Below are positions 1-64,000 of a DNA stretch of 64,000 nucleotides, piece after piece. The stretch comes from Actinomycetota bacterium. Lineage in GTDB: Bacteria; Actinomycetota; Thermoleophilia; Solirubrobacterales; Solirubrobacteraceae. Each line of letters begins with the position of its first letter. Position 1 is the stretch's first letter. The stretch spans positions 372,001 to 436,000 of the forward strand of contig VAXW01000002.1 in assembly GCA_005884115.1 (NCBI GenBank), written 5' to 3'. Under the pieces are notes generated by a model. The model was not told where the DNA came from. It did no database searches and saw only the letters and a program-made list of their open reading frames with translations. A program made the position numbers and the translations under genes.

Positions 1-25
1 GGAAACTTCTCGATGTGCTAGGCGC

Positions 26-802
26 TCACGGCAGGTAGCCGAGGTTGCCTTCTTTGACGCCCGTCTTGAAGGAGCCGAAGTAGGTCGCGCCTTTGCCTTC
101 GGTTTTGGTGGCTTCTTCTTCGAATCCTTTTTCGCCCACGCACTGGCCTTCTTCGTATTCCCATTGGATCCCGCGGAAGGCGTTGTTGAACACAAGGCGT
201 TCGCGTATGCCGGTCGGGTACTGTGCGCTGATTTTGACCGGTTCCAGTTTGGTTTCAAACGTCGCTACCGGCTCTTCCGTTTTGGAGTAGACGGTCTGTC
301 CGCCCCAGCTGAACGTGCAGATTCCCGATCCGATCTTGGCGTTCCCTGCCGAAATGATCACTTGGCCCACCCCTTCACCTTTGCCTGGGGCGTTGGGAAG
401 GTAGGTGAACACCATCGGTTTGCCTCTGTTCACCGAGGTCGGTATCCCGCCTTCGAACGAAGGACTGAATTTGGCCACGGTGAGGCATTTTGCGAATTTG
501 ACCTGGGTCGTGAAGCTTGTCGACGTACTCCACGTCGGAGCGCCTTCTGCCGCGGTCTTGGCGTACGGGTGGCCTATCTGGCACAGGACGTTGAACGATC
601 CGAACTGAAACTCTTGGCTGAATCCCGGGTGTTCCGGATCCGCCGTCCCGACGCCTTTGCCATTGGTCGGGCACGGTTCCGCTTCCGAGCAGGGGTTGGG
701 ATTCCGGCTCGCTGTGAATTCCCCGGCCAGCGCCGCTGACGCTGTCAGCGCAAACACGCCCACCAGGGTCATCGCCCCGAGCGCCTTCCTCATGTGTCTC
801 AT
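26..802 (-). CDS. Secreted protein of unknown function
   Basis: The 258-residue product opens with a positively charged stretch, a hydrophobic core and an Ala-x-Ala cleavage motif around residue 26 (ASAALA), a clear Sec signal peptide. The mature part is rich in Gly, Thr, Ser and aromatic residues with few predicted helices, as in beta-rich exported proteins. I recognise no catalytic motif. It is followed on the same strand by nothing within the window, so its operon context is unknown. Two Met codons lie close together at the start (MRHMRKAL); either could be used. Function cannot be assigned; secretion is the only supported statement. Confidence 0.75.
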   Translation of the reverse strand: MRHMRKALGAMTLVGVFALTASAALAGEFTASRNPNPCSEAEPCPTNGKGVGTADPEHPGFSQEFQFGSFNVLCQIGHPYAKTAAEGAPTWSTSTSFTTQVKFAKCLTVAKFSPSFEGGIPTSVNRGKPMVFTYLPNAPGKGEGVGQVIISAGNAKIGSGICTFSWGGQTVYSKTEEPVATFETKLEPVKISAQYPTGIRERLVFNNAFRGIQWEYEEGQCVGEKGFEEEATKTEGKGATYFGSFKTGVKEGNLGYLP

Positions 803-1052
803 CGTCCGTCGTCCTCCTCATTCGCCCTGGCCCATATCTCCCGCCGGGTTCATCGCACGACCGAACCGACCTGCGCAGCAGCCAGCGCGTACACCCCGGC
901 ACCCTCCCGGAGACCCAGGAGGGCACTGCGCGCGTAGCCTACCACGGATCCGCGGTCCGCACACGCATTTGCCTGGCCTTCACAGGCCGCTTGCGCCGGC
1001 CCTTCGCTCGCCCGCCGGACGCTCGTTCGCACTCGTTTCAGAGGCCATCCCC

Positions 1053-2003
1053 CTAGCTGCGCGCCTGGTCGTAGCCGAGCAGCGCAAACCGGCGCAGGGC
1101 CTCATTGACGCTCGCCTCGGCCTGCGCCACGCGCGCCCGCGCGGAAGCGTACGCCGCAGCATTTCGCGCGCGAACCGCGTCGCTCAGAGCTGCATACGCA
1201 TCGCCGGCGCTGCGCGCGGCGCCGAGCAGGGCCGACTGGACGGCTTGCGCCGCGGCGGGCGCTTCGAGCGCCTGGATCGACGACGCAGCCCCGTGGAACT
1301 GCTGTGCCAAGCGAGCTGCAAGCCCCCCCAGGCCGGCCGATGCACCGCGCGCGCCTGCAGCGCGGGCGACCGCTGCGCGGCCCTGTCGCACGGATGCGAG
1401 CACGGCGGCGAGCGACCGGGCGTACGCAGGGACCGGGGTCAGGTCGTAGCCGAGAGGCTGCCCCACGCGCGTCACGGCGTTCACTACCTGTCCGCACGCG
1501 CGCATGACGGACGAGTCGTCCGCGCTCGCGTAGCAGGCGAGGACCGTCGAGCCCGAGCTGGCGTTCGGGATCGCGAACACCGTCAGCGCCCGGTTGAAGC
1601 CAGCTACGTTCATGCGAGAGTAACGGTAGGCCTGCACTTCAGAGAGGTTCACGACGTCCGTACGCGGGCTGGAGCGAAGCTGCGCCAGGAGTCCTTGCGG
1701 CAGCGGACCTGGGTCGCCTGCTGCGAGCGAGCCGACGGTCAGGCCGGCGCGTGCGGCTTGCCCTGGCGGGGTAAGGGTGAGCTCGTGCGCAAGGACGAGC
1801 CCAGCGATCGGCGGGCCGCCCGCCGCGCGCTTCCACGCCGAGGGGTAGTCGAGCAGCACGCCGTCCACGAGCACGGTACGCGTGCTCGTGGACGAGGACC
1901 CGTGGCCACCGACCCCGTGCCCGGCCTCGTAGCCGAGCGCGGCCACGGCCACGAACAGCAAGAGCGCGACGAGCGGGCGCCTCGCGCCGAGGCCGCCGCC
2001 CAC
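1053..2003 (-). CDS. Membrane-anchored hypothetical protein
   Basis: Reading can extend upstream to 2168, but that extension overlaps the preceding gene and is arginine-rich shadow sequence, so I place the start at GTG 2003, a few bases after the stop of the upstream gene. The 316-residue product then has a single transmembrane segment at about residues 9-24 (PLVALLLFVAVAALGY) and an extracytoplasmic Ala-rich domain; the last 90 residues are long Ala/Arg helices that may form a coiled coil. No known domain recognised. It is probably co-transcribed with the gene at 2008-2553, which has the same one-segment architecture. Confidence 0.65.
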   Translation of the reverse strand: MGGGLGARRPLVALLLFVAVAALGYEAGHGVGGHGSSSTSTRTVLVDGVLLDYPSAWKRAAGGPPIAGLVLAHELTLTPPGQAARAGLTVGSLAAGDPGPLPQGLLAQLRSSPRTDVVNLSEVQAYRYSRMNVAGFNRALTVFAIPNASSGSTVLACYASADDSSVMRACGQVVNAVTRVGQPLGYDLTPVPAYARSLAAVLASVRQGRAAVARAAGARGASAGLGGLAARLAQQFHGAASSIQALEAPAAAQAVQSALLGAARSAGDAYAALSDAVRARNAAAYASARARVAQAEASVNEALRRFALLGYDQARS

Positions 2004-2007
2004 GCGC

Positions 2008-2553
2008 TCAGCCCGAGCTGTCAAACGAAGACCCGCCACCCGCCGGCGGCTGCGATGCCTTAGCCGGGGGACGCGGTGCTGGTCTGCTGGGCCTCGTCGA
2101 CGGAGCGGGCGCAGGCGAAGGCGGTGGCGAGGAGCTCTGTGGGGGGATGTATGTCCGGCTTGGCGCATGCGCGGCCGGAGCGCTGGAGACGACTGCTGGG
2201 CTGACTCGCGGCGCGGACCTTATGCGCGGATGCACGACGCGCCGCGCCACCTGTGGTGAGCTCCACGCCGTCGTGACGTCTGCGCTTTCGAGCGGCGCGA
2301 GCGGCGAGCCGCCGGCGAGCGAAGCGGGGATGACGGCTTCGAGCGTCCCGGCAGACAGAACCGCAGGCGCGGCGAATTCGCTCGTGCTCGGCGAGCTGGT
2401 CGTGCGCCCAAGCGCGAAGAAGCACACGAACAGCGCCACGACTCCGGCGGCCTGCCAAGCGCGCGGATGGTTGAAGACCGCGGGTTCGTGGCCGAACGCG
2501 CGCTCCTGGTCGATCGGGGGCGCCCTGCGCCGGCCTATGCCAAGGGTGCTCAT
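2008..2553 (-). CDS. Single-pass membrane protein with Pro/Ser-rich tail
   Basis: The 181-residue protein has one hydrophobic segment near residues 33-48 (WQAAGVVALFVCFFAL), then a region of low complexity that becomes strongly Pro/Ser/Ala-rich towards the C terminus, typical of a periplasmic or wall-spanning linker. No enzymatic motif is visible. Its stop lies 5 bases before the GTG of the following gene, so both are likely translated from one message. Function unknown. Confidence 0.6.
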   Translation of the reverse strand: MSTLGIGRRRAPPIDQERAFGHEPAVFNHPRAWQAAGVVALFVCFFALGRTTSSPSTSEFAAPAVLSAGTLEAVIPASLAGGSPLAPLESADVTTAWSSPQVARRVVHPRIRSAPRVSPAVVSSAPAAHAPSRTYIPPQSSSPPPSPAPAPSTRPSRPAPRPPAKASQPPAGGGSSFDSSG

Positions 2554-2832
2554 GAGCGCGGGTGCTCTCTCGGCGTGGCGCAGACCAAGCGCGGCCAGGC
2601 GTCACGGCGGCCGTCTGCGCAGACCGGCGCACGATGTCTCCTGAACCCCATTACAAGATTGTCTCCCGACCGCTCCGGTTTACTCCATCCTCACATGGCC
2701 GACATTCCTGTCAGCTGTGGCCGGAATCCGTCCCGCCTCGCCCAATGATATGCCCCAACGCCTCTGCGTGAGGCACCGTCGCGCGCCCCAGCTAGCGGCA
2801 GCCCACCGGGCGGCCTCCGAGATAATGGGCTG

Positions 2833-3168
2833 ATGGCATATGACGAGCATCTCGCCGAGCGCGTCCGCGAGCTCGTGGCAGCGCATGCCGAGCTAACCGA
2901 AAAGCGGATGTTCGGAGGGCTCGCCTTCCTGATCGGAGGCCACATGTCGGTGAGCGTGAGCGGAGCAGGCGGGCTCTTGGTGAGGGTGGATCCGCAGCAG
3001 ACACAAGCGCTGCTGGCAGAGCCCCATGCACGCCCGATGGTGATGCGCGGGCGGGAGATGGACGGATGGCTGCGCGTCGACGCCGAGGGCGTGCGCGACA
3101 AGCGGGCGCTCGAGAAGTGGGTGCGGCGCGGGGTCGCTTACGCCCAGTCGCTGCCGCCGAAGTCATGA
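2833..3168 (+). CDS. TfoX N-terminal domain protein
   Basis: The 111-residue protein is a stand-alone TfoX/Sxy N-terminal domain: it has the family core KRMFGGLAFLIGGHM near residues 24-38, the GGLLVRVDP strand, and the MRGREMDGW motif around residues 76-84. In gamma-proteobacteria the domain belongs to competence regulators; in actinobacteria such short proteins are of unknown role. It is monocistronic here. A second, broken member of the same family lies at 43275-43616, and the alignment between them is good through the whole length. Confidence 0.85.
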   Translation: MAYDEHLAERVRELVAAHAELTEKRMFGGLAFLIGGHMSVSVSGAGGLLVRVDPQQTQALLAEPHARPMVMRGREMDGWLRVDAEGVRDKRALEKWVRRGVAYAQSLPPKS

Positions 3169-3250
3169 GCTGGCTCGCGACGCCGCCGAGGCGGGCCGGC
3201 GACGCGGCCACCGGCAACAGTGGGGGGAAACGCCACGCCCCCGACCGGCG

Positions 3251-3832
3251 CTACGGGTGGATCGTCTCGCCGGCCTCGAGCATCTCGACGAACTTCATCA
3301 AGCGTCGCTCGCGCGTCTCGGCGCGCTTGGCATCGGCCAGCCGGTACAGGATCGCGTAGCGGTTCTGGCTGTTGAGGCGCTCGAACGACGCCTTGGCGGC
3401 GGGGCGCGCTTGCAGCGCACGCTCGAGATCCTCGGGGATCGCGCTGCGCGCCTGGCTCTCGTATGCCGCCTCCCAGCGGCCGTCGGCCCTGGCGCGCTCG
3501 ACCTCCGCCAGCCCGGGCCGGCGCATCCTTCCCTCCGAGATCAGCCGTTCGGCGGTCTCGCGGTTGATCCGCGACCACCTGCTGCGAGGGCGTCGCGGCG
3601 TGAAGCGCTGTAGGAAGAAGCGCTCATCCAAGGCCTCGCGCCGCCCGTCGATCCACCCGTAGCAGAGCGCGCTCTCGAGCACCTCGGGGTAGCGCACGCT
3701 GTCGAGGCCGCTCGCCTTCTTGGCCATCTTGATCCAGACGCCGTCGCAGTCGCCGTGGTTGTCCTCGAGCCAGCGCTCCCACTCGGCGGGGGATGCAAAG
3801 CGGATGCTTGCGTGGCTATCCTCGGCGCTCAT
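3251..3832 (-). CDS. YdeI/OmpD-associated family protein
   Basis: The 193-residue product has the hallmarks of the YdeI/OmpD-associated family: an N-terminal F-x-S-P-x-x-W-x-x-W-L segment, the YPEVLESALCYGWIDG block around residues 47-62, the RFTPRRPRSRWS motif near residue 75, and a C-terminal segment ending in a Met-rich helix. Members are small cytosolic proteins linked in some bacteria to bacteriocin or peptide tolerance, but the biochemical role is not known. It is convergent with the TfoX-N gene, 82 bp apart. Confidence 0.85.
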   Translation of the reverse strand: MSAEDSHASIRFASPAEWERWLEDNHGDCDGVWIKMAKKASGLDSVRYPEVLESALCYGWIDGRREALDERFFLQRFTPRRPRSRWSRINRETAERLISEGRMRRPGLAEVERARADGRWEAAYESQARSAIPEDLERALQARPAAKASFERLNSQNRYAILYRLADAKRAETRERRLMKFVEMLEAGETIHP

Positions 3833-4027
3833 CGCGGGCGGGGTCCCGGCGGGCTCCTTACGACGCCTCGCTCTGCTGCCGCGAGGCCGACCGCGGCCGA
3901 GGCGTTATCGGCTCGTCGTAGCCTCCACGCGTTGAGCATGCGCGCGACCAGCTCGGCACTCGATTCGGCGCCCATCTGCGATGCAGTATCGCGCCAACGA
4001 GATCGTGACGAACTTCACACACAGTGC

Positions 4028-4426
4028 CTAGTCCGCCGGCCCCACAGCCCGGAGGGCCTCTTCGGGTGACCTGTAGACCTCCGTGCGAATGATCTTCCCC
4101 TCTCGCACGGTCACGACAGCCGCCATCCGTTCCTCGTGGAGCGCTACACCGCTCGATCTGCCCCGGTGGCGCGTTGGCGTGATGGCCAGAACTCGCTCCT
4201 CGTCGATCTCCTTCACCTGCTCAAGCCTCGTCCTCGACTGGACGGTTGCCTCGACGCCTCGCAGCCAATCGCGATAGCCGTCCATTCCACGGTGGCTTCC
4301 ACCCTCCAAGGTGGAGTCCACGAGAGAGACGAACTCATGGTCAGGGTCGAAGAGGTCGCTCATCGTCGCGAAGTCTGGCTTCGGTCTGCGGATCGCAGCC
4401 TCAATTCCCCGGCGCACAATCTCCAC
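4028..4426 (-). CDS. NTF2-like (SnoaL-type) protein
   Basis: The 132-residue product matches the NTF2/SnoaL fold family: N-terminal helix EIVRRGIEAA, a DLFDPDHEFVSL strand, and a C-terminal strand pair ending REGKIIRTEVYRSPEEAL. The start is taken as GTG 4426; four codons upstream in frame read S-E-Q-N, matching the common family beginning, but without a standard start codon before an in-frame stop, so translation may begin at ATT or at this GTG. Such proteins bind small hydrophobic ligands or act as small hydrolases/isomerases; no specific substrate can be inferred. It stands alone. Confidence 0.75.
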   Translation of the reverse strand: MEIVRRGIEAAIRRPKPDFATMSDLFDPDHEFVSLVDSTLEGGSHRGMDGYRDWLRGVEATVQSRTRLEQVKEIDEERVLAITPTRHRGRSSGVALHEERMAAVVTVREGKIIRTEVYRSPEEALRAVGPAD

Positions 4427-4773
4427 GTTCTGCTCAGAAATACGCCATCACCTGCCCGCAAAATGCGCGATTTCATCCGTCGCGGGTGTCGACTGAACGG
4501 TCGTCATGAGCTCTCCTTCGACAGGGCCTACTCCGTCAGGCCGAGGTCGGCGATTAGCGCGATCGAAATAAAGATCAAGCCTCGCGACCTCGCCATCGCG
4601 AATGTGGTCTTCGAGCGCACGAGGTCAAGGTTCGCGGATATCGGCTACTCACGCTCCTCTCAAGGCGTATCGGCGGCGGCGGCGCGGGCCTCGTCGACGT
4701 CGGGAAGGGCGTTACCCGCGCGACCTTGTCATCGGCCCGAGGACCATTCCCAAGCGGCTAACGGTCGTCGTCG
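4427..4773. other. Intergenic stretch without recognised feature
   Basis: I see no coding frame with family-like sequence on either strand and no strong hairpin. It presumably carries the promoter of the NTF2-like gene on the minus strand. Confidence 0.5.
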
Positions 4774-4971
4774 CTACTCGCCGACGCGCAGGTAGGATTG
4801 CACCCGCTCGACGTGCGGCGCTGGTACCAAGCTGCCGTTCGGCTGCACCCGCCACCGCCGCCCATCCGGTCGCTGTAGGATCGGGGAGCCGTCATGTGCC
4901 GTGACGACCTTGTGGTCTGGCGGCAGCTCGCGCAAGCGCTCAAGCTGCCGAGCTGTTAGCAGGATGTTCAT
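4774..4971 (-). CDS. Small hypothetical protein, second gene of mini-operon
   Basis: The 65-residue product (MNILLTARQLERLRELPPDH...) has an N-terminal helix followed by a beta-rich half containing the PILQRPDGRRWRVQPNG segment. It overlaps the upstream gene by 4 bases (ATGA), which indicates translational coupling. No family recognised. Paired small ORFs of this kind can be toxin-antitoxin modules, but neither protein shows a toxin motif. Confidence 0.55.
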   Translation of the reverse strand: MNILLTARQLERLRELPPDHKVVTAHDGSPILQRPDGRRWRVQPNGSLVPAPHVERVQSYLRVGE

Positions 4972-5150
4972 ATGGCCGCCCCGACAGTGGCTCTGTGATC
5001 ACGCACGGCTCCCTCGAGGCGCTCCAGGATCTGTTCCGAGGAGACCAAGTCGTCCAGGTGTTCTGGCGCGACCTGCTCTGCGTAAAGGATCGTGCCCGCG
5101 ATCCCTTCCCGTAGATGCTTGGCGTCCGGCATCACGATGATTCGTGCCAT
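4968..5150 (-). CDS. Small hypothetical protein, first gene of mini-operon
   Basis: The 60-residue acidic protein (MARIIVMPDAKHL...) is preceded by a strong Shine-Dalgarno AAGGAGGA about 6 bases before its ATG, one of the best in the window, so it is very probably expressed. It contains a long amphipathic helix rich in Leu and Glu. It overlaps the next gene by ATGA. Function unknown. Confidence 0.6.
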   Translation of the reverse strand: MARIIVMPDAKHLREGIAGTILYAEQVAPEHLDDLVSSEQILERLEGAVRDHRATVGAAI

Positions 5151-5798
5151 GAAGGCTCCTCCTTACGTTGTCAGTCCACTTGCGGGCGAAAACGGTGGCC
5201 AGCCTGCGCCCCGAGCTTTACGGTGTCCATCCGCGCTCCTCACTCCCTGGTTCGGGCACTGCACGTTCCGGGAGCTCGGTCTTCGCGTGCGGCCCTGCTT
5301 CCCGGCCAGGAGCGAGCGAGGTTGCCCACAGCCAGGGCGAGCACGGCGCCGAAGCGGTGGGTTTCGCCCCGCAGCCGGCAGCCTCAAGCAGTTGGCCTGT
5401 CCCGCGTAGGCCTCCTAAAGCTCGAGGAGCGATCTCTGATCCGGGCACCTCAACGCACTCCTTGGTCCAGACGAATCAACCGCATAACGGACCGAGCTAC
5501 GTTGGCCAGCGTCTGACCGCGTACTCGTTCCGGCGTCTGAGGTGCAATGCCAAGCACAACCAGTGGCCGCGCTGATGGAATCGCTGTCGCCCGATCGTAG
5601 CGCCCGTGCTCGCCGCCGGGTGCGGCCTCGCCGTGACTTTTGCCGCTCAGTCCGAGATTTTGATGCCCTTGAACGGCCGGCGAGCCCATACTACGCTTTC
5701 AACGCGCCGAGTTTGCGAGCCTCGCGAGCCGGGCAGCAGAAAGGAGATGACGCGACCGAAAGGGCCTCGCGAGCCCTGCCGGAGCAGGAGTAGCGGAC
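5151..5798. other. 650-bp region without recognised gene
   Basis: Codon use is erratic in all frames and no family-like protein is visible. Near the right end a motif GCCTCGCGAGCC occurs twice (about 5717 and 5763), the second within a near-palindrome, which could terminate or regulate transcription ahead of the DUF2294 gene. Otherwise I see nothing. Confidence 0.4.
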
Positions 5799-6224
5799 GT
5801 GGACGCGCAACCTGATGCACGCAGCACCCCGCTCGCCGGGGGACATCTCCTAGCGGCGATCTCGACCAGCATCGTCGGCATCCTGCGCGAGCACTACGGG
5901 CGGGGTCCGATGAAGGCGAAGACCTACGCGCTCGACGACATCATCGTGGTCGTCATGCGCGGCAGCGGCTTCACGCCGCTCGAGCAGACGATCATGGACA
6001 GCGGCCGCCCCGACCGGGTCATCGCCATGCGCGAGGACTTCCAGCGCGTGATGGCCGAGCGCTACAAGCAGAAGATCGAAGAGCTCACGGGGCGCACGGT
6101 CCTCGCGTTCCTCAGCCAGGCCCACGTCGAGCCCGATATCACGATGGAGATCTTCTTCGTCGACGGCCCGCTCGAAGGCTTCGGCGCACTGGAGCTCACC
6201 GACCTCGAGCGCGACGAAACCTGA
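5799..6224 (+). CDS. DUF2294 family protein
   Basis: The 141-residue product fits DUF2294: the N-terminal GGHLLAAISTSIVGILREHYGRGPMKAKTY region (residues 14-43, the last part being the G-x-G-P-x-x-A-x-x-Y family signature), a VVVMRGSGFTPLEQTIMDSG block, and the C-terminal V-L-A-F-L-S-Q-A-H-V-E-P-D segment. The family is cytosolic and small; its role is unsettled, with some members near inorganic-carbon or stress genes. GTG is taken as start, preceded by GGAG-containing sequence. It is transcribed towards tRNA-Arg. Confidence 0.85.
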   Translation: MDAQPDARSTPLAGGHLLAAISTSIVGILREHYGRGPMKAKTYALDDIIVVVMRGSGFTPLEQTIMDSGRPDRVIAMREDFQRVMAERYKQKIEELTGRTVLAFLSQAHVEPDITMEIFFVDGPLEGFGALELTDLERDET

Positions 6225-6253
6225 TCAGTCGCACGAAACGCGTCGGCGACCAG

Positions 6254-6327
<74 letters not shown>

Positions 6328-6380
6328 AGAGCCCGCCCAGTCTAGGGATTCTGCCTCGCTGTCACAGAATTGGCTCGGCG

Positions 6381-6407
6381 AGATCACGATTAGATCACGA
6401 TTAAGTC
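6381..6407 (+). repeat. 27-bp direct repeat, left copy
   Basis: The block contains two tandem copies of GATCACGATTA followed by AGTC and is identical to 41301-41327 in the same orientation. It starts 54 bp beyond the tRNA 5' end. The tandem structure and terminal location suggest integrase arm-type binding sites or the footprint of an older insertion. Confidence 0.75.
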
Positions 6408-6803
6408 GGAGCGACGTGGGTCAGGGCCTCCGTTCGAGCCTACAGATAGTCGGCCTCCCCTCCCCGGCAGCCAGTGACTCTCCGCGCCGGCCCGACTGCG
6501 CGAAGGCCGCCGAGGCGAACGGCAGCCTCGCTGGTGAGGCCGGGCCGCCTCGCGTTGCAGGACGCGGCGGCCCGGCGTGCCCGCCCATCCACGCGCGGGT
6601 CCAAGGCTGCGCCTTGGTGGGGCGATCCAGTCGCAAAGCTAGAGTCGTCTGGGCTCGCACGTCGGGCTGGGCTCGCGCCGTCGACGGCGAGTGGACTCCC
6701 CCGCCTACGAGCAGCTCAGGCAGCAGTCAGCGGCCTGACCCACGCGAGCTGTACTCGCGTAGCCGTCCGTCTGAATCGGCACCTACTGTCCCTAGGTTGC
6801 GCC

Positions 6804-8546
6804 ATGGCTCAGGCGGATGGCATCCCAGAGATCGGCGCCGACGACTTCGCGCGGCGCTTCTCGCTGCGCGCGCCCAACCTCATGTGGCTGCTGGGCGCCG
6901 GCGCGTCGGCGGCGGCCGGCATACCCACCGCATCGGACATGGTGTGGGAGTTCAAGCAGCGGCTGTTCATCTCCCAGAGGCGCGTCTCGGCGCAGGCGGT
7001 ATCCGACCTCTCGAGCGGCGCGGTGCGCGCCCAGTTGCAGGCCCATATCGACGGCTCCGAGCGGCTGTCGGCGGTGGGCGCGCCTGACGAGTACGCCACG
7101 CTATTCGAGGCGGTCTATCCCGCCGAGGCCGACCGGCGCGCCTATATGGACGCCAAGATGGCCGGCGCGCGTCCCTCCTACGGGCATCTGGCCGTGGCCA
7201 CCCTCATGCGCGCCGGCCGCTGCCCCATAGTTTGGACGACGAACTTCGACCCGATGGTCGCCGACGCCTGCGCGCGGGTGTTCGGGACGACAGGACCCCT
7301 GACCACCGTCGCGCTCGATGCCCCGGTTCTGGCCGCACAGCTCATCGGCGAGGCGCGCTGGCCGCTGGAGATCAAGCTGCACGGCGACTTTCGCTCGCGG
7401 CGGCTGAAGAACACGCCCGACGAGCTGCGCCAGCAGGACGCGCGGCTGCGTCAGGTGCTTATCGACTGCTGCCGGCGCTACGGCCTCGTCGTGGCCGGCT
7501 ACTCCGGACGAGATGGCTCGGTGATGGATGCACTGGAGGAGGCTCTCGAAGCCGACGGCGCCTACCCTGCCGGCCTTTTCTGGCTGCATCGCGGCGAGGA
7601 CGAGCCATTCCAACAGGTTGGCCGGCTGCTGACGCGCGCGGCCGACGCCGGCGTCGAGGCGTCGCTGGTGCACGTGGATAACTTCGACGAGGCCCTCCGC
7701 GACGTCGTGCGCCTGCTCGACGGCCTCGACACCGCTGTCCTGGACGACTTCGCCGCGGAGCGTCGACGCTGGTCCGGCGCTCCGCGCCCGGCTGGCGCGC
7801 GCGGCTTCCCGGTCGTACGCCTCAACGCGCTCCAGGTGGCCGAGTCGCCGACGGTCTGCCGGCGCGTGGTCTGCTCGATTGGCGGCTACAGCGAGATCGC
7901 CGAGGCGGTCAAGCAGGCCGGCGTCGACATCCTCTACGCGCGCGTACAGTCCGGTGTGCTGGCCTTCGGCGCCGACGCCGATGTGCGCGCCGCACTCGAA
8001 GACCACAACATCGACGAGTTCGACCTGCACACGATCGAGACCAACCGCCTGCGCTACGACTCAGGCGAGCGCGGCCTCTTGCGCGACGCCATTGCTCGCG
8101 CCGTGTCCCGCGATCGCCGCCTGCTGCGCGTACGGCGGCGCAGCAGCGACCTGCTCTACCCGGCCGATGCCGCCGATCCGGCTTGGATCCCGCTGCGGGG
8201 GCTTGTCGGTGAACTGACTGGCACGGTGGCCGGCCATCCCGAGCTTGCCTGGCATGAGGGAATTGGCACCCGGCTTGACTGGGCGGACGACAAACTGTGG
8301 CTGCTCATCGAGCCGCGTACTGTGTTCAGCGGCATCGACGAGGACAACAAGGGGGCAGTCTCGGACTTCGCGCGCGAGCGGAGCGTCCAACGCTACAACC
8401 GCCAGCTCAACGAGCTCATCGACTTCTGGAGCCATTTCCTGTGCAGCGACGGCGGCGAACTACGGGCGCTGGGCATCACCGACGGCGTCGACGCGGTTTT
8501 TCGCCTCTCGCAGGCGACGGCCTTCTCCAGGCGGGTGCGGGCGTGA
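6804..8546 (+). CDS. SIR2-APAZ protein of a short-Argonaute (SPARSA) system
   Basis: The 580-residue protein begins with a SIR2-like NAD-binding domain (residues about 1-290): GAGAS at 31-35 followed by AGIP, TTNFD at 145-149 with the catalytic-type Asn147, KLHGDF with His193, and GYSGRD at 232-237. From about residue 345 to the end lies an APAZ domain, the region that in this family pairs with short Argonautes; its LWLLIEPRTVF strand is typical. The ATG at 6804 starts the SIR2 fold directly. It overlaps the pAgo gene by GTGA, so both are made together. Known family behaviour: the complex detects invader nucleic acid through an RNA guide and depletes NAD. Target and guide preference here are unknown. 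Confidence 0.9.
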   Translation: MAQADGIPEIGADDFARRFSLRAPNLMWLLGAGASAAAGIPTASDMVWEFKQRLFISQRRVSAQAVSDLSSGAVRAQLQAHIDGSERLSAVGAPDEYATLFEAVYPAEADRRAYMDAKMAGARPSYGHLAVATLMRAGRCPIVWTTNFDPMVADACARVFGTTGPLTTVALDAPVLAAQLIGEARWPLEIKLHGDFRSRRLKNTPDELRQQDARLRQVLIDCCRRYGLVVAGYSGRDGSVMDALEEALEADGAYPAGLFWLHRGEDEPFQQVGRLLTRAADAGVEASLVHVDNFDEALRDVVRLLDGLDTAVLDDFAAERRRWSGAPRPAGARGFPVVRLNALQVAESPTVCRRVVCSIGGYSEIAEAVKQAGVDILYARVQSGVLAFGADADVRAALEDHNIDEFDLHTIETNRLRYDSGERGLLRDAIARAVSRDRRLLRVRRRSSDLLYPADAADPAWIPLRGLVGELTGTVAGHPELAWHEGIGTRLDWADDKLWLLIEPRTVFSGIDEDNKGAVSDFARERSVQRYNRQLNELIDFWSHFLCSDGGELRALGITDGVDAVFRLSQATAFSRRVRA

Positions 8547-9967
8547 GCACCGAAATCGCGCCGCACCTGTGCCTGCCCGAACCCGAGCTGTCGTTTCATC
8601 CCGATCGCAGCTCCGACCGCCACGTCCACCCGCTGCGCGGCCTGCTGGCCTACGGGCCGCACTCCAAGGGCCTCGTACTCGACCCCATCCGCGTGGCGAC
8701 GCTGGCGCCGGTCGGTGAGAGCGATCAGCTATACGGCTTCATGAAGGAGCTCAACTCCTCCTACAAGCCGCTCGAGCGCCGCGAGTACCTGCCCGAGTGG
8801 CCGGGGTTCCACGGCGTCTTCGGCATCCGCATGCGCGGGGCCGGCGCGGACTGCCACGCCGAGCTCGACGACCTGCTGGAGGCTGAGTTCCAGGCGTCAC
8901 CGACTCCACATGTCGTCCTCGCCGACCGCATCACCCGCGCCATCCAGGCCCTCGAAGCCTACCGCGACGCCTTCGACGTGCTGTTCATCTACCTGCCGTC
9001 GCGCTGGGCGCCGGGCTTCTACGGCGGGCCGAACGAGGACTTCGACCTGCACGACCACATCAAGGCCGCCACGGCCGCCCGCCGGCTGCCAGTGCAGATC
9101 GTGCGCGAGGACTCGGCGCTGTCTTACCGCTGCCGCGCCTCGGTCATGTGGCGGATCGGCCTGGCGCTCTACACCAAGGCAGGCGGGGTGGCCTGGAAGC
9201 TCGCCGACAGCGACGAAGACACCGCCTACATCGGCCTCTCCTACGCGGTGCGGCCGCTCGAGTCCGACCGCCCGCGCTTTGTCACCTGCTGTAGCCAGGT
9301 CTTCGACGCTGAGGGATCTGGGCTCGAGTTCGTCGCGTACGACGCGCATGAGGTAGAGGTCCAGCGCGACAACCCCTTCCTGTCGCGCACCGAGATGTTC
9401 CGTGTGATGACACGCTCGATGGAGCTCTACCGGCGCCGGCACGCCGGCCGCACGCCCCGACGTGTCATGGTCCACAAGACCACGGAGTTCAAGCGGGATG
9501 AGGTCGATGGCGCGATGCAGGCGCTGCACCTGTGCGAGGCCGTCGACCTCGTCCAAATCGTCGAGGACGTCGGCTGGCGCGGCGTGCGCATCGACCGCCC
9601 GAGGGGCGGCGGCGCCAAGGGTGAGCCCGCCGCCTATCCCGTCGCGCGCGGCACGGTGATCGGCCTGGGCCCGAAGGAGGCGCTGCTGTGGACGCACGGG
9701 TCGGTGCTGGGCATCGACCAGCGCGGCTCGTACTTCCAGGGTGGGCGCTCGACCCCGCGCCCGGTGCGCTTGGTGCGCCACGCCGGTCACGGATCCTGGG
9801 ACGACACCGCCCGCGCCATCTTGGCCCTGTCGAAGATGGACTGGAACAACGACAGCCTCTACGACCCGCTGCCGGTGACCATGAGCTACGCCAAGGTGCT
9901 TGCCGGGGTAGTCAAGCGGATGTCGGGCCTCGGCTCGTCGCCCTATCAGTTCCGGTTCTTCATGTAG
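8543..9967 (+). CDS. Short prokaryotic Argonaute (MID-PIWI), catalytically inactive
   Basis: The 474-residue protein has only MID and PIWI domains, the length of short pAgos. MID lies near residues 140-222 (ADRITRAIQALEAY then KAATAARRLPVQIVRED). PIWI follows: YIGLSYAV at 229-236, where canonical slicers have an Asp, carries Ser233; RRVMVHKTTEF at 306-316; and the C-terminal YAKVLAGVVKRM...FRFFM tail typical of the group. Loss of the catalytic tetrad agrees with a guide-directed sensor that activates the partner SIR2 enzyme. Start is GTG 8543, overlapping the stop of the SIR2-APAZ gene. Confidence 0.9.
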   Translation: MSTEIAPHLCLPEPELSFHPDRSSDRHVHPLRGLLAYGPHSKGLVLDPIRVATLAPVGESDQLYGFMKELNSSYKPLERREYLPEWPGFHGVFGIRMRGAGADCHAELDDLLEAEFQASPTPHVVLADRITRAIQALEAYRDAFDVLFIYLPSRWAPGFYGGPNEDFDLHDHIKAATAARRLPVQIVREDSALSYRCRASVMWRIGLALYTKAGGVAWKLADSDEDTAYIGLSYAVRPLESDRPRFVTCCSQVFDAEGSGLEFVAYDAHEVEVQRDNPFLSRTEMFRVMTRSMELYRRRHAGRTPRRVMVHKTTEFKRDEVDGAMQALHLCEAVDLVQIVEDVGWRGVRIDRPRGGGAKGEPAAYPVARGTVIGLGPKEALLWTHGSVLGIDQRGSYFQGGRSTPRPVRLVRHAGHGSWDDTARAILALSKMDWNNDSLYDPLPVTMSYAKVLAGVVKRMSGLGSSPYQFRFFM

Positions 9968-10158
9968 TGAGCTCGCGTTCGTCGTTCGCACGGCGCCGAG
10001 CACGTGCTTCCGGCGAGCCGCGGTTGACGCACCTCGGCTACGAAAGCGCAGGGACCCGCGCTCGGGCTTAGCGTGCAGCATCGGCTGACGCCGGCGGTGA
10101 CCGAGCGGCAAACAGCCACCGCCTGCGCACTCCTCCACAGCGCTCGCCAGTCGCAATC

Positions 10159-10785
10159 ATGCGGCGAGAGACTCCTGTCATGACGCTCGACCACTTCGAC
10201 AACTGGGATCCTGGCCCGCTCGAGCCAGGCGAGCGGCTGTTCCTCGACACCGGCAAACACCGCGAGATGGCAATGATCGACTACTCGCTGACCGAGGATC
10301 GCTACATCGTCTCCTACCGCGAGGCCGGCGAGGTCCTGGCCACGCACGTCATGCACAGCGGCATGTCCGACCTGCTGGTGTTCCCGATTCTCTTCGCCTA
10401 CCGCCACTGGCTCGAGCTCGAGCTGAAGTCGCTCATCACGCTGGGCCAGCAGTGGCGCGGCGAGAACATCGAGCCGATACACACGCACAAGCTCGAGGTG
10501 CTCTGGCCGCTGGCGCGCGCGGCCATCGAGGCGGCCTTCCCGGATGATCCCGCCGACCTCGACACCGTCGGGTCGATCGTCGACGAGCTCGTAGCAGTCG
10601 ACCCCGCGTCCATGAGCTTCCGCTATGCGCGCGACCGCACAGGCGGGGTCAATCTGCCGGCCGGCCTCGAGCGCGTCAACGTCGGCCACATTGCCACGGT
10701 GATGTCGCAGGTCGGGATCTTGCTCGACGGCGCTGCCGACGCGATGGCCGACATGCTGGCCAACGCCGACGACCTCGGCCCGTAG
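10159..10785 (+). CDS. Hypothetical protein downstream of SPARSA, HEPN-like helices
   Basis: The 208-residue protein has an N-terminal beta-rich part and then a helical segment (FPILFAYRHWLELELKSLI, residues about 75-93) followed by HTHKLEVLWPLAR, a layout reminiscent of HEPN proteins, though no clear R-x4-6-H nuclease motif is visible. A second ATG at 10180 (MTLDHFDN) has the better upstream purine run and may be the true start. It lies 191 bp after the pAgo gene on the same strand, so it may be an accessory of the defence locus or an independent gene. Function not assigned. Confidence 0.6.
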   Translation: MRRETPVMTLDHFDNWDPGPLEPGERLFLDTGKHREMAMIDYSLTEDRYIVSYREAGEVLATHVMHSGMSDLLVFPILFAYRHWLELELKSLITLGQQWRGENIEPIHTHKLEVLWPLARAAIEAAFPDDPADLDTVGSIVDELVAVDPASMSFRYARDRTGGVNLPAGLERVNVGHIATVMSQVGILLDGAADAMADMLANADDLGP

Positions 10786-10803
10786 GAGACGAGTTGCTCG
10801 ACG

Positions 10804-11838
10804 CTAGGTGGCGCGCATCTTGTGGATGATCGGCACGCGTGGCAGCGGCACCGTGGCCGGATCCGTCATCGCAGCGTGATGTACCGCGCGGACCGCTCGA
10901 TCACTCGTACCGAAGAGCGCTTGCTCGGCCCAGCCGTAGGTGCGCTTGTTGAGCGCTTGCACGGTTGCGGCGTCAGCCTCCTCCACGGCGAAGCCGCCTG
11001 TGCCCGGGGTTAGCTTCAAGCACGCACTGGGCGCGATGGGCACGGTGGCCTCTGCGGCGGGCGAGCTTTCCCATGCATTGCCACGCGACGCCGGAAGGTG
11101 CGCGTCCCACATCGCCAGCCCGCGGTCGCTCGTAACGAGCTCGCTGCGGCCAACGAGGAGCGTCCAGTCCATCTGTGCGACCGCCGCAGCGACGCCGCTG
11201 ACGCTCATCAGCAGCGCCTGGAACGGCGCCTCGTCGGGCAACTCGATTGTCCGCCGACCCTGTTTGAACGCCTTGATCTGCTCGATTGCCCACGCCCTTA
11301 TCTCATCGTCAGTCGCGTTCGCGTTGGTCGTCTCGCGATAACGCGCAGCGACACGTTGCTTATCCCGGAAGAATGCATGCAGCTGGGCCTCGGCCGCAGC
11401 ATGCGCCACCTGCCGGTGCTGTGCCAGCCCGGTTGGCGTGCGCCCCTGCTGGAGCGCGATGAAGAACGCAATCGTCGCGCGATCGTCATCACTAATCGCC
11501 GCCGGCACTGCGCCTAGTCGCTTGATCGGGTCGGCGGCGTACCCCTCGATGACGCTCAAGAACGCCTCGATGACCAGGTTCACCGACTTCTCGTGCTTGT
11601 CGAGGGTGTAAAGGTCCTTCTGGAGCGCGACCTCGCCCGGCTTACGCTGGGCGACCTCCCCGCTGGCAACCGTCAAAGCGAACAGCTTGCATTCTCGTGT
11701 CTGCGGGGTGGCCCACCGAGCCAGCAGGAAGCTCGGGACGTAGTGCTGGTTGCGCGCAAGCGTGTCGGGCAACCGCTTGGTACCGGCGGCGATGTCGCGA
11801 AGGTGCTGGAGGAACGGCGGGTTTGGGACAGCGGCCAC
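10804..11838 (-). CDS. DUF4238 domain protein
   Basis: The 344-residue product has the DUF4238 signature close to its N terminus: RNQHYVPSFLLARWA, followed by a beta strand and an FFIALQQGRTP helix. The C-terminal half has the LVTSDRGLAMWD segment common to the family, where an Asp in a SDRG/SDNP context is conserved. Members are frequent in defence islands and mobile elements; the biochemical function is not established. I chose GTG 11838, as the extension to 11901 reads like shadow sequence. It is convergent with the gene at 10159-10785, 18 bp apart. Confidence 0.8.
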   Translation of the reverse strand: MAAVPNPPFLQHLRDIAAGTKRLPDTLARNQHYVPSFLLARWATPQTRECKLFALTVASGEVAQRKPGEVALQKDLYTLDKHEKSVNLVIEAFLSVIEGYAADPIKRLGAVPAAISDDDRATIAFFIALQQGRTPTGLAQHRQVAHAAAEAQLHAFFRDKQRVAARYRETTNANATDDEIRAWAIEQIKAFKQGRRTIELPDEAPFQALLMSVSGVAAAVAQMDWTLLVGRSELVTSDRGLAMWDAHLPASRGNAWESSPAAEATVPIAPSACLKLTPGTGGFAVEEADAATVQALNKRTYGWAEQALFGTSDRAVRAVHHAAMTDPATVPLPRVPIIHKMRAT

Positions 11839-12074
11839 AACCGAAGCGTAACCTCGTCGTCCTTGAGCGCTCTCGCACCGTGCCGCCATCCAAACCGGCA
11901 CGGGCAGCCCTCTTGCGCGATCAGCAGTCGTTCTCGATCACCCCGCCGCCGGCGACCGCTCGGGACGAGCTACACGCGTCCGCACCTATGCCCCACTCGC
12001 GCCCGCGCTCATGGGAGACCGAGCGTGTCCAGCACATCAGATACGTGCTCTAAATTTGCGAGCCAGACTGCCAG

Positions 12075-13322
12075 CTATCGCGCCGACGCCCGCCGCAACG
12101 TGTCGAGCTGAGCGAGATAGCCGCTAATCGCCTCCAACGCCGCCTCCCGGTATTCGCCGGTCGGGTGCTGGTAAACGCGTGTCGTGGTGTTGTCCAGGTC
12201 ACCGAGCTGGCGAGTCGAGTGGCCGACGTAGGCGGCTACCTCGACGGTCGGGATGCCGTTCGCGAGCAGGTGCGAGGTGAACGTGTGCCGAAGGTCGTAA
12301 ACCGTAAAGCTCGTTCCGGCCTTCGCACTCGCTGGGTCCCATACGTCGCGGTAGAAGTTCCGCTGCCCCCACACCCGGCCCGTCGGGCTCGGAAAGATCA
12401 GGCGCCGGTGAAGGCGAACGGGTGCCGCGCTGGACAGGACGGCCGGGAACAAGGTCCAGCGCCCGCATTCCTCCTTGCTCTTTCTGCGAACGCCCTTCGT
12501 CGTCTTCAAGCCGGGCCGGAAGGCGGCATCGTCGTTCGCATCCCCTCCCAGCACTCTCGCGCGCTGATGCACGAAAACGAGCTGCCGCTTCTGATCGAGG
12601 TCGGAGCGCTCGAGTGCAAACAACTCCTGCGTGCGACATCCGCTCACGAGCGGAGCGAGACACACCGCACGGTGCTGTGGCTTGACGTGCCTGAGAAACC
12701 GCGCGAACTCATCAGGCGGTATGTAGCGCCGCTGGCGCTGGTCTCTGGTCGGGTTCAGTAGCGGATCGTCAGGGTCCACGCGCATCCGGTAGGCGGGATT
12801 CGTCTCGATCCGCCCCTCGTCCATCGCGTAGCCAAGCACAGCGGACAACGAGGAAACGGCTCCGTCGATCGTGCTCTTGGCATATCCCGCTTCGAGCAAC
12901 GCGACCTGAACGTCATGCAACATGCCACGCGTCAGATCGCCAACCGGGATTCTCCCCTGCTCGGGCAGATGGGGGATGACGTACTTGCTGACCCGGTGCT
13001 TGTTGGTTGTGATCGTCCGCTCGTCTCGGCGGACCCGCAATGGCCAAATCTCATGCCATCTGGCGAGGGTGAGGACAGCTCCCGGCATCGTGCGTGCAGC
13101 GCCCGGCGTCGCGCGCTGCGCGTTTAGCTCGTTGACCTTCTCCAACGAGGCTCGGTTGGCGTCGCCCTTGCGCTTGAATCTCCCTGCCTGCCGAGGGCGA
13201 CCTTCCAGGTCCACGTACCGCGCAAGAAAGTATCCGGTCCGAGCGCCGCGCTTTGACTCGGGACTGCTCGCAAGCTGCCGGGCCTCACCGCTTGGCTTCC
13301 TTTGTGCTCCCTTCGTGCCCAC
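12075..13322 (-). CDS. Tyrosine-type site-specific integrase
   Basis: The 415-residue enzyme has an N-terminal AP2-like DNA-binding segment (GYFLARYVDLEGRPRQAGRF), a SAM-like core-binding domain, and the catalytic domain with Arg in SGCRTQELFALE, the YDLRHTFTSHLL box (His/Arg), VGHS with the second His, and the nucleophile Tyr in TRVYQH. It should catalyse integration and excision of the surrounding element. The start at GTG 13322 comes immediately after the excisionase stop; the upstream ATG at 13361 would overlap that gene. It lies 6 kb inside the left tRNA-Arg repeat, so its target site is inferred rather than shown. Confidence 0.92.
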   Translation of the reverse strand: MGTKGAQRKPSGEARQLASSPESKRGARTGYFLARYVDLEGRPRQAGRFKRKGDANRASLEKVNELNAQRATPGAARTMPGAVLTLARWHEIWPLRVRRDERTITTNKHRVSKYVIPHLPEQGRIPVGDLTRGMLHDVQVALLEAGYAKSTIDGAVSSLSAVLGYAMDEGRIETNPAYRMRVDPDDPLLNPTRDQRQRRYIPPDEFARFLRHVKPQHRAVCLAPLVSGCRTQELFALERSDLDQKRQLVFVHQRARVLGGDANDDAAFRPGLKTTKGVRRKSKEECGRWTLFPAVLSSAAPVRLHRRLIFPSPTGRVWGQRNFYRDVWDPASAKAGTSFTVYDLRHTFTSHLLANGIPTVEVAAYVGHSTRQLGDLDNTTTRVYQHPTGEYREAALEAISGYLAQLDTLRRASAR

Positions 13323-13323
13323 C

Positions 13324-13584
13324 TCAGTCGACCTGCCGATGTGCACGCACATACTGCTCAACGTCCTCGGGGTAAAACCGCAACTTGCCGACGACTCTGT
13401 ACGCCACTATCTCGCCGCGCTTCACCAGCCGGTCGATCGTGTTCACATGCACGTTGAGATACGACGCGAGCGTATGACGGGTGAACAGTGGCACCTTCTC
13501 GGCCACCCGAACGGTGATGTCCGTGGCCATCTCTGCCGTCGGGCGCGGACGTAGAACCGAGACGTTGTCGTAGGCGTCGTTCAT
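13324..13584 (-). CDS. Excisionase-type helix-turn-helix protein
   Basis: Using ATG 13584 gives an 86-residue protein whose C-terminal half is a MerR/excisionase-type winged helix: LFTRHTLASYLNVHVNTIDRLVKRGEI, then a YRVVGKLRFYPEDVEQYV wing. Proteins of this kind set the direction of recombination by the neighbouring integrase. Its stop abuts the integrase start, so the two are translated together. A longer frame to 13905 has no family-like sequence. Confidence 0.85.
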   Translation of the reverse strand: MNDAYDNVSVLRPRPTAEMATDITVRVAEKVPLFTRHTLASYLNVHVNTIDRLVKRGEIVAYRVVGKLRFYPEDVEQYVRAHRQVD

Positions 13585-14021
13585 GGGGTCTGCTGGTTGG
13601 ACGCTTCGCACTCTCTGCGTAGTACGCCGAGCTACCGGCTCGACGCGCAAACGAATTTCACCCCGTCGTGCGAGGCTGTGGGCATCGCCACGCGAGTCGC
13701 GCTCGCCAAACTTGCACGGTGCGCGTCCAGCTCGAATGGACCCAACGCTGCAATGTGGCGCGGCGCGGCGCGTGCCCCGCTGCGCCTTCTGATGGCGTCC
13801 GGCCGATTGCGTGCCGGCCGCCCGCCTCGCTCGCGCGTTGGGACGAACGGAAGCAGCCGCTACCAAAATCTCGCCGGGCGGCCAGCCGCTACATTCTGCG
13901 CGCATGGGAAGACCTCAGTTCTTCTCGTGCCGCCCCGGCGGTGTGAGCGCACCGCCGGGGCACTGATTGACCGTAAATTCTACGCTCGCCCCGCGACAGA
14001 ATCCTGGCGTGCGAGGACCCC
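13585..14021. other. Intergenic region between excisionase and broken transglycosylase gene
   Basis: No gene seen. It should contain the promoter of the excisionase-integrase pair on the minus strand, and it holds the hairpin at 13932-13961 that probably ends transcription coming from the right. Confidence 0.5.
13932..13961 (-). terminator. Perfect 12-bp hairpin, probable terminator
   Basis: GCCCCGGCGGTG and its exact reverse complement flank the loop TGAGCG. It lies 60 bp past the stop of the broken gene at 14022-14791 and ahead of the excisionase promoter region. There is only a weak T-rich run, as is common in GC-rich actinobacteria. Confidence 0.6.
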
Positions 14022-14791
14022 TCAGGCGCCATCTCTGAGGTTCAAGCGCAACTGGGGACGAGCCTGAGCGAGCAGGCGATCCCGCCAGCGAGCCGCGTAT
14101 CTGATGCAGTTAGAACAGCGTCGGTGGCGACAACCTGGCAGCGGCTCATCGCGGCGCGCGCGATAGGACCAGGCCATCGAGTCGGCTGAGGAGAGCGCGC
14201 CCGCCACGCTGATGAGCCCGCGCGTCTTGAAGCCAAAGCCGTGCAGCGAGAGCCCAGCGTCCGCGAGCGCCCACACGACCTCCTCGACCTCGGCCGTCGC
14301 CTGCCTGCGACAGATCGAGCCCACGCCGACATGCGGCTCGCGCCTCAGATCGACACCTGCGGCCTCGTACAGAGCCACGCAGCGTTCGTAGTCGGCTCGC
14401 GTCCACCCCTGGAGAACCGGCACGTATGGCAGCTCGGGGCCGCGCTCGCGCAGCTGGAGGAAGTTGGCAACAGTGCGGCGCTGGTGATCGTCGACGCTGA
14501 GGCCCGTACGCGCGCGCATCGCCGGCTCGCACATCCAGTCCATCGGTGCCGCCCAATCGAGCATCCCGACCTCGGCCGCGTAGCGACGCGTGGCCTCCAC
14601 GTACTCCTCGGGCGTCGTCCTCCACCGGCCATGCATGGCGAGGCTTTCGGCAGACTTGCCCTGAGCGCAAGGCGCCGATGCGACACGAACAGCGGACCGA
14701 CCGCACGCGACAGCCAGCTGACTTCGTGCGTGCCGAGATAGAACGTCCACGCGGACGCAGCCAACCGACGCTCGACGCTGCTGATGGCCAT
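14022..14791 (-). pseudogene. Queuine tRNA-ribosyltransferase-like gene (DUF7221-like), frameshifted and deleted
   Basis: Two frames carry one protein. The first part, from ATG 14791, reads WTFYLGTHEVSWLSRAVGPLFVSHRRL up to about 14645; the second, in another frame, resumes with HGRWRTTPEEYVEATRRY and continues through DWMCEPAM, VPVLQGWTRADY, VGVGSICRRQATAE and the Cys-rich zinc-like tail LPGCRHRRCSNC. Between them homologues carry a segment with a conserved D-S-G-G-F motif expected to hold the catalytic Asp; it is missing here. So a deletion with frameshift removed the active site. Intact relatives occur on actinobacterial mobile elements and may act on deazaguanine-type nucleic-acid modification. 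Confidence 0.75.
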
Positions 14792-14823
14792 CGCTCCTCC
14801 AGTGCAATGGGGCTCTTTGAGCC

Positions 14824-14935
14824 AGGTGGGCACCTGCCCACCTGATTGCTCGCCCGAGCAGGTCGTGGAGGAGCCGTCAAGCAAGTTCACTAGTGACGTC
14901 CGTGCCCCGCCGCAGGCGGGGAGACGAACTTGCTT
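14824..14935 (-). promoter_or_regulatory. Structured leader (hairpin array) upstream of 14022-14791
   Basis: In order: AGGTGGGCA/TGCCCACCT around CC at 14824-14843; TGCTCG/CGAGCA at 14848-14861; and a two-layer hairpin with outer arms AAGCAAGTTC (14879-14888) and GAACTTGCTT (14926-14935) enclosing CCCCGCC-GCA-GGCGGGG (14905-14921). All arms are perfect. The same pattern, with different stem sequences, precedes the next four genes of this module, which argues for a shared regulatory or processing role in the mRNA leader. Confidence 0.6.
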
Positions 14936-15126
14936 TACGGCGGGGGAGCGACCTGCTACTGACACGTGCCGTCCATCTGCCCACGGCGGCGATCGCGCCA
15001 CCTGAATCCTTGCCGGTGACCCATGTGGCCGCCGGGGTGAGTTGGTGAACGGCCGTGCCCGCAACGGTGAGCGCTCGACACGCGCCGCGCGCCAGCCCTC
15101 GCGGCAGAGCACGCGGCCGCGTCGTG

Positions 15127-15525
15127 CTACGCAGCGGCGGGGACCTCTCGCGGCTGGCGCTCGGGTGAGTCACCGTCGCGCGGGGGGCGATCCAGGAACT
15201 CGACCGCGTGGGCGATGATCTCCATGCCCCGGCGCTTGGCGCCGTCGGCTGCCTCCCATGCGGTCGGTTCGAGGCGTGCCGATACGCCCACGAGGCGTCC
15301 CTTGCGCAGATGGGCAGCACACGTCTCGGCGAGCGAGCCCCACACCGTCACGTCGAAGAAGTCGGCGCTCGGGGCGTCCTCGTCGGGCCTGAGGGGCTTT
15401 CGAACCGCGAGGCCGAGGGTCAGCACGGAGCGTGCGCCCGCGCTTGTGGAGACGTTGCGCAGCTCGGGATCGCGTGTCAGCTTCCCGATCAGGGTTGCGG
15501 AGTTGGTGGGAGATGGATATGCCAT
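15127..15525 (-). CDS. ssb: Single-stranded DNA-binding protein (SSB)
   Basis: From ATG 15525 the 132-residue protein is an OB-fold SSB: NSATLIGKLTRDPELRNVSTSAG at the N terminus, FFDVTVWGSLAETCAAHLRKGRLVGVSARLEP in the middle, then the AHAVEFLDRPPRD strand. The short acidic interaction tip of chromosomal SSBs is absent (it ends PREVPAAA), as in many element-borne copies. Role: protection of single strands during transfer or replication of the mobile element. It is separated from neighbours by structured intergenic DNA rather than being in a tight operon. Confidence 0.93.
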   Translation of the reverse strand: MAYPSPTNSATLIGKLTRDPELRNVSTSAGARSVLTLGLAVRKPLRPDEDAPSADFFDVTVWGSLAETCAAHLRKGRLVGVSARLEPTAWEAADGAKRRGMEIIAHAVEFLDRPPRDGDSPERQPREVPAAA

Positions 15526-15991
15526 TGCGTCTTCTCCTGTGTCAGGTGGTGGTGTGCGTTGATGAATCCCGGCCCGGCCGGCGACCGCCGCGCGGAACCG
15601 AGCCCGCAGGGCGAGGGAAACCCCCTCAGGGGTTGCAGCGCTAGGCGGCGCCGGCCAGACTCGGGTGAGGAGACAGAGCGCAAACCACCACTGCTGCACG
15701 GTGAGAGCCGACGAAATGGCCTCGCCCAACAACGACGTAAGCGGGTCGGCTCAAGCAACGATGTGGGAACGATCAGCGCCATGTCAGGAGCGCCGCCGAT
15801 CCGCCGCAGAGTGCGCGAAGGGGCGACACTCCTAAGCCGGGCTGAAGCACGCTCGCGCAAGCGAAGTGCGGGCCGCTAGGGTCCGACCGAGATCTGGGCG
15901 CTCGCGCGAGTGTCGCTCGCGTAGGCGGGCGCTGAGAGATCGGGGTGCGGCTGTTCGGGCAAACCTCAAGAGCGGAGCAACGACAGTCTCG
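15526..15991. other. Gene-free region between SSB and ArdC-like genes
   Basis: No coding frame is convincing. Apart from the leader hairpins at 15576-15656, an unpaired-looking stretch follows to the end of the ArdC-like gene. It probably contains a minus-strand promoter for ssb. Confidence 0.5.
15576..15656 (-). promoter_or_regulatory. Structured leader upstream of ssb
   Basis: Outer arms GGCCGGCG (15576-15583) and CGCCGGCC (15649-15656) enclose two small hairpins, GCCC-GCA-GGGC and AACCCC-CTCA-GGGGTT. It begins about 50 bases before the ssb start. It is weaker than the related leaders at 14879, 16928, 17969 and 18700, but has the same layout. Confidence 0.45.
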
Positions 15992-16894
15992 CTAGGCCGC
16001 CAGCGAAGCCTGCCGCGGCGGTGTGGCCTGCGCTTCGGTCCGCAGGCCGTCTTCGATGCGCCGGGCGATCGCATCGATGGCCTCTGCGCAGCCACGGATG
16101 GCGTCCAGACCCCCGCTCTCACCCCAGCCGGCGACGTAGGACACGGTCGCGCCGGAGGTGTCCAGGCCGACCGAGCCGCAGACGATGTAGGTCACGGTGT
16201 CGACGAGCACCTCGGCGCGGCGCCGCCCATAATCGCGGTAGCCGATGCCGAGGGCGTGGGCAAGCTCGTGTACGAGCACGCGGACCTGCGCGTTCACCGC
16301 CAGTTCGGCGTTCACGACGATCTCGTGCTTGCCGAGATCACACCAGCCGTCGGCGGGCCCCTCGAGCGGCCTGCGAGTCACGGTGTAGCCGAGCTCCTGC
16401 GCCAGCCGCTCAAGTGAAGGCAGCAGATGCGCGTGCGTGGCGCCGTCGATCGGCTGGCATGGGGGCTCCAGCGGGACCGGCTCCGTCCCGGGTAGCGCTT
16501 CGGTCTCCCCGACGTCGAAAACCGACACCGCGCGGAACACGATTCGCCTGCGCTCCTCGCCCTCACCGGCCGTGTCCCGCGCGGCTTGCTCCGGCTCTCG
16601 CTGGCGCACGCTCATCGGCGCGAGAATGCGAATCGGGCGCTCGCCCTTGCGCACGCAGCGGTTGAGCTCAAGGAACGCCCGGAAGCCGGCGACATAGTTG
16701 GCGTCGGGGCGTTGCAACGCGATCAGAAGCTGGTTGCCGAACGAGTAGCGCGCCAGGCCGTTGCGCGAGCGCACCTGCACCCAGCGCTTCCATCCTTCAG
16801 TGGTCAGCAGCGCACGCGCCGCCTTCTCGAGCCGCTCACGGTCGGCCTGGCGGGGCTGCGCGCGCTCGGACTCGTTCAACTTGCGATATCCCAT
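15992..16894 (-). CDS. ArdC-like anti-restriction protein with metalloprotease motif
   Basis: The 300-residue protein has an ArdC-type N-terminal ssDNA-binding domain (residues about 15-130: ARYSFGNQLLIALQRPDANYVAGFRAFLELN, then GERPIRILAPM and FRAVSVFDV) and a C-terminal zincin-like domain with HELAH at 209-213 and a YGRRRAEVLVD helix that supplies the expected third ligand region. Known family role: protecting incoming single-stranded DNA of conjugative elements from host restriction. It belongs with the ssb gene to the transfer/establishment functions of the element. A structured leader lies 34 bp upstream. Confidence 0.88.
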   Translation of the reverse strand: MGYRKLNESERAQPRQADRERLEKAARALLTTEGWKRWVQVRSRNGLARYSFGNQLLIALQRPDANYVAGFRAFLELNRCVRKGERPIRILAPMSVRQREPEQAARDTAGEGEERRRIVFRAVSVFDVGETEALPGTEPVPLEPPCQPIDGATHAHLLPSLERLAQELGYTVTRRPLEGPADGWCDLGKHEIVVNAELAVNAQVRVLVHELAHALGIGYRDYGRRRAEVLVDTVTYIVCGSVGLDTSGATVSYVAGWGESGGLDAIRGCAEAIDAIARRIEDGLRTEAQATPPRQASLAA

Positions 16895-16927
16895 GATTCA
16901 CCGTTCCTCGGGTCGTTGACCCGCCTG

Positions 16928-16995
16928 GTGCGGGGCCGTTCTCCCGACCCAACGCACGCGGAGCGTGCGATCATCGGGAGGGGAGCGCCCCGCAC
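16928..16995 (-). promoter_or_regulatory. Three-layer hairpin leader upstream of the ArdC-like gene
   Basis: Nested perfect stems: GTGCGGGG/CCCCGCAC (16928-16935 with 16988-16995), CTCCCGA/TCGGGAG (16941-16947 with 16974-16980) and CGCACGC-GGA-GCGTGCG (16953-16969). The innermost hairpin is identical to that at 17990-18006, whereas the outer and middle stems differ in sequence but remain paired. That is the pattern of a conserved RNA structure. Confidence 0.7.
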
Positions 16996-17030
16996 GGGCA
17001 CGCGGGCACGTGAACGAGCGAACGCTGCGG

Positions 17031-17939
17031 TCACGCTTCGACATCCCTGGGGCTCACGCCCAGGCCCTCCCTCGCGATCAGTGCGAGCACGTCGCTGTGC
17101 ACCCACGGCGTCGGCTCTTCCTGGCCCGCCTCGGCCACCTGTCCGATGCGGCGCATGAGCCAGCTGGTTTCGCCGCTGACGATGCCGCGCGGGCCGCGGC
17201 GCACGCGCCCGCAGCGGATCGCAATCTCGCTGGCGGTGACCTCACGCCGCTCGATCGCCTCGGCCACGGCCTCGCGCAGCCGGCGGTTGAGCACGATCGG
17301 ACTGGCGCTCGCGCGCTCGTGCTCGGCGCGCAGCAGCGCAACCGAGACCGCGTCGTCACGGTCGTGACGCCGCACCGCCGCCACCGTGAGACTCAGGACG
17401 GGCTCGTAGGCTTCAACGGCGCCGATGACCACGCGCACGCTGACGGGCACGACCCGTCCGTTGATCCCGCGGCACCAGCGCAGCTCGGGGATCGAGAGCG
17501 AGCCGGCCGCCGGCTGGAGCCGGTACAAACAGCCATGGCGGTCGACGAGCTGCGCCGCGGAGCCCTCGCTGTTGACCTCGTGTCCGCACCCGACAGGCGC
17601 CGCATCGAGAGGCGATGCGCCTTCTCCAAATTCAGACCGGAGGTCGGCCTGAGTGACTGACCTGCAGCGCCTTGACCGCCCCGCTGTGAGATACATCTGA
17701 GCGACGGCGCGCGCGTTGCTCGCCGGCTCATCCGCGGCGATGTGGGCCACCAGGCGGGCGCCTCCGACGCCTTGGTCGATGACAAGCCGCGTGCCGCCGG
17801 CACCCCGCACGCACGCGAGCTCACGTGCGGCGCCGAGCTCGTCGACGTATGTGCCCAGCCGCCCGCTTACCGCGCGAGACGAGTGGCGTGCTCGACCGTT
17901 GCGCCGAGCAGCCTTTGGAGGTGGGGCAATCGTTGTCAT
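17031..17939 (-). CDS. Mobile-element protein of unknown function
   Basis: The 302-residue protein (MTTIAPPPKAARRNGR...) has a basic N terminus and, from about residue 150, alternating strands and helices with a region LSLTVAAVRRHDRDDAVSVALLRAEHERASASPIVLNRRLREAV that looks cytosolic and possibly DNA- or protein-binding. I recognise no catalytic motif. Its position between ArdC-like and 18065-18640, and its own copy of the three-layer leader 30 bp upstream, link it to the same element module. Confidence 0.6.
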   Translation of the reverse strand: MTTIAPPPKAARRNGRARHSSRAVSGRLGTYVDELGAARELACVRGAGGTRLVIDQGVGGARLVAHIAADEPASNARAVAQMYLTAGRSRRCRSVTQADLRSEFGEGASPLDAAPVGCGHEVNSEGSAAQLVDRHGCLYRLQPAAGSLSIPELRWCRGINGRVVPVSVRVVIGAVEAYEPVLSLTVAAVRRHDRDDAVSVALLRAEHERASASPIVLNRRLREAVAEAIERREVTASEIAIRCGRVRRGPRGIVSGETSWLMRRIGQVAEAGQEEPTPWVHSDVLALIAREGLGVSPRDVEA

Positions 17940-17968
17940 GGCTCTCCTTCGTGGAGGGCCCGCCCGAT

Positions 17969-18029
17969 GCGGGCCGTTGCCCCGACCGCCGCACGCGGAG
18001 CGTGCGAAAATCCGGAGGGGCAGGCCCGC
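17969..18029 (-). promoter_or_regulatory. Three-layer hairpin leader upstream of 17031-17939
   Basis: Nested stems GCGGGCC/GGCCCGC (17969-17975 with 18023-18029), TGCCCC/GGGGCA (17978-17983 with 18017-18022) and CGCACGC-GGA-GCGTGCG (17990-18006). Compared with 16928-16995 the inner hairpin is unchanged and both outer stems show paired changes. Confidence 0.7.
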
Positions 18030-18064
18030 GGGTCCCGACGCCCGGGACTAGGCCGTGAGAGGTG

Positions 18065-18640
18065 TCACGCCGCCTCGTCGTCGAACTGCTGGGCAACGAT
18101 GCTGCTCGCCATCGGAACCTCGCCCAGCTCCGTTGCCTGCTGTGTGTAGTCGGCCACGAGCGCCTTCAGCGCCGCGTAGCCGTCGCGCTCGAGCCCACGC
18201 TCGACAAGGTAGGAGCGTCCCGCGCCCGAGGCGGGTCGGTCGGTGATCCGTACGCAACCGCCGATGCGCTGTCCGTACAGGACCCGCTCGACTCCGTTCA
18301 CCTGGTAGCGCCCAAGCTCGGTGAGCTCGGCCACGCGCCTCTGAGGAGTGACGCGCACGATCGCGGGCGGGCGCGTACCCCAGCTCGCTCGGGAGCCGAA
18401 GCCGGAGATCTCGCTGGGGTGCAGTGCTGTCGCGTAGGGCTGTTCAGCGGGCTGCACGTCGCGAGGAAGTTCAACGTGCCTTCCACACGTTTCCTTGAGT
18501 CGCTTCAGACGTTCGATTTCGCCACTGGCCTGGCGTCGGGTGCGCGGCAGGCTGAATGTGGTGCCGGTCTGCAGGGCGAGGCTCCTGATGTACGCGAGCT
18601 GCTTCGGGGTCGGTGAGCGGCCCGCTGCGTGCTTGGTCAT
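18065..18640 (-). CDS. Mobile-element protein of unknown function
   Basis: From ATG 18640 the protein has 191 residues. Its N-terminal part, SPTPKQLAYIRSLALQTGTTFSLPRTRRQASGEIERLKRL, is a recurring N-terminal module in actinobacterial element proteins and resembles a small helix-hairpin domain. The C-terminal part has a GRYQVNGVERVLYGQRIGGCVRITD beta segment and then helices. No known function. It is the upstream-most gene of the module and has a structured leader 60 bp before it. Confidence 0.65.
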   Translation of the reverse strand: MTKHAAGRSPTPKQLAYIRSLALQTGTTFSLPRTRRQASGEIERLKRLKETCGRHVELPRDVQPAEQPYATALHPSEISGFGSRASWGTRPPAIVRVTPQRRVAELTELGRYQVNGVERVLYGQRIGGCVRITDRPASGAGRSYLVERGLERDGYAALKALVADYTQQATELGEVPMASSIVAQQFDDEAA

Positions 18641-18699
18641 CGCTGTCTCCTTGTGGTCGGGGTCGAGCACGCCCCGGCCAAGGCAGGCCGGCGAGGCGA

Positions 18700-18755
18700 G
18701 TCAAGCCCCGTCCCGTCAGGGATCGCCGCAGGCGACGCGAAGCGCGGGGCTTGAC
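18700..18755 (-). promoter_or_regulatory. Structured leader upstream of 18065-18640
   Basis: Perfect 11-bp arms GTCAAGCCCCG (18700-18710) and CGGGGCTTGAC (18745-18755) enclose two hairpins, TCCC-GTCA-GGGA and TCGCC-GCA-GGCGA, giving a three-way-junction layout. The GCA loop recurs in the leaders at 14905 and 15608. Confidence 0.65.
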
Positions 18756-19112
18756 GCGCCGTAAGAGCCGGTCTGCTGGCCTAATGGGGGTGTGCTCGAA
18801 CCCGACCCGAGGAGCGACTTGCTCAGCGACGACCCGCATGCGCTAGGCCATGCACGGCTATCGGTATGGGTTATCTCGCGTCCATGTCCGCGCCGCCCGC
18901 GGCACTCATCCGTAACGACTTGGTGGTGACTTCCTGGCATTGACCCCTGCGACCACCACCAGTGCCGATCACGACCCGCTACCACCACAGGCTTGTCGTG
19001 CAGACCGTGCTGGGTCTCTTGCTGTTCGTCGTCCATGTACTGGGTGCTGCCCGCTCGCTCCCGCTCACCGCTCTGCAGCTGGCCTCGCCATAAACATCTG
19101 TGATGTGTTGGT

Positions 19113-19169
19113 CGAGGAAGGGGGTCCCCGGATCGGAGCGAAGCGGAGAGGCGGGGACCCCCTTCCTCG
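19113..19169. repeat. 18-bp perfect inverted repeat (long hairpin)
   Basis: CGAGGAAGGGGGTCCCCG (19113-19130) and its exact complement (19152-19169) flank a 21-nt purine-rich spacer. Such a stem could terminate transcription from either side or serve as a protein-binding site at a transfer origin. Confidence 0.65.
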
Positions 19170-19213
19170 GGCCAGGTGCAGAGCCAAACCTCGGGAGCGA
19201 GCGGGCAGCAGCC

Positions 19214-19258
19214 TGTTCGTCTGGGTGTTCGGGCTATAGACGAAGACCCAGACGAACA
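19214..19258. repeat. 13-bp perfect inverted repeat
   Basis: TGTTCGTCTGGGT (19214-19226) and ACCCAGACGAACA (19246-19258) flank a 19-nt spacer. It lies 110 bp past the stop of the IrrE-like gene and is a reasonable terminator for the HD/IrrE operon. Confidence 0.6.
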
Positions 19259-19367
19259 CCCAAACGCCTCCTCGGCACGATCACCCGAAACGAACACGTG
19301 AGACACAAAGCACGTCGCTCACGGTGGTCGGGCTCACACGCGGAGTCGCTTTGGCGACGGCAACGTG

Positions 19368-20222
19368 TCAGGGGAACAACGTGAGATGCTGACCCTGCGG
19401 CGCGCCCACCGGGCGGGCGGGCGGCCCCTCCAGCGAAGGATGCGCGCCGTGATGGGCCACGACCAGCATCGAGCTGGGGAACCGCCACGCGTCCAGGTCG
19501 ACGTCGTGATCGCGTCCGCCGAGCCGAAGACGCTGCGAACAGGATCCATGTTCCCCTGGCGTGAGGTCGGCGAGCACGCTCTTGAAGGACTCTCCGCGCG
19601 CCAGGAAATGCTGGCTTGCGCCCCACACCAGACGCATCGCCTCTCGTCCACCGCCGCGTGGGTGGACGCCGCGACGAAACATTAGTATCGACCGGTCGGC
19701 TCTCGCACGGGCCACGGCCCACGCCGCCACCTGCTGAGAAACGTCGTAGCGGGCCACGAGCTCCCACAGCCCGTTCGGCTCGGGCGGTGCGGAGCGTGCG
19801 GCCGGGGACGGCACGAGTAGCAGCGTCGCGAAGTGGTGGCAGAAGCGCTCCTCCAGGTGGTCGGGTCTCGAGGCTCGGGTGGGCGGTGGCCCGGGCTCGT
19901 AGAAGAACGTGTGCGCTAGCTCGTGTGCCAGAACGAACCGCATGTGGCGCCGCGCACCATCCGCCTCGGCGGCACGAGCCCACAGCCGCGAGTCGACGAC
20001 GGCGTTGAACCCTCGCTGTGTCGGCACCAGCATCGCAGTGTGCTGCGCGGAGCCGACATTGAGCAGCCGACGTACCACGCCCACGCGCGCTGCACGGCAA
20101 GCGTCGCGCATGGCTACCGCCTCGGAGTCCTTCACGAGCCCGCGCCGAGCGAGTGCGGCAAGCTCCCCCGCGGCCGACAGGCATGGTCCGCCGCCAGACG
20201 CGGTTCTGGGCCACCCGCCCAT
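19368..20222 (-). CDS. ImmA/IrrE-type metalloprotease-like protein
   Basis: The 284-residue protein has the zinc motif HELAH at residues 100-104 inside RFVLAHELAHTFFYE, and a downstream RPDHLEERFCHHFATLLLVP helix that carries the third ligand, the standard ImmA/IrrE core. The C-terminal half (VSQQVAAWAVARARADRSILMF and beyond) also follows the family plan and ends in an unassigned domain. Known members cleave repressors to switch on stress or mobile-element genes. The ATG overlaps the stop of the HD gene (TGATG), so the two are coupled. It may act as regulator or effector of the HD enzyme. Confidence 0.82.
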   Translation of the reverse strand: MGGWPRTASGGGPCLSAAGELAALARRGLVKDSEAVAMRDACRAARVGVVRRLLNVGSAQHTAMLVPTQRGFNAVVDSRLWARAAEADGARRHMRFVLAHELAHTFFYEPGPPPTRASRPDHLEERFCHHFATLLLVPSPAARSAPPEPNGLWELVARYDVSQQVAAWAVARARADRSILMFRRGVHPRGGGREAMRLVWGASQHFLARGESFKSVLADLTPGEHGSCSQRLRLGGRDHDVDLDAWRFPSSMLVVAHHGAHPSLEGPPARPVGAPQGQHLTLFP

Positions 20223-22231
20223 CAGCGCACCGGGTCCCCGGGCTCGTTGGACCCGTCCCGTGGATCGTCCAGCGGGATCTCCGCCTGCACTCCGGACTCG
20301 CCTGAACCTTCACCCGCGCTTCCCGAGGGTCTCTCGGGCGCTTCCTTGGCCTCACGTGCCTCCCACGCGTGCCGGTACTCGTCGGTCACGGCCTCCAGCG
20401 TCGGCCGCTTGCCGATCCCCACTGAGCCGTCGTAGAACGCGGGAACTAGCTCCTTCAGCTCGCGCTCCTGGGGTCGGGTGAGGTTCAGGATTTCCGCGGC
20501 GTGCCGCCGCGCCACCTTCGCCGGGCGGACCGGGTCATCATCGTCGTCCCACTCGCTTATGTGCAACTGCTCGGCGATGGCCGCGAGCAGCGCTTCGCGA
20601 CGCAGGTCATCGGCGCGCACGTCACGGTGCACGAAGACCTCCAACGCCCACAGATCGCGGTGGGAGTCGTAAATATCGCTCCCACGCTCGTGCCCCGAGC
20701 TCAGCTCGCGGCGCAGCATCGTCTCGATCAGCTGTTCGTCATCGACGAGCACGAGCGCCGGCTTCAGGCGCATTCGCTCCGGCGGGATCCACAGCACCGC
20801 ATGCCACGCTGGGTCGATACCGGCGAACGTTGCGGCTGCCTCCTCAACCCGACGGCGCTCGTCGGGCTCGCGCCCGTAGGTCTCCCAGAGCCGCTTGGCG
20901 TGCACCCGTGCGCTGATGCGAGCGACCGGCTTGAATAGCTGCCGGTCGAGCAGAGCGCCGGCTAGGTCTCGCACACCTCGCCAGCGCGCGTCCTCTGCGA
21001 GGCGGCCCCCCTCGGCGAGCAGGTACTCGAGCAGCCCCTCGTCGCCGTGGCGCAGCAGTGTCGTTTCGAGCTCCGCGCGCGCCGCGGCCATCAATTCGCG
21101 TGCGCCGGCCGCTTTGAGCTGTTTGGCGACATGGGAGCGCAGTGTGTCCAGGTCACCTCGGTCGACGCGCTGTAGCACCTGCCGCAGCGCCCCGTCCGTT
21201 GCGCTCTGGCGATCGAGCTCGTCCATCCAGAGTGCGTCGGCGTACAGCTGCAGAAGCTTGCCGACCATTGCGTCAGCCGCGAGCTTGGCGTGGTGGGCGA
21301 GAGCTCGCTCGGACAGCTCGTAGCGGTAGCGCAGATACTTCAGCAGCTCGGTAAGCGTGTCCTTGCGCTCGCGGCCGGCGCGGACCACGCGCAGCACCAT
21401 CCGGGAGGGCTTGAACGGGTCGTCGCTGCGCGACACGTACATCGAATCGAGAAACCTGTGCCCGAGCGCGGCGGGGAGGCCCGTGAAACGGTGATCGCGC
21501 GTGAGGTAGTCCATCAGATCGGCTGAGATCGTGTTGCCGACGATGTCCTGCGCAAACGGGTAGCTGATGTCGGCGACACCCGGGTCCTCGCCCTCCTCCG
21601 TGGGGTCGGGCTTGAATCGCGCGGAGAGCACGAGCGCGAGGATGTCGTCCTTCAGGGCCTTGCCGGCGAGGGAGACTCCACGCTCGATCGCGTCCCGTGC
21701 CGTAGGGTCGATACGCTGCCAGAGCTTCTCGAACCGATCGAGATTCTCATCGTGCGGTTCGAGCAGCTGCAGCTCGTCCTCGACCGAGTGGCCGAACGGC
21801 ACGTGGCAAAAGTCGTGTAGAAGCGCGCCGAGGCGCGTGAGCAGGATCGCCTCCGCGACCCGCCTCAGGTAGTCGGGGCCGCCTGCGTGCGCCTCTCGCT
21901 CCCACTGGCCAAAGAGGTCAGGGGTCGCGTTGGGCTCGTCACGCTGTTCAAGGACGATATCCAGCAGCATCTGCGCCGCCACCACCGTTCCGAGCGAGTG
22001 CGAGAAGCGGGTGTGCGTCGCGCCGGGGTAGACGAGGTGGGTGCTGCCGAGCTGCTTGACCCGCCGTAGCCGCTGAAAGGGCGGGGAGTCGACGAGCAGG
22101 CACTCCAGCCTCGTGAGACGAACATCGCCGTGCACTGGGTCTGTGATGACCTTCCCGGGAGCAAACAGATCAGGGTCGAGCCCGTAAGGGCGCGTTTCGC
22201 GCATCGCGGATGAAAGACCCCACTTCGGCAT
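20222..22231 (-). CDS. HD-domain phosphohydrolase (SAMHD1/dGTPase-like)
   Basis: The 669-residue enzyme starts at ATG 22231 with DPVHGDVRLT, QRLRRVKQLGSTHLVYPGATHTRFSHSLG (residues 54-81) and LLHDFCHVPFGHS with the HD pair at 139-140, then DLMDYLTRDH. This is the SAMHD1-like group of HD proteins, which hydrolyse dNTPs or related phosphates in the cytosol. The C-terminal 300 residues are helical and unassigned. It is translationally coupled to the IrrE-like gene and divergent from a nucleoside deoxyribosyltransferase 96 bp away. A role in phage defence through nucleotide depletion is an inference from family and context. Confidence 0.88.
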   Translation of the reverse strand: MPKWGLSSAMRETRPYGLDPDLFAPGKVITDPVHGDVRLTRLECLLVDSPPFQRLRRVKQLGSTHLVYPGATHTRFSHSLGTVVAAQMLLDIVLEQRDEPNATPDLFGQWEREAHAGGPDYLRRVAEAILLTRLGALLHDFCHVPFGHSVEDELQLLEPHDENLDRFEKLWQRIDPTARDAIERGVSLAGKALKDDILALVLSARFKPDPTEEGEDPGVADISYPFAQDIVGNTISADLMDYLTRDHRFTGLPAALGHRFLDSMYVSRSDDPFKPSRMVLRVVRAGRERKDTLTELLKYLRYRYELSERALAHHAKLAADAMVGKLLQLYADALWMDELDRQSATDGALRQVLQRVDRGDLDTLRSHVAKQLKAAGARELMAAARAELETTLLRHGDEGLLEYLLAEGGRLAEDARWRGVRDLAGALLDRQLFKPVARISARVHAKRLWETYGREPDERRRVEEAAATFAGIDPAWHAVLWIPPERMRLKPALVLVDDEQLIETMLRRELSSGHERGSDIYDSHRDLWALEVFVHRDVRADDLRREALLAAIAEQLHISEWDDDDDPVRPAKVARRHAAEILNLTRPQERELKELVPAFYDGSVGIGKRPTLEAVTDEYRHAWEAREAKEAPERPSGSAGEGSGESGVQAEIPLDDPRDGSNEPGDPVR

Positions 22232-22327
22232 CAGATTGAGGTTACGCCTCGACTCGGCTGGACACGGCCGCGTGGGTCTGCTCGATAGCGAGCCCGCGAA
22301 GAACGCTGAGGGTATCGTGGGGCGGCC

Positions 22328-22816
22328 ATGGCGACGGCCTACATCGCAAGCCCCCTGGGGTTCTCGGAAACGACGAGGGCCTACTACTGCGACGTGCTTC
22401 TGTGCGCCATCCGTGACGCTGGAATCGAGCCGCTCGACCCATGGGCCGATCCAACGGCCGAGCACGAGTTCGCCGAGGCGCAGGCATTGCCCGCGGGCGA
22501 GCAGCGGCTGGCGGCGCTGCGGGCCGTCAATGGGCGCCTCGGCGAGGCGAACGCCCGAATGATCGGTAGAGCGGACGGCATGCTCGCCGTCCTTGACGGC
22601 GCTGACGTCGACTCTGGCACCGCCGCGGAGATCGGGTTCGCGGCTGCGCAGGGCAAGCCGATCGCGGCGCTGCGTCTTGACGTCCGCCAGACGGGCGACA
22701 ACGAGGGCGCGGCTGTCAATCTCCAGGTGGAGTATTTCATCGCGGCGACCGGCGGGGCGATCGAGCGCTCGCTGGACGCCGCCGTGGCGCTGCTCGCCCG
22801 CCTGCTGGCCCCGTAA
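22328..22816 (+). CDS. Nucleoside 2-deoxyribosyltransferase family protein
   Basis: The 162-residue protein matches the family: YIASPLGFSETTRAYYCDVLL at the N terminus, IEPLDPWA, and the loop MLAVLDGADVDSGTAAEIGFAAAQGKPI (residues about 85-112) with the catalytic-type Glu in TAAEIGFA. These enzymes exchange or hydrolyse the base of deoxynucleosides or their monophosphates. It shares the 96-bp intergenic region with the HD operon and may be co-regulated with it, so both may act on deoxynucleotide pools. Confidence 0.88.
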   Translation: MATAYIASPLGFSETTRAYYCDVLLCAIRDAGIEPLDPWADPTAEHEFAEAQALPAGEQRLAALRAVNGRLGEANARMIGRADGMLAVLDGADVDSGTAAEIGFAAAQGKPIAALRLDVRQTGDNEGAAVNLQVEYFIAATGGAIERSLDAAVALLARLLAP

Positions 22817-22895
22817 CCGGCGGCTAGCTGTCGCTACCAGGCAGCCTCCTGCCATGGGAGAGTCAGATATCGCGACCAGGCGCCACACTAGAGGT

Positions 22896-23171
22896 ATGCC
22901 ACCGCCGGCCGAGGAGTTCAGACTGGAGTGGCTCGGCCCTTCTGAGCGCGCCGCGCTCGATCACCTTCTGCGTGAGTTCAAGCTCCGCGGGTGGCGTGAC
23001 GAGGACGATGCGGCGGGCGCGATCGTTGGTGTACTCGTTCGTCGCGGAGGTAGCGCCTCGTGTAGGGCGGTGCTTGGAGCAGTGCCCGCGGACTTCCTCG
23101 TGCGTAACGGAATCCGCCGAGCCGATGTCAGGCGGCTACTTCAGCGGATGAGTTTCGCTTCCGCCCGGTGA
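22896..23171 (+). CDS. Small protein sharing a domain with the facing nuclease-like gene
   Basis: The 91-residue protein (MPPPAEEFRLEW...) contains GWRDEDDAAGAIVGVLVRR and then PADFLVRNGIRRADVRRLLQRM. The N-terminal 80 residues of the convergent protein at 23181-23999 carry the same pattern, GWRDPDDAASAI and PRDFLERNQIDAQRLRRAL. So this is a stand-alone copy of that helical domain. It is convergent with that gene, 9 bp apart. Function unknown; it could be a competitor, antitoxin or partner of the larger protein. Confidence 0.65.
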   Translation: MPPPAEEFRLEWLGPSERAALDHLLREFKLRGWRDEDDAAGAIVGVLVRRGGSASCRAVLGAVPADFLVRNGIRRADVRRLLQRMSFASAR

Positions 23172-23180
23172 TGTCCCGTC

Positions 23181-23999
23181 TCAGCCACTCTGGCTGCGAA
23201 GCTGGTCGTCGGCCTGCTGACCGATCTCGGTGAGCGTTCCGTCGGTCCCGATGTAGCCGGCGGCGAGTAGCAGCCGCGCGGTGTCTACGCCGTCCCAGAC
23301 GCTCGCCTGCGCGTTGGGGACGGCACCGGTGGTGCGGAGTGCAATGACGCCATAGCGCAGCTGGTCCCTTGTCTCGTTGGGCACCTCGTGGACGTGCTGG
23401 ACCACAGATAGCTGGGCCCGTTGGGAGAGCAGCCTGACGATCTGGTCTCCGCGTTTGCCCAGCTCTGAGCCGTATAGCGGTCCCTGGACGCTTCGGCCCT
23501 TGAGCAGAAAGGCCGAGGCGACACGTCGACCGCCGAGCTGGACGCGGTCGCTCTCGATGTCGGAGCGCTCGCCGCCCCAGTCCCGGCCGATGTAGGGGTC
23601 GCCGATCACGGTGTGAACGCAGTGCTTGATGACGCGCTCATTGATTTGCAAAGGGGTGCTAAACGCCGCGACGGCCCTAGCGTCGATCGCCCGCACGGTC
23701 GCAAACGAGTCGATCTCGTCGATGCGCAGAAGCTGAACGTCGCTGCTAGCAGAGCCGATGCGGGTTCCGGAGAGTGCATCGCTGAGCGCGCGCCGCAGGC
23801 GCTGCGCATCGATCTGGTTGCGTTCGAGGAAGTCGCGCGGAGTGATGTAGCCGATGTCGACGGCGTCGATTGTCCGCGTGTCGCTCGCAGCGACGGCGAG
23901 GGTGATCGCGCTGGCCGCGTCGTCGGGGTCGCGCCATCCTTGCCGTTGGAAGACTCGCAGGACCGCGTCACAGTAGGCCCGAAGATCGAGTTCGCTCAC
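23181..23999 (-). CDS. Probable PD-(D/E)XK-fold effector with N-terminal helical domain
   Basis: The 272-residue protein starts with the helical domain shared with 22896-23171 (residues 1-80). Residues about 135-215 look like a restriction-endonuclease fold: GRDWGGERSDIESDRV supplies acidic residues, GGRRVASAFLLKGRS the strand with Lys, and LGKRGDQIVRLLSQRAQLSVVQHVHEV the following helix and strand. Catalytic assignment is by pattern only. The C terminus (VDTARLLLAAGYI and beyond) resembles a small winged helix. It is the last gene of an overlapping five- or six-gene operon of DNA-binding-like proteins, sharing ATGA with the gene before it. Confidence 0.6.
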   Translation of the reverse strand: MSELDLRAYCDAVLRVFQRQGWRDPDDAASAITLAVAASDTRTIDAVDIGYITPRDFLERNQIDAQRLRRALSDALSGTRIGSASSDVQLLRIDEIDSFATVRAIDARAVAAFSTPLQINERVIKHCVHTVIGDPYIGRDWGGERSDIESDRVQLGGRRVASAFLLKGRSVQGPLYGSELGKRGDQIVRLLSQRAQLSVVQHVHEVPNETRDQLRYGVIALRTTGAVPNAQASVWDGVDTARLLLAAGYIGTDGTLTEIGQQADDQLRSQSG

Positions 24000-24379
24000 T
24001 TCTTGCGCAGCTTGCGGCGAATTCCCAATGCGGCGTCTGTGACTGAGAGCCGGTAGACCTTGCCGCCTGGGCTACGTCGGTGCATGAAGACGGTGAGGCC
24101 CCACTCGTTCTCAAGCTCGTCCAGCTTTCGGTTGACCGTGTTGGTGGACCATTTGCCCTTGAGCGCCTTAGCCATCTCAGCCTGTCCTCGCTCGCCGTCG
24201 ATCAGCAGGTACACATCGCGCAGTGCGTGATCGTGCTGCATCGCAGCAAGGATTTCTTCCCTGCGCTCTTTGCCCTGAGCACGCAGGAGCGTTCGGGTCA
24301 TCGCCTCAATGTCCCCAAGGTCTTGCTCCATGCGCGCCAGGCGCTTGAATGTCTGCTCGGACTCGGCCGTGACTATCAA
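23996..24379 (-). CDS. Coiled-coil plus winged-helix DNA-binding-like protein
   Basis: The 127-residue protein has an N-terminal coiled-coil-like helix (RLARMEQDLGDIEAMTRTLLRAQ), then DGERGQAEMAKALKGKWSTNTVNRKLDELENEWGLTVFMHR, a winged-helix pattern with recognition helix NTVNRKLDELENEWG and wing around RSPGGKVYRLS. Start is TTG 24379, which overlaps a stop on the same strand. It is followed by the nuclease-like gene with ATGA overlap. Probably a DNA-binding subunit or regulator of the operon. Confidence 0.65.
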   Translation of the reverse strand: MIVTAESEQTFKRLARMEQDLGDIEAMTRTLLRAQGKERREEILAAMQHDHALRDVYLLIDGERGQAEMAKALKGKWSTNTVNRKLDELENEWGLTVFMHRRSPGGKVYRLSVTDAALGIRRKLRKK

Positions 24380-24444
24380 TCCTCGTTCTTGCGAGACGCG
24401 TCGACGGTCTTGCGGACGATGGACCCATTCATCAGCGCCAGCAT
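24376..24444 (-). CDS. Very small hydrophobic ORF (uncertain)
   Basis: From ATG 24444 a 22-residue peptide MLALMNGSIVRKTVDASRKN-E-D would end with a TGA overlapping the TTG start of the next gene. The frame is open further upstream with PAAATVAALTG before the Met, so it may instead be the tail of a longer product that overlaps the gene at 24504-24836. Only its coupling to the next gene supports it. Confidence 0.25.
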   Translation of the reverse strand: MLALMNGSIVRKTVDASRKNED

Positions 24445-24503
24445 TCCAGTGAGTGCGGCAACTGTCGCAGCGGCTGGGATTTTGGTCCCGGCTTCACGAT
24501 GCT

Positions 24504-24836
24504 CTAGTCCTGCTCGACGCCGCCAGCCGGAGTGATGTTGAGGCCGAAGCTGTCGAGGTCGCCGAGATGCTCCAACCGCCCCTCGGGTGACAGCGAGGCG
24601 ATCCCGAGCTGGCGCCAGCGCTTCGACCATTTTCCCACAGCGGCTGTTGAGACGCCGGCGAGGTCCGCTAGCTCGGCGAGACTGCGCTGCCCGTTGGCGG
24701 CGTCATAGGCGCGGCGTTGCGACGCGCTGCCGAGACTACCGTCGATCGTGGCACGTACCTGTGGCGTCGCTACAGCGCGTTGCCAGCGCAATAGCTCGCG
24801 CAGAAGGCTCGTGGTGTCCTCGGCGCCGGCGGTCAT
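24504..24836 (-). CDS. Helix-turn-helix protein
   Basis: The 110-residue protein has a Leu-rich N-terminal helix (TSLLRELLRWQRAVA) and then RRAYDAANGQRSLAELADLAGVSTAAVGKWSKRWRQLGI, a canonical helix-turn-helix in which GVSTAAVGKWSKRW is the turn and recognition helix. The C-terminal tail EHLGDLDSFGLNITP is acidic. It overlaps the preceding gene by ATGA. Architecture (short N-terminal helix + HTH) is shared with the neighbours, suggesting related or co-assembling DNA-binding subunits. Confidence 0.65.
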   Translation of the reverse strand: MTAGAEDTTSLLRELLRWQRAVATPQVRATIDGSLGSASQRRAYDAANGQRSLAELADLAGVSTAAVGKWSKRWRQLGIASLSPEGRLEHLGDLDSFGLNITPAGGVEQD

Positions 24837-25111
24837 CGCCGTTTGCTCGTTGCCCGGGCCGACTTCTTCGCGCCCGGTTTGGTTTTGGGCCTGGCATTGG
24901 CTCTCGTAATCGCCATGCGCACGGCGTCTTCCTGCTTGCCGGTGATCGCAGCGATTGTCTTGTAGCTCAGCCCGCAGCTGTCGAGTAGCACCTCGATGCG
25001 TGCCGCGTCGGGTTCGTCGGCGACCCGCTTTTCGCGCTCGTCGATGAGCAGCGCCGTGATTGCAAGCAGCAGCTCCTCGGCGTTCGGTTGGGTGTGGCCT
25101 GCTGATGCCAT
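24833..25111 (-). CDS. Small sigma-region-4-like HTH protein
   Basis: The 92-residue protein has an N-terminal helix (AEELLLAITALLIDEREKR) and a C-terminal HTH, DSCGLSYKTIAAITGKQEDAVRMAITRA, which reads like sigma factor region 4 (G-x-S-x-x-x-I-A-x-x-x-G). A Lys/Arg-rich tail follows. Start overlaps the next gene by ATGA and follows the previous stop directly (25112). It may be a DNA-binding or RNA-polymerase-contacting subunit; there is no sigma region 2. Confidence 0.65.
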   Translation of the reverse strand: MASAGHTQPNAEELLLAITALLIDEREKRVADEPDAARIEVLLDSCGLSYKTIAAITGKQEDAVRMAITRANARPKTKPGAKKSARATSKRR

Positions 25112-25444
25112 CTAGCCCTCGAAAAGCCCGGTGCTTCGATATGAGACAGATCGCCCGCTCCCGCGGCGGGTCAGTGCGCCGCGACTGACGAGCTCGGCGA
25201 TCCGGCGTTCGACTCTCGGCTGTGACTGTCCGCTCGCTCTGCGTGCAGCTGCCTTCAGTTCTCCCGCTCCGATCCTATCGCCAGCGTTCGCGACCAGCGC
25301 ATTGAAGACCTTGTCGGATTCAAGCTGCTCGCGCTCGCGGGCGAGGTGGTCTCGGAGCCCGACCAGGATGAGCGCAATTAGCAGATCGAGCTTCTGCTCG
25401 ATCGCGCCGCCATCGGTCAATTGCGTGCGTGCCTCGCTTCCCAC
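25112..25444 (-). CDS. Winged-helix protein, first gene of small-HTH operon
   Basis: The 110-residue product starts at GTG 25444. It has an N-terminal helix (IEQKLDLLIALILVGLRDHL) similar in pattern to those of the next genes, and a C-terminal winged helix: VFNALVANAGDRIGAGELKAAA, then PRVERRIAELVSRGALTRRG with a wing VSYRSTGLF. It is directly followed without spacing by 24833-25111. Probably a regulator or DNA-binding subunit of the operon. Confidence 0.6.
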   Translation of the reverse strand: MGSEARTQLTDGGAIEQKLDLLIALILVGLRDHLAREREQLESDKVFNALVANAGDRIGAGELKAAARRASGQSQPRVERRIAELVSRGALTRRGSGRSVSYRSTGLFEG

Positions 25445-25520
25445 GCAAAGAAGCGTACGCTCGCTTAACGACGTCTCCAGTGCCTATCCGGATTGTGCGA
25501 GCGCCGATCGTCCCACTGGG

Positions 25521-26460
25521 CTACGTGCCCGCGATGCCCAATCGGTGTCGCTTAGAAGCGCGGCTCGCCCACGGCAGTCGCTTGATGGCGCCGCGAAGCT
25601 GGTGGGCGTTCACGCGGGTGTAGCGCTGGGTCGAGTCCAGGTGCTTGCGCCCGAGCAGCTCTTGGATCTGGCGCAGGTTCGCGCCCGCGCTCAAAAGCTC
25701 GGTGGCGAAGACGTGGCGCAGCGTGTGGGGCGTGATGCGCTTACGCGTGTCGACTCCCGCCGCGCGAGCGTAGCGGCGAAAGGTGGCGGTGAGGATCGTC
25801 GGGGAGAGGCGGTTGCCGAGCACGCCCACGAACAGCGCCGGGTGATCGCGCGGCGTACGCGTGTCTCGGTAGGCGAGCAGAAGCGGCACCAGGCCGGGGT
25901 ACAGCGGCGCCACACGCGCGCCCGCCCTTGGCGTTGCGCACACGGATCAGACGGCGGTCGAGATCGACGTCGTCCCAATCCAGCCCGAGCAGCTCCGAGC
26001 GGCGCAGGCCGGCGTAGGCGAACAGGGCCAGCAGTAGCCGGTCGCGCTCGAGCTTGCCGGCGTGGCCCCGGACCCAGACCCCGTCGTAGCAGGGGGTGTC
26101 GAACAGTCGCGAGAGCTCACGGCGATCGAGCACGTCGGGCAGGACTTCGCGCTTCTTCGGCGTGCGCAGCACGTGCGCGGGGCTGCGCTTGAGGTGCTCA
26201 CTCTCAACACAGAAGCGAAAGAAGCAGCGCAGCGCCGCAATCGTGCGCGCCTGGCTCGACGGCGCCGGGCGATGTGTGGCCTCCTCGGCCAGGAACCGGC
26301 GCAGGTCCCCGGTGCGGATCTCAGCCAGCGCCGCGATGCCCCGGCCGCACAGGAACTGAAGACACGCGCGCACGTCGCGCGCATAGGCATTGCAGGTGAG
26401 CTCGGCCAGACGGCGCTCGACACGGCAGTAGATGAGGAAGTCAGACAGGGCATCGAACAT
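25521..26460 (-). pseudogene. XerC/D-like tyrosine recombinase, frameshifted
   Basis: The first frame (26460 to about 25925) has the SAM-like N-terminal domain FLIYCRVERRLAELTCNAYARDVRACLQFL and the catalytic Arg in AGLRRSELLGLDWDD; the second frame continues with VAPLYPGLVPLLLAYRD, the TPHTLRHVFATELLSAG box and LGRKHLDSTQRYTRV with the nucleophile Tyr. The frame changes near 25920 within a G/C-rich run. All catalytic residues are present, so the lesion is recent or a sequencing slip. It could be the recombinase of a second element, as a tRNA-Arg(CCG) fragment lies 1.4 kb away. Confidence 0.8.
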
Positions 26461-26622
26461 GTGCCTCTCGCTTTCGGGCAGGCCCCAGCTCCGTCGAGCC
26501 TCGTATGGCGATTCTCCAGCTTACGGTCGGCCTAACTGGGGATGCGCGCCGGACGCGCGTCAGCCGCTTCAGGCGCACCAAGTGTGCGCTGCCCAACAGC
26601 GCCCGTGATAGGACTTCTCGGC

Positions 26623-27639
26623 ATGGCGGTCTGGACAGTCAAGGCGGGAAGACACGGCGAGCGCGAGGAAAGGTGCCTCGAGCACAGCGTGGTCGGGGGC
26701 CGCTGGGGACGCATCTCTGATCTGAGCGACGTCAGAACTCGGCGCGAACTCAACGCTCTCTGTGAAAGAGAGGAGCCGGAGTGGTCGGCGAAGACCCGCG
26801 CGAACTACGTCGCGCAGCTGTGGTCCCTGCGCGAGCGAATGCTGATCGAAGAGTTGGTGGTGTTGCCGCTCAAGACGACCGGCACCGTGGCCGTGGGACG
26901 TATCTCGGGCCCATACGCCTATCGAACTGATCTAGGCGAAGAGCTCTGCCACGTTCGCCCGGTTTCGTGGATCAAGACCGACCTACCGCGAGACAGCTTC
27001 GACCAAGACCTTCTTTACTCCTTCGGTGCCTTCCTGACGGTTGGGCGCGTTCGTCGCGACAAGGCCGAGGAGCGGATTCTCGCGGCCGCCAGCGGCCAGA
27101 CGCCGGACCTGCAACCGGCGTCCGAGCCGTCTGGCGACGACGCGATCGACGTCGAGGCCGCGCCCGATCCCGCCCAGCTGGCGCGCGAGCAGATCCGCCA
27201 ACGGATCAGCCAGACGATCGCCGGTCACGACTTGGCCTACCTCGTCGGGGCGATCTTCGAGGCACGCGGGTTTTCGGTGACGGCGAGCCCGCCCGGAGCA
27301 GACGGCGGGATCGACCTCCTGATGGGATCTGGTCCGACGGGCCGGGAGAGCCCGCGCATCGTCGGACAGGTCAAGACCGGCCAGGCGGGTGTGGATGACT
27401 ATCGGGCAATCTTTGGTCTGAAGGAGGCGCGCCGCGCAGACCAAGGCCTGCTGGTCGCGTGGGGGGGATTTAGGGGCAACGTCAAGCGCGAGGCGCAGGC
27501 CGAGCACTTCTCGATGGCGCTGTGGGACGCGGACGATCTCCTCGACGCCCTGTTCGGCACGTACGAGCAGCTACGAGAGGACATGAAATCGCGCCTGCCT
27601 TTGAAGCGCACGTGGACGCTCGTCCTCGACCCGGAATGA
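26623..27639 (+). CDS. Mrr-like restriction endonuclease
   Basis: The 338-residue protein has an N-terminal domain (VGRISGPYAYR around residue 85, a small beta-barrel typical of DNA-base readers in such enzymes) and a C-terminal Mrr catalytic domain: LVGAIFEARGFSVTASPPGADGGIDLLMG followed by IVGQVKTG, giving the D...Q-x-K nuclease core, and LLVAWGGF after it. Known relatives cut modified or foreign DNA. ATG 26623 is chosen because the upstream extension has no family-like sequence. It stands alone, divergent from the recombinase pseudogene. Confidence 0.88.
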   Translation: MAVWTVKAGRHGEREERCLEHSVVGGRWGRISDLSDVRTRRELNALCEREEPEWSAKTRANYVAQLWSLRERMLIEELVVLPLKTTGTVAVGRISGPYAYRTDLGEELCHVRPVSWIKTDLPRDSFDQDLLYSFGAFLTVGRVRRDKAEERILAAASGQTPDLQPASEPSGDDAIDVEAAPDPAQLAREQIRQRISQTIAGHDLAYLVGAIFEARGFSVTASPPGADGGIDLLMGSGPTGRESPRIVGQVKTGQAGVDDYRAIFGLKEARRADQGLLVAWGGFRGNVKREAQAEHFSMALWDADDLLDALFGTYEQLREDMKSRLPLKRTWTLVLDPE

Positions 27640-27825
27640 GGGCACCACGGAACCGAAACCTGAGCCGCGGCATCCGCGTGTGCGGTCCGTGTGCGGTAGA
27701 CCTTTCGCCCGGGCATTGCAGCGAGACCGCCGCGCCGGCGTCAAACGCCAAGATCCCAATCACAGAGGCAAGATACGGGCCCTCAGGAGGGCCCCGGCGG
27801 CTCTCTGCATCCAACAACAGGTCAA

Positions 27826-27872
27826 TCGGGGCGCCCGGATTTGAACCGGGTGTTTGCGGCTCCGGAGACCGC
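27826..27872 (-). repeat. 3' fragment of a tRNA-Arg (anticodon CCG), attachment-site relic
   Basis: The fragment contains an intact anticodon arm GCGGT-CTCCGGA-GCCGC (anticodon CCG), variable loop, T-arm CCCGG-TTCAAAT-CCGGG and the 3' acceptor strand CGCCCCG. Similarity stops at the 5' edge of the anticodon stem; no D-arm or 5' acceptor strand is present. Such 3' halves are left by integrases that use the 3' end of a tRNA gene. It implies a second element, with attachment site at a tRNA-Arg(CCG) that is not in this window. Confidence 0.75.
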
Positions 27873-27910
27873 GCAGAGCGCGAGCCCCGCATGAGTTCAC
27901 GGCTGCCGAG

Positions 27911-28627
27911 CTACGCCGCCGGGAGCCGACTGGCCAGCTCCGTGTGGATGACGCGGGCGTGCTCTGCAGTCAACGACCCCGCTCTGTTTAGTCGCTTAGC
28001 CAACCGACGAGGGTAGTAGAGCGGGAAGCCGTTGATCTTGAGTGTCCGTAGAACCGGAAGGCCGCTATCGGCCATGAATCCCTCTGGCGCAAGAAAGCAC
28101 AGGCACCCACAAACGGGGACCTTGGGCGCCACGTGTGCAAGCGCATCCTGCACGACGGCGATCTGCTTGACAAGGCCGTCAACGAGCTTGGTCTGGTCAC
28201 GGCCGGCGATCTTGAGCTTCGACGCGCCGAACAGCGGCGTGACCACCCTGATCGCTCCGCGGTAGCGCTTGGCATCGATCACGTACACGCCCGTGGCGGC
28301 CACGGCGATGTGATCGATGTTGGCGCGACTGTTCGGCATCCGCCGGTCGTGGAGCATCAGGACACCGGGACACCTTCGGGCGAGCGCTGCCGCAAGGAGC
28401 CGCTCGCCCTGCGCACCAATCGCCCAGTTCTTCTCATCGGCCATCTGACGCTTCTCCTTCGCCGACGGACCAAAGAGCGTGACAATCAGCCAGCGCAAAC
28501 TCCACTTGTGCGGCGCGTTCTGGAGTCTTCGTTGACGCCGACGCTCGGCCTCGCGGCCAGCGCTACCTCCCGCGACGCCTGGATCTGGCTCCTCTTGCGC
28601 ACTCATCCCGGTGGGTATCGACAACAC
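27911..28627 (-). CDS. NERD-domain protein (nuclease-related)
   Basis: The 238-residue protein has a charged N-terminal region, a short hydrophobic segment (LRWLIVTLFGP), and a NERD domain: WAIGAQGERLLAAALARRCPGVLMLHDRRMPNSRANIDHIAVAATGVYVIDAKRYRG; the E...D-x-I-D-H...D-A-K pattern matches the nuclease-like core. A KLVDGLVKQIAVVQDAL helix and a C-terminal strand-rich part follow. An alternative start is ATG 28606. Such proteins are frequent in islands; substrates are unknown. It begins just beyond the tRNA fragment. Confidence 0.87.
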   Translation of the reverse strand: MLSIPTGMSAQEEPDPGVAGGSAGREAERRRQRRLQNAPHKWSLRWLIVTLFGPSAKEKRQMADEKNWAIGAQGERLLAAALARRCPGVLMLHDRRMPNSRANIDHIAVAATGVYVIDAKRYRGAIRVVTPLFGASKLKIAGRDQTKLVDGLVKQIAVVQDALAHVAPKVPVCGCLCFLAPEGFMADSGLPVLRTLKINGFPLYYPRRLAKRLNRAGSLTAEHARVIHTELASRLPAA

Positions 28628-28852
28628 CGTTGCTGGGCTCTAGTTTGCGCTCAATCGTGCCGGCTCGTCTTTGGCGACCTACCGGCATCGCTCGCTAGTC
28701 TGGCACGCCCGCAACCGCTGCCTGCGAGCGCACGAACCGCCTGTGATGGCGCGCCTGGGCCCTCGCCACCGACGGCAGGGACGACGCCACGACTGCTCCC
28801 GCGGCAACTATGGATGGGGCAAGTCAAGCGGAGGCCTCGCTCGTGCTTCACG

Positions 28853-29809
28853 CTAGCCCGCCGGTCTCCCGTCGGTGGCGAACAACGAGGGGAGCTCATA
28901 CACCAGCGATCGAGCCGAACAGATGCCCGGATCCTCGCGCAGCGCGGGCGGCAGACTCGGTGTCCGCTGCATTCTCCAGTCTCCAGCGAGAACACGCTCG
29001 CGACTGGTGAAGACGACCCGCTGCCTTGCCGGATGAGTACCTTCGCGCGGTCCGGCGTGGTCGTTGCCTTGCCACGCGGAGAATGTCTGATCGGCCGTCT
29101 CGATCAGGCGGCGTAGAGGCTGCTCGCGTGCCGTCAGAAAGATCACCGAAGGCGGGATCGAGTGTCGTGCGAAGGGGCTCTCGCGCCAGCCCTCGAGCAG
29201 CCAGTCGTCGTATCGCCGCAGGCGGTCTATCTGCTTGTGCGGGCGTTCAGTCCGGTCGTACTCGATCAGAACCGCCCAGCGGTTCTCGCCCGATCCGCCG
29301 ATAAGTGTGGCGTCGGGCTCGAGGTAGCCTCGACGGCTGCCTTCGGGGTGCAGTCGCGTCCCTCGCGGTGGCTGGGCGGCGGGCGAGCGCTCCCCCTCCC
29401 CGCGCGCGGCGCTGTCAATGCGCCCCGAGCGCGGTCCCATCAAGGTGAAGGGCATCCTGTCGATGAGTCCTCCACCTCGGGGCCCCGCCGCTTCCCGGGC
29501 TACGCGAAGGACCAGCGCGGCCAGCTGCAGATCGTGTTCGGTGTAGCTGATGCTCGTAAGCGCGGCTGGGACGTAGGTGCGCTCGCTTGGCGCCATGCCT
29601 CGTCTTCTCAGCGCCGACCAACCCGGAGAGCTGAGTCGGTAGTTCCATTCAGCGCTCCCGCGCTCGGATAGCGGGCGAAAGCGATCCATGTATCCGCCGT
29701 CGTGCAGGCGCTTGAGCCGCGCCTGTCCCGCCCGTTCGCCGCGCTCGCCCCATCCGAGCAGCACGAGCTGGCTTGTGGAGAGGAAGTTCACGTCGTAGAG
29801 CAGCGCCAT
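28853..29809 (-). CDS. Replication-relaxation family protein, probably 5'-truncated
   Basis: The product has TERDLRLMALLYDVNFLSTSQLVLLGWG, a winged helix typical of the family's N terminus, and in the middle EPDATLIGGSGENRWAVLIEYDRTERPHKQIDRLRRYDDWL, the catalytic-like half with acidic residues and E-Y-D. I list from ATG 29809 (318 residues), but the family usually begins about 15 residues earlier, and the preceding DNA is the IS30 fragment. The native start and promoter were therefore lost. The family is found on actinobacterial plasmids and conjugative elements and is thought to help initiation of replication or transfer. Confidence 0.72.
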   Translation of the reverse strand: MALLYDVNFLSTSQLVLLGWGERGERAGQARLKRLHDGGYMDRFRPLSERGSAEWNYRLSSPGWSALRRRGMAPSERTYVPAALTSISYTEHDLQLAALVLRVAREAAGPRGGGLIDRMPFTLMGPRSGRIDSAARGEGERSPAAQPPRGTRLHPEGSRRGYLEPDATLIGGSGENRWAVLIEYDRTERPHKQIDRLRRYDDWLLEGWRESPFARHSIPPSVIFLTAREQPLRRLIETADQTFSAWQGNDHAGPREGTHPARQRVVFTSRERVLAGDWRMQRTPSLPPALREDPGICSARSLVYELPSLFATDGRPAG

Positions 29810-29870
29810 CAGGCGGAGATCGCGCTCGGTGAGTGCGACCGCCGGCGCCGGCTGCTCGCGGTGTCCCCAC

Positions 29871-30480
29871 TGGATATCGAGACGGCGTCGCGGATCTGCC
29901 CTTGGCCGGCGCTCCTGCTGGCAGCGGCCTTCGGTCGACGGACGGAGCCAGCTTGGCGGAGGTGTGCGAGCAGCTCGCGCTTCAGGGCTCCCCGCGCCTG
30001 GATGAACAGCGTCCGATAGATCGTCTCGTGCGACACCCTGCCAGTGTGATCCTCGCCTCGCTCGAGCTTCAACCAGCCGGCGATCTGCCCGGGCGACCAG
30101 TCCTCGCTGAGCTTGGTCGCGACGAGCTCGCGCAGCTTTTCGTTCAGCGCGAGCTTGCATTGCTGCGGGCGCCTTGCGTTTCTCCACGTCCTCCGATCGG
30201 CGTCAGCGGCGCGATACCGCGCTCTGCCGCCGTGCCGAGTGATCTCGCGGCAGATCGTCGCCGGGGAGCGATCGAGACGACGGGCGATTGCTCGGCCCGA
30301 CTCGCCCGCCGCGAGGCCGCGTGAGATCTCCTCGCGCTCCGAGAGTGTCAACGCAAGGCGGCTGCGGCGCCGCTCAGGCGGCGTGATGCCACCGTGCTCC
30401 TTCAGCGTTGTGAAGATCGTGCCAGGCGCCCGGGCCAGCGCTCGCCCGCCGCTGGGGAGCGTCGAGAGTGGCCCGTGCAA
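29871..30480 (-). pseudogene. IS30-family transposase, N-terminal fragment
   Basis: The sequence has SRLALTLSEREEISRGLAAG with the IS30 HTH (AIARRLDRSPATICREITRHGG), RRPQQCKLALNEKLRELVATKLSEDWSPGQIAGWL and VSHETIYRTLF. It stops at GQIRDAVSI, just before the DDE catalytic domain, where the replication-relaxation gene begins. The first residues also diverge from the family. The element inserted or recombined here and cannot transpose by itself. Confidence 0.85.
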
Positions 30481-30621
30481 AAGACCTGCCTACGGCGGGA
30501 TTGCTTCCGCAGGAGATGCCGACGGACGCGCCCGGTAGATCGTGCTTCCTTGACGGCGACCAGCTATCGAAAATGATCGGCAGCTCGGTGCCGTGCCGGG
30601 ACGAGTGATCACCGCGTCGAC

Positions 30622-32076
30622 TTACGCTCGGAAGTAGACCGGCAACCTGGGCGCAGGCCCTTCGGTCGGTGCAAAGACGTAGTCAGTCAAAGCCACCCGG
30701 TTGCCGCCCGCGCGCTTGGCACGGTACATCGCGGCATCGGCCCGGGCGAGCAGCTCAGAAGAGCTCACTCCAGGGGTCGCGTCGATCGGCGCCACTCCGA
30801 TGCTAGCCGTGCTTGAGCGGCTGCCGTCTGGCGCTTCGACCTGGATCTCGGCGATCGCAGCGCAAAGGTCGCGGGAGATCTCCGCGGCCGCGGAGGGAGA
30901 TGCCTCCAGCAGCAGTGCGGCGAACTCATCGCCTCCCAGACGCCCGACGATGTCGGCCTCGCGTAGGCGACCGCTGACGACACCGGCGACGTCGCGGAGC
31001 AACTGGTCGCCGGCGGCGTGGCCCAGGGTGTCATTGATCGGCTTCATGTGATCAAGGTCGAAGAGCAGAAGACACGCGTTGTCTCCGTACCGGCGCGCGC
31101 GCGCCAGCAGCTGATCGAGCTCGTCTTCGAAGCGGTGGCGGCTGAACAGCCCCGTCAGCGAGTCGCGGTTGGCTAGCGCGTAGAGCTGCGCCTCGAGCGC
31201 GCGGCGCTTGCCGTCCGTGCGGCTCAGGGTCCTTGCACACCACCGGATCATTCCAATCAGGCCCGCTATCGCGAGCGCCGTCATCCACCAGGTCCCGGCA
31301 TGGAAGTTGAACAGACCCCCTTCCACGCTTCGCAGGTGCAGCCAGCCCAGCACGAGCGGAACCACGACGCAGAGCGGAACCATCCGCCGCACAATGACCC
31401 CAGCCGGGCTCGTGGTCGTGGCGAGCTCCAGCACGCGGCCACGTGGACGAGCGAGCAGGAGCGCCACCGAGAGCGCGAGAAAGCACAGGGCCGTGTTGAC
31501 CGCCAGCTTGGCTGCTGAGGCCGGGCCATAGAGGGTCGGGATCGAATACGCATAGCCGATGAGGCTCATGGCAGGCGCGATCACCATCGGTATCGCCAGC
31601 AGCTCCGAGACGCGCCAGCGCCACTTCCTGCCACGGTCTAGCGTCAACAGCGCACCCGTCAGAAGCAGAAAGCACACGCCGACCATCGGTGCGAAGCGGC
31701 CCGAGTAGGGCATGCCTGCGACCCGAGCTTGGTGGCGAAGGAATGGGAACTCGTCGATGCCGAGCTTGCGGTGGAGGACGTACTCGGCCAGGACGGCTAC
31801 GCCGAGCAGGCCGGGAACGCTCGCCAGCACCCGCCCCCACGTGCGACGCCGACCCTGCACCTCGGGTGCGAGGAGGAGGATGGCAGCTGCGCCCGCACCG
31901 AGGCCGAGCGCGGTTTGAGCCTCCATGGCGACGGCGCCCGGGACGACCGCGCGAACAGCGGAGACGTCCAGCCCCCACCCCACGCCGATCACGGCGATCG
32001 CGGCGGCAATCACGACTAGCCCGAGCAGCCTTACGCAAAGTCGGTAAGGCGCGTGATCCGATGCTGGCAGGGGCAC
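30622..32076 (-). CDS. Membrane diguanylate cyclase (GGDEF)
   Basis: The 484-residue protein has seven to nine transmembrane segments (residues about 15-275), then a GGDEF domain at 300-465: DSLTGLFSRHRF, FDLDHMKPINDTLGH, and an intact GGDEF at 381-385. The inhibitory-site motif R-E-A-D at 372-375, five residues before GGDEF, indicates product feedback. It should make c-di-GMP in response to an unknown membrane or external signal. It is followed, 0.9 kb away on the same strand, by an HD-GYP phosphodiesterase and then by riboswitch-controlled genes, so it probably belongs to the same circuit. Confidence 0.92.
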   Translation of the reverse strand: MPLPASDHAPYRLCVRLLGLVVIAAAIAVIGVGWGLDVSAVRAVVPGAVAMEAQTALGLGAGAAAILLLAPEVQGRRRTWGRVLASVPGLLGVAVLAEYVLHRKLGIDEFPFLRHQARVAGMPYSGRFAPMVGVCFLLLTGALLTLDRGRKWRWRVSELLAIPMVIAPAMSLIGYAYSIPTLYGPASAAKLAVNTALCFLALSVALLLARPRGRVLELATTTSPAGVIVRRMVPLCVVVPLVLGWLHLRSVEGGLFNFHAGTWWMTALAIAGLIGMIRWCARTLSRTDGKRRALEAQLYALANRDSLTGLFSRHRFEDELDQLLARARRYGDNACLLLFDLDHMKPINDTLGHAAGDQLLRDVAGVVSGRLREADIVGRLGGDEFAALLLEASPSAAAEISRDLCAAIAEIQVEAPDGSRSSTASIGVAPIDATPGVSSSELLARADAAMYRAKRAGGNRVALTDYVFAPTEGPAPRLPVYFRA

Positions 32077-32946
32077 GTTCGTCTATCGGCAACAGACGAG
32101 CGGCACCTAAGGACTGGGCGAGTGTCGCGAGGATCCGACAAAGGTCGAGCCTCGGAGCCGCGGAAGCCTTGCTGACAGACCCGCGTCCACTCAGGATGTC
32201 GGCCGGCATCACCTCGCGACCGAGCGTGACCAGCCTCTGTGCATGGCGTCGGGAACCTCACCCGGGTCCCAGCCCTGGCCGGCTCGCGCGGTCGCGTGGT
32301 CTGCCATAGGCCCACCTGCGGGCCCACCCTGAGCGTTCGGGCGCGTGCCCAACCGCTCGCCGCCGTCCCCGAAGGCCCGTGACAGACCTGGTCTCTGGCG
32401 ACTACCGTCGATTAGCACGCGATGCGGTTGCCCCCGGGAGCCCTTGACTGAACCCGGATTTGCAGAACTTCTTCTGGTAGGGGGCGCGAGCGACGTGCGC
32501 TCCCTTTGCAGGCGTTTTATTTGCGTTCTGGTACTCAACCGACTCGGTGTCAAGGCCCTCAACCTTATACGGCCGACGTAGATGCGTTCACCGCCGCCTC
32601 GTGCCTCCATTTTGCGTCCTTGTGTCAGACGTCCTGGACGGATCTGACCCGGTGGATGTTCTCAGGCTGTTCTCACGCCCGGAGCGTGCCAATTGTTGCC
32701 CCCCAACTTTGAACGGCTCGGTTGGCAGTCACCGGCGACCGCGCGACGGACGGCGTCGGATGATCGCAGACGGCGTTCAACAGGTCACGTGCCACTCTCG
32801 GCATCAATGATGCCGAGAGTGGCAGCTTGCGTTGGGGCGATGTACCTGCTTCTGGCATCCCTGAGACCTGAGGGTCGAACGCGTCACGTCGGAGCAAGCA
32901 TGTGACTGCTGCCGACTCGCGCGTCAGCCCTTCTTCATGTAGCCGG
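32077..32946. other. 870-bp region without recognised gene
   Basis: No family-like protein frame on either strand. It carries the promoter of the GGDEF gene at its left end and one long perfect inverted repeat (32790-32824). Base composition falls slightly below that of the genes. Confidence 0.5.
32790..32824. repeat. 17-bp perfect inverted repeat
   Basis: TGCCACTCTCGGCATCA (32790-32806) and its exact complement (32808-32824) are separated by one base. It sits about 120 bp past the stop of the HD-GYP gene, so a terminator is the simplest reading, though no T-run follows; an operator is an alternative. Confidence 0.65.
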
Positions 32947-34362
32947 CTACGGCAGGGGTGCGCCAGCGCTGACGACCTCATTTGGATCGCATCGACCGTC
33001 CGCCTGGTCGGCCGGGGGTTGATGCCCGTCCTTATGGCTTGTGCTGCTGACGGGGCTTGTGACGACGCTCACGAGGGCTTGGACGACGTTCGGGTCGAGC
33101 TGTGTGCCGGCGTTTTCGGTGAGCTCGGTGATGGCGGTGGAGAGTGGCAGTGCCTTGCGGTATGAGCGGGTCGTGGTCATCGCGTTGAAGGTGTCGCACG
33201 CCGAGACGATGCGTGCCGCGACGGGGATGACCTCGCCGCTGAGGCCATCGGGGTAGCCGCCGCCATCCCACCTCTCGTGGTGGGAGCGAACGATCTGGCC
33301 GACCTCGCCCATGAAACCACCGATGCGGTCGAGCATTCTTTGGCCTTCCACCGTGTGGGTCTTGATGATCTCCCACTCGCGCTCGTCAAGCTTCCCGGGC
33401 TTGTTGATTATCTCCTTGGGTATCGCGACCTTGCCAACGTCGTGGAGCAGGGCTCCGAGTTCGACGGCCCTCCGCTGGTCCGGGTCAAGGCCTAGCTCCC
33501 GGGCGACGTCGAGCGCGAGGCGTACTACGCTACGGCAGTGCTCGCCGGTGTAGCCGTCGTCCGCCTCGACCACGTCGCCCAGCAGCAGCGCCGTGCCGTG
33601 GTAGGCGTCGGTGAGCTCCAGCAGCTGCGCAAGGCGCATTTGCCGCTCGTTTGAGAACAGGCCCAGGACCCCAAACAACGGCACGATGAGCAGCGCCGCG
33701 AACTGGCTATCAGCGTAGGCCGCCGCGAAGGCGACGGCGAGACCGAGCGGGGAGAGCGCGATATCGATCGCGTAGACTTCGCGCACCTCTTCGACGAGCC
33801 CAGCGATCGTGATGTCGGTTTGTAGGCCCTCCCACGCGGCGTTGGCCATGAAATCGCATGCCAACTGAGCTGCCAGCGCGAGCAGTAGTATGCCCCAGCG
33901 GCCGTCGGGGCTGTAGTCGTGAGCTGCCAAGAGGACGAAGGAGGGTCCCAAGGCGAACCAGCTGTTGGCGGGCACCGTCAAGACGCGGCTGGGCGAGGCA
34001 TGACGGCGCCAGACGCTCGGCGCCATCCCGAGCATCAGGCCCAGTGCCACCAACAGCGGCACGAGCGAGACCGGCACGGCGAAGAGCATGGGCACGAATA
34101 CGGCCTGGGTCGGCACGGTGAACCCGGCACCGACGTCGAAGCGAACGTTGCTTGCGACCGCAATGCCCAGCACATAGAGCGTCGCGATCGGCACTGAAAA
34201 GCCTCGGGGTGCGCCGGCGGAGATGGCGAGCGCAACGGCCGCCACCACGAAACCACCTCCGATGAGGAGGTGTCCACGGCGCTCGGCGGAGATCGTTCGC
34301 TGCTCTCGGCGGGCGAACGATAGCCGTGCGCGCTCGACCAGTCTGACGGAATACGCGGACAT
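32947..34362 (-). CDS. Membrane HD-GYP phosphodiesterase
   Basis: The 471-residue protein has a membrane domain of seven or eight segments (residues 30-235), then an HD-GYP domain: EADDGYTGEHCRSVVRLAL, LLHDVGKVAIPKEI with HD at 307-308, KTHTVEGQRML, HHERWDGGGYPDGL with GYP at 369-371, and ACDTFNAMTTTRSYR. All metal-ligand motifs appear intact, so it should degrade c-di-GMP. It is on the opposite strand to, and divergent from, the first riboswitch cassette (266 bp between starts). Confidence 0.92.
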   Translation of the reverse strand: MSAYSVRLVERARLSFARREQRTISAERRGHLLIGGGFVVAAVALAISAGAPRGFSVPIATLYVLGIAVASNVRFDVGAGFTVPTQAVFVPMLFAVPVSLVPLLVALGLMLGMAPSVWRRHASPSRVLTVPANSWFALGPSFVLLAAHDYSPDGRWGILLLALAAQLACDFMANAAWEGLQTDITIAGLVEEVREVYAIDIALSPLGLAVAFAAAYADSQFAALLIVPLFGVLGLFSNERQMRLAQLLELTDAYHGTALLLGDVVEADDGYTGEHCRSVVRLALDVARELGLDPDQRRAVELGALLHDVGKVAIPKEIINKPGKLDEREWEIIKTHTVEGQRMLDRIGGFMGEVGQIVRSHHERWDGGGYPDGLSGEVIPVAARIVSACDTFNAMTTTRSYRKALPLSTAITELTENAGTQLDPNVVQALVSVVTSPVSSTSHKDGHQPPADQADGRCDPNEVVSAGAPLP

Positions 34363-34530
34363 AGGCGGGGCTACTCAGATATCGCCATCGGTGCGCCAGG
34401 ACTTGACGACTTCCACTACTAGTGGGATACCGATCATCCCTCTCGGCGCTTTGGGGGATCGAACACGCGTCCAGACGTGTCCAACGGCCTCGATCGCATG
34501 ACGGCTGGCGCCGAACAGCGAACAAACAAC

Positions 34531-34622
34531 TACTGACAAAGGCAAACCCGTCGTGAGGCGGGGACGCAAAGTCAGAGGTCTCGAACACGAGATGGCTCGG
34601 CTGCCGATGATGAGCAAGGAGG
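34531..34622 (+). promoter_or_regulatory. Cyclic-di-GMP-I (GEMM-I) riboswitch, first copy
   Basis: The aptamer core reads AAAGGCAAACCC, then the P2 hairpin CCGTC-GTGA-GGCGG with a GNRA tetraloop, then the signature GGACGCAAAGTC, then P3 with GGTCTCGAACACGAGATGG (the tetraloop receptor side) and the closing GGCTCGGCTGCC. An AAGGAGG ribosome-binding site follows within 15 bases, so control is probably by access to that site. Downstream gene: secreted protein at 34629-35277. The neighbouring GGDEF and HD-GYP genes make c-di-GMP the likely ligand; the variant that binds cGAMP differs at one position and should be tested. Confidence 0.85.
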
Positions 34623-34628
34623 CTTCCC

Positions 34629-35277
34629 GTGTTCCCCAACCTGTTCTCTCGCGCAGCCACAAGGCGGCTGCTGTCGCGCAGATCGGCTGGCTTGGCGTCG
34701 ATCTTTCACTGGCGTCCTGGTCAGCACCCTCTCGGTGGCGCCGGCCCAGGCTGAACTCGTCAGAAGCGGCGCATGCAACGAAGCTACTCTCTCCCAGCCG
34801 TTTCTACGATGGGGCGACTCAAACCTCTACGAGCTGCTCCCCGGCGGCAACTTCGAGCGCTCACTCTCCGGCTGGACGCTAAGCGGAGGCGCCAGGAAGG
34901 TCACGGGCAGCGAGACCTACGCAGCCACCGGCTCCCTCGGCGCCTACTCGCTGAGCGTCCCCGCCGGAGCCTCGGCGCAATCACCGTTCACGTGTGTCAA
35001 CGCGAGCCACCCGACGTTTCGCTTCTTCGCCCGCAACGAAGCAGCCGCGTCCATCGCGCGCGTCGAAGTCATCTACAAGACACCACTCGGGACAGCTGCG
35101 GCCTCCCTGGGCGCGGTCGCGCTGAGCGGCGACTGGCAGCCAACGCTGCCGATGCTCACCAACTCGATTGCCGGAGGATTGCTCTACGGCGGGACAGGCC
35201 AAGTGGCACTTCGCTTCACGGCCGTCTCAGCAGCCTCCCGCATCGATGATGTCTTTGTAGATCCGCGCATGCACTAG
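34629..35277 (+). pseudogene. Secreted beta-sandwich-like protein, first copy, frameshifted in signal peptide
   Basis: From GTG 34629, six bases after AAGGAGG, the frame encodes the basic start of a signal peptide (VFPNLFSRAATRRLLSRRSAGLASIF), but the hydrophobic core and cleavage site (TGVLVSTLSVAPAQA) continue in the next frame. One extra T in ATCTTTCACT near 34704-34706 explains it. The mature part in the second frame (SQPFLRWGDSNLYELLPGGNFE ... SRIDDVFVDPRMH) aligns along its whole length with the intact copy at 35803-36450, about half the residues being identical by eye. Translation from the internal GTG 34735 would lack a signal peptide. Confidence 0.75.
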
Positions 35278-35707
35278 CGACCACGGCCACCCCGCAGCCG
35301 GCCCCTTCCCGCGAGCGCAGGCACTCCCCCGCGGCACCACCTGCCGCGCTCATTTCCATAGAGCCGGCCTCGGGCTGGAGCTGACCGCAGGCGCCGTCAC
35401 CCTCAGTGCTGGGCTGTAGTGCCGCGGACGCGAGCGTTCGCACTCGAAGGGCGCTCGCCAAGTTCAGTCCTGGGCTCCCCGGGCGTGACGGTCGATCACA
35501 CGTCGCTCGTCGCGTGGGAAATGACGCGCCATTCGCGGACGCGAAATCGCGCAGCTGCCCGAAGAAGACAAGCGCAAGGTTGGCACCAGCATTTGGTCAG
35601 CGCGACAGGCCGGATCCCCGTCCAGCTCGATCACTCGAACACGCGTCCGGTTGCCCTAAACGGGCAGGGATTCGTGCCGATACTGCCCGTGAAGTACTAC
35701 AAACCAA
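35278..35707. other. 430-bp spacer between the two riboswitch cassettes
   Basis: No gene recognised. A sequence CGAACACGCGTCC occurs at about 35637 upstream of riboswitch 2 and also at about 34462 upstream of riboswitch 1; it may mark a shared promoter or operator element duplicated with the cassette. Confidence 0.5.
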
Positions 35708-35797
35708 GACTGCAAAGGCAAACGCGCCGCGAGGCGGGGACGCAAAGCCAGGGGTCTCGAACACGAGATAGCCCAGCCGCCAGTAGATGCAAGGAGG
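35708..35797 (+). promoter_or_regulatory. Cyclic-di-GMP-I (GEMM-I) riboswitch, second copy
   Basis: Core CAAAGGCAAACGC, P2 hairpin GCCGC-GAGGCGG region with GCGA-type loop, signature GGGACGCAAAGCC, P3 with GGTCTCGAACACGAGATAG, then CCCAGCCGCC. AAGGAGG follows directly and the GTG start comes 6 bases later. P3 is almost identical to copy 1 while the arms differ, showing that the whole cassette was duplicated and then drifted. Confidence 0.85.
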
Positions 35798-35802
35798 CTC
35801 TC

Positions 35803-36450
35803 GTGTTCTCGTTCTCGTCTCACCGCACATCCGCAGCGATGCGCCGCCGCGTTTCGCTCTCGCTGCTTGGCACCCTCGCCAGCCTCACCCTCGCCAGCGT
35901 TCTGAGCGTGCTGCCCGTCGCCTCGGCGCAGGCAGCCACCGGTACCTGCCCCAGCTCTGTGACCTCGCAGCCCTTTCTGAAGTGGGGCGACTCCAACTAC
36001 TACTCGCTTGTGCCAGGCGGCGACTTTGAGGGCTCGCTGACCGGATGGACCCTCTCCGGGGGAGCCAAGACGGCCACCGGCAGCGAGTCCTATGGGGTCA
36101 CCGGAAAGGTGGGCAAGTACTCGCTCTCGCTCCCCCAAGGCGCGTCGGTGCAATCGCCCTTCATGTGCGTGACCGAAGTCAATCGGAGCTTCAGGTTCTT
36201 CGCGCGCAGCGAAGCGTCCTCCTCGAGCCTGCGCGCCGAAGTGGTCTACCAGACCTCGAGTGGGAACGTGTCCGTCACGGTTGGGAGCGTCACGGCGCAA
36301 AGCGGCTGGGAACCCGCTCCGATACTGAAAACGGGTGCAGTGATCGCCAGCGCCTTGAACAACGGGACCGCCCAGATGGCCCTCCGCTTCACTTCGGTGA
36401 CGGGGTCCTCGCGCATCGACGACGTATACCTCGACCCGCGCATGCACTAG
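35803..36450 (+). CDS. Secreted beta-sandwich-like protein under c-di-GMP riboswitch
   Basis: Starting at GTG 35803 (6 bases after AAGGAGG), the 215-residue protein has a signal peptide with core SLLGTLASLTLASVLSVLPVASAQA, cleaved near residue 45. The mature part begins with a Cys and has SQPFLKWGDSNYYSLVPGGDFEGSLTGWTLSGG, then repeated strands and FRFFARSEAS, ending SRIDDVYLDPRMH. The pattern suggests a jelly-roll, carbohydrate-binding-like fold, but I do not recognise the family. c-di-GMP probably regulates its display on the cell surface or matrix. It is a paralogue of the frameshifted gene at 34629-35277. Confidence 0.82.
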   Translation: MFSFSSHRTSAAMRRRVSLSLLGTLASLTLASVLSVLPVASAQAATGTCPSSVTSQPFLKWGDSNYYSLVPGGDFEGSLTGWTLSGGAKTATGSESYGVTGKVGKYSLSLPQGASVQSPFMCVTEVNRSFRFFARSEASSSSLRAEVVYQTSSGNVSVTVGSVTAQSGWEPAPILKTGAVIASALNNGTAQMALRFTSVTGSSRIDDVYLDPRMH

Positions 36451-36697
36451 TCGTGGAAACGCCGCCGACAAACATTCAGAGAAACACGCATCCCCCGACT
36501 CGCCGTCGCGCCCTGCGCGACACGAGTGCTCCTCTCCATTAACCCTGACTTTGCGCTCGAGCCAGTATGAGGAATCTCCAGCCCTTTGCCCACCTTGTGC
36601 GTCGTCCGTCTCGCGACGGCGTGCGTCCCCTTCCCGCGTGCGTCCAGCCTGCGCGCTGCCAGTCAAGGGCGGCGCCCAGTCGGCCGACGCTGCGAGT

Positions 36698-38839
36698 ATG
36701 CGCGTAGTCACCGGTACCACGACTTCCCAGCAGCAGCGGGTGAGCTTGCCCATGGAGGCCTCGGGCGTGTTCGTGGCGAGCCGCGGCGCACCCCCGGGAC
36801 GCCTGGTCAGCAACCCCCGGGGCCTCGTGGTGGGGGTTGTGCGCGGTGTCGCGGTGTTCGGGCTGTGCGCCTACGCCGCCCATTCGCTTCTCGGCCTGGG
36901 CGGCCGCGGCATGGACGGCCTCTTCGAAGATTGGGTCTTCAACGGCCTGCTGCTTGCGAGCTCGGCACTCTGCCTGCTGCGGGCGGCGTGGTCGACGCTG
37001 GAGCGCGGCGCCTGGAGCGCGCTCGGCGTGGGGCTTGGGTGCTGGGCGCTCGGCGAGGTCATCTTCACGCTCGATCCGAGTCAGGTGACGGCTGCCCCGT
37101 TTCCGGGCACGAGCGATTTTCTGTGGCTCATCTTCTATCCGGCGGCGTTCCTGACCCTCGGCCTGCTGGTACGCGCGCGCGTGCGCGAGTTCTACCCAAG
37201 CCTTTGGCTGGACGGTGCCGTGGGCGCTCTGGCCTTGGCGGCGTTGGCTTCGCAATTCGTGCTGCCGACGATCGCCACCGGTACAGGAGGCTCGCTCAGC
37301 AATGTTGTCGGCGACCTCATCTACCCGCTCGGAGATCTCCTGCTGATCGGCTTTGTCGTGGCCGTGCTGGCGATCACTGGCTGGCGTCCGGGCCGGGTCC
37401 TTGCCACGGTGGCCGTTGGGCTGGCGCTCAGCGCCGTGGCCGATGGCCTGTCGCTTTACGCCTCGGCCACCGGCCACAGCGGAGCGAGCGTCTTTGACTC
37501 GCTGTGGCCGGCCTCGGCCGTGGTCCTCGGCTGGGCAGCCTGGCAACCGGCTAGGCCCTCGGCGGTGATCGGGCTCCATGGTCGCCGCCTGCTCGTGTTC
37601 CCAGTGGGCTTCGCCGTGGCGGCGCTCGGACTGCTGGTCCTGCAATCGGTCGACCCGCTGGACGGAGCGGCGTATGTCCTGGCGGTGCTCACGATCGCCG
37701 GTGCGATCGCCCGCATGGGCCTGACCTTCACGGAGAACCTCGCGCTCGTCGATCGCAGCCGCCACGAGGCGCTGACCGACGCGCTGACGGACCTGGGCAA
37801 TCGCCGCCGACTGCTGCTCGCGCTCGAGGACGTGCTGCAGTCGGCCAGTGTGCGGGCGCCCTGGGCGCTGTTGCTGTTCGACCTCAACGGCTTCAAGCGC
37901 TACAACGACACCTTCGGCCATCCCGTCGGCGACGCCCTGTTGGCGCGCCTTGGGGCCAAGCTCGCCGAAGCCGCCGCGCCTGACGGGCAGGCCTACCGTC
38001 TTGGCGGCGATGAGTTCTGCGTGCTGACCCGAGTGGATCAGCGATCGCCCGAGGCGGTGTCGGCGGCGGCCGTTTGCGCCCTCTCGGAGCACGGCCGGGG
38101 CTTTGACATCTCAACGGCCCACGGCTGCGTCCTGCTGCCGACGGAGGCGCAGGACAGCTCGACGGCACTGCAGCTCGCCGACGAGCGCCTCTATGCCGAC
38201 AAGCGTTCCCGGCAGTCCTCCAATGCGCCCGATCAGCTGCGTGACGTGCTGTTGCAGGTGATGGCCGAGCGCCAGCCCGAGCTGCCCGAGCACCTCCACG
38301 AGGTCGCGGTCATCGCGCGCTCCGTCGGGCGGCAGCTGGGACTTGAAGGAGAGGAGCTCGAGATCATGATCCGCGCCGCTGAGCTCCACGACGTCGGCAA
38401 GGTCGCGGTGCCGGACGCCATCTTGCAGAAGCCGTCCGCGCTCGACGCAGCTGAGCGTGCGATCATCGAGCGTCACTCCGAAGTGGGGGAGCGCATCCTC
38501 GCGGTGGCCCCGGCCATGGGCCCCGTCGCTCGCCTCGTCCGCGCCAGCCACGAGCGCTATGACGGATTTGGCTACCCCGACCGCCGCGAGGCCAAGGACA
38601 TCCCTCTAGGAGCCAGGATCATCGCCGTCTGCGACGCGTTCCACGCGATGACTAGCGACCGTCCCTACAGCCGCGGCATGGATGCAGCCGACGCGGTCGC
38701 CGAGCTGCGCCACCACGCTGGCGCCCAGTTTGACCCCGACGTCGTCGAGGTCTTCTGCGCCGAGCTGGCTGGCGGGCGACCGAGCCCCGCAAGCGCGGCC
38801 ACGGCCGCCCACTTCTCCCCCCAACGCGAGCGAGCGTGA
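36698..38839 (+). CDS. Membrane GGDEF + HD-GYP dual-domain protein
   Basis: The 713-residue protein has eight or more transmembrane segments (residues about 45-345), a GGDEF domain (EALTDALTDLGNRRRL, FDLNGFKRYNDTFGH, GGDEF at 436-440) without an R-x-x-D inhibitory site, and an HD-GYP domain (AAELHDVGKVAVPDAI with HD at 564-565, ERHSEVGERIL, YDGFGYPDRRE with GYP at 625-627, and CDAFHAMTSDRPYSR). Both synthesis and hydrolysis motifs look intact, though GGDEF may serve as a nucleotide sensor. Start at ATG 36698 is uncertain (36752 is an alternative). Its stop is one base before the start of the propeller protein. Confidence 0.9.
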   Translation: MRVVTGTTTSQQQRVSLPMEASGVFVASRGAPPGRLVSNPRGLVVGVVRGVAVFGLCAYAAHSLLGLGGRGMDGLFEDWVFNGLLLASSALCLLRAAWSTLERGAWSALGVGLGCWALGEVIFTLDPSQVTAAPFPGTSDFLWLIFYPAAFLTLGLLVRARVREFYPSLWLDGAVGALALAALASQFVLPTIATGTGGSLSNVVGDLIYPLGDLLLIGFVVAVLAITGWRPGRVLATVAVGLALSAVADGLSLYASATGHSGASVFDSLWPASAVVLGWAAWQPARPSAVIGLHGRRLLVFPVGFAVAALGLLVLQSVDPLDGAAYVLAVLTIAGAIARMGLTFTENLALVDRSRHEALTDALTDLGNRRRLLLALEDVLQSASVRAPWALLLFDLNGFKRYNDTFGHPVGDALLARLGAKLAEAAAPDGQAYRLGGDEFCVLTRVDQRSPEAVSAAAVCALSEHGRGFDISTAHGCVLLPTEAQDSSTALQLADERLYADKRSRQSSNAPDQLRDVLLQVMAERQPELPEHLHEVAVIARSVGRQLGLEGEELEIMIRAAELHDVGKVAVPDAILQKPSALDAAERAIIERHSEVGERILAVAPAMGPVARLVRASHERYDGFGYPDRREAKDIPLGARIIAVCDAFHAMTSDRPYSRGMDAADAVAELRHHAGAQFDPDVVEVFCAELAGGRPSPASAATAAHFSPQRERA

Positions 38840-38840
38840 A

Positions 38841-40817
38841 GTGGTGCGCGCCACGATCGGCTGCTCCAACTGCCTCACCAGGGCAGCTTTTCGCGGCCGG
38901 ACTCTGCTCGTCGCGCTAGCAGCGAGCTTCGCCGCCGGCGGCGGCGGGGCCGCCAGCTCCGCCCAGGCTGCCACCCCCTACACCGCGTATGTCGCCAACT
39001 GGGCTGCAAACTCCGTGACCCCGATCAACACCGCCACGAACAGCCTCGGCAGCGCCATCGCTGTCGGCACCTCCCCGGCCGGGATCGCGATCACCCCCGA
39101 CGGCAAGACCGCCTACGTGGCCAACTACGGCTCGGGCACTGTCACCCCGATCGACACGACCACCAACACCGCGGGCAGCGCCATCACCGTGGGCTTCTGG
39201 CCAGCCTCGATCGCGATCACCCCCGACGGCAAGACCGCCTACGTGGCCAACTACGGCTCGGGCAGTGTCACCCCGATCGACACGACCACCAACACCGCGG
39301 GCGCAGCGATCACCGTCGGCGCCTCCCCCGCCTCGATCGCGATCACCCCCGACGGCAAGACCGCCTATGTTGCCAACTCGTGGTCGGGCACGGTCACGCC
39401 GATCGCGGTGGCCACTAACACCGCGGGCGCAGCGATCACCGTCGGCGCCGCGCCGATCGCCGTCGCGATCACCCCCGACGGCAACACCGCCTATGTTGTC
39501 AACTCGGGCGCCAACACGGTCACCCCGATCACGGTGGCCACCAACGCGGCCGGCACGCCGATCACCGTGGGCAGCGCGCCGATCGGCATTGCCATCAGCA
39601 CCGACGGGGCCAGTGCCTACGTGGCCAACTCAGGCTTCAACACGGTTACGCCGATCACGCTGGCGACGAACACGACCCGCGCACCCGTCACCGTGGGCAA
39701 CGGACCGCGGGGGATCGCGATCACGCCCGACGGGGCCCGCGCCTACGTCGCCAACTTGGGGGACGTCGACTTCACCGGCAACACGACTTCGGGCTCAGCG
39801 ACGGTCAGCGGGATCTCCTCCACAGCGCGCCTCACGCAAGGCATGGCCGTGACCGGCGAAGGAATCCCGAAAGGGACGACGATCGCCGCGCCGCCGGGGC
39901 CGAGCAGCATCACGCTCAGCCAGGCCGCCACGAAAACCACGTCCGGGGTGGCCCTGAGCGCATGGGAACCGAGCACTGTGACGCCCGTCGCCCTTGCCAC
40001 CCAGACGGCCGGTACGGCGATCAGCGTGTCCGCCGGGTTCGGCGCCGAGCCCGCGATCACCCCCGACCAGGCTCCGGTCGCCTCCTTCACGTTGACCGCC
40101 GGGGCGGCGGGCTCGGCCACCTCGTTTGACGCCTCGGCCTCGACCGTCGCCTACGGCACGATCACCTCCTATGCCTGGAACTTCGGCGACGGCAGCAGCG
40201 CCACCACCTCTACGCCCACGACCACTCATAGCTACGCCGCCCCCGGAACCTACGCGGCCACGTTGACCGAGACCGACTCGGCCGGGACCTCCACCACGCA
40301 GGTCTTCACCGGCCAGACGATGAGCCGCAACGGGGGGCTTAGCGCCCAGGCAATCCGGGCCGTGACGGTCGCCTCCGCGCTACCGTCGACGCCATCTCCA
40401 CCGCCCAAAGCCTTGCCAGCGTCCGGCTCGCCGCCCGCGACGCCCGTCCTCATATCTGCGAAGTCGGTGAGCATCACCGCGCGTGGCGACGTCCTGGTCC
40501 ACCTCACCTGCCCCGCGACCGCGCGTGGCGGCTGCCACGGCACGATCACCATCCGGCTCGCTGAACCTCACATCCGACGGACCCGCGCCCTCGCCGCGCG
40601 CTGTGGACGTGGCTGTCGCTCGCTCGGCAGCGCCAAATACGAAGCCCGTGCCGGGCAGAAGGTTCGGGTCCGCGTCCACATCGCCTCCGTCGGGCGCCGG
40701 CTGCTTGCCCAACGCAAGAGCCTGCGCGTCACGGTGACCGCCACGAGCGTCTCGGGCGGGCACACCGCGACGATCGTCCGCAAGATCACGCTCAGGGCCC
40801 GCACCCGCGCCGCTTAG
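38841..40817 (+). CDS. Secreted YVTN beta-propeller protein with PKD domain
   Basis: From GTG 38841 the 658-residue protein has a signal peptide (RTLLVALAASFAAGGGG...AQA, cleavage near 43). Residues about 45-390 hold seven YVTN-type repeats of 42 residues (TPDGKTAYVANYGSGTVTPI and similar), the last one interrupted by a 60-residue Thr/Ser-rich insert. A PKD-like domain follows (about 408-490; SYAWNFGDGSSATTS). The Ala/Pro linker leads to a Cys-containing basic C-terminal domain. The role is probably adhesion or matrix binding outside the cell. It is in an operon with the GGDEF/HD-GYP gene. Confidence 0.87.
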   Translation: MVRATIGCSNCLTRAAFRGRTLLVALAASFAAGGGGAASSAQAATPYTAYVANWAANSVTPINTATNSLGSAIAVGTSPAGIAITPDGKTAYVANYGSGTVTPIDTTTNTAGSAITVGFWPASIAITPDGKTAYVANYGSGSVTPIDTTTNTAGAAITVGASPASIAITPDGKTAYVANSWSGTVTPIAVATNTAGAAITVGAAPIAVAITPDGNTAYVVNSGANTVTPITVATNAAGTPITVGSAPIGIAISTDGASAYVANSGFNTVTPITLATNTTRAPVTVGNGPRGIAITPDGARAYVANLGDVDFTGNTTSGSATVSGISSTARLTQGMAVTGEGIPKGTTIAAPPGPSSITLSQAATKTTSGVALSAWEPSTVTPVALATQTAGTAISVSAGFGAEPAITPDQAPVASFTLTAGAAGSATSFDASASTVAYGTITSYAWNFGDGSSATTSTPTTTHSYAAPGTYAATLTETDSAGTSTTQVFTGQTMSRNGGLSAQAIRAVTVASALPSTPSPPPKALPASGSPPATPVLISAKSVSITARGDVLVHLTCPATARGGCHGTITIRLAEPHIRRTRALAARCGRGCRSLGSAKYEARAGQKVRVRVHIASVGRRLLAQRKSLRVTVTATSVSGGHTATIVRKITLRARTRAA

Positions 40818-41154
40818 CGCAGACTCGCAGGAGCGCTGATGCGGCGACTTGTGTCACAGGCCGAGGATGAGCGCGAGGGTTCGACCGCGCGCAGCTCGCC
40901 GGCGTCGAGGCGCCCAACGAATGTGCCGAGGCGCTGCGGTCGACACCGTCGTCTGCTCGAAGAGGACGTGCGTTTGGCGCCCTTCGAGGATGATCGACTG
41001 ACGTTTCGTGTCCCGAAACGTGTCCCGAATGTCAACAGATATGACCCGCTCCACGCTGCTCCACAATGGCCTGAGCTGAGGGGGTCCCTCTGTGCATGCC
41101 ATCTCCTTGAAGGCTGAGAGCTGCCAAGCCACTCAGTCCCAAGGAGGACACCGG
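40818..41154. other. Gene-free stretch before the IS481 remnant
   Basis: No protein-like frame. A short direct repeat CGTGTCCCGAA occurs twice (near 41007-41028). Probably degraded mobile-element DNA. Confidence 0.4.
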
Positions 41155-41313
41155 ATGAGACTCCACGGTAACGCCGAGCTCAGCCTGAATAGGCGCCGTC
41201 GTCTGGCCACGCGAGTCCAAGAGGATGGTTGGACGCTGAGGAAGGCGGCCGAGGCCGCCGAAGTCAGCGTCCGCACGGCGCGCAAGTGGGTGCGCCTGTC
41301 AGATCACGATTAG
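41155..41313 (+). pseudogene. IS481-family transposase, N-terminal remnant
   Basis: After an AAGGAGG site, MRLHGNAELSLNRRRRLATRV then EDGWTLRKAAEAAEVSVRTARKWV gives the N-terminal HTH of IS481-type transposases. The sequence leaves the family after KWV and ends within the 27-bp repeat at 41301-41327. The catalytic domain is absent. Confidence 0.8.
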
Positions 41314-41327
41314 ATCACGATTAAGTC
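41301..41327 (+). repeat. 27-bp direct repeat, right copy
   Basis: Identical to 6381-6407 in the same orientation, with two tandem GATCACGATTA units. Here it forms the breakpoint of the IS481 remnant and lies 133 bp inside the right tRNA-Arg repeat. Confidence 0.75.
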
Positions 41328-41459
41328 CCCGGAAGGGAGGTGTGCGGTGGTGCGCGGAGGTGACTGCTATACCGGGCGCTGGTACAAAGCCCCTGCAAAT
41401 GGTTTCATGGCGATGGGTCGGGGTGAGCGCGCCAGCAGAGAGTCGGAATCCCGAGCCTT

Positions 41460-41501
<42 letters not shown>

Positions 41502-41677
41502 TGGAGCCCAGGAGTCTAGTGTGCTCACATCTGTGCCCATCGCCCAGCCGCGCGGGCCACTTCTCGAGGAGTTCGCCGAGCCGCATAGCTTCACGACCGG
41601 CACCTTTCACCGCTCGTCGCGGAGCTGCTCGAGCGGTGCTAGTCCGTTGCGCGGAGCCGCGCGCTAATGTCGGCGCG

Positions 41678-42511
41678 ATGACGTTCGTCCTGCTCACCGG
41701 GGCCACGCGCGGCATCGGGCAGGCCGCCGCCATCCAGCTCGCTCGCTCTGGAGCCGAGCTCGCTGTGGTGGGTCGCGACCACGAGCGCGTCAAGCGGGTG
41801 GCCGACGAAGCCGAAGCGGCCGGAGGCGGCGCGCAAGTTCATCAGCACGTAGCCGATCTGTCGTTGATGGCCGACGTTCGCGCGCTTGCGGCAGACGCGC
41901 TCGATCGGTACGAGCGCATCGACGTCCTCGCCAACAACGCCGGCGCGCTGTTCAACACGCGGCGCGAGACCGCCGAGGGCTTGGAGCGGACGTTCGCCCT
42001 CAACCATCTTGCCCCGTTCCTGCTGACCAACCTCTTGCGGGAGCGCCTGGTGGGAGGTCGCGTCGTGACCACCGCATCCGACGCTCACGCGGGCGGGCGA
42101 CTGGACCTCGAGGACTTGCAGTCGAAGCGCTCTTACGCGGCGATGCGCGTGTATGCGACGACCAAGCTGTGCAACATCCTCTTCACCCGCGAGCTCGCTC
42201 GGCGCGCTCCCGAGCTACGCGCCAACTGCTTTCACCCTGGCGTCGTGCGCACCGGTTTCGCCAAGGAAGAAGGCGGGATCTGGAGGTTGCTGACGACCCT
42301 CGGCGCCCCGTTCTTCCGCTCGCCCGCGCGCGGGGCCCGCTCCCTGGTGTGGCTCGCGCTCTCAGAGGAGGCGGGCGCGCTCAGCGGTGAGTACGTGGAA
42401 GACGAGAACGTGCGCTCTCCCAGCGCGCAGGCCCGGGACAGCAGCCTGGCGGCGACGCTATGGGCGCGCAGCGCGAAGCTCGCTGGACTTCCCGCGGAGG
42501 CCGCGGCCTAG
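41678..42511 (+). CDS. Short-chain dehydrogenase/reductase (retinol-dehydrogenase-like)
   Basis: The 277-residue enzyme has the NAD(P) motif TGATRGIG at residues 7-14, NNAGAL near 88, a catalytic Ser in VVTTASDAHAG, the YATTK catalytic pair, and CFHPGVVRTGF. Such atypical SDRs related to retinol dehydrogenases reduce lipophilic carbonyls; substrate unknown. ATG 41678 begins the Rossmann fold. It is the first gene beyond the right attachment site and is convergent with the methyltransferase. Confidence 0.9.
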   Translation: MTFVLLTGATRGIGQAAAIQLARSGAELAVVGRDHERVKRVADEAEAAGGGAQVHQHVADLSLMADVRALAADALDRYERIDVLANNAGALFNTRRETAEGLERTFALNHLAPFLLTNLLRERLVGGRVVTTASDAHAGGRLDLEDLQSKRSYAAMRVYATTKLCNILFTRELARRAPELRANCFHPGVVRTGFAKEEGGIWRLLTTLGAPFFRSPARGARSLVWLALSEEAGALSGEYVEDENVRSPSAQARDSSLAATLWARSAKLAGLPAEAAA

Positions 42512-42525
42512 GCTCGTACGCGGTG

Positions 42526-43278
42526 TCAAGCGGCGCCGCGGACCGCCCACGCCTTCGCCGAGATCACAAACGGGGGCTCCGGCAGCCTCTCCCTGCAGAG
42601 CTCGCGCAGTGCGGTGCGCCTATCCGGCTCGAGGCCGGCGACGTAGGTACCCGACGGGGCGACGCCGAGCGTGAACGGCTCCCACCAGTCCTCGAACTTG
42701 GCGTGCTCGACGTCTACCGCGACGGCTCCGTCGACGATGTCGTCGATTCCAGCCGCGTGAAAGAGGTCGGCCAGGTGGCCGCGCCTGCTACCGGGGAGGA
42801 CAGACCCAGTCTCGACCTCAGGATCGAGCGCTTGAGCGGCATCCCAGAACGGCCCGAGCGGACCGCCTTCGGTGAAGTCCCACACGCATGCGGCGACAAC
42901 GCCGCCGCTCCGCGTCACCCTCGCCATCTCGCGCAGGCCCCCGACCGGATCGTCCATGACGTTGACCACGAGCTGGGCGAGGGTCGCATCGAAGTAGCCC
43001 CCTTCGAACGGCAGATCCTCAGCCGGCGCGCGGATCGCATCGACTCCAGGATGGCGGCCGAGCAGGGCCGCGACGAATTCCTCCGACGGGTCGACCGCGG
43101 TAACCCGTCCCGGCCCGACCCTCCCGGCGAGCTCCGCCGTCAGCGCACCGGGGCCGCATCCGACGTCGAGGACCCGGCCGTCGAGCGGGAGTCCGGCGAA
43201 ATCCGCGAAGGGCACCGCGAGCGGCCTCGAGTAGCGGCCCATGAACCGGTCATAGGCATCGGCATCGCTCAAGCTCAC
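42526..43278 (-). CDS. Class I SAM-dependent methyltransferase
   Basis: From GTG 43278 the 250-residue protein has AYDRFMGRYSRPLA (typical of UbiE-like type 11 methyltransferases), the SAM motif VLDVGCGPGALT near residue 38, an acidic DPSEEFV loop, DATLAQLVVNVMDDP and GGVVAACVWDF. The substrate cannot be inferred. The start overlaps the stop of the TfoX relic (GTGA). Confidence 0.88.
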   Translation of the reverse strand: MSLSDADAYDRFMGRYSRPLAVPFADFAGLPLDGRVLDVGCGPGALTAELAGRVGPGRVTAVDPSEEFVAALLGRHPGVDAIRAPAEDLPFEGGYFDATLAQLVVNVMDDPVGGLREMARVTRSGGVVAACVWDFTEGGPLGPFWDAAQALDPEVETGSVLPGSRRGHLADLFHAAGIDDIVDGAVAVDVEHAKFEDWWEPFTLGVAPSGTYVAGLEPDRRTALRELCRERLPEPPFVISAKAWAVRGAA

Positions 43279-43616
43279 TTCTTCTCCTTCGGCGGCAACG
43301 CGCGAGCGAAAGCCACGCTCTGCATAGCCCAGGGCTCGAGCGCTCGCTTCGTGGAGACCGACTCGGCATCCAGCCGAAGCCAGCCCTTCATCTCGCGCCC
43401 TCGCATCTCGAACGGCCCCGCGCCGGGCTTGGCGAGCAGAGCCTCGGTCTCCTCCCTTGAACAGTGGATCATCAGGGCGCCCTAGCCGCTGACCCCGACC
43501 GCCATGTGCGCGTCGATCATGAAGCCGATGCCGCCGAACATCTTCTGCTCGGCGTAGCCGTCCTCGGAGGCGATCAGCTCGCGGATCCGGTTGGCGAGAT
43601 CCTCGTCGCAGGTCAT
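43275..43616 (-). pseudogene. TfoX N-terminal domain protein with in-frame amber codon
   Basis: From ATG 43616 the frame reads MTCDEDLANRIRELI, QKMFGGIGFMIDAHMAVGVSG, then TAG, then GALMIHCSREETEALL and MRGREMKGWLRLDAESV to the end. It is one continuous frame interrupted by a single stop codon at a position where the intact copy (2833-3168) has Ala in VSGAGGLLV. So a single base change disabled it. Translation restart at the Met three codons after the stop would give only the C-terminal half. Confidence 0.8.
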
Positions 43617-43708
43617 CGTGGCAATCATCGCGCAATCGAACGCGATCGAAGCGCTGGTAGCGGTCAGCTCCCAGGCGGTCGAGCAGGCCGAGGACGTGGC
43701 TGTGGTCT

Positions 43709-43976
43709 ATGCCCAAGCTGACGAGCAGACGAAAACGTGGCTACAACCAAGTCTTCTTCAAGAAGCTTCTGGTCGCTCCCGAGTCGGATGAGGAGCGGGG
43801 CGAGATGGTCGCCCGCATCACCAGGGCCGAGCTGAGGGAGCCCTATGCAGCTCTTCTGGCCGAGAGGCTGGCGCCCGAGGTGCTCGACGAGGCCGAGCTG
43901 ATCCGCTCAGGCCGCTGGAACGCCGAGCCCGACCCAGAAGAGTCGGCCTCTAGCGCGTGTTCTAACTTCCTGAAAC
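43709..43976 (+). pseudogene. C-terminal relic of a serine recombinase beside tRNA-Ser
   Basis: The frame encodes RRKRGYNQVFFKKLLVAP, RAELREPYAALLAERLAPEVL and then runs into the tRNA-Ser gene (LAEREGFEPS). This resembles the C-terminal end of large serine recombinases whose element is integrated at tRNA-Ser. The resolvase catalytic domain and the recombinase domain are absent. The identification rests on memory of the family tail, so it is tentative. Confidence 0.45.
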
Positions 43977-44069
43977 TGGCGGAGAGGGAGGGATTCGAAC
44001 CCTCGAACGAGGTTGACCCCCGTTACGCGATTTCCAGTCGCGCCCGTTCAACCGCTCCGGCACCTCTCC
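43977..44069 (-). tRNA. tRNA-Ser (anticodon GGA)
   Basis: Class II tRNA with acceptor GGAGAGG/CCTCTCC, discriminator G and an encoded CCA end, anticodon arm CGCGA-CTGGAAA-TCGCG (anticodon GGA), long variable arm GGGGTCAACCTCGTTC region, and T-arm GAGGG-TTCGAAT-CCCTC. The gene looks complete and functional. Confidence 0.97.
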
Positions 44070-44174
44070 GCGACAACTGCACCCTAGACGCTCGCACATC
44101 GGCCCGACGGGCGGACCGCGCGTCCGAGCCTGGCGGCGCGCACGTCCTGCGGAAGCCGTTGCTAGGCTGCGCCC

Positions 44175-44339
44175 GTGATCCTCGCCACGAGCGAAGCTAC
44201 GGGCAAGACGATCGGGCTGATCGCCACCTTCGGCGGCATCGGCGTGATCGTGAACGTGTTCGTCGTCTACCTCGTGATCCAGATCCGAGGCGAGCGGCAG
44301 CAGAACCGCGAATATCGCGAACGCCAGCTCCGCCAGTAG
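44175..44339 (+). CDS. Small single-pass membrane protein
   Basis: A 54-residue protein from GTG 44175. It has one transmembrane helix (IGLIATFGGIGVIVNVFVVYLVI, residues 13-35) and a charged cytosolic tail rich in Arg, Glu and Gln (RGERQQNREYRERQLRQ). Codon use is typical of the genome. No known function. Confidence 0.6.
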   Translation: MILATSEATGKTIGLIATFGGIGVIVNVFVVYLVIQIRGERQQNREYRERQLRQ

Positions 44340-44379
44340 CTCTGCCGACCTGCTCCTCGCCGCGCGCTCGCGCCCGCTG

Positions 44380-45483
44380 CTAGGCGACGAAGACCGGCGT
44401 TCCGACCGGAGTGCGGCTGTAGAGCGCGATCACATCCGGGATGCGCATGCGCACGCAGCCGTGCGAGGCGGTGTGACCGATCGTGCCGTACTCGCCTGGG
44501 TCGATCCCATGGATGCCTGCGCCGCCGTTGAACGACATGAAGCGCGCCTTCAGGGGGTCCATCGGGCCGGGCGGGACGACCGTGCCCGCGAGCGCTCCGG
44601 CCCATGCTTTGTTGGGCACGTACCACGGCGGGTTCACCTGCTTCCACTGGATCGAGTACATCCCGGGGGTGGTTTCAAGGCCCTGCATCCCCACCGCGAT
44701 TTCATACGTGTCGGCGAGTTTCAGGTGCTCGTAGAAGCGCAAGCGAAACGCGCTTCTGTCGATGATGATGTAGGCCGGGTACTTCGACGCGAGCTGCGAC
44801 ACCGTCACCGCCGGCCTGATCTTGTGTGTCGGAACCTGCACCGTGCGCAGCGAGCCGGTGGCGCTGAGCGCGTGCTCTATGCCCGCGCCGAGCCTGCCGC
44901 TTTCGACGGCGACGCCGGGACGAGAGTGGACCTTCGTGAGGCCCGTCGCGCTGGGCTGCACCGACGCGTTGCGTACGTCCCGGTTGACGGCCGCGCGAAT
45001 CTTCGCCGTGAGGTTGCGAATCGCCTGGTGCGAGTAGCTGGCTTCGACGGGGATGTCGCGCTTGAGGCTGCCTCCGAAGAGCCCGCGAAAGGTGCGCGTG
45101 AGAATCGACGCGTCGCGGCTCACCTTCACGGCCCGAGCAACCATGCTCGCGACGTCGATCGTCACCCCCGCTTCCCGCACCCCGAGCGACCAGCTGCGAG
45201 AGCCGGCGCGCACCGTCACCGGCCGGTCCAGGCGCGCGATCAGCACGCGCTGCAGCTTCTCCCGTGCCGCGGCCTCGTGTAGGCCGCCGACCGGCACCCC
45301 GCCGACGCTCACGCCGTGCGCGATCAGGTCGCGCCGCGAGTGGTCGTACAGGTACACCCCTGCAGCGAGGATCACGGCCAGAGCCACCGCGATCAGCGCC
45401 GCGAGCCAGCCGAATCCGAAGCGGGCGGCCGCGCCGCGAACGCGGGCCGCAGCGTTGCGAGCCGTGACAGATGATGCATTCAC
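44380..45483 (-). CDS. L,D-transpeptidase (YkuD) with peptidoglycan-binding domain
   Basis: The 367-residue protein has a transmembrane anchor (WLAALIAVALAVILAAGVYLY, residues 28-48), a PG-binding-4-like domain (GVSVGGVPVGGLHEAAAREKL and a second repeat), and a C-terminal YkuD domain with FRLRFYEHLKLADTYEIAVGMQG, IHGID and the catalytic HTASHGCVRM box holding the nucleophile Cys. It should form 3-3 or lipoprotein cross-links in the cell wall. It is convergent with the small membrane protein. Confidence 0.93.
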   Translation of the reverse strand: MNASSVTARNAAARVRGAAARFGFGWLAALIAVALAVILAAGVYLYDHSRRDLIAHGVSVGGVPVGGLHEAAAREKLQRVLIARLDRPVTVRAGSRSWSLGVREAGVTIDVASMVARAVKVSRDASILTRTFRGLFGGSLKRDIPVEASYSHQAIRNLTAKIRAAVNRDVRNASVQPSATGLTKVHSRPGVAVESGRLGAGIEHALSATGSLRTVQVPTHKIRPAVTVSQLASKYPAYIIIDRSAFRLRFYEHLKLADTYEIAVGMQGLETTPGMYSIQWKQVNPPWYVPNKAWAGALAGTVVPPGPMDPLKARFMSFNGGAGIHGIDPGEYGTIGHTASHGCVRMRIPDVIALYSRTPVGTPVFVA

Positions 45484-45598
45484 CTACGCGTCAGGCTTTC
45501 AGTGGCCGAGATCGGATGCGCTTTCGCCTAGACGACCGGGGACGTCGCTCGAGGCGATTGTAATCCGCGCGGCGACGGTGCAAGGCCCCTTGCGCGCT

Positions 45599-46327
45599 CT
45601 ACAGGCGGGCGACCAGCGCCGCACACGCGGTCACGAAGATCGCGAGCGAGAGCGCGGCGAGCGCGCCGTCGAGCGGCGCGAGCAGGCCCTCGCGCGACAG
45701 CGCTTCGGAGCTGCCGTCGCTGCGCATGCGCGTTCCACTGACCGACTTCGTGCGGCGGCGCAGCTCGCGGGCCGGCGTGCTCAGCCGCCGCTGAGCGGCG
45801 CTCATCGCGAGGCACCCGAGCGCGATCAGGATCCCAGGCAGCCGGATCTGCTCGGCGTTTGCGAAATAGCCGGTGAACGCCGGAAAGGCGCCCCAGCCGA
45901 GCGCAAACCATGCGTCACCGTGAAAGCGCCCGCCAGCCAGCTCGAGGTTGTACGCCGGCAGGAACAGCGCCCCGGCAACCACCAGGGGCAGTAGCCAGAC
46001 CGAGACGATCAGCACCCCGACGATGCCGATCGCGAGCGCGCCCGCCGAGGAGAACGCCGCCAGCAGCACGAGTGCGCGATCGCTGAGCGTGGTTCGCAGG
46101 GGGCGATCGTGGAGCTCGTCGAGAGCGTGCGCAGCCACCCCGACCGCGAGCGCGAAGGCCACCAGCCCCCAGATCACGCGATCCGCGTGCACTCGCGGCG
46201 CCAGCGCTGCGCCGAGCGCGTAGTAGCTGAGATGCCAGAGCGTGTACGGCGGGTGCAGCAAGGTCAAGAGCTCCGCGGCGCGGCCGCTCCCGAGGGCGTA
46301 GAAGGCAGGGCGCTCGGGCGCCGCCAT
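45599..46327 (-). CDS. UbiA-like membrane protein
   Basis: The 242-residue protein has six or seven hydrophobic segments. The first loop contains HALDELHDRPLRT, close to the N-D-x-x-D-x-x-x-D motif of UbiA prenyltransferases, which suggests the same fold, but the second Asp-rich motif (usually D-x-x-x-D in a later loop) is not clear. It lies 6 bp after the UbiE-like gene on the same strand, so a role in quinone or isoprenoid metabolism is a fair guess. Confidence 0.6.
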   Translation of the reverse strand: MAAPERPAFYALGSGRAAELLTLLHPPYTLWHLSYYALGAALAPRVHADRVIWGLVAFALAVGVAAHALDELHDRPLRTTLSDRALVLLAAFSSAGALAIGIVGVLIVSVWLLPLVVAGALFLPAYNLELAGGRFHGDAWFALGWGAFPAFTGYFANAEQIRLPGILIALGCLAMSAAQRRLSTPARELRRRTKSVSGTRMRSDGSSEALSREGLLAPLDGALAALSLAIFVTACAALVARL

Positions 46328-46333
46328 CGCGCC

Positions 46334-47137
46334 TCAGGCCCGTCCGCCGGCGGCGCGCGCCGCCGTGCCCGTGCCCGCGCCAGCGGGGCGATCGCGGCGC
46401 TTGCGAGCCCACATCAGCACGCCGCCGCCGAGGCTCATGCGCCGCACCTCGATGTCCACGAGCCCGGCCGCACGCCAGTACTCGATGATCCGCTCGAGCG
46501 GGTGCTGCTCGTAGAAGCCGCGGATGCTCGGGCCGAGAAAGCGCCCGACCCGCGCCCACTCGCGCGATGCGACGCGCCCGAGCAGCGGCAGCCCGATCGC
46601 CGTGTAGAGCCTCCACGCAACGCGCGCCGGCGCGCGCTGGGGCACGCCGAACTCGAGCGACGCCACGCGGCCGCCTCGGCGCACGACGCGCGCGAGCTCG
46701 GCCAGCGTGGCGCGCGGATCATCGACGTAGCGCAGCAGGTAGGTGAACGTGAGCGCATCAAAGCTCTCGTTCGCGAAAGGCAGCGCCTCGGCCTCGGCCT
46801 CCAGCAGCTCGATGCGCCCGCCTTCCCCCGCGCCAAACCTTGCCCGCGCCCGAGCGAGCATGTCCGCGCTCTGGTCGATGCCCACGACCGAGCAGTCGCA
46901 GCGCTCCAGCAGCTCGCGCGCCACCAGACCGGTGCCCGTGGCGACATCCAGTACGCGGTCCCCAGGTTCGGGCGCGAGCACATCGACGAGCGCGCGTCGC
47001 CAGCGCGGGTCCTGACCGAAGCTGAGCGCCGCCGAGAGCAAGTCGTAGCGGCGCGGCAGGCCCGCAAACAGCTCAAGCGCCTGGCGCTTTCGCGGCGACG
47101 GCGCGCTCCCGTGGTCGTTTTCAGCTCGAGGGTCCAT
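46334..47137 (-). CDS. UbiE/MenG-like quinone methyltransferase
   Basis: From ATG 47137 the 267-residue enzyme has ELFAGLPRRYDLLSAALSFGQDPRWRRALV, the family N-terminal motif, SAM motif VLDVATGTGLVARELL, GIDQSADML, FDALTFTYLLRYVDDP, and C-terminal EYWRAAGLVDIEVRRMSLGGGVLMWARKR. These enzymes methylate the quinone ring of menaquinone or related lipids. It may form a pair with the UbiA-like gene. Other homologues in the genome cannot be excluded, so the gene symbol is left out. Confidence 0.85.
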   Translation of the reverse strand: MDPRAENDHGSAPSPRKRQALELFAGLPRRYDLLSAALSFGQDPRWRRALVDVLAPEPGDRVLDVATGTGLVARELLERCDCSVVGIDQSADMLARARARFGAGEGGRIELLEAEAEALPFANESFDALTFTYLLRYVDDPRATLAELARVVRRGGRVASLEFGVPQRAPARVAWRLYTAIGLPLLGRVASREWARVGRFLGPSIRGFYEQHPLERIIEYWRAAGLVDIEVRRMSLGGGVLMWARKRRDRPAGAGTGTAARAAGGRA

Positions 47138-47275
47138 CGAGTCGCGGCCCAAGGCTAGCCACGCGCGCGAGCCGAGATGCGCTCGCCCGCGAGGCGCCTG
47201 AGCTTCGAGCGCTCCCGTGCAGAGCGCAGGACGGTGCGATCGCGCGGCGCGGCCTCTGAAACAATCCCCCCGGAC

Positions 47276-48016
47276 ATGCGCACGCTCGCGATCGCGCTTG
47301 CCCTCTTCGCCAGCGCGTCTGTCGCAGGGTGCGGCGGTGGCGGATCCCCCGCACGCAGAAGCGCAACCGGCGCCCGGGGCCATGCGCCGTCCCCGCGCGC
47401 CCTGAGCCCGAAGCGTGGTCTGGCTTTTGCACGCGCCGTCAACCTCACCGCTGCGGATCTGCCTGAGTTCAGAGTCTCGCACGAACACGCGCACAAGACA
47501 CCCGCACAGCGCCAGGCCGAACGGGACCTGCTCCGGTGCGCGGGGAGCGCCACGCGGGGAGCGCACGCTGCCGAAGCAAGCTCGCCCAGCTTGGTCTTCA
47601 AGCGCGGGCTGATCGATTTCGGCGTCAGCTCCGAAGTCCTGGTCAGCGCAAGTCCATCGCTCGCCAACGGCGAACTCGCCGCGCTGCACACCGCGCGCGT
47701 GCGCCACTGCTTCTCGCGCTATCTCGATGTACTGCTGCGTACGCAGCGGCTCGGAAACGCCACCATAGGGCCCGTATCGATCCAGTCGGGCAACCCTCCC
47801 GCGCCGGGGACCAGCGGAAGCTTCGGCTGGCGGGTGACGGCGACCTTCCGGCTGGTGAGCGTGCGGGTCCCGTTCTACCTCGATCTGCTTGGCTTCGTCC
47901 TCGGCCCCGCGCGCGTGACGCTCATCAGCTCGGGGGCGCTGCGCCCCTTCCCCGCTGCCATCCAGCAGAGGCTCTACACGCTGCTCCTCGCGCGCGCTCG
48001 AGAGCACGCGCTGTAA
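47276..48016 (+). CDS. Lipoprotein of unknown function
   Basis: From ATG 47276 the 246-residue protein has a lipoprotein signal with lipobox SVAGC (Cys about residue 19), followed by a Gly/Ser/Arg linker. The mature domain contains FARAVNLTAADLPEF and a conserved-looking SIQSGNPPAPGTSGSFGWRVTATFRL beta region. No known domain recognised; it is exported and membrane anchored. It is divergent from the methyltransferase with 138 bp between starts. Confidence 0.75.
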   Translation: MRTLAIALALFASASVAGCGGGGSPARRSATGARGHAPSPRALSPKRGLAFARAVNLTAADLPEFRVSHEHAHKTPAQRQAERDLLRCAGSATRGAHAAEASSPSLVFKRGLIDFGVSSEVLVSASPSLANGELAALHTARVRHCFSRYLDVLLRTQRLGNATIGPVSIQSGNPPAPGTSGSFGWRVTATFRLVSVRVPFYLDLLGFVLGPARVTLISSGALRPFPAAIQQRLYTLLLARAREHAL

Positions 48017-48039
48017 AGCGCTTCGCGGCGGCGGCCCGC

Positions 48040-48474
48040 CTAGTCGTCGGCCGGCATCTCGACGCCGAGCCGCGCGAGCACCTCGTCGCGATCGGTGCCA
48101 TGAGCCCTGAGCACGCGGTCGAACGCCGGTCCATACACGCGCATCACGGCGATCAGCAGGTCCGTCGTAGCCACGCCCGTGGCACCTCGGCGGCTTGCGA
48201 TGCCGGCCGCGTCTTCGGCGATGCGCGCCACGGCGTCCTGACGCGGTGGCTCGCCCCCCGCTCGCGTGCCGTCCGCAGCCTCACCGTCCTCGGACACGAG
48301 CGAGACCTCGCTCACGCCCAGCGCCTGCAGCGCGACTCCCACGCGTCCGTGCAGTCGCAGAACCCGCAGCCAGCGCTCAGCCTCGTCATCTGGGGTGCGC
48401 GCGAACGGAAGCGCCGTGGAAGCGATCCCGAGCACCATCGCCGCATCCGGAGCAAGCGTCGGGGCCGAGCTCAT
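48040..48474 (-). CDS. Hypothetical protein with Clp-N-like helices
   Basis: The 144-residue protein is helical; ATGVATTDLLIAVMRVYGPAFDRVLRAHGTDRDEVLARLG near the C terminus resembles one Clp N-terminal repeat. It overlaps the phosphatase gene by ATGA, so it is the third gene of the STAS/phosphatase operon and may be a partner or target of that signalling pair. This is inferred from position only. Confidence 0.6.
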   Translation of the reverse strand: MSSAPTLAPDAAMVLGIASTALPFARTPDDEAERWLRVLRLHGRVGVALQALGVSEVSLVSEDGEAADGTRAGGEPPRQDAVARIAEDAAGIASRRGATGVATTDLLIAVMRVYGPAFDRVLRAHGTDRDEVLARLGVEMPADD

Positions 48475-50456
48475 CGCGCGACTCCGATGCTCGCCTCGCG
48501 CGACGCCTGGCGCGGGTGCAGTAGCGCGACGTTTTCACGGCGCAGGATCACCTCGGGCTGCCCATCGCCGAGACGCACGTGCAACAGCGCAGTGCCCGTC
48601 TGTCCGGCGGCGATGCTCGCCTGGCGCGTAGTCTCGGCGATCTCGCCCGGCTCCAGGCCGCACTCGAGCAGGAAGCGCTGTACAGGGTCACTGATCGCTT
48701 CGTCGCAGTCGAGCTCGAGTTCCTCGACGAGCACCCTCGGGTTGGCAGCGCGGCCGTCGAGATACAAAAGGCATGCCGCCATGTCATCTGGGCGCGCGTC
48801 CGTCTGCTCGGCGACCCTGTCGAGCAGCACGGCCGCACTCGCTCCCACCTGCAGGTCGGCCACCGTCTGGCGAAGCCGCTCGGCGCCGAATAGGTCCTCC
48901 CCGACTCTTGCCTCGGTGACGCCATCGGTGTAGAAGCAGACCGTGCCGCGGCCGGGCACCGAGATGACGGTCTGGCGCGCGCCTGTGCGCCTGCCCGCGC
49001 CAATCGGTGGCGAGGAGGAGACGGTGATCGGCGTGATCGCGCGCGAGTGCGAGCCGAGCACGAGCGGAGGCGGGTGTCCGGCGCCGGCGTAGACGAGCTG
49101 CCGCTCACGCGGGTTGTAGGTCGCTGCCACGACCGTCGCAAACGATCCCCCGAGCTGGCGCTCGAGCACCGCGCCGGCCGTCTTGATGGCGGTGCGTGGC
49201 GACTGGCCCGCCTCGAGATACGCCCGCAGCGTGAAGCGCATGAGCGCCGTGTGCGGCAACGCATCGCGACCGTGTCCCGAGACGTCGCCGACGATAACGC
49301 CGAGCTGACCGTCCTCGAGCGCGAACACGTCGTAGAAGTCTCCGCCCGCAGCAAAACCGTCGGCCGGCCGGTACGCGGCCGAGGTGGCGACCGGACCGAG
49401 GCGCGCCGGCGGGGTCGGCAGCAGCGCTGCCTGAAGCAGGCCAACGTCGTCGAGCAGCTGCCGGCGCTGGCTCTCGAGGCGTCGTGCGCGAATTGCCGAG
49501 ATGCGCGAGCGCACGGCCAGCAGCAGTGCCAGCGCGAGCAGCGCGCCGATCAGAATTCGGACGGGCGTGGGCACGACGCCCACGATCCTCGTGATCGTGC
49601 GTTCGATCGGCGAGGAGCCCGCCGAGCTGCGTGCGTGCCGCTGAGGTCGTGCTGCGGGCGCCTTCGTGGGAACGGGCGCAGCGGTGAGCGCTGTCGCAGG
49701 TGCCAGCCCGCCAGCCGGGAGCGCGCCCCCGCCGGCGCCGCCTTTCGACGTGCGCGAGCGCTTGCTCGCCGTTCGGGAGCGATGACGTGCATGACGCGTG
49801 CGAGTGGCGGGGGTCTGCGGAGCCGTAGTCGTCGCGCCAAGTGTCGGTGCCGACGATGTGCTCGCTGCCTGCGCCGTCGGGCTGGCACTCGGCGCGGCAG
49901 GAGCGGCGATCGACGCTGAAGCCTGAGCTGGAGCCTGCGAGCGCGCTTCCCTCTTGCCCTGCGAGCGCGAGGCGAGGCGGCCGGAGCTTCGCTTCGGACG
50001 AAGGCCCTGGCGCGTGCGGGCGGATGCGGTCCCGCTGTGCCGGGGGGCCGCCGTCTGCGCGAGGACGGCGCCGCCGGCGCTCGGAGCCTGGGTGCCTTCC
50101 ACGGCTCGGGTGACCCGGCGGGGCTGAGTGAGCGCGCGCGCGTGGGTGTGCCCTTTGAGCCGCCTGCTCGCACCCCTCGTCGTGGCGGCCCCATGCAGGC
50201 TCGCGCAGCACGATTCGCGGGTATTGGCAGCTTCGGCGTCCGTCGGCGCCGGCGAGGTTGGCGCGGTCGCGGTCACAGGCTTGGGCGCTTCCACGTGCGC
50301 CGTGCCGCTCGAGCGGTGGGTGGCTCCGCGCGACTTCAGGCTTCCCGCTGCCAACGAGCCGGCGGCCGGTAGAAGCACGCAAAGGGCCGTGAGGATGACC
50401 GCCGCCGAACGCCGTCCGGCGCGGAGGGAGAGGGTCGGTGAAGGGTCGCTCGTCAT
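48471..50456 (-). CDS. Membrane-linked SpoIIE-type serine phosphatase
   Basis: The 661-residue protein has an N-terminal signal/anchor, a 250-residue low-complexity Ala/Ser/Thr/Arg-rich external region, a transmembrane segment (VRILIGALLALALLLAV, about residue 295), a linker coiled coil, and a PP2C/SpoIIE phosphatase domain (AAGGDFYDVFAL, GVIVGDVSGHGRDALPHTAL, YAGAGHPPPLVL, FYTDGVTEAR). The Asp residues for metals are present. The C-terminal 70 residues are unassigned. The preceding gene is a STAS antagonist, so it probably dephosphorylates that protein to free a sigma factor. Confidence 0.9.
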   Translation of the reverse strand: MTSDPSPTLSLRAGRRSAAVILTALCVLLPAAGSLAAGSLKSRGATHRSSGTAHVEAPKPVTATAPTSPAPTDAEAANTRESCCASLHGAATTRGASRRLKGHTHARALTQPRRVTRAVEGTQAPSAGGAVLAQTAAPRHSGTASARTRQGLRPKRSSGRLASRSQGKREARSQAPAQASASIAAPAAPSASPTAQAASTSSAPTLGATTTAPQTPATRTRHARHRSRTASKRSRTSKGGAGGGALPAGGLAPATALTAAPVPTKAPAARPQRHARSSAGSSPIERTITRIVGVVPTPVRILIGALLALALLLAVRSRISAIRARRLESQRRQLLDDVGLLQAALLPTPPARLGPVATSAAYRPADGFAAGGDFYDVFALEDGQLGVIVGDVSGHGRDALPHTALMRFTLRAYLEAGQSPRTAIKTAGAVLERQLGGSFATVVAATYNPRERQLVYAGAGHPPPLVLGSHSRAITPITVSSSPPIGAGRRTGARQTVISVPGRGTVCFYTDGVTEARVGEDLFGAERLRQTVADLQVGASAAVLLDRVAEQTDARPDDMAACLLYLDGRAANPRVLVEELELDCDEAISDPVQRFLLECGLEPGEIAETTRQASIAAGQTGTALLHVRLGDGQPEVILRRENVALLHPRQASREASIGVAR

Positions 50457-50465
50457 GGCCAGAAA

Positions 50466-50849
50466 TCAGCTGGCTTGAGCGGCGTGCCCCCGGGTGTACT
50501 CGAGTGCTTCCTCCAGCGTCGGAAGGATCGTGAAGACCCCTTCCATGCCCGACAGCTCAAAGATCTTCAGCACGTTGGGACGCGAGCACACGATCACCAG
50601 CCGCGAGCCCTCGCCCAGCGTCCTGTTGACGGCGACCAGCACGCCCAGCGCAGTCGAGTCCATGAAGGTGGCGCTGGAGAGGTCGACGACCTGATGCTTG
50701 CGACCCGCCTGCAGTGAGTCGACGAGCATCCACTTCAGGCGCGGCGCGGTGGACAGGTCGAGCTCGCCCTCGACAGACACGACGCTCGTCGCGTCGTCGA
50801 TGTCGCGCTGAATGATCCCGAAGTTTGGTGTGCTGGCCTGCACTTTCAA
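50466..50849 (-). CDS. STAS-domain anti-sigma factor antagonist
   Basis: The 127-residue protein has the fold of SpoIIAA-like antagonists: VVSVEGELDLSTAPRLKWML, VVDLSSATFMDSTALGVLVAVNRTL with the phospho-acceptor Ser in DSTAL, and LVIVCSRPNVLKIFELSGMEGVFTI. It is in an operon with the SpoIIE-type phosphatase 9 bp downstream. No anti-sigma kinase or sigma gene is within the window, so the partner is elsewhere. Confidence 0.92.
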   Translation of the reverse strand: MKVQASTPNFGIIQRDIDDATSVVSVEGELDLSTAPRLKWMLVDSLQAGRKHQVVDLSSATFMDSTALGVLVAVNRTLGEGSRLVIVCSRPNVLKIFELSGMEGVFTILPTLEEALEYTRGHAAQAS

Positions 50850-51130
50850 GCCTCTCTTGACTCGCTTGAGGAGCCTCGGCCTGTACGGCGCTCGAGGGTC
50901 GGGTGAGCTGGCTGGTCCTCACCCATTCACCATCACTCTCGGCAACCCTGCCTCGCGACCCCTGCACGGGCCGCGATGATCCAACAGATGTCCAAGATCT
51001 CCAGAAGCGGCGCCCACATCCAACGGCGCCGCGCCGGCCGGGGGGCGATCCGCATATGCTGCTCGCGCCTACACGGACCAGCGCGAGGAGGAGGACTTCA
51101 GATGAGGCGTGGACAAGGGAGGAGAGGGCG

Positions 51131-51484
51131 ATGAGCTACAGGCTCAGCCGCACCGAGGATTGCGAGTCGACGGGCAACTGGCGGCTGGTACGCAGGACGC
51201 TCGGCATGCGAGCCTTCGGAGTCAACGTCGTCGACATCGCCCCCGGCGAGCAGATACCCGAGCACGACGAGCTCGCGCGCGACCAGGAGGAGCTCTTCTA
51301 CGTCGTCGACGGCGAGCCCACGCTCGTCATCGACGGCGAGCCCCACCCGGCCGCCGCCGGGACGTTCGCGCGGGTCGATCCCGAGCACTCGCGCACCGTC
51401 CGCAACGACGGCGCCGAGCCCGCGCGCATGCTCATCGCCTCCGCGCCCCGCTCGAGCGGCTATGAACCGATGGAGTGGGCATGA
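51131..51484 (+). CDS. Cupin-domain protein
   Basis: From ATG 51131 the 117-residue protein is a single cupin: VVDIAPGEQIPEHDELARDQEELFYVVDGEPTLVIDGEPHPAAAGTFARVDPEHSRTVRN. The metal-ligand His/Glu pattern of motif 1 is partly changed (E-H-D-E), so metal binding is uncertain. It is coupled by ATGA to the NTF2-like gene. Substrate unknown. Confidence 0.82.
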   Translation: MSYRLSRTEDCESTGNWRLVRRTLGMRAFGVNVVDIAPGEQIPEHDELARDQEELFYVVDGEPTLVIDGEPHPAAAGTFARVDPEHSRTVRNDGAEPARMLIASAPRSSGYEPMEWA

Positions 51485-51906
51485 GCACCGCCTCAGTCGA
51501 CCTCGCCGAGGTGATCGCCACCTACAACGAGGCGTGGAACGCGCACGACGTGGAGCGCATCGCCACCATGCACGCTCCCGACATGGTGTTCGAGAACCAC
51601 ACCGCCGGCGAGCGCGCCGAGGGCGAGGAGGCGCTGAGACACATCGCGAACATCTTCGCCTCGTGGCCCGACATCGAGTTCAAGACGCGGCGGCTGTACG
51701 TGAGGGAGGACCTCGTCGTTCAGGAGTGGACCGCGAGCGCTACGCACGTCAAGCCGCTCAGCAGGGGCGAGCTGGTTGCGGAGCCGTCTGGCAAGCGCAT
51801 CGAATGGAAGGGCATGGACGTGATCCCCTTCGCGGGCGGCAAGGTCAAGCGCAAGGACGTCTACTCGGACTCGGTCTCGATCCTGCGCCAGGTCGGCCTG
51901 CTCTAG
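51481..51906 (+). CDS. SnoaL-like (NTF2 fold) protein
   Basis: The 141-residue protein has VIATYNEAWNAHDVERIATMHAPDMVFENHTAGE, FASWPDIEFKTRRLYVREDLVVQEWTASATH and IEWKGMDVIPFAGGKVKRKDVYSD, the SnoaL-like polyketide-cyclase pattern. Start ATG 51481 overlaps the cupin stop. The pair may act on the same small molecule. Confidence 0.85.
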   Translation: MSTASVDLAEVIATYNEAWNAHDVERIATMHAPDMVFENHTAGERAEGEEALRHIANIFASWPDIEFKTRRLYVREDLVVQEWTASATHVKPLSRGELVAEPSGKRIEWKGMDVIPFAGGKVKRKDVYSDSVSILRQVGLL

Positions 51907-52048
51907 TTCGCACCAGCCGAGCCTGAGGACGCGCGGCGCGACCGCCAGCGCGAGCGGCTCGCGTCACAGCGAGCAGCGAGCGGATCGTCCGACGAGATAC
52001 TTAGATACAATTTCAGTCAATTGATCTCTCAACCTCGGGAGGCGCGCG

Positions 52049-52906
52049 ATGGAGCTGGATCGAGCAAGCGTGATGTGGCGTTACGCCGGAGATGCGCGCA
52101 TGCTGCCGTTCCTCGGCAGGGCCTTCCTTCTGCAGGCCGCCCATCCGACGATCGCGGCGGGAGTCGCCGACCACTCCAACTTCAAGGTCGACCCCTTCGG
52201 TCGCTTCAAGCGCTCGTGGGGGCTCGTGCTCGACGCTCTCTACGCGGCCGACAGCGAGCGCGTGGCGGCCGAGATCCGGGCCTCGCACAAGCCCATACAG
52301 GGGGTCAGGAGCGACGGCCGGCGCTACACCGCGTTCGAGCCAGAGGCCTACTTCTGGGTGCTGGCCAGCGGGTTTGAGACGATCGTCTCGGCCGCCCAGC
52401 GATTCGGTCGCCCGTTCAACTCCGCGGAGGAGCGCCGCGGATACGAAGAGACGCGCGAGCTTGGCAGACGGCTCGGGCTGCTCGAGCGCGACATGCCCGC
52501 CTCCTACGAGAGCTTCCAGGATTGGTATGCGTGGATGCTCGCCGAGCGCATCGACGACAACCAGACCGTGCGAGACGTGCTCGCGGTGCTCCGCCGCCCG
52601 AGCCCGCCGCGCGGCGTTCCCGCGATCGTGTGGCCGCTGCCGCGTGCGGCCGTGGCGGAGCTCGGCTGGCTTGCGACCGTTGGCACGCTCCCCGCGAGCG
52701 TGCGCGCACGCCTGCGAATCCAATGGAGCGCGATCGACGAGATCCGCCTGCGCGCGATCGCACAGGCGTTCAAGCTGCTGAACGTAGCGCCAGCCAGCCT
52801 GTTCTATCTGCCCCCGGCGCGCCAGGCGTTCAAGCGCCTCGACGCCCACGCCCTCGCAGCCCCGGGCGCCGGCAGCGTGGGCAGCGCGCGGCGAATGGTT
52901 TCGTGA
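52049..52906 (+). CDS. MpaB-like (DUF2236) oxygenase-family protein
   Basis: The 285-residue protein matches DUF2236: RASVMWRYAGDARMLPFLGRAFLLQAAHPTIAAGVADHSNFKVDPFGRFKRS, then ASHKPIQGVRSDGRRYTAFEPEAYFWVLASGFETIV with a heme-type His, and SYESFQDWYAWMLAERI. Family members include latex-cleaving heme oxygenases and fungal MpaB; the substrate here is unknown. The stop overlaps the start of a TetR regulator (GTGA), so it is likely controlled by it. Confidence 0.87.
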   Translation: MELDRASVMWRYAGDARMLPFLGRAFLLQAAHPTIAAGVADHSNFKVDPFGRFKRSWGLVLDALYAADSERVAAEIRASHKPIQGVRSDGRRYTAFEPEAYFWVLASGFETIVSAAQRFGRPFNSAEERRGYEETRELGRRLGLLERDMPASYESFQDWYAWMLAERIDDNQTVRDVLAVLRRPSPPRGVPAIVWPLPRAAVAELGWLATVGTLPASVRARLRIQWSAIDEIRLRAIAQAFKLLNVAPASLFYLPPARQAFKRLDAHALAAPGAGSVGSARRMVS

Positions 52907-53532
52907 GCGACTCGGCGGCGCTGGGCCGGCTCCTGTCCCCAGCCGAGGAGCCTGTCGACGAGTACGCCGAGCGGATCCTCGATGCCGCACGCGACCAGCT
53001 GGTCCAGTTCGGCCTGCGTCGAACCTCGCTCGAAGACATCGCGCGCGCAGCCGAAGTCGGCCGCGCGACCTTGTTTCGGCGCTTCCCCAACAGAGACGCG
53101 CTCATGTCCGCGCTGGCCTCGCGAGAGGCGCAGCGCTGCATCGCCTCCGTCGACGCCCAGGTGAGCTCAATCGACGCCCGTCGCGAGTTCCTCGTCGCCG
53201 GCGCCCTCGCGGTGATCCGCGAGATCACGAGCAACGCGCTGCTTCAGCGCCTCCTGCAGACCGACCCCGAGGAGATGCTCCCGCTGCTGGCCGGCCGAGG
53301 CGCTCCGATCCTCGCGATGGGGCGGGCCTACATCGCCGTTCAGCTCGAGCGCCTGATTGATCAAGGTGGCGTGATGAGTTCCGATTCGCAGGCCATCGCC
53401 GAGGTGCTCGCGCGCCTGGTCCTCTCGCTCGCGCTCAACCCCGAGACCGTCCTCCCGCTCGCCGACGAGGATGCCCTCGAGGCGCTGGTTGGCCGCACGC
53501 TTGCGCCGTTGCTGCTGCCCGAGACGTCCTGA
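52903..53532 (+). CDS. TetR-family transcriptional regulator
   Basis: The 209-residue protein starts at GTG 52903. ERILDAARDQLVQFGLRRTSLEDIARAAEVGRATLFRRFPNRDALMSAL is a TetR HTH (residues 23-70), and the C-terminal ligand domain is helical. It is translated with the MpaB-like gene and probably regulates it. Confidence 0.92.
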   Translation: MSDSAALGRLLSPAEEPVDEYAERILDAARDQLVQFGLRRTSLEDIARAAEVGRATLFRRFPNRDALMSALASREAQRCIASVDAQVSSIDARREFLVAGALAVIREITSNALLQRLLQTDPEEMLPLLAGRGAPILAMGRAYIAVQLERLIDQGGVMSSDSQAIAEVLARLVLSLALNPETVLPLADEDALEALVGRTLAPLLLPETS

Positions 53533-53600
53533 GCGCGCACCGAGAAGGCGCAGGCTGGGCGTCGAGGGACGCGCGCTGTAGCTGCTGCCAGACTGCTCCC

Positions 53601-54308
53601 GTGCGTGTGCTGGCGATCGTGCACGAAGCGAGCGCTCCTCCCGGCGTGTTCGCCGACGCTGCTCGGACCCACGGCGCCGCGCTCGAGGAGTGGCACATCG
53701 CGAACGGCAGCTCGGCGCCGGGCGACGCGCGCGAGTACGACGCGGTGATCAGCCTCGGCGGGGCGATGCACCCGGATCAAGAGGACAGCCACCCATGGCT
53801 CGTGCAGGAGAAGCTGCTCCTGCGCGAGCTACTCGACACGGGTACGCCGCTGCTCGGGGTATGCCTCGGCGCACAGCTCTTGGCCGACGCCGCCGGCGCG
53901 CCCGCGCGCAGGGCTCAGGCGCCCGAGATCGGCTGGATCGAATTGGACCTGACGGCGGCTGCGGCCAGCGATCCGCTGCTCTCGTCCCTCCCCTCGCGCT
54001 TCAGTGCGTTTGCCTGGCACAGCTACATCTGCCCGCTGCCCCCCCGCGCGACGGCGCTCGCCCACAGCGCGGCCTGCCTGCAGGCGTTCCGCGCTGGCGA
54101 GCAGGCGTGGGGTATCCAGTTCCACGCCGAGGTCACGCGCGAGGACGCCGAGGGCTGGATCGAGGACTTCCGCAGCGATCCCGACGTGCTCGAGCTGCCT
54201 CTCGACTGGCAGCAGCTGCGCGCGAAGACGCGTGCCTCGATCGGCCCGTGGAACGAGCTCGGCCGCGGCATCTGCCGGCGCTTCCTCGACGCGGCTACTC
54301 GGGCGTGA
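53601..54308 (+). CDS. Class I glutamine amidotransferase-like protein
   Basis: The 235-residue protein has YDAVISLGGAMHPDQED, the nucleophile elbow GTPLLGVCLGAQLLADAAG with Cys near residue 93, and GIQFHAEVTRED with the catalytic His, so the triad is complete. Such enzymes hydrolyse gamma-glutamyl amides. Its position, convergent with and overlapping by 14 bases the end of a glutamine-synthetase-like/aldehyde-dehydrogenase operon, suggests release of a gamma-glutamyl group in that pathway. Confidence 0.87.
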   Translation: MRVLAIVHEASAPPGVFADAARTHGAALEEWHIANGSSAPGDAREYDAVISLGGAMHPDQEDSHPWLVQEKLLLRELLDTGTPLLGVCLGAQLLADAAGAPARRAQAPEIGWIELDLTAAAASDPLLSSLPSRFSAFAWHSYICPLPPRATALAHSAACLQAFRAGEQAWGIQFHAEVTREDAEGWIEDFRSDPDVLELPLDWQQLRAKTRASIGPWNELGRGICRRFLDAATRA

Positions 54309-55041
54309 GATACGCGGCCGAGAGCCCGCCGTCGACGAGAAACGTCGACGCCGTGACATACGAGGAGTCCTCGCTCGCGAGAAACAGCGCCGCGCGGGCG
54401 ATCTCGCTCGCGTGCGCGAAGCGCCCCATCGGGATGTGGACGAGTCTTCGCGCAGCCCGCTCGGGATCGCTCGCAAACAGCTCGCGCAGCAGCGGCGTGT
54501 CGACAGGGCCCGGGCACAGCGCGTTGACGCGCACGCCGCGGCGCGCGAACTCCACGCCGAGCTCCCGCGAGAGCGACAGCACGCCCCCCTTGGCGGCGGT
54601 GTAGGAGATCTGCGAGACCGCCGCCCCCATCACGGCGACGAACGAGGCCGCGTTGATCACCGAGCCCCCGCCCGCATCGAGCAGGTGCGGGATGCCGTGC
54701 TTGCAGCACAGAAAGACGCTGCGCAGGTTCGCGTCCTGGACACGCTGCCACACCTCGGACGGGGTCTCGAGCACGGACGCGTCCTCGCCGGGGTTGATTC
54801 CGGCGTTGTTGAACAGGACATCGACGCGGCCGAACTCCTCGCGCGCGCGTATATACATCGAGCGCACCTGCTCCTCGTCGCTGACGTCAACCTGCAGCGA
54901 AAGTGCGCCCTCGGCGCCCTCGCGCAGGTCGACGCCCATCACGATCGCGCCCTCGGCCGCGAACTGCCGCGCCGTCTCTGCGCCGATGCCGCTGGCGGCA
55001 CCGGTGATCACGCACACCTTGTCCTGGAGGCGGCCGCTCAT
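54295..55041 (-). CDS. Short-chain dehydrogenase/reductase
   Basis: The 248-residue enzyme has VCVITGAASGIGAETAR, VDVSDEEQV, LFNNAGINPGE, the catalytic Ser in VINAASFV, SYTAAKGG (Y-x-x-x-K) and CPGPVDTPLL. It is a classical SDR. ATG overlaps the aldehyde dehydrogenase stop (TGATG), so it is the last gene of the four-gene operon and probably oxidises an alcohol intermediate. Confidence 0.92.
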   Translation of the reverse strand: MSGRLQDKVCVITGAASGIGAETARQFAAEGAIVMGVDLREGAEGALSLQVDVSDEEQVRSMYIRAREEFGRVDVLFNNAGINPGEDASVLETPSEVWQRVQDANLRSVFLCCKHGIPHLLDAGGGSVINAASFVAVMGAAVSQISYTAAKGGVLSLSRELGVEFARRGVRVNALCPGPVDTPLLRELFASDPERAARRLVHIPMGRFAHASEIARAALFLASEDSSYVTASTFLVDGGLSAAYLTPE

Positions 55042-56402
55042 CAGGCCGCCTGCGTGGCGTAGAAGACGTTCTTGGTCTCCGTATACTGCTCGGCCGCGTC
55101 CGGTCCAAGCTCGCGCCCGTAGCCAGACTGCTTGAAACCGCCGAAGGGGGTGCCGACGCGAACGGAGGTGTTCGAGTTGATCGACAGCACGCCCGTCTCG
55201 AGCGCTCGCGCGACACGCAGCGCCTTCGCGCCGTCGCTCGTCCAGATGGATCCCGACAGCCCGTAGATGGTGTCGTTGGCGAGCGAGACCGCCTCGCTCT
55301 CATCAGCGAACGGGATCACGCATGCCACGGGACCGAAGATCTCCTCGCGAGCGGCTCGGTCGCTGTTGGAAACCGGGGCGAGGACCGTCGGCGGATACCA
55401 GTAGCCGGGTCCGCTCGGGGCGGTGCCGCGGATCGCGACGGGGGCACCGTCGGGGACGAACGAGGCGACGGCCTCGCGCTGGCCGGCGGATATGAGCGGT
55501 CCCATCTCGCTGGCCTCGTCCAGCGGGTCGCCGACGCGCAGCGACGAGACCGCGGCCTCCAGCCTCTCGAGAAAGGGCTCGAGTGCCGAGCGCTCGACGA
55601 GAATCCGCGACCGCGCACAGCAGTCCTGCCCCGCGTTGCCGAACACGGCAGCGGGTGCCGCCGCCGCGGACCGCTCGAGATCGGCGTCAGCGAAGACCAC
55701 GTTGGCCGACTTGCCACCGAGCTCGAGCGTCAGGCGCTTGATCGTGGCGGCCGCTCCCTGGGCTATCTGGCGACCGACCTCCGTCGAGCCCGTGAAGGCG
55801 ACCTTGGCCACGTCGGGATGCTCGACCAGGCGCTTGCCGCACACGCTGCCGGGGCCCGCCACGACGTTCAAGACGCCCTCCGGCAGCCCCGCTTCGAGCC
55901 CGATCTGCTCCAGCCGCAGAGCCGTCAGCGGCGTGAGCTCGGCGGGCTTGAGCACGACCGTGTTCCCCGCCGCCAGCGCCGGCGCCACCTTCCAGGAGGC
56001 GATCAGCAGGGGAAAGTTCCAGGGGACGATCACCCCGACCACCCCCAGCGGCTCGCGAAAGGTCATGTCCACGCCCCCCTCGACCGGGATCGTTTGGCCG
56101 AACAGCCTCTGCGGCGCTGCGGCGTAGTAGCTGAACACATCCACGACCATCTCGATCTCGCCACGGGCGTCACGGATCGGCTTGCCGGCGTTTCGCGCCT
56201 CGAGCTGTGCGAGCTCTGAGACGCTGCGCAAGAGCTCTCCGGCCAGGCGCTGCAGCAGCGTCGAGCGCTCGCGCGGGGGGAGCGGGCGCCAGCTCGACAG
56301 CGCCCGCTTGGCGGCGCCGACGGCCGCGTCCACCTCCTCCACGCCGCCCCGCGGGACCTGCGCCATCACCTCTTCGGTCGCCGGTTCGACGACGGAGATC
56401 AT
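55041..56402 (-). CDS. Aldehyde dehydrogenase
   Basis: The 453-residue enzyme starts at ATG 56402, overlapping the ligase stop by ATGA; a longer frame to 56540 is shadow. It has PWNFPLLIASWKVAPALAAGNTVVLKP, FTGSTEVGRQIAQG, ELGGKSANVVFADADLE with the catalytic Glu, GNAGQDCCARSRILVE with the catalytic Cys, and FGPVACVIPFADESEAV and TPFGGFKQSGYGRELG. It is NAD(P)-dependent and probably oxidises a gamma-glutamyl-aminoaldehyde or a related aldehyde. Confidence 0.94.
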   Translation of the reverse strand: MISVVEPATEEVMAQVPRGGVEEVDAAVGAAKRALSSWRPLPPRERSTLLQRLAGELLRSVSELAQLEARNAGKPIRDARGEIEMVVDVFSYYAAAPQRLFGQTIPVEGGVDMTFREPLGVVGVIVPWNFPLLIASWKVAPALAAGNTVVLKPAELTPLTALRLEQIGLEAGLPEGVLNVVAGPGSVCGKRLVEHPDVAKVAFTGSTEVGRQIAQGAAATIKRLTLELGGKSANVVFADADLERSAAAAPAAVFGNAGQDCCARSRILVERSALEPFLERLEAAVSSLRVGDPLDEASEMGPLISAGQREAVASFVPDGAPVAIRGTAPSGPGYWYPPTVLAPVSNSDRAAREEIFGPVACVIPFADESEAVSLANDTIYGLSGSIWTSDGAKALRVARALETGVLSINSNTSVRVGTPFGGFKQSGYGRELGPDAAEQYTETKNVFYATQAA

Positions 56403-57790
56403 CCGCGCTCGAACATGCGGCGCCTCTCGTAGTCCGTGACCACCTGGTCGAACAGGCGCTGCTCGGTGCGGCCGTAGTTGAGATAGTGGCGCCAGACCTC
56501 CTCGCCGAAGGCGGCGCGGGCGAAGTCGCTGCCCTCCCACAGCTCGACCGCCTCGCGCAGGCTCGATGGGAATGCTTCGGCGCCCGCCGCCTCATACGCG
56601 TTGCCGACGAGCTCGGGACCTGGATCGCTGCCGCGCTCGATCCCGTCGAGCCCCGCCGCGAGCAGCGCCGCGTAGCCGAGATAGGGATTCACGTCGGCCC
56701 CCGGGATGCGGCACTCGACCCGTCGCGATTGCCCGTGCCCGACGATGCGAAAGCCGCAGGTGCGGTTGTCGCGCCCCCATGAGATCGACGTCGGCGCCCA
56801 GCTCTCAGTCGCATAGCGCTTGTAGGAGTTGATCGAGGGGGCGACGAACAGGGCGAGCTCGCGGATGCGCGCGCGCAGTCCGCCGAGGTAGTGGCGGAAC
56901 ACATCCGTCTCCTCCTCTCCCTCGACGAACGCGCTGCCGCCGTCGGAGGTGCCGACGAGGCTCGAGTGGATGTGGCAGGAGCTGCCGATGTCTTTCTCCG
57001 AGGGCTTGGCCATGAAGGTGGCCGACACCCCGTTCAAAAACGCGATCTCCTTGACGCCGTTCTTGTAGATCGTGTGGCGGTCGGCCGAAGTGATGGCATC
57101 CGCGTAGCGGGTGTTGACCTCGTGCTGCCCGTACCACGCCTCGCCCTTTGAGAACTCGATCGGGATGCCCGCGCCCTGCATGCCGCGACGGATCGCGCCC
57201 AGATACTGCTCGTCCATGGTCGTGGCCAGCACGTGGTAGTCGAGGATGTAGGGGATCGTCGGGGTCAGATCGCGGTAGTCGCGCTCGTGCGCCTCCGCGT
57301 AGCTCTGCTTGTAGAGATAGAACTCGAGCTCGGAGGCGAACAGCGGCGCGTAGCCGAGCTCGTGGGCTCGCTCGTACTGCGCGATCAGCACCTGCCGAGG
57401 CGAGGGCTTCACGGGCGAGCCGTCGTGGCCTACGACGTCGCAGAGCACCAGCGCCGTGCGGTCGAGCCACGGCACGCGGCGCAGCGTCGAGATGTCGGGC
57501 GCGATGCCGAAGTCGCCGTAGCCCTGCTCCCAGTTGGCCAAGTCGTAGCCGGGCACCGGCTCCATCTCCATGTCCAGCGCGAGCAGGTAGTTGCAGCCCT
57601 CCACCCCATGATCGGTGACCTGGTCGAGGAAGTAGCCAACCTCGATCCGCTTGCCGAACAGCCGCCCTTGCATGTCGGTGAAGGCCGTGACGACAGTGTC
57701 GACCGTGCCCGCCTGCGCCTCGCTGTCGAGCTCCTGCAGCGAGAGCATCCCGGCGACCGCGCCAGGGCCGCCGGGTCGTGGTGCGCTCAT
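56399..57790 (-). CDS. Glutamine-synthetase-like gamma-glutamyl ligase
   Basis: The 463-residue protein has the GS beta-grasp N terminus (TAFTDMQGRLFGKRIEVGYFLDQV) and catalytic domain: ASELEFYLY (metal Glu), GEAWYGQHEVNTRYA, SSCHIHSSLVGT with the catalytic-site His, RYATESWAPTSISWGRDNRTCGFRI and VECRIPGADVNPYLGYAALLAAGLDGIERG. It belongs to the GlnA3/PuuA-like group rather than the nitrogen-assimilating GlnA, since the adenylylation loop is absent. It probably couples glutamate to an amine imported by the permease. Confidence 0.9.
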   Translation of the reverse strand: MSAPRPGGPGAVAGMLSLQELDSEAQAGTVDTVVTAFTDMQGRLFGKRIEVGYFLDQVTDHGVEGCNYLLALDMEMEPVPGYDLANWEQGYGDFGIAPDISTLRRVPWLDRTALVLCDVVGHDGSPVKPSPRQVLIAQYERAHELGYAPLFASELEFYLYKQSYAEAHERDYRDLTPTIPYILDYHVLATTMDEQYLGAIRRGMQGAGIPIEFSKGEAWYGQHEVNTRYADAITSADRHTIYKNGVKEIAFLNGVSATFMAKPSEKDIGSSCHIHSSLVGTSDGGSAFVEGEEETDVFRHYLGGLRARIRELALFVAPSINSYKRYATESWAPTSISWGRDNRTCGFRIVGHGQSRRVECRIPGADVNPYLGYAALLAAGLDGIERGSDPGPELVGNAYEAAGAEAFPSSLREAVELWEGSDFARAAFGEEVWRHYLNYGRTEQRLFDQVVTDYERRRMFERG

Positions 57791-57797
57791 CGCGCGC

Positions 57798-59441
57798 TTA
57801 CTCCGCGCCGCCGCCGAGCGCGGGGGCGGGAGGCGCCTCGGGCGGCGCCTCGATCACGCGTCCGAGCTCGTCCGTGTCGATCGTGCGGACCGGTCCGGTG
57901 TAGCGGTTCTTGGCCGAAATCCACCACCAGATCCCCACGAGCAGCCCGATCACGAGGACCAGCGGCGCGTAGTTGAACGATTCGAATTTGAAGTCGCCTT
58001 TCCACGGCACGCCCGCGGGCACGGTTGGGATGTCGAGCGCGTAGACGACGAGCACGACGAAGGCGATCGCGCCCACGTTTACCCATTTGTAGTGGCGTCC
58101 CAGCGTCCACGGCCCGGGCTCGAAGCGGTCGCCCATGCGCAGGCGCAGGAACACCGGGATGATGTAGGCGAGGTACAGGCCGACGGTGCAGATCGCCGTG
58201 ATCGCGAAGTACGCCCACGGGAAGCCGACCTTGTTGCCGAAGTACGCCGGGATCGTGATGATCAGCGCCGCGATCGAGGATGCGAGCACCGCGAACATCG
58301 GCACGCGCTGCACGTTCAGGCGCCGGAACAGCGCCCAGCCCGGCATGCCGCGGTCGCGAGAGAAGGCGTACCAGGTGCGCGAGCAGCTGGTCAGACCGGC
58401 GGCGCCGCAGAAGAGCTGGCCGACCGTGCAGATCAACAGCACCGCCTTGGCCGCGGCCGAGGTGAGAGCCGTCTCGATGACCGGGATCGAGCCACCGCCT
58501 TTTTCTGTGATAGCCGGCACGTTGGTCGCAGCGAACACCAGGGCGAGCAGCACCGCCCAACCGGCGATCGCCGAGAAGAACACCGAGCGCCAAACACCCT
58601 TGGCCGCGCCGAGCGCGGCGCCGCGCGTCTCCTCGGCCGTGTGCGCGGACGCGTCATACCCGGTCTGCGTGTACATCGTCAGGATGAAGCCGATCGGCAG
58701 CACGTACAGCCAGTAGAACGCCCCGCTGAAATGGCCTCCGTGGAAGCCGGTGTTGTTGAAGCGGTGACCGAACACGAAGCCCGCGTCCTGGTGGTGTGAG
58801 GGCACGAGCGCGAGCAGCAGGATGATCGTCAGGACGCCCAGCACGTGCCAGCCGACAGAGACGTTGTTGAAGATCGCCAGCAGCCGGTCGGCGAAGATGT
58901 TCACGAGCGTGTATCCGATCAGGATGATCAGGAACAGCACCCACGTCGCGTGCAGGGCATGCGACGGGCTGGGGGCGGTGAAGTCGAAGCCGAAGACCTT
59001 GACTCCGTAGAGGCTGAGCGTCGCGAACAGGAACTGCGCCGCCCCGTATCCGACGCCCGCGACGATGCCGACGAGGCCCACGATGTTGAACCAGCCGGTG
59101 ATCCAGCTCCAGCCCTTGCCGCCGAGCTTGGCCGCCCACCAGTAGGGACCCCCCGCGGTAGGCATCGCCGAGGTCAACTCGGCCATCGAGACCGCGACAA
59201 GCAGCACGAAACAGCACAGCACCGGCCAACCGATCGAGATCCCTATGGGTCCGCCCGCGGTCCACGCGAACGAGAAGTTCGTGAAGCAGCCGGCGAGAAC
59301 CGAGATGATCGTGAACGAGATCGCAAAGTTGGTGAAGCCGCTCCACGCGCGGGTCAGCTCCTGCTTGTAGCCGAGGTGTGCGAGCTGGCGCTCGTCCTCA
59401 CCCATCGTTCCCGGCGCGGCCCCTACTGGTGTCTCCCCCAC
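57798..59441 (-). CDS. APC-family amino acid/polyamine permease
   Basis: The 547-residue protein has twelve or more transmembrane segments and the APC signature: SFAWTAGGPIGISIGWPVLCCFVLLVAVSMAELTSAMPTAGGPYWWAAKLGG, TGWFNIVGLVGIVAGVGYG, and YDASAHTAEETRGAALGAAKGVWRSVFFSAI. It is the first gene of the operon; the ligase follows after 7 bp. The probable substrate is the amine or amino acid catabolised by the next genes. A divergent FAD oxidoreductase shares its 92-bp promoter region. Confidence 0.92.
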   Translation of the reverse strand: MGETPVGAAPGTMGEDERQLAHLGYKQELTRAWSGFTNFAISFTIISVLAGCFTNFSFAWTAGGPIGISIGWPVLCCFVLLVAVSMAELTSAMPTAGGPYWWAAKLGGKGWSWITGWFNIVGLVGIVAGVGYGAAQFLFATLSLYGVKVFGFDFTAPSPSHALHATWVLFLIILIGYTLVNIFADRLLAIFNNVSVGWHVLGVLTIILLLALVPSHHQDAGFVFGHRFNNTGFHGGHFSGAFYWLYVLPIGFILTMYTQTGYDASAHTAEETRGAALGAAKGVWRSVFFSAIAGWAVLLALVFAATNVPAITEKGGGSIPVIETALTSAAAKAVLLICTVGQLFCGAAGLTSCSRTWYAFSRDRGMPGWALFRRLNVQRVPMFAVLASSIAALIITIPAYFGNKVGFPWAYFAITAICTVGLYLAYIIPVFLRLRMGDRFEPGPWTLGRHYKWVNVGAIAFVVLVVYALDIPTVPAGVPWKGDFKFESFNYAPLVLVIGLLVGIWWWISAKNRYTGPVRTIDTDELGRVIEAPPEAPPAPALGGGAE

Positions 59442-59533
59442 AGTTGCCTCCTCAGGTTCGCGTCACTCTCACTTTGCCAATGGTGTGATCATCCAACCTA
59501 TGGACACGGCGACCATACGCCCGCGCGCGCACG

Positions 59534-60682
59534 ATGTCAACGGAACGCAGCACTGATTGCGAGGTCGCCGTCATCGGCGCCGGCGTGGTGGGCTGCGCGG
59601 TGGCGCTGGCGCTCGCGCGGCGGGGCGCGGCGGTGACCGTGATGGAGGCCGAACCCGAGCCCGCATTGGGCGCGAGCGGCGCCAATTCGGGGATCCTGCA
59701 CACCGGCTTCGACTCGCCACCTGGAGAGCTCGAGACGCAGCTCATCCTGCGCTCGGCCGAGCTGCGAGAGGCAGCGCTCGCGACCCTCGGTGTCCCCGTC
59801 GTGCGCTGCGGCGCAGTGATGCACGTTCGCGATCGGACCGAGCGTGAAGCGATCTCGGCGCTGCAGGCGGGCGCGCGGGCAAACGGCGTGGAGGCCGTCG
59901 AGCGCGCCGAGGGAGCGCTCGAGATACCCGGTGAGGCCGTCACCGACCCGGTCGCCTATACGCGTGCGCTCGCACAGTCCGCGCAGCTGCACAATGCGCA
60001 GGTGCTGACCTCCTTTCGCGTCTGCGCGATCGAGTGGACCTCCCCCGGGACGCTGCTCATCCGCTCGGAGGACAGCGCAGCGGTGTCCGCGCGCGCGGTC
60101 GTGAACTGCGCCGGGCTTCACGCCGACGCGGTCGCGAGGATGATGGGGGACGACTCGTTTGAGATCTACCCGCGCAAGGGGGAGTTCCTGGTCTTCGATC
60201 AGCCCGCGGGCAGCCAGCTCGATCGGATACTGCTTCCCGTGCCCACGGAACGCACGAAGGGCGTGCTCGTGTTCCCCACCGTCGACGGCAAGGTGATCGC
60301 GGGGCCGACGGCGCTCGACCGGGAGGACAAGAACGACCGCTTGGTGCGGGCAGAGGCGCGCGATGAGATCCTGCCCAAGGCAACCGCCATGTACCCGCCG
60401 CTGGAGGACGTCGAACCGATCGCCGCATATGCCGGGCTGCGCCCGGCGGGTCGTGGCGTCAACTACGTCGTGGGCGTGTCCGCAGGGTGCCCGCGACTGG
60501 TGAACGTCGCCGCGATCAGATCAACCGGGCTGAGCGCGTCGCTCGGGATCGCCGAGCGCGTGTGCTCGATCGTCGCGTCCGTTGGCGTTGGGCTGGGGCC
60601 GGAGCGGGAGCTTCTGGCGGGCCAGCTCGAGACGCCGCAGGAACCGTGGTGGCGCCGCGCCGCGGGGGGCCGAGCGCGATGA
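59534..60682 (+). CDS. FAD-dependent oxidoreductase (DAO/GlpD/LhgO-like)
   Basis: The 382-residue enzyme has CEVAVIGAGVVGCAVALALARRGAAVTVMEAE, the FAD-binding GxGxxG fold, NSGILHTGFDSPPGELETQLILRSAEL, which is close to L-2-hydroxyglutarate oxidase and glycerol-3-phosphate dehydrogenase relatives, VVNCAGLHADAVARMMG, and GLRPAGRGVNYVVG near the C terminus. It may oxidise a hydroxy acid, polyol phosphate or amine adduct. It overlaps the kinase gene by ATGA, which favours a polyol-phosphate substrate, but it is also divergent from the permease operon, and PuuB of the putrescine route is in the same superfamily. Confidence 0.87.
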   Translation: MSTERSTDCEVAVIGAGVVGCAVALALARRGAAVTVMEAEPEPALGASGANSGILHTGFDSPPGELETQLILRSAELREAALATLGVPVVRCGAVMHVRDRTEREAISALQAGARANGVEAVERAEGALEIPGEAVTDPVAYTRALAQSAQLHNAQVLTSFRVCAIEWTSPGTLLIRSEDSAAVSARAVVNCAGLHADAVARMMGDDSFEIYPRKGEFLVFDQPAGSQLDRILLPVPTERTKGVLVFPTVDGKVIAGPTALDREDKNDRLVRAEARDEILPKATAMYPPLEDVEPIAAYAGLRPAGRGVNYVVGVSAGCPRLVNVAAIRSTGLSASLGIAERVCSIVASVGVGLGPERELLAGQLETPQEPWWRRAAGGRAR

Positions 60683-62127
60683 AGCTGCTGCTGGGAGTCG
60701 ACGAGGGCACCTCGGCGGTCAAGGCGGTGCTCTACGATACCGATCTGCGCCAAGTCGCGGAGGCGCGCCGCGAGAAGCCCCTCTCCCATCCGCGGCCAGG
60801 ATGGGTCGAGCAGGACCCCGAGGACGTGCTCGCTGCTGTGGTGGGGGCGATCGGGTCGGTACTCCGCGAGGCTTCCGGCGAGATCGTCGCTTGCGGGCTC
60901 GATCACCAGGGCGAGTCCGTGCTCGCCTGGGACGCCGACAGCGGACGAGCTCTAACGCCAGTCGTGACGTGGCAGGACAAGCGCTCGCTACAGATCCTCG
61001 AGCGGCTCGAGGCCTCTGGTCGCGCTGAGGAGATCCGAGCGCTCAGCGGCATGCCGCTCGACCCCTACTTCTCGGCCGGGAAACTCGCCTGGCTGCTGGA
61101 GCACGACGACGCGGTCGCGCGCGCGCTCGAGCGCCGATCGCTACGCCTCGGAACTGTCGACTCGTTCATCTGCGACCGTCTCGGGGCGGGGTTCGCGACC
61201 GACCCTTCGACCGCGTCACGCACGCAGCTCGGGGCGCCGGAGTGGGACGCCACGCTGCTCGAGATCTTCGGTGTGCCGGCCGAGGCGCTGCCCGCGATCG
61301 CCGACACCGTCGGCGCGCTCGGGACGCTCAAGCACGACTCCTGGCCAGTCGAGCTGCCGCTGCGCGCTCGCTGCGTCGACCAGCAGGCCGCGCTTGCCGG
61401 GGCTGGGTGCGTGCAGCCAGGCCTGGTCAAGGCGACGTACGGCACGGGCGTGTTCGTGCTCGCGCACGCCGGCGAAGAGGTCCCCGAGCCCGGGGGCGGG
61501 TTGCTGCCGACGATTGCTTGGCGGGTGGCCGGCAAGGTCGAGTGGGCGATCGACGGCGGGGTTTTCACCGCAGGCGCGCTGCTCGAGTGGCTGAGCCGCG
61601 ACCTGGGCCTGGCTCCCGATCCGGCGTCCCTCGTGGCCGCTGCCAGAGAGGTGCAGGACGCGGGCGGCGTGCGCGTGCTGCCCGCGCTCGCGGGCCTCGG
61701 CGCGCCGTGGTGGCGACCGTCCGCCCGTGCCGTGATCTCCGGGCTGACCGCGGGCGTGCGCAGAGGTCACGTGGCGCGCGCGGCGCTCGAGGCGATCGCG
61801 ATGCGGGTCGCAGACGTCGTGAGCGCGGTTCGCGAGAGCGTCCCGGTCGAGGTCCTGCGCGTCGACGGCGGCCTCACGCGCGAGGACGCGCTGCTGGCCT
61901 TCCAGGCGGACGCGGCGGGCGTCGTGGTGCAGCGCGGCGCCGTCGACGCGACCGCCGCCGGGGCGGCGGCCCTTGCGGCCGTGGGTGCAGGCATCTGGGA
62001 GTCGACGCTCGAGATCGGAGAGCGGGTTTCGCTGGGCGAGCGATTCGAGCCCGCCGGGGATGAGCGGTCGCGAGCGGCCGCCCACGCCGAGTGGCGCGAG
62101 TTCGTGGAGCGCGCGAGCGCGCTGTAG
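60679..62127 (+). CDS. FGGY-family carbohydrate kinase
   Basis: The 482-residue protein has LLLGVDEGTSAVKAVLYDTDL (phosphate-1 loop), DHQGESVLAWDADSGRALTPVVTWQDKRS, VDSFICDRLG, KATYGTGVFVLA, WAIDGGVFTAGALLEWL and LRVDGGLTREDALLAFQAD. It is nearest to glycerol kinase in layout. The upstream gene is an FAD oxidoreductase, so kinase plus dehydrogenase could make a polyol or glycerol-like route. Start is ATG 60679, coupled. Confidence 0.9.
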   Translation: MKLLLGVDEGTSAVKAVLYDTDLRQVAEARREKPLSHPRPGWVEQDPEDVLAAVVGAIGSVLREASGEIVACGLDHQGESVLAWDADSGRALTPVVTWQDKRSLQILERLEASGRAEEIRALSGMPLDPYFSAGKLAWLLEHDDAVARALERRSLRLGTVDSFICDRLGAGFATDPSTASRTQLGAPEWDATLLEIFGVPAEALPAIADTVGALGTLKHDSWPVELPLRARCVDQQAALAGAGCVQPGLVKATYGTGVFVLAHAGEEVPEPGGGLLPTIAWRVAGKVEWAIDGGVFTAGALLEWLSRDLGLAPDPASLVAAAREVQDAGGVRVLPALAGLGAPWWRPSARAVISGLTAGVRRGHVARAALEAIAMRVADVVSAVRESVPVEVLRVDGGLTREDALLAFQADAAGVVVQRGAVDATAAGAAALAAVGAGIWESTLEIGERVSLGERFEPAGDERSRAAAHAEWREFVERASAL

Positions 62128-62166
62128 CGACGGCGCGGGGCCGTGCGCGCCGCGCGGCCGGCCCCG

Positions 62167-62871
62167 CTAGATGAGCCCCATCAGGATGTGCTCGGTCCCC
62201 TCTATGTGCTCGCGCATCAGACGCACCGCCCGCGGACCGTCTCCGCGCCGCAGCAGGGTCACGAGGCCCTGGTGCTGCGCGTTTGAATGAGTCAGCACCT
62301 CCTCCGGGTGGGCGATGAGCGCTATGAGGTCGCTCAGCTGGCCCTGCACCTCGGTCATCGCCTCCACAAGGCGTGGCGATGAGGCTGCCTCGGCGAGGCC
62401 GATGTGAAAGCGGATGTCGGCGCGCCGGTAGTCCTGAAAGCGGTCGGCATTCGCCATGCGCTGGACCAGCTCTGCGAGGCTGCCGATCTCTCCCCGCGAC
62501 GCGCGCTCGGCCGCGAGCAGCGTCGCGCCCGTCTCGATCGCCACGCGGTAGTCGAGCACCGCCCACGCTTCGGCTCCCAGGCGCCTGCTCTCGCGCTCGG
62601 AGAGCGGTGGACGCTCGGCGACGAACGTGCCCCCGGTTCGGCCCCGAAGCGAGATGAGATGCCCGCTCTGCACGAGCGTGCGCAACGCGTGACGCAGCGT
62701 GGAGCGCGAGATCCCGAGCTGGTCGGCGAGCGCCCGCTCCGCGGGCAGCCTCGACCCGGAGGGCAGGATCCCGAGCCGAATCGCGGTGCCGAGCCGCTCG
62801 ACAGTCTCCTCGAACGTCGTGGGCGGTCGCACGGGCTTGAAGACCGAGTCCATGACCGCGTCGCCCTGCAT
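62167..62871 (-). CDS. FCD-type GntR (FadR-like) transcriptional regulator
   Basis: The 234-residue protein has TVERLGTAIRLGILPSGSRLPAERALADQLGISRSTLRHALRTLVQSGHLISLRG (GntR winged helix) and an all-helical FCD domain with RADIRFHIGLAEAASSPRLVEAM and a C-terminal EHIEGTEH, where Asp/His residues usually bind a metal and carboxylate ligand. Probable regulator of the FAD/kinase pair or the permease operon. It is convergent with the kinase gene. Confidence 0.92.
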   Translation of the reverse strand: MQGDAVMDSVFKPVRPPTTFEETVERLGTAIRLGILPSGSRLPAERALADQLGISRSTLRHALRTLVQSGHLISLRGRTGGTFVAERPPLSERESRRLGAEAWAVLDYRVAIETGATLLAAERASRGEIGSLAELVQRMANADRFQDYRRADIRFHIGLAEAASSPRLVEAMTEVQGQLSDLIALIAHPEEVLTHSNAQHQGLVTLLRRGDGPRAVRLMREHIEGTEHILMGLI

Positions 62872-62987
62872 GAGTCAACGGTACTCTCGCGCGGCCGCTA
62901 CTCAAGCGGTCACCCGGGCATCTTGCGCCAGCCGCCGACGGCCGCGAGCGCTCGAAGCGCTGGCCATGGAGAGCTGCGGTCGCGCCG

Positions 62988-63494
62988 ATGAATAAGCTCC
63001 CGCGCATGGCGGATTCTGGCGACGGAGTGGAAGTCAACGGCGTCGCGCACGTCATCCTGAGGGTCAATCGCATCGCCGAGTGCACCGCCTTCTATGACCA
63101 GCTGATGCCGTTTCTCGGCCTGCGAACGGTCGCTGTTCGCTCCGATGACTTCGTCTACTACGTCGGCGGCCGAACGGCGCTAGGGATTCGCCGCGCCGAG
63201 GCGGAGCACGTCCACGCCCAGCACGCAGAAACCGCGCCCGGGATCGACCATCTGTGCTTCAGGGCGCGACGGCGCGAGGATGTCGACACGCTGTACTCGT
63301 TTCTGAGCGAGCTGGGGGCCGACATCGTGCGTGCCCCCGAGGAAGGCCCGTGGGCACCCGGTTACTACTCACTCTCCTTCCGCGACCCCGAAGGAATCAG
63401 GCTCGAGGTGAACCACGTGCCCGGGAAGGGGATCTTGGCCGAGGGCGCGTCCTTCGATCCGGCCCCCGACCACCCGCTCACCGGCCGCTCGTGA
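62988..63494 (+). CDS. VOC-family (glyoxalase-like) protein
   Basis: The 168-residue protein has VAHVILRVNRIAECTAFYDQLMPFLGLRTV, IDHLCFRARRREDVDTLYSFLSELGADIV and GYYSLSFRDPEGIRLEVNHVPG, two beta-alpha-beta-beta-beta units of the VOC fold with metal-ligand-type His and Glu. Substrate unknown. It stands alone. Confidence 0.88.
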   Translation: MNKLPRMADSGDGVEVNGVAHVILRVNRIAECTAFYDQLMPFLGLRTVAVRSDDFVYYVGGRTALGIRRAEAEHVHAQHAETAPGIDHLCFRARRREDVDTLYSFLSELGADIVRAPEEGPWAPGYYSLSFRDPEGIRLEVNHVPGKGILAEGASFDPAPDHPLTGRS

Positions 63495-63537
63495 CGCCCC
63501 CCGAGCGCGGGCGGCGACGGGTCTAACCTGAGACCCG

Positions 63538-63924
63538 ATGGCCAAGACGTGGGTGCTCGACACCGAGACGAAGGGGACGGGTGCGCACATAGCGCCCCTG
63601 AAGCGAGACGACCGCGCGAAGTCGCGGGAGCTCAACCTCGTCCGCTTCCATCCGCCCGCCGACGCACCCGGCTCGGGCTCTGGCGCAGCTCAGCCGTCGG
63701 TTTCCCCTCAGGCGATGCGCTTCAAGGTCGTCGACATCCTGTCGGCTCGCGTGCTCGTCGAGGATGTCACCGTGCTTGCGGCATTGCAGGCGCTTGGAAG
63801 CCTGCGTAAGGCGATTGACGCTCGCGTCTACGTGCGCCGCGCAGACGGGGGGCGCTGGCGCCTGCTCAGCCTCAGCGACACGAGAACGCTGTGGTCACTC
63901 CGCGAGTGGGCTTCGTCCAGCTAG
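63538..63924 (+). CDS. Hypothetical protein with WVLDTETKGTGA start
   Basis: The 128-residue protein begins MAKTWVLDTETKGTGAHIAPL, which I recall as a recurring start of actinobacterial proteins of unknown function, followed by a linker. The C-terminal half (FKVVDILSARVLVEDVTVLAALQALGSLRKAIDARVYVRR) is alternating strand and helix. No motif that suggests activity. Confidence 0.7.
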   Translation: MAKTWVLDTETKGTGAHIAPLKRDDRAKSRELNLVRFHPPADAPGSGSGAAQPSVSPQAMRFKVVDILSARVLVEDVTVLAALQALGSLRKAIDARVYVRRADGGRWRLLSLSDTRTLWSLREWASSS

Positions 63925-64000
63925 GGCCTCTCGACCCGATCGCGGGCGAGCGAGACCGCGACGATGCTAAGGCGATGGGTCGGTCGAGACGGGCAGCAGC

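Follow-up and report, generated by a model that had tools for sequence, protein, structure and literature searches.

Four short genes for helix-turn-helix (HTH) proteins in a row, followed by a gene with a nuclease-like core, raise the question of whether a set of small DNA-binding proteins serves a shared enzyme. We examined this row in the window, by which we mean the whole 64,000-nucleotide stretch of DNA that was analysed. We regard it as an even call that genes A to E form a conserved accessory operon for a multi-subunit restriction-like DNA nuclease; the complex, the cutting, the target, a role in defence and the role of gene F are parts of this reading that we infer.

Layout of the operon

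The first-pass annotation described five tightly coupled minus-strand genes ending in the nuclease-like one, and all five reading frames, A to E, are present (Table 1). The coupling holds at most junctions, as A and B abut (TAG ATG), B and C overlap by ATGA, and D and E by GTGA. C and D, however, stand 124 nt apart, and this gap contains nothing but the tail of a further frame, whose stop codon TGA overlaps the TTG start of D. The annotated span also covers a sixth frame, F, which is part of the set and had been absent from the earlier reasoning. By codon-position G+C, genes B, C, D and E look like coding sequence, with 76-81 % at the third position and 40-55 % at the second; the signal is less clear for A (73/51/71) and F (77/54/68). 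F is convergent with E at a distance of 9 bp and is 46 % identical to residues 7-73 of E (E-value 3.4e-6). An F-like frame, outside the seed, also adjoins E in Kribbella (within 6473-6832 of locus L087, E-value 2e-8). A broken tyrosine-recombinase-like reading frame at 25521-26460 adjoins the operon.

Table 1 Genes of the operon and the adjoining gene F (positions within the window)
Gene	Position	Strand	Length	Features
A	25112..25444	-	110 aa	winged-helix-like small protein, type T8, end 'YRSTGLFEG'
B	24833..25111	-	92 aa	sigma-region-4-like HTH, type T3
C	24504..24836	-	110 aa	HTH of 'KW' type (T6)
D	23996..24379	-	127 aa	wHTH-like, type T7
E	23181..23999	-	272 aa	N-terminal 'RGW.D.DD' domain and C-terminal PD-(D/E)XK-like nuclease core (~residues 91-260)
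F	22896..23171	+	91 aa	stand-alone paralogue of the E N-terminal domain

Predicted nuclease fold of gene E

Structure prediction and fold matches to PDB and viral structures uphold the proposed nuclease-like core of E. In the AlphaFold2 model, the core takes a restriction-endonuclease-type fold (block pLDDT 88-98) in the order helix-strand-strand-helix-strand (helix 121-132, strands 148-155 and 158-167, helix 186-191, strand 197-202), the two ends of the hairpin carrying D147 and K167. This predicted arrangement, in which a beta hairpin bears D and K, is that of a PD-(D/E)XK core, and the model of E from locus L010 has the same order of core elements. When the window E model was compared with PDB using Foldseek, the best match was MspJI (4f0p; probability 0.93, E-value 1e-2), while EcoT38I reached a probability of 0.63; among viral structures the best was a phage 'restriction endonuclease' (probability 0.98, E-value 3e-3). 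Restriction enzymes top both searches, with no E-value better than 3e-3.

No sequence relation of E to a known PD-(D/E)XK family was detected with Pfam, a PDB profile search or hhalign to one Mrr_cat protein. Across the 77 E-family members the core has no credible Pfam match (best ERp29_N, E-value 0.0022), and hhalign of the family against the Mrr_cat protein, which is encoded in the same window, gave nothing (probability 0.1). The E profile matched only three designed or armadillo repeat proteins in PDB, which we judged spurious.

The putative active-site residues are invariant: E121, D147, K167, G168, D185 and Q186 occur in 77 of 77 members and R189 in 76, part of the invariance of DWGGE..D and G..GDQ coming from the search patterns, with the profile-found L098 being without both. 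The usual ExK acid is missing in all 77. Where a PD-(D/E)XK enzyme has an acid or Q two residues before the lysine, the family has A (36), L (18), I (9), G (8), M (3) or V (2), and Q in L006 alone. We assume that catalysis by E would depend on a substitute acid, E144 or D185, presumably a migrated one.

In the main clade, E carries a winged helix at its N-terminus, as seen in the fold search with the L010 protein, which matched many wHTH proteins with a probability of 1.00. The best 50 matches listed are all winged helices, uninformative on the nuclease part, and TubR is the best match of this generic domain.

Recurrence of the gene set and its variable array

Searching genome contigs with the single window E sequence found no relative, so that a class search and a core alignment were required. 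With the resulting profile of the C-terminal core, 134 relatives came up in genome contigs from many phyla; 80 of them were taken further. Occurrence is patchy within the class and the phylum: besides its own genome, the class search found E in 2 of 399 genomes and the phylum search in 3 of 396. Outside genome contigs there were three viral and two plasmid relatives, none with an array match; plasmid searches from the window, L010 and L003 proteins gave the same two records.

Of the 86 loci examined, 40 have a small-HTH array next to E, with a mean of 3.25 HTH genes upstream on the same strand, and the other 46 are without any array match. Arrays were called using eight HMMs at E<=0.01 over 13,529 ORFs, and 18 of the 40 array loci contributed no HMM seed. 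Genes A to E all have counterparts in a single operon on an archaeal contig (L042), and most of them do at other loci. Joint conservation, the check named with the original proposal, is therefore borne out: the A-E set is a recurring and undescribed one in many bacteria and archaea. The array itself varies, with eight HTH types, as many as six HTH genes preceding E, and 35 ordered make-ups among the 40 loci, a number inflated by arrays cut at contig ends (L017 surely). Make-ups differ even between L012 and L013, whose E proteins are 69 % identical.

In the E tree, 36 of the 40 array rows fall in one 39-row branch (99 % SH-aLRT), which spans archaea, CPR, Planctomycetota, Acidobacteriota, Pseudomonadota and others; the other three members, L022, L041 and L046, are without an array match. 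The second array type comprises the window, Kribbella and two archaeal rows. Array and no-array labels change 5 times on the tree versus 24.9 in shuffles. Alignments A9 and A10 are without L008 (on the L003 contig), L025 and L055 (which lack an intact E frame), L048, L066, L069, L074, L078-L080, L083 and L084; L005-L007 were additionally excluded from A10 and the tree.

Each of the small genes has counterparts in other arrays. Gene A aligns with frames of two archaeal operons (L016 4143-4454, 20 % identity; L026 3990-4304, 25 %), and their C-terminal ends look alike by eye. Gene B joins 11 array proteins in alignment A8 (14-44 % identity), whose profile matches ECF sigma region 4 in PDB (E-value 9.5e-5). 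Gene C joins nine in alignment A6 (16-29 % identity, W74 invariant), gene D is in alignment A5 (19-32 % identity), and each is the sole match to its alignment within its own genome. In the window, L042, L053 and L087, the D-type gene immediately precedes E. Of the HTH types assigned earlier, sigma-region-4-like for B (PF08281, E-value 5e-4, residues 41-71) and HTH for C (HTH_28, 1.9e-4) have matches, both below cut-off; A and D had no convincing match in domain searches, yet align with their counterparts from other phyla. Gene C also has a sub-threshold likeness to IS630/IS481 transposase HTHs. Among the array profiles there are likenesses to MarR/Csa3, sigma region 4 and Hin, that of T2 to Hin being sub-threshold. 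A match of the T2 profile to the PDB chain 'CAP REPEAT' 8vd6 (1.8e-14), in which no single stretch passed alone, was not used.

A similar N-terminal helix had also been ascribed to the small proteins. Their Leu-rich start can be seen by eye. For most members, however, an amphipathic helix finds no support in a shuffle test: in 7 of 60, no more than 5 % of shuffles were as amphipathic, and in the window the share was 9.7 % for C, 13.7 % for D, 63 % for A and 93 % for B.

The same nuclease family occurs in methyltransferase-helicase operons. At 6 of the 46 array-less loci, identified from neighbour clusters (L051 and L061 directly), the E homologue is flanked by the gene for a DNA methyltransferase on one side and that for a UvrD or ResIII helicase on the other. 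The neighbours of array operons (102 of 365 scanned) are mixed, housekeeping genes included, and the evidence for a defence island at array loci is weak. Methyltransferases are not entirely missing among these 102: five match PADLOC mad2, whose profile also gives a score to the type IIG enzyme adjoining L032, and two match type II methyltransferase models. Recurrent neighbour clusters are a HEPN-like one (5 loci), one further cluster (4 loci) and some in 2; the PDC-M34B gene, which we read as Swt1-like HEPN, lies within or beside 5 of the 40 array operons. In L036, a gene that we read as transposase-like stands between the array and E.

Proposed function and alternatives

A restriction-like nuclease operon might work as follows. 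E would supply catalysis through its PD-(D/E)XK-type core and would have an N-terminus of its own for DNA binding or docking, and the small HTH proteins would pack on each other and on E via their N-terminal helices, jointly reading a long composite DNA site at which E would cut. Exchange of HTH genes would change the target. F, a free copy of the E N-terminal domain, would probably compete for the docking surface and so restrain E. Since no methyltransferase belongs to the operon, self DNA would be spared because the host chromosome lacks the site, or the DNA state read, or keeps it hidden. The operon holds no cognate enzyme of the two families searched, PF01555 and PF02384; neither occurs in the window, and in the genome (87.8 % complete) a single PF01555 match lies on a different contig and PF02384 has no match. 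A bolder version, to which we give tentative and less than even credence, is a modification-free restriction class of bacteria and archaea, in which interchangeable small HTH proteins would assemble side by side on a dedicated nuclease. Which HTH genes a lineage has, and in what order, would define a long DNA target, and shuffling of these genes would re-target the nuclease.

Such an operon would differ from each known system compared. MspJI, the best PDB neighbour of the predicted E structure, joins a DNA-binding part to a nuclease part, and E shares this scheme with MspJI and Mrr-like modification-dependent enzymes. No sequence similarity to them was found, the E family has no acid two residues before the lysine and, unlike them, E is encoded alongside several separate HTH proteins. 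The type III-like restriction-modification operons L051 and L061 have tightly spaced genes and an E-family core 38 % and 33 % identical to that of the window, with a DNA methyltransferase and a helicase (UvrD or ResIII) but no HTH-array match, unlike the window. The HTH of B is like region 4 of ECF sigma factors, which have regions 2 and 4; B has only 92 aa and no region-2 match and, unlike ECF sigma factors, several B-like genes stand in a row at other loci. For proteins joining wHTH, REase and HEPN, the parts consulted of a 2013 HEPN survey propose direct wHTH recognition of invading DNA without a modification subunit (PMC3710099). The array operons resemble these in the HEPN-like gene that accompanies five of them; as described in those parts, however, the survey proteins are giant single chains with an SF-I helicase and a transglutaminase, whereas here the HTHs are separate small genes (PMC3710099).

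In PADLOC-DB 2.0.0, A, D, E and F match no family, and the best values for B (0.041) and C (2.5e-4, PDC-M05A) do not qualify either as a system component. We found no description of an HTH-array and E operon in the literature searched, which left most subscription papers outside and took in portions of the text of PMC12839542, PMC10853773 and PMC13092281. The suggestion of a new system thus gains support within PADLOC, Pfam, NCBIfam, PHROGs and our paper library. If the proposed mechanism is true, a modular protein code with several small HTH subunits per nuclease tells foreign from own DNA without methylation, by the same design in bacteria and archaea. An unmodelled nuclease family would then be added, with a gene system whose small, unannotated parts make present catalogues overlook it, and with natural examples of composite DNA recognition. 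Even with another function, a multi-gene set without a name that is conserved from CPR bacteria to Thaumarchaeota merits testing.

We think it unlikely that the locus is instead toxin-antitoxin-like, with E as a DNA-damaging toxin, the HTH proteins as antitoxins or autoregulators and F as a further inhibitor. Most genes are tightly coupled, the HTH genes lie mostly upstream of the nuclease, F could be an immunity protein, and the distribution is accessory and patchy, all as such a module would have it. The number and variety of genes do not fit a type II layout, however: up to six HTH genes in 35 make-ups exceed what an antitoxin needs, main-clade E has its own winged helix, and the E homologues of methyltransferase-helicase operons look like restriction subunits.

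It is improbable, in our judgement, that the set is a transcription or chromatin regulator in which the nuclease fold of E is kept merely as a binding platform. The MarR/Csa3-, sigma-region-4- and Hin-like HTHs and the missing ExK acid would suit that role, but a mere platform would have no need for the conservation of E121, K167 and R189 seen across archaea and bacteria, and no shared target gene came to light, since besides the arrays no neighbour cluster is common to more than five array loci.

A site-specific endonuclease of a mobile element, in which the HTH proteins and E would carry out homing, excision or integration for a mobile cassette or would regulate such a cassette, is also improbable: the locus is accessory, patchy and next to the broken recombinase-like frame, C and T2 have their sub-threshold likenesses and L036 its transposase-like gene, but integrases and transposases are absent among the 25 Pfam families listed of 112 (from the neighbours scanned), and none of the viral and plasmid relatives has an array match.

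An HD gene lies downstream of the operon; among 24 genomes of the genus, it is found only in its own genome and, as a distant match, in one other.

The operon and its surroundings

All five minus-strand ORFs of the window operon, encoding the small HTH proteins A-D and the nuclease-like protein E, lie where the first-pass annotation had placed them. Its claim of tight coupling holds for A/B, which abut, and for B/C and D/E, which overlap by ATGA and GTGA, but not for C/D, which are 124 nt apart. No model of PADLOC, Pfam or NCBIfam explains A-E, and a PHROGs search gave no convincing match; B and C have sub-threshold HTH matches (PF08281, 5e-4; HTH_28, 1.9e-4). We found no description of the putative system in library models or in a literature search, although its parts have folds already known.

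Around the operon lie a protein with an Mrr_cat domain (PF04471, 1.7e-17), about 1.1 kb from gene A, which also matches the PADLOC defence candidate PDC-S02 (2.7e-114), a NERD nuclease-related protein (PF08378, 1.8e-11) and, directly upstream of A, an apparently frameshifted tyrosine-recombinase-like gene. Among 24 genomes of the genus, the HD-domain protein (PF01966, weakly dGTPase-like) occurs only in its own and, as a distant match, in one other; the region is therefore accessory. The genome itself (3.14 Mb in 10 contigs, 87.8 % complete) has one PF01555 match, on another contig, and, at that completeness, no PF02384 match.

Coordinates of features in the window and at other loci with an E homologue
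Locus	Feature	Position	Strand
Window	HD-domain protein	20222-22888	-
Window	ORF, putatively nucleoside 2-deoxyribosyltransferase-like (by motif)	22328-22816	+
Window	gene F	22896-23171	+
Window	genes A-E	25444-23181	-
Window	tyrosine-recombinase-like gene (25521-26460), two overlapping frames	25741-26460 and 25521-25943	-
Window	Mrr_cat protein	26542-27639	+
Window	NERD protein	27911-28627	-
L007	E homologue, SIR2-like and HerA-like genes	2196-6403	
L051	methyltransferase-E-helicase operon	2513-8594	
L061	methyltransferase-E-helicase operon	3680-8735	
L097	666-residue open frame with E core as C-terminus	5215-7212	-

The nuclease core of E

In 77 E sequences, E121, D140-W-G-G-E144, D147, K167, G168, G181, D185 and Q186 (window E numbering) are invariant; the search patterns partly guarantee this for DWGGE..D and G..GDQ, and E121, K167, G168 and mostly R189 (kept in 76 of 77) are independent of them. 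An acid two residues before K167 is absent from all 77, L006 having Q there. Among profile-found relatives, L097 keeps the motif, and L098 is without DWGGE and GDQ and retains the ILKG lysine.

The AlphaFold2 model of window E, with block pLDDT of 88-98 at residues 91-270 and 44-69 at residues 1-90, contains a beta hairpin with D147 and K167 at its ends. The top two Foldseek matches in the PDB are MspJI (prob 0.93, E 1e-2) and then EcoT38I (prob 0.63), and the top BFVD match is a phage 'restriction endonuclease' (prob 0.98, E 3e-3). The modelled L010 homologue (mean pLDDT 93, pTM 0.62) has a winged helix as its N-terminus. The predicted nuclease fold is the best-supported part of our reading.

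Variable HTH arrays beside a conserved enzyme

Relatives of E occur in 3 of 399 genomes of the class, that is, in two besides its own; in one of these two (L003) four tiny HTH ORFs precede the E homologue. Searching with six aligned E cores (A3) retrieved 134 relatives from genome contigs, 80 of which entered the survey, and 3 from viral contigs, and tblastn with L003 E found 2 among 72,556 plasmid records and 1 among 50,697 phage records. Of the 86 surveyed loci, 80 come from genome contigs, 3 are viral, 2 are on plasmids and 1 is from a phage.

Eight seed HMMs of small proteins (types T1-T8), built from the window and 22 loci, were run against 13,529 six-frame ORFs from the loci and the 64-kb window. 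Array genes adjoin E in 40 of the 86 loci, including five accepted by hand (L009, L012, L017, L030, L036; four with a single upstream match), and 18 of the 40 are seed-free; the other 46 have no T1-T8 match. Within the window the HMMs match A-D only, and across its genome the profiles of C-type (A6) and D-type (A5) proteins match only C and D, respectively. Upstream on the same strand, larger arrays have six genes in 2 loci, five in 8 and four in 6, and smaller ones three in 13, two in 5, one in 5 and none in 1. Two alphaproteobacterial loci (L015, L033) have T4-T1-T1-T3 in identical order; this array is on the minus strand, opposite to E, and occupies the region some 600-1600 nt upstream of where E matches.

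The 40 array loci show 35 ordered make-ups, a variety inflated by contig-end cuts (surely in L017) and borderline type calls. L012 and L013 have E proteins 69 % identical, yet carry T1-T1 and T3-T6-T1, with ample upstream sequence in both. That the arrays vary while the enzyme beside them is conserved speaks for a role of the HTH genes in setting specificity, over mere repression. A 2013 survey describes giant proteins combining wHTH, REase and HEPN, for which direct wHTH recognition of invading DNA was proposed, given absent modification subunits (PMC3710099). These giants are unrelated to the operon proteins; by analogy, the operon might embody the same idea with its parts dispersed over several genes. 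On this reading the operon proteins would form a complex that may cut a DNA target. We keep a toxin-antitoxin-like module, mobile-element machinery and a regulatory complex as rival readings.

In four loci, E is alignable through its N-terminal part as well; in the main clade, the large array branch of the E tree, a winged helix takes its place.

Array order and N-terminal E motif in window-type loci
Locus	Order	Motif	Remark
Window	T8-T3-T6-T7-E	RGWRDPDD	
L042 (Bathyarchaeota)	T8-T6-T6-T3-T7-E	RGLEDYDD	all five kinds present
L053 (Thermoproteota)	T8-T6-T6-T8-T7-E	RGFQDYDN	T3 gene on opposite strand only
L087 (Kribbella)	T4-T3-T3-T3-T7-E	RGWSGDQG	

A quick tree built from 74 E cores has one branch (99 % SH-aLRT) that unites 36 array rows with three array-less ones (L022, L041, L046). 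Window E pairs with L087 (85 %), and a fork (91 %) joins the two to L042, L053 and 11 array-less rows; the exact place of window E is unsure because of its long branch (2.11). Gene F, a stand-alone copy of the N-terminal domain of E, shares 46 % identity with residues 7-73 of E. In Kribbella, an HMM of this domain finds an F-like ORF immediately downstream of E (match at 2e-8, outside the seed); the searched ORFs contain no further one at E<=1, the L042 and L053 sequences being short past E.

Gene neighbourhoods of E homologues

Just upstream of E, 6 of the 46 array-less loci (L051, L061, L063, L066, L073 and L074, the last truncated) have methyltransferase genes that fall into a single blastp cluster, and five of the six share a downstream helicase cluster. 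Directly identified cases are N6_N4 methyltransferases (PADLOC MTase_III) followed by E and a UvrD (L051) or ResIII (L061) helicase. These operons are restriction-modification-like, with the E homologue, a member of this unnamed nuclease family, as a putative separate subunit. Other large neighbours scanned at array-less loci are not of the methyltransferase or helicase kind (L049, TPR; L070, weak Dsr1; L071, HTH; L084, Vgb lyase; L086, HipA; L072, none).

Neighbours scanned at array loci (102 of 365) are mixed in content. PADLOC PDC-M34B matches in or beside the array operon at 5 of 40 loci (L020, L021, L025, L029, L038); we read this gene as a probable Swt1-like HEPN gene, from PF18731 matches (2 of the 102 neighbours) and an R-N..AH-type motif visible in the translations. 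Five of the 102 match mad2, a presumptive methyltransferase-like profile judging by its match to the L032 type IIG enzyme, and two match type II methyltransferase models. One further neighbour cluster is common to four array loci. At L007, SIR2-like and HerA-like genes, read from translations, follow the E homologue, and a homologous pair lies near E at L058.
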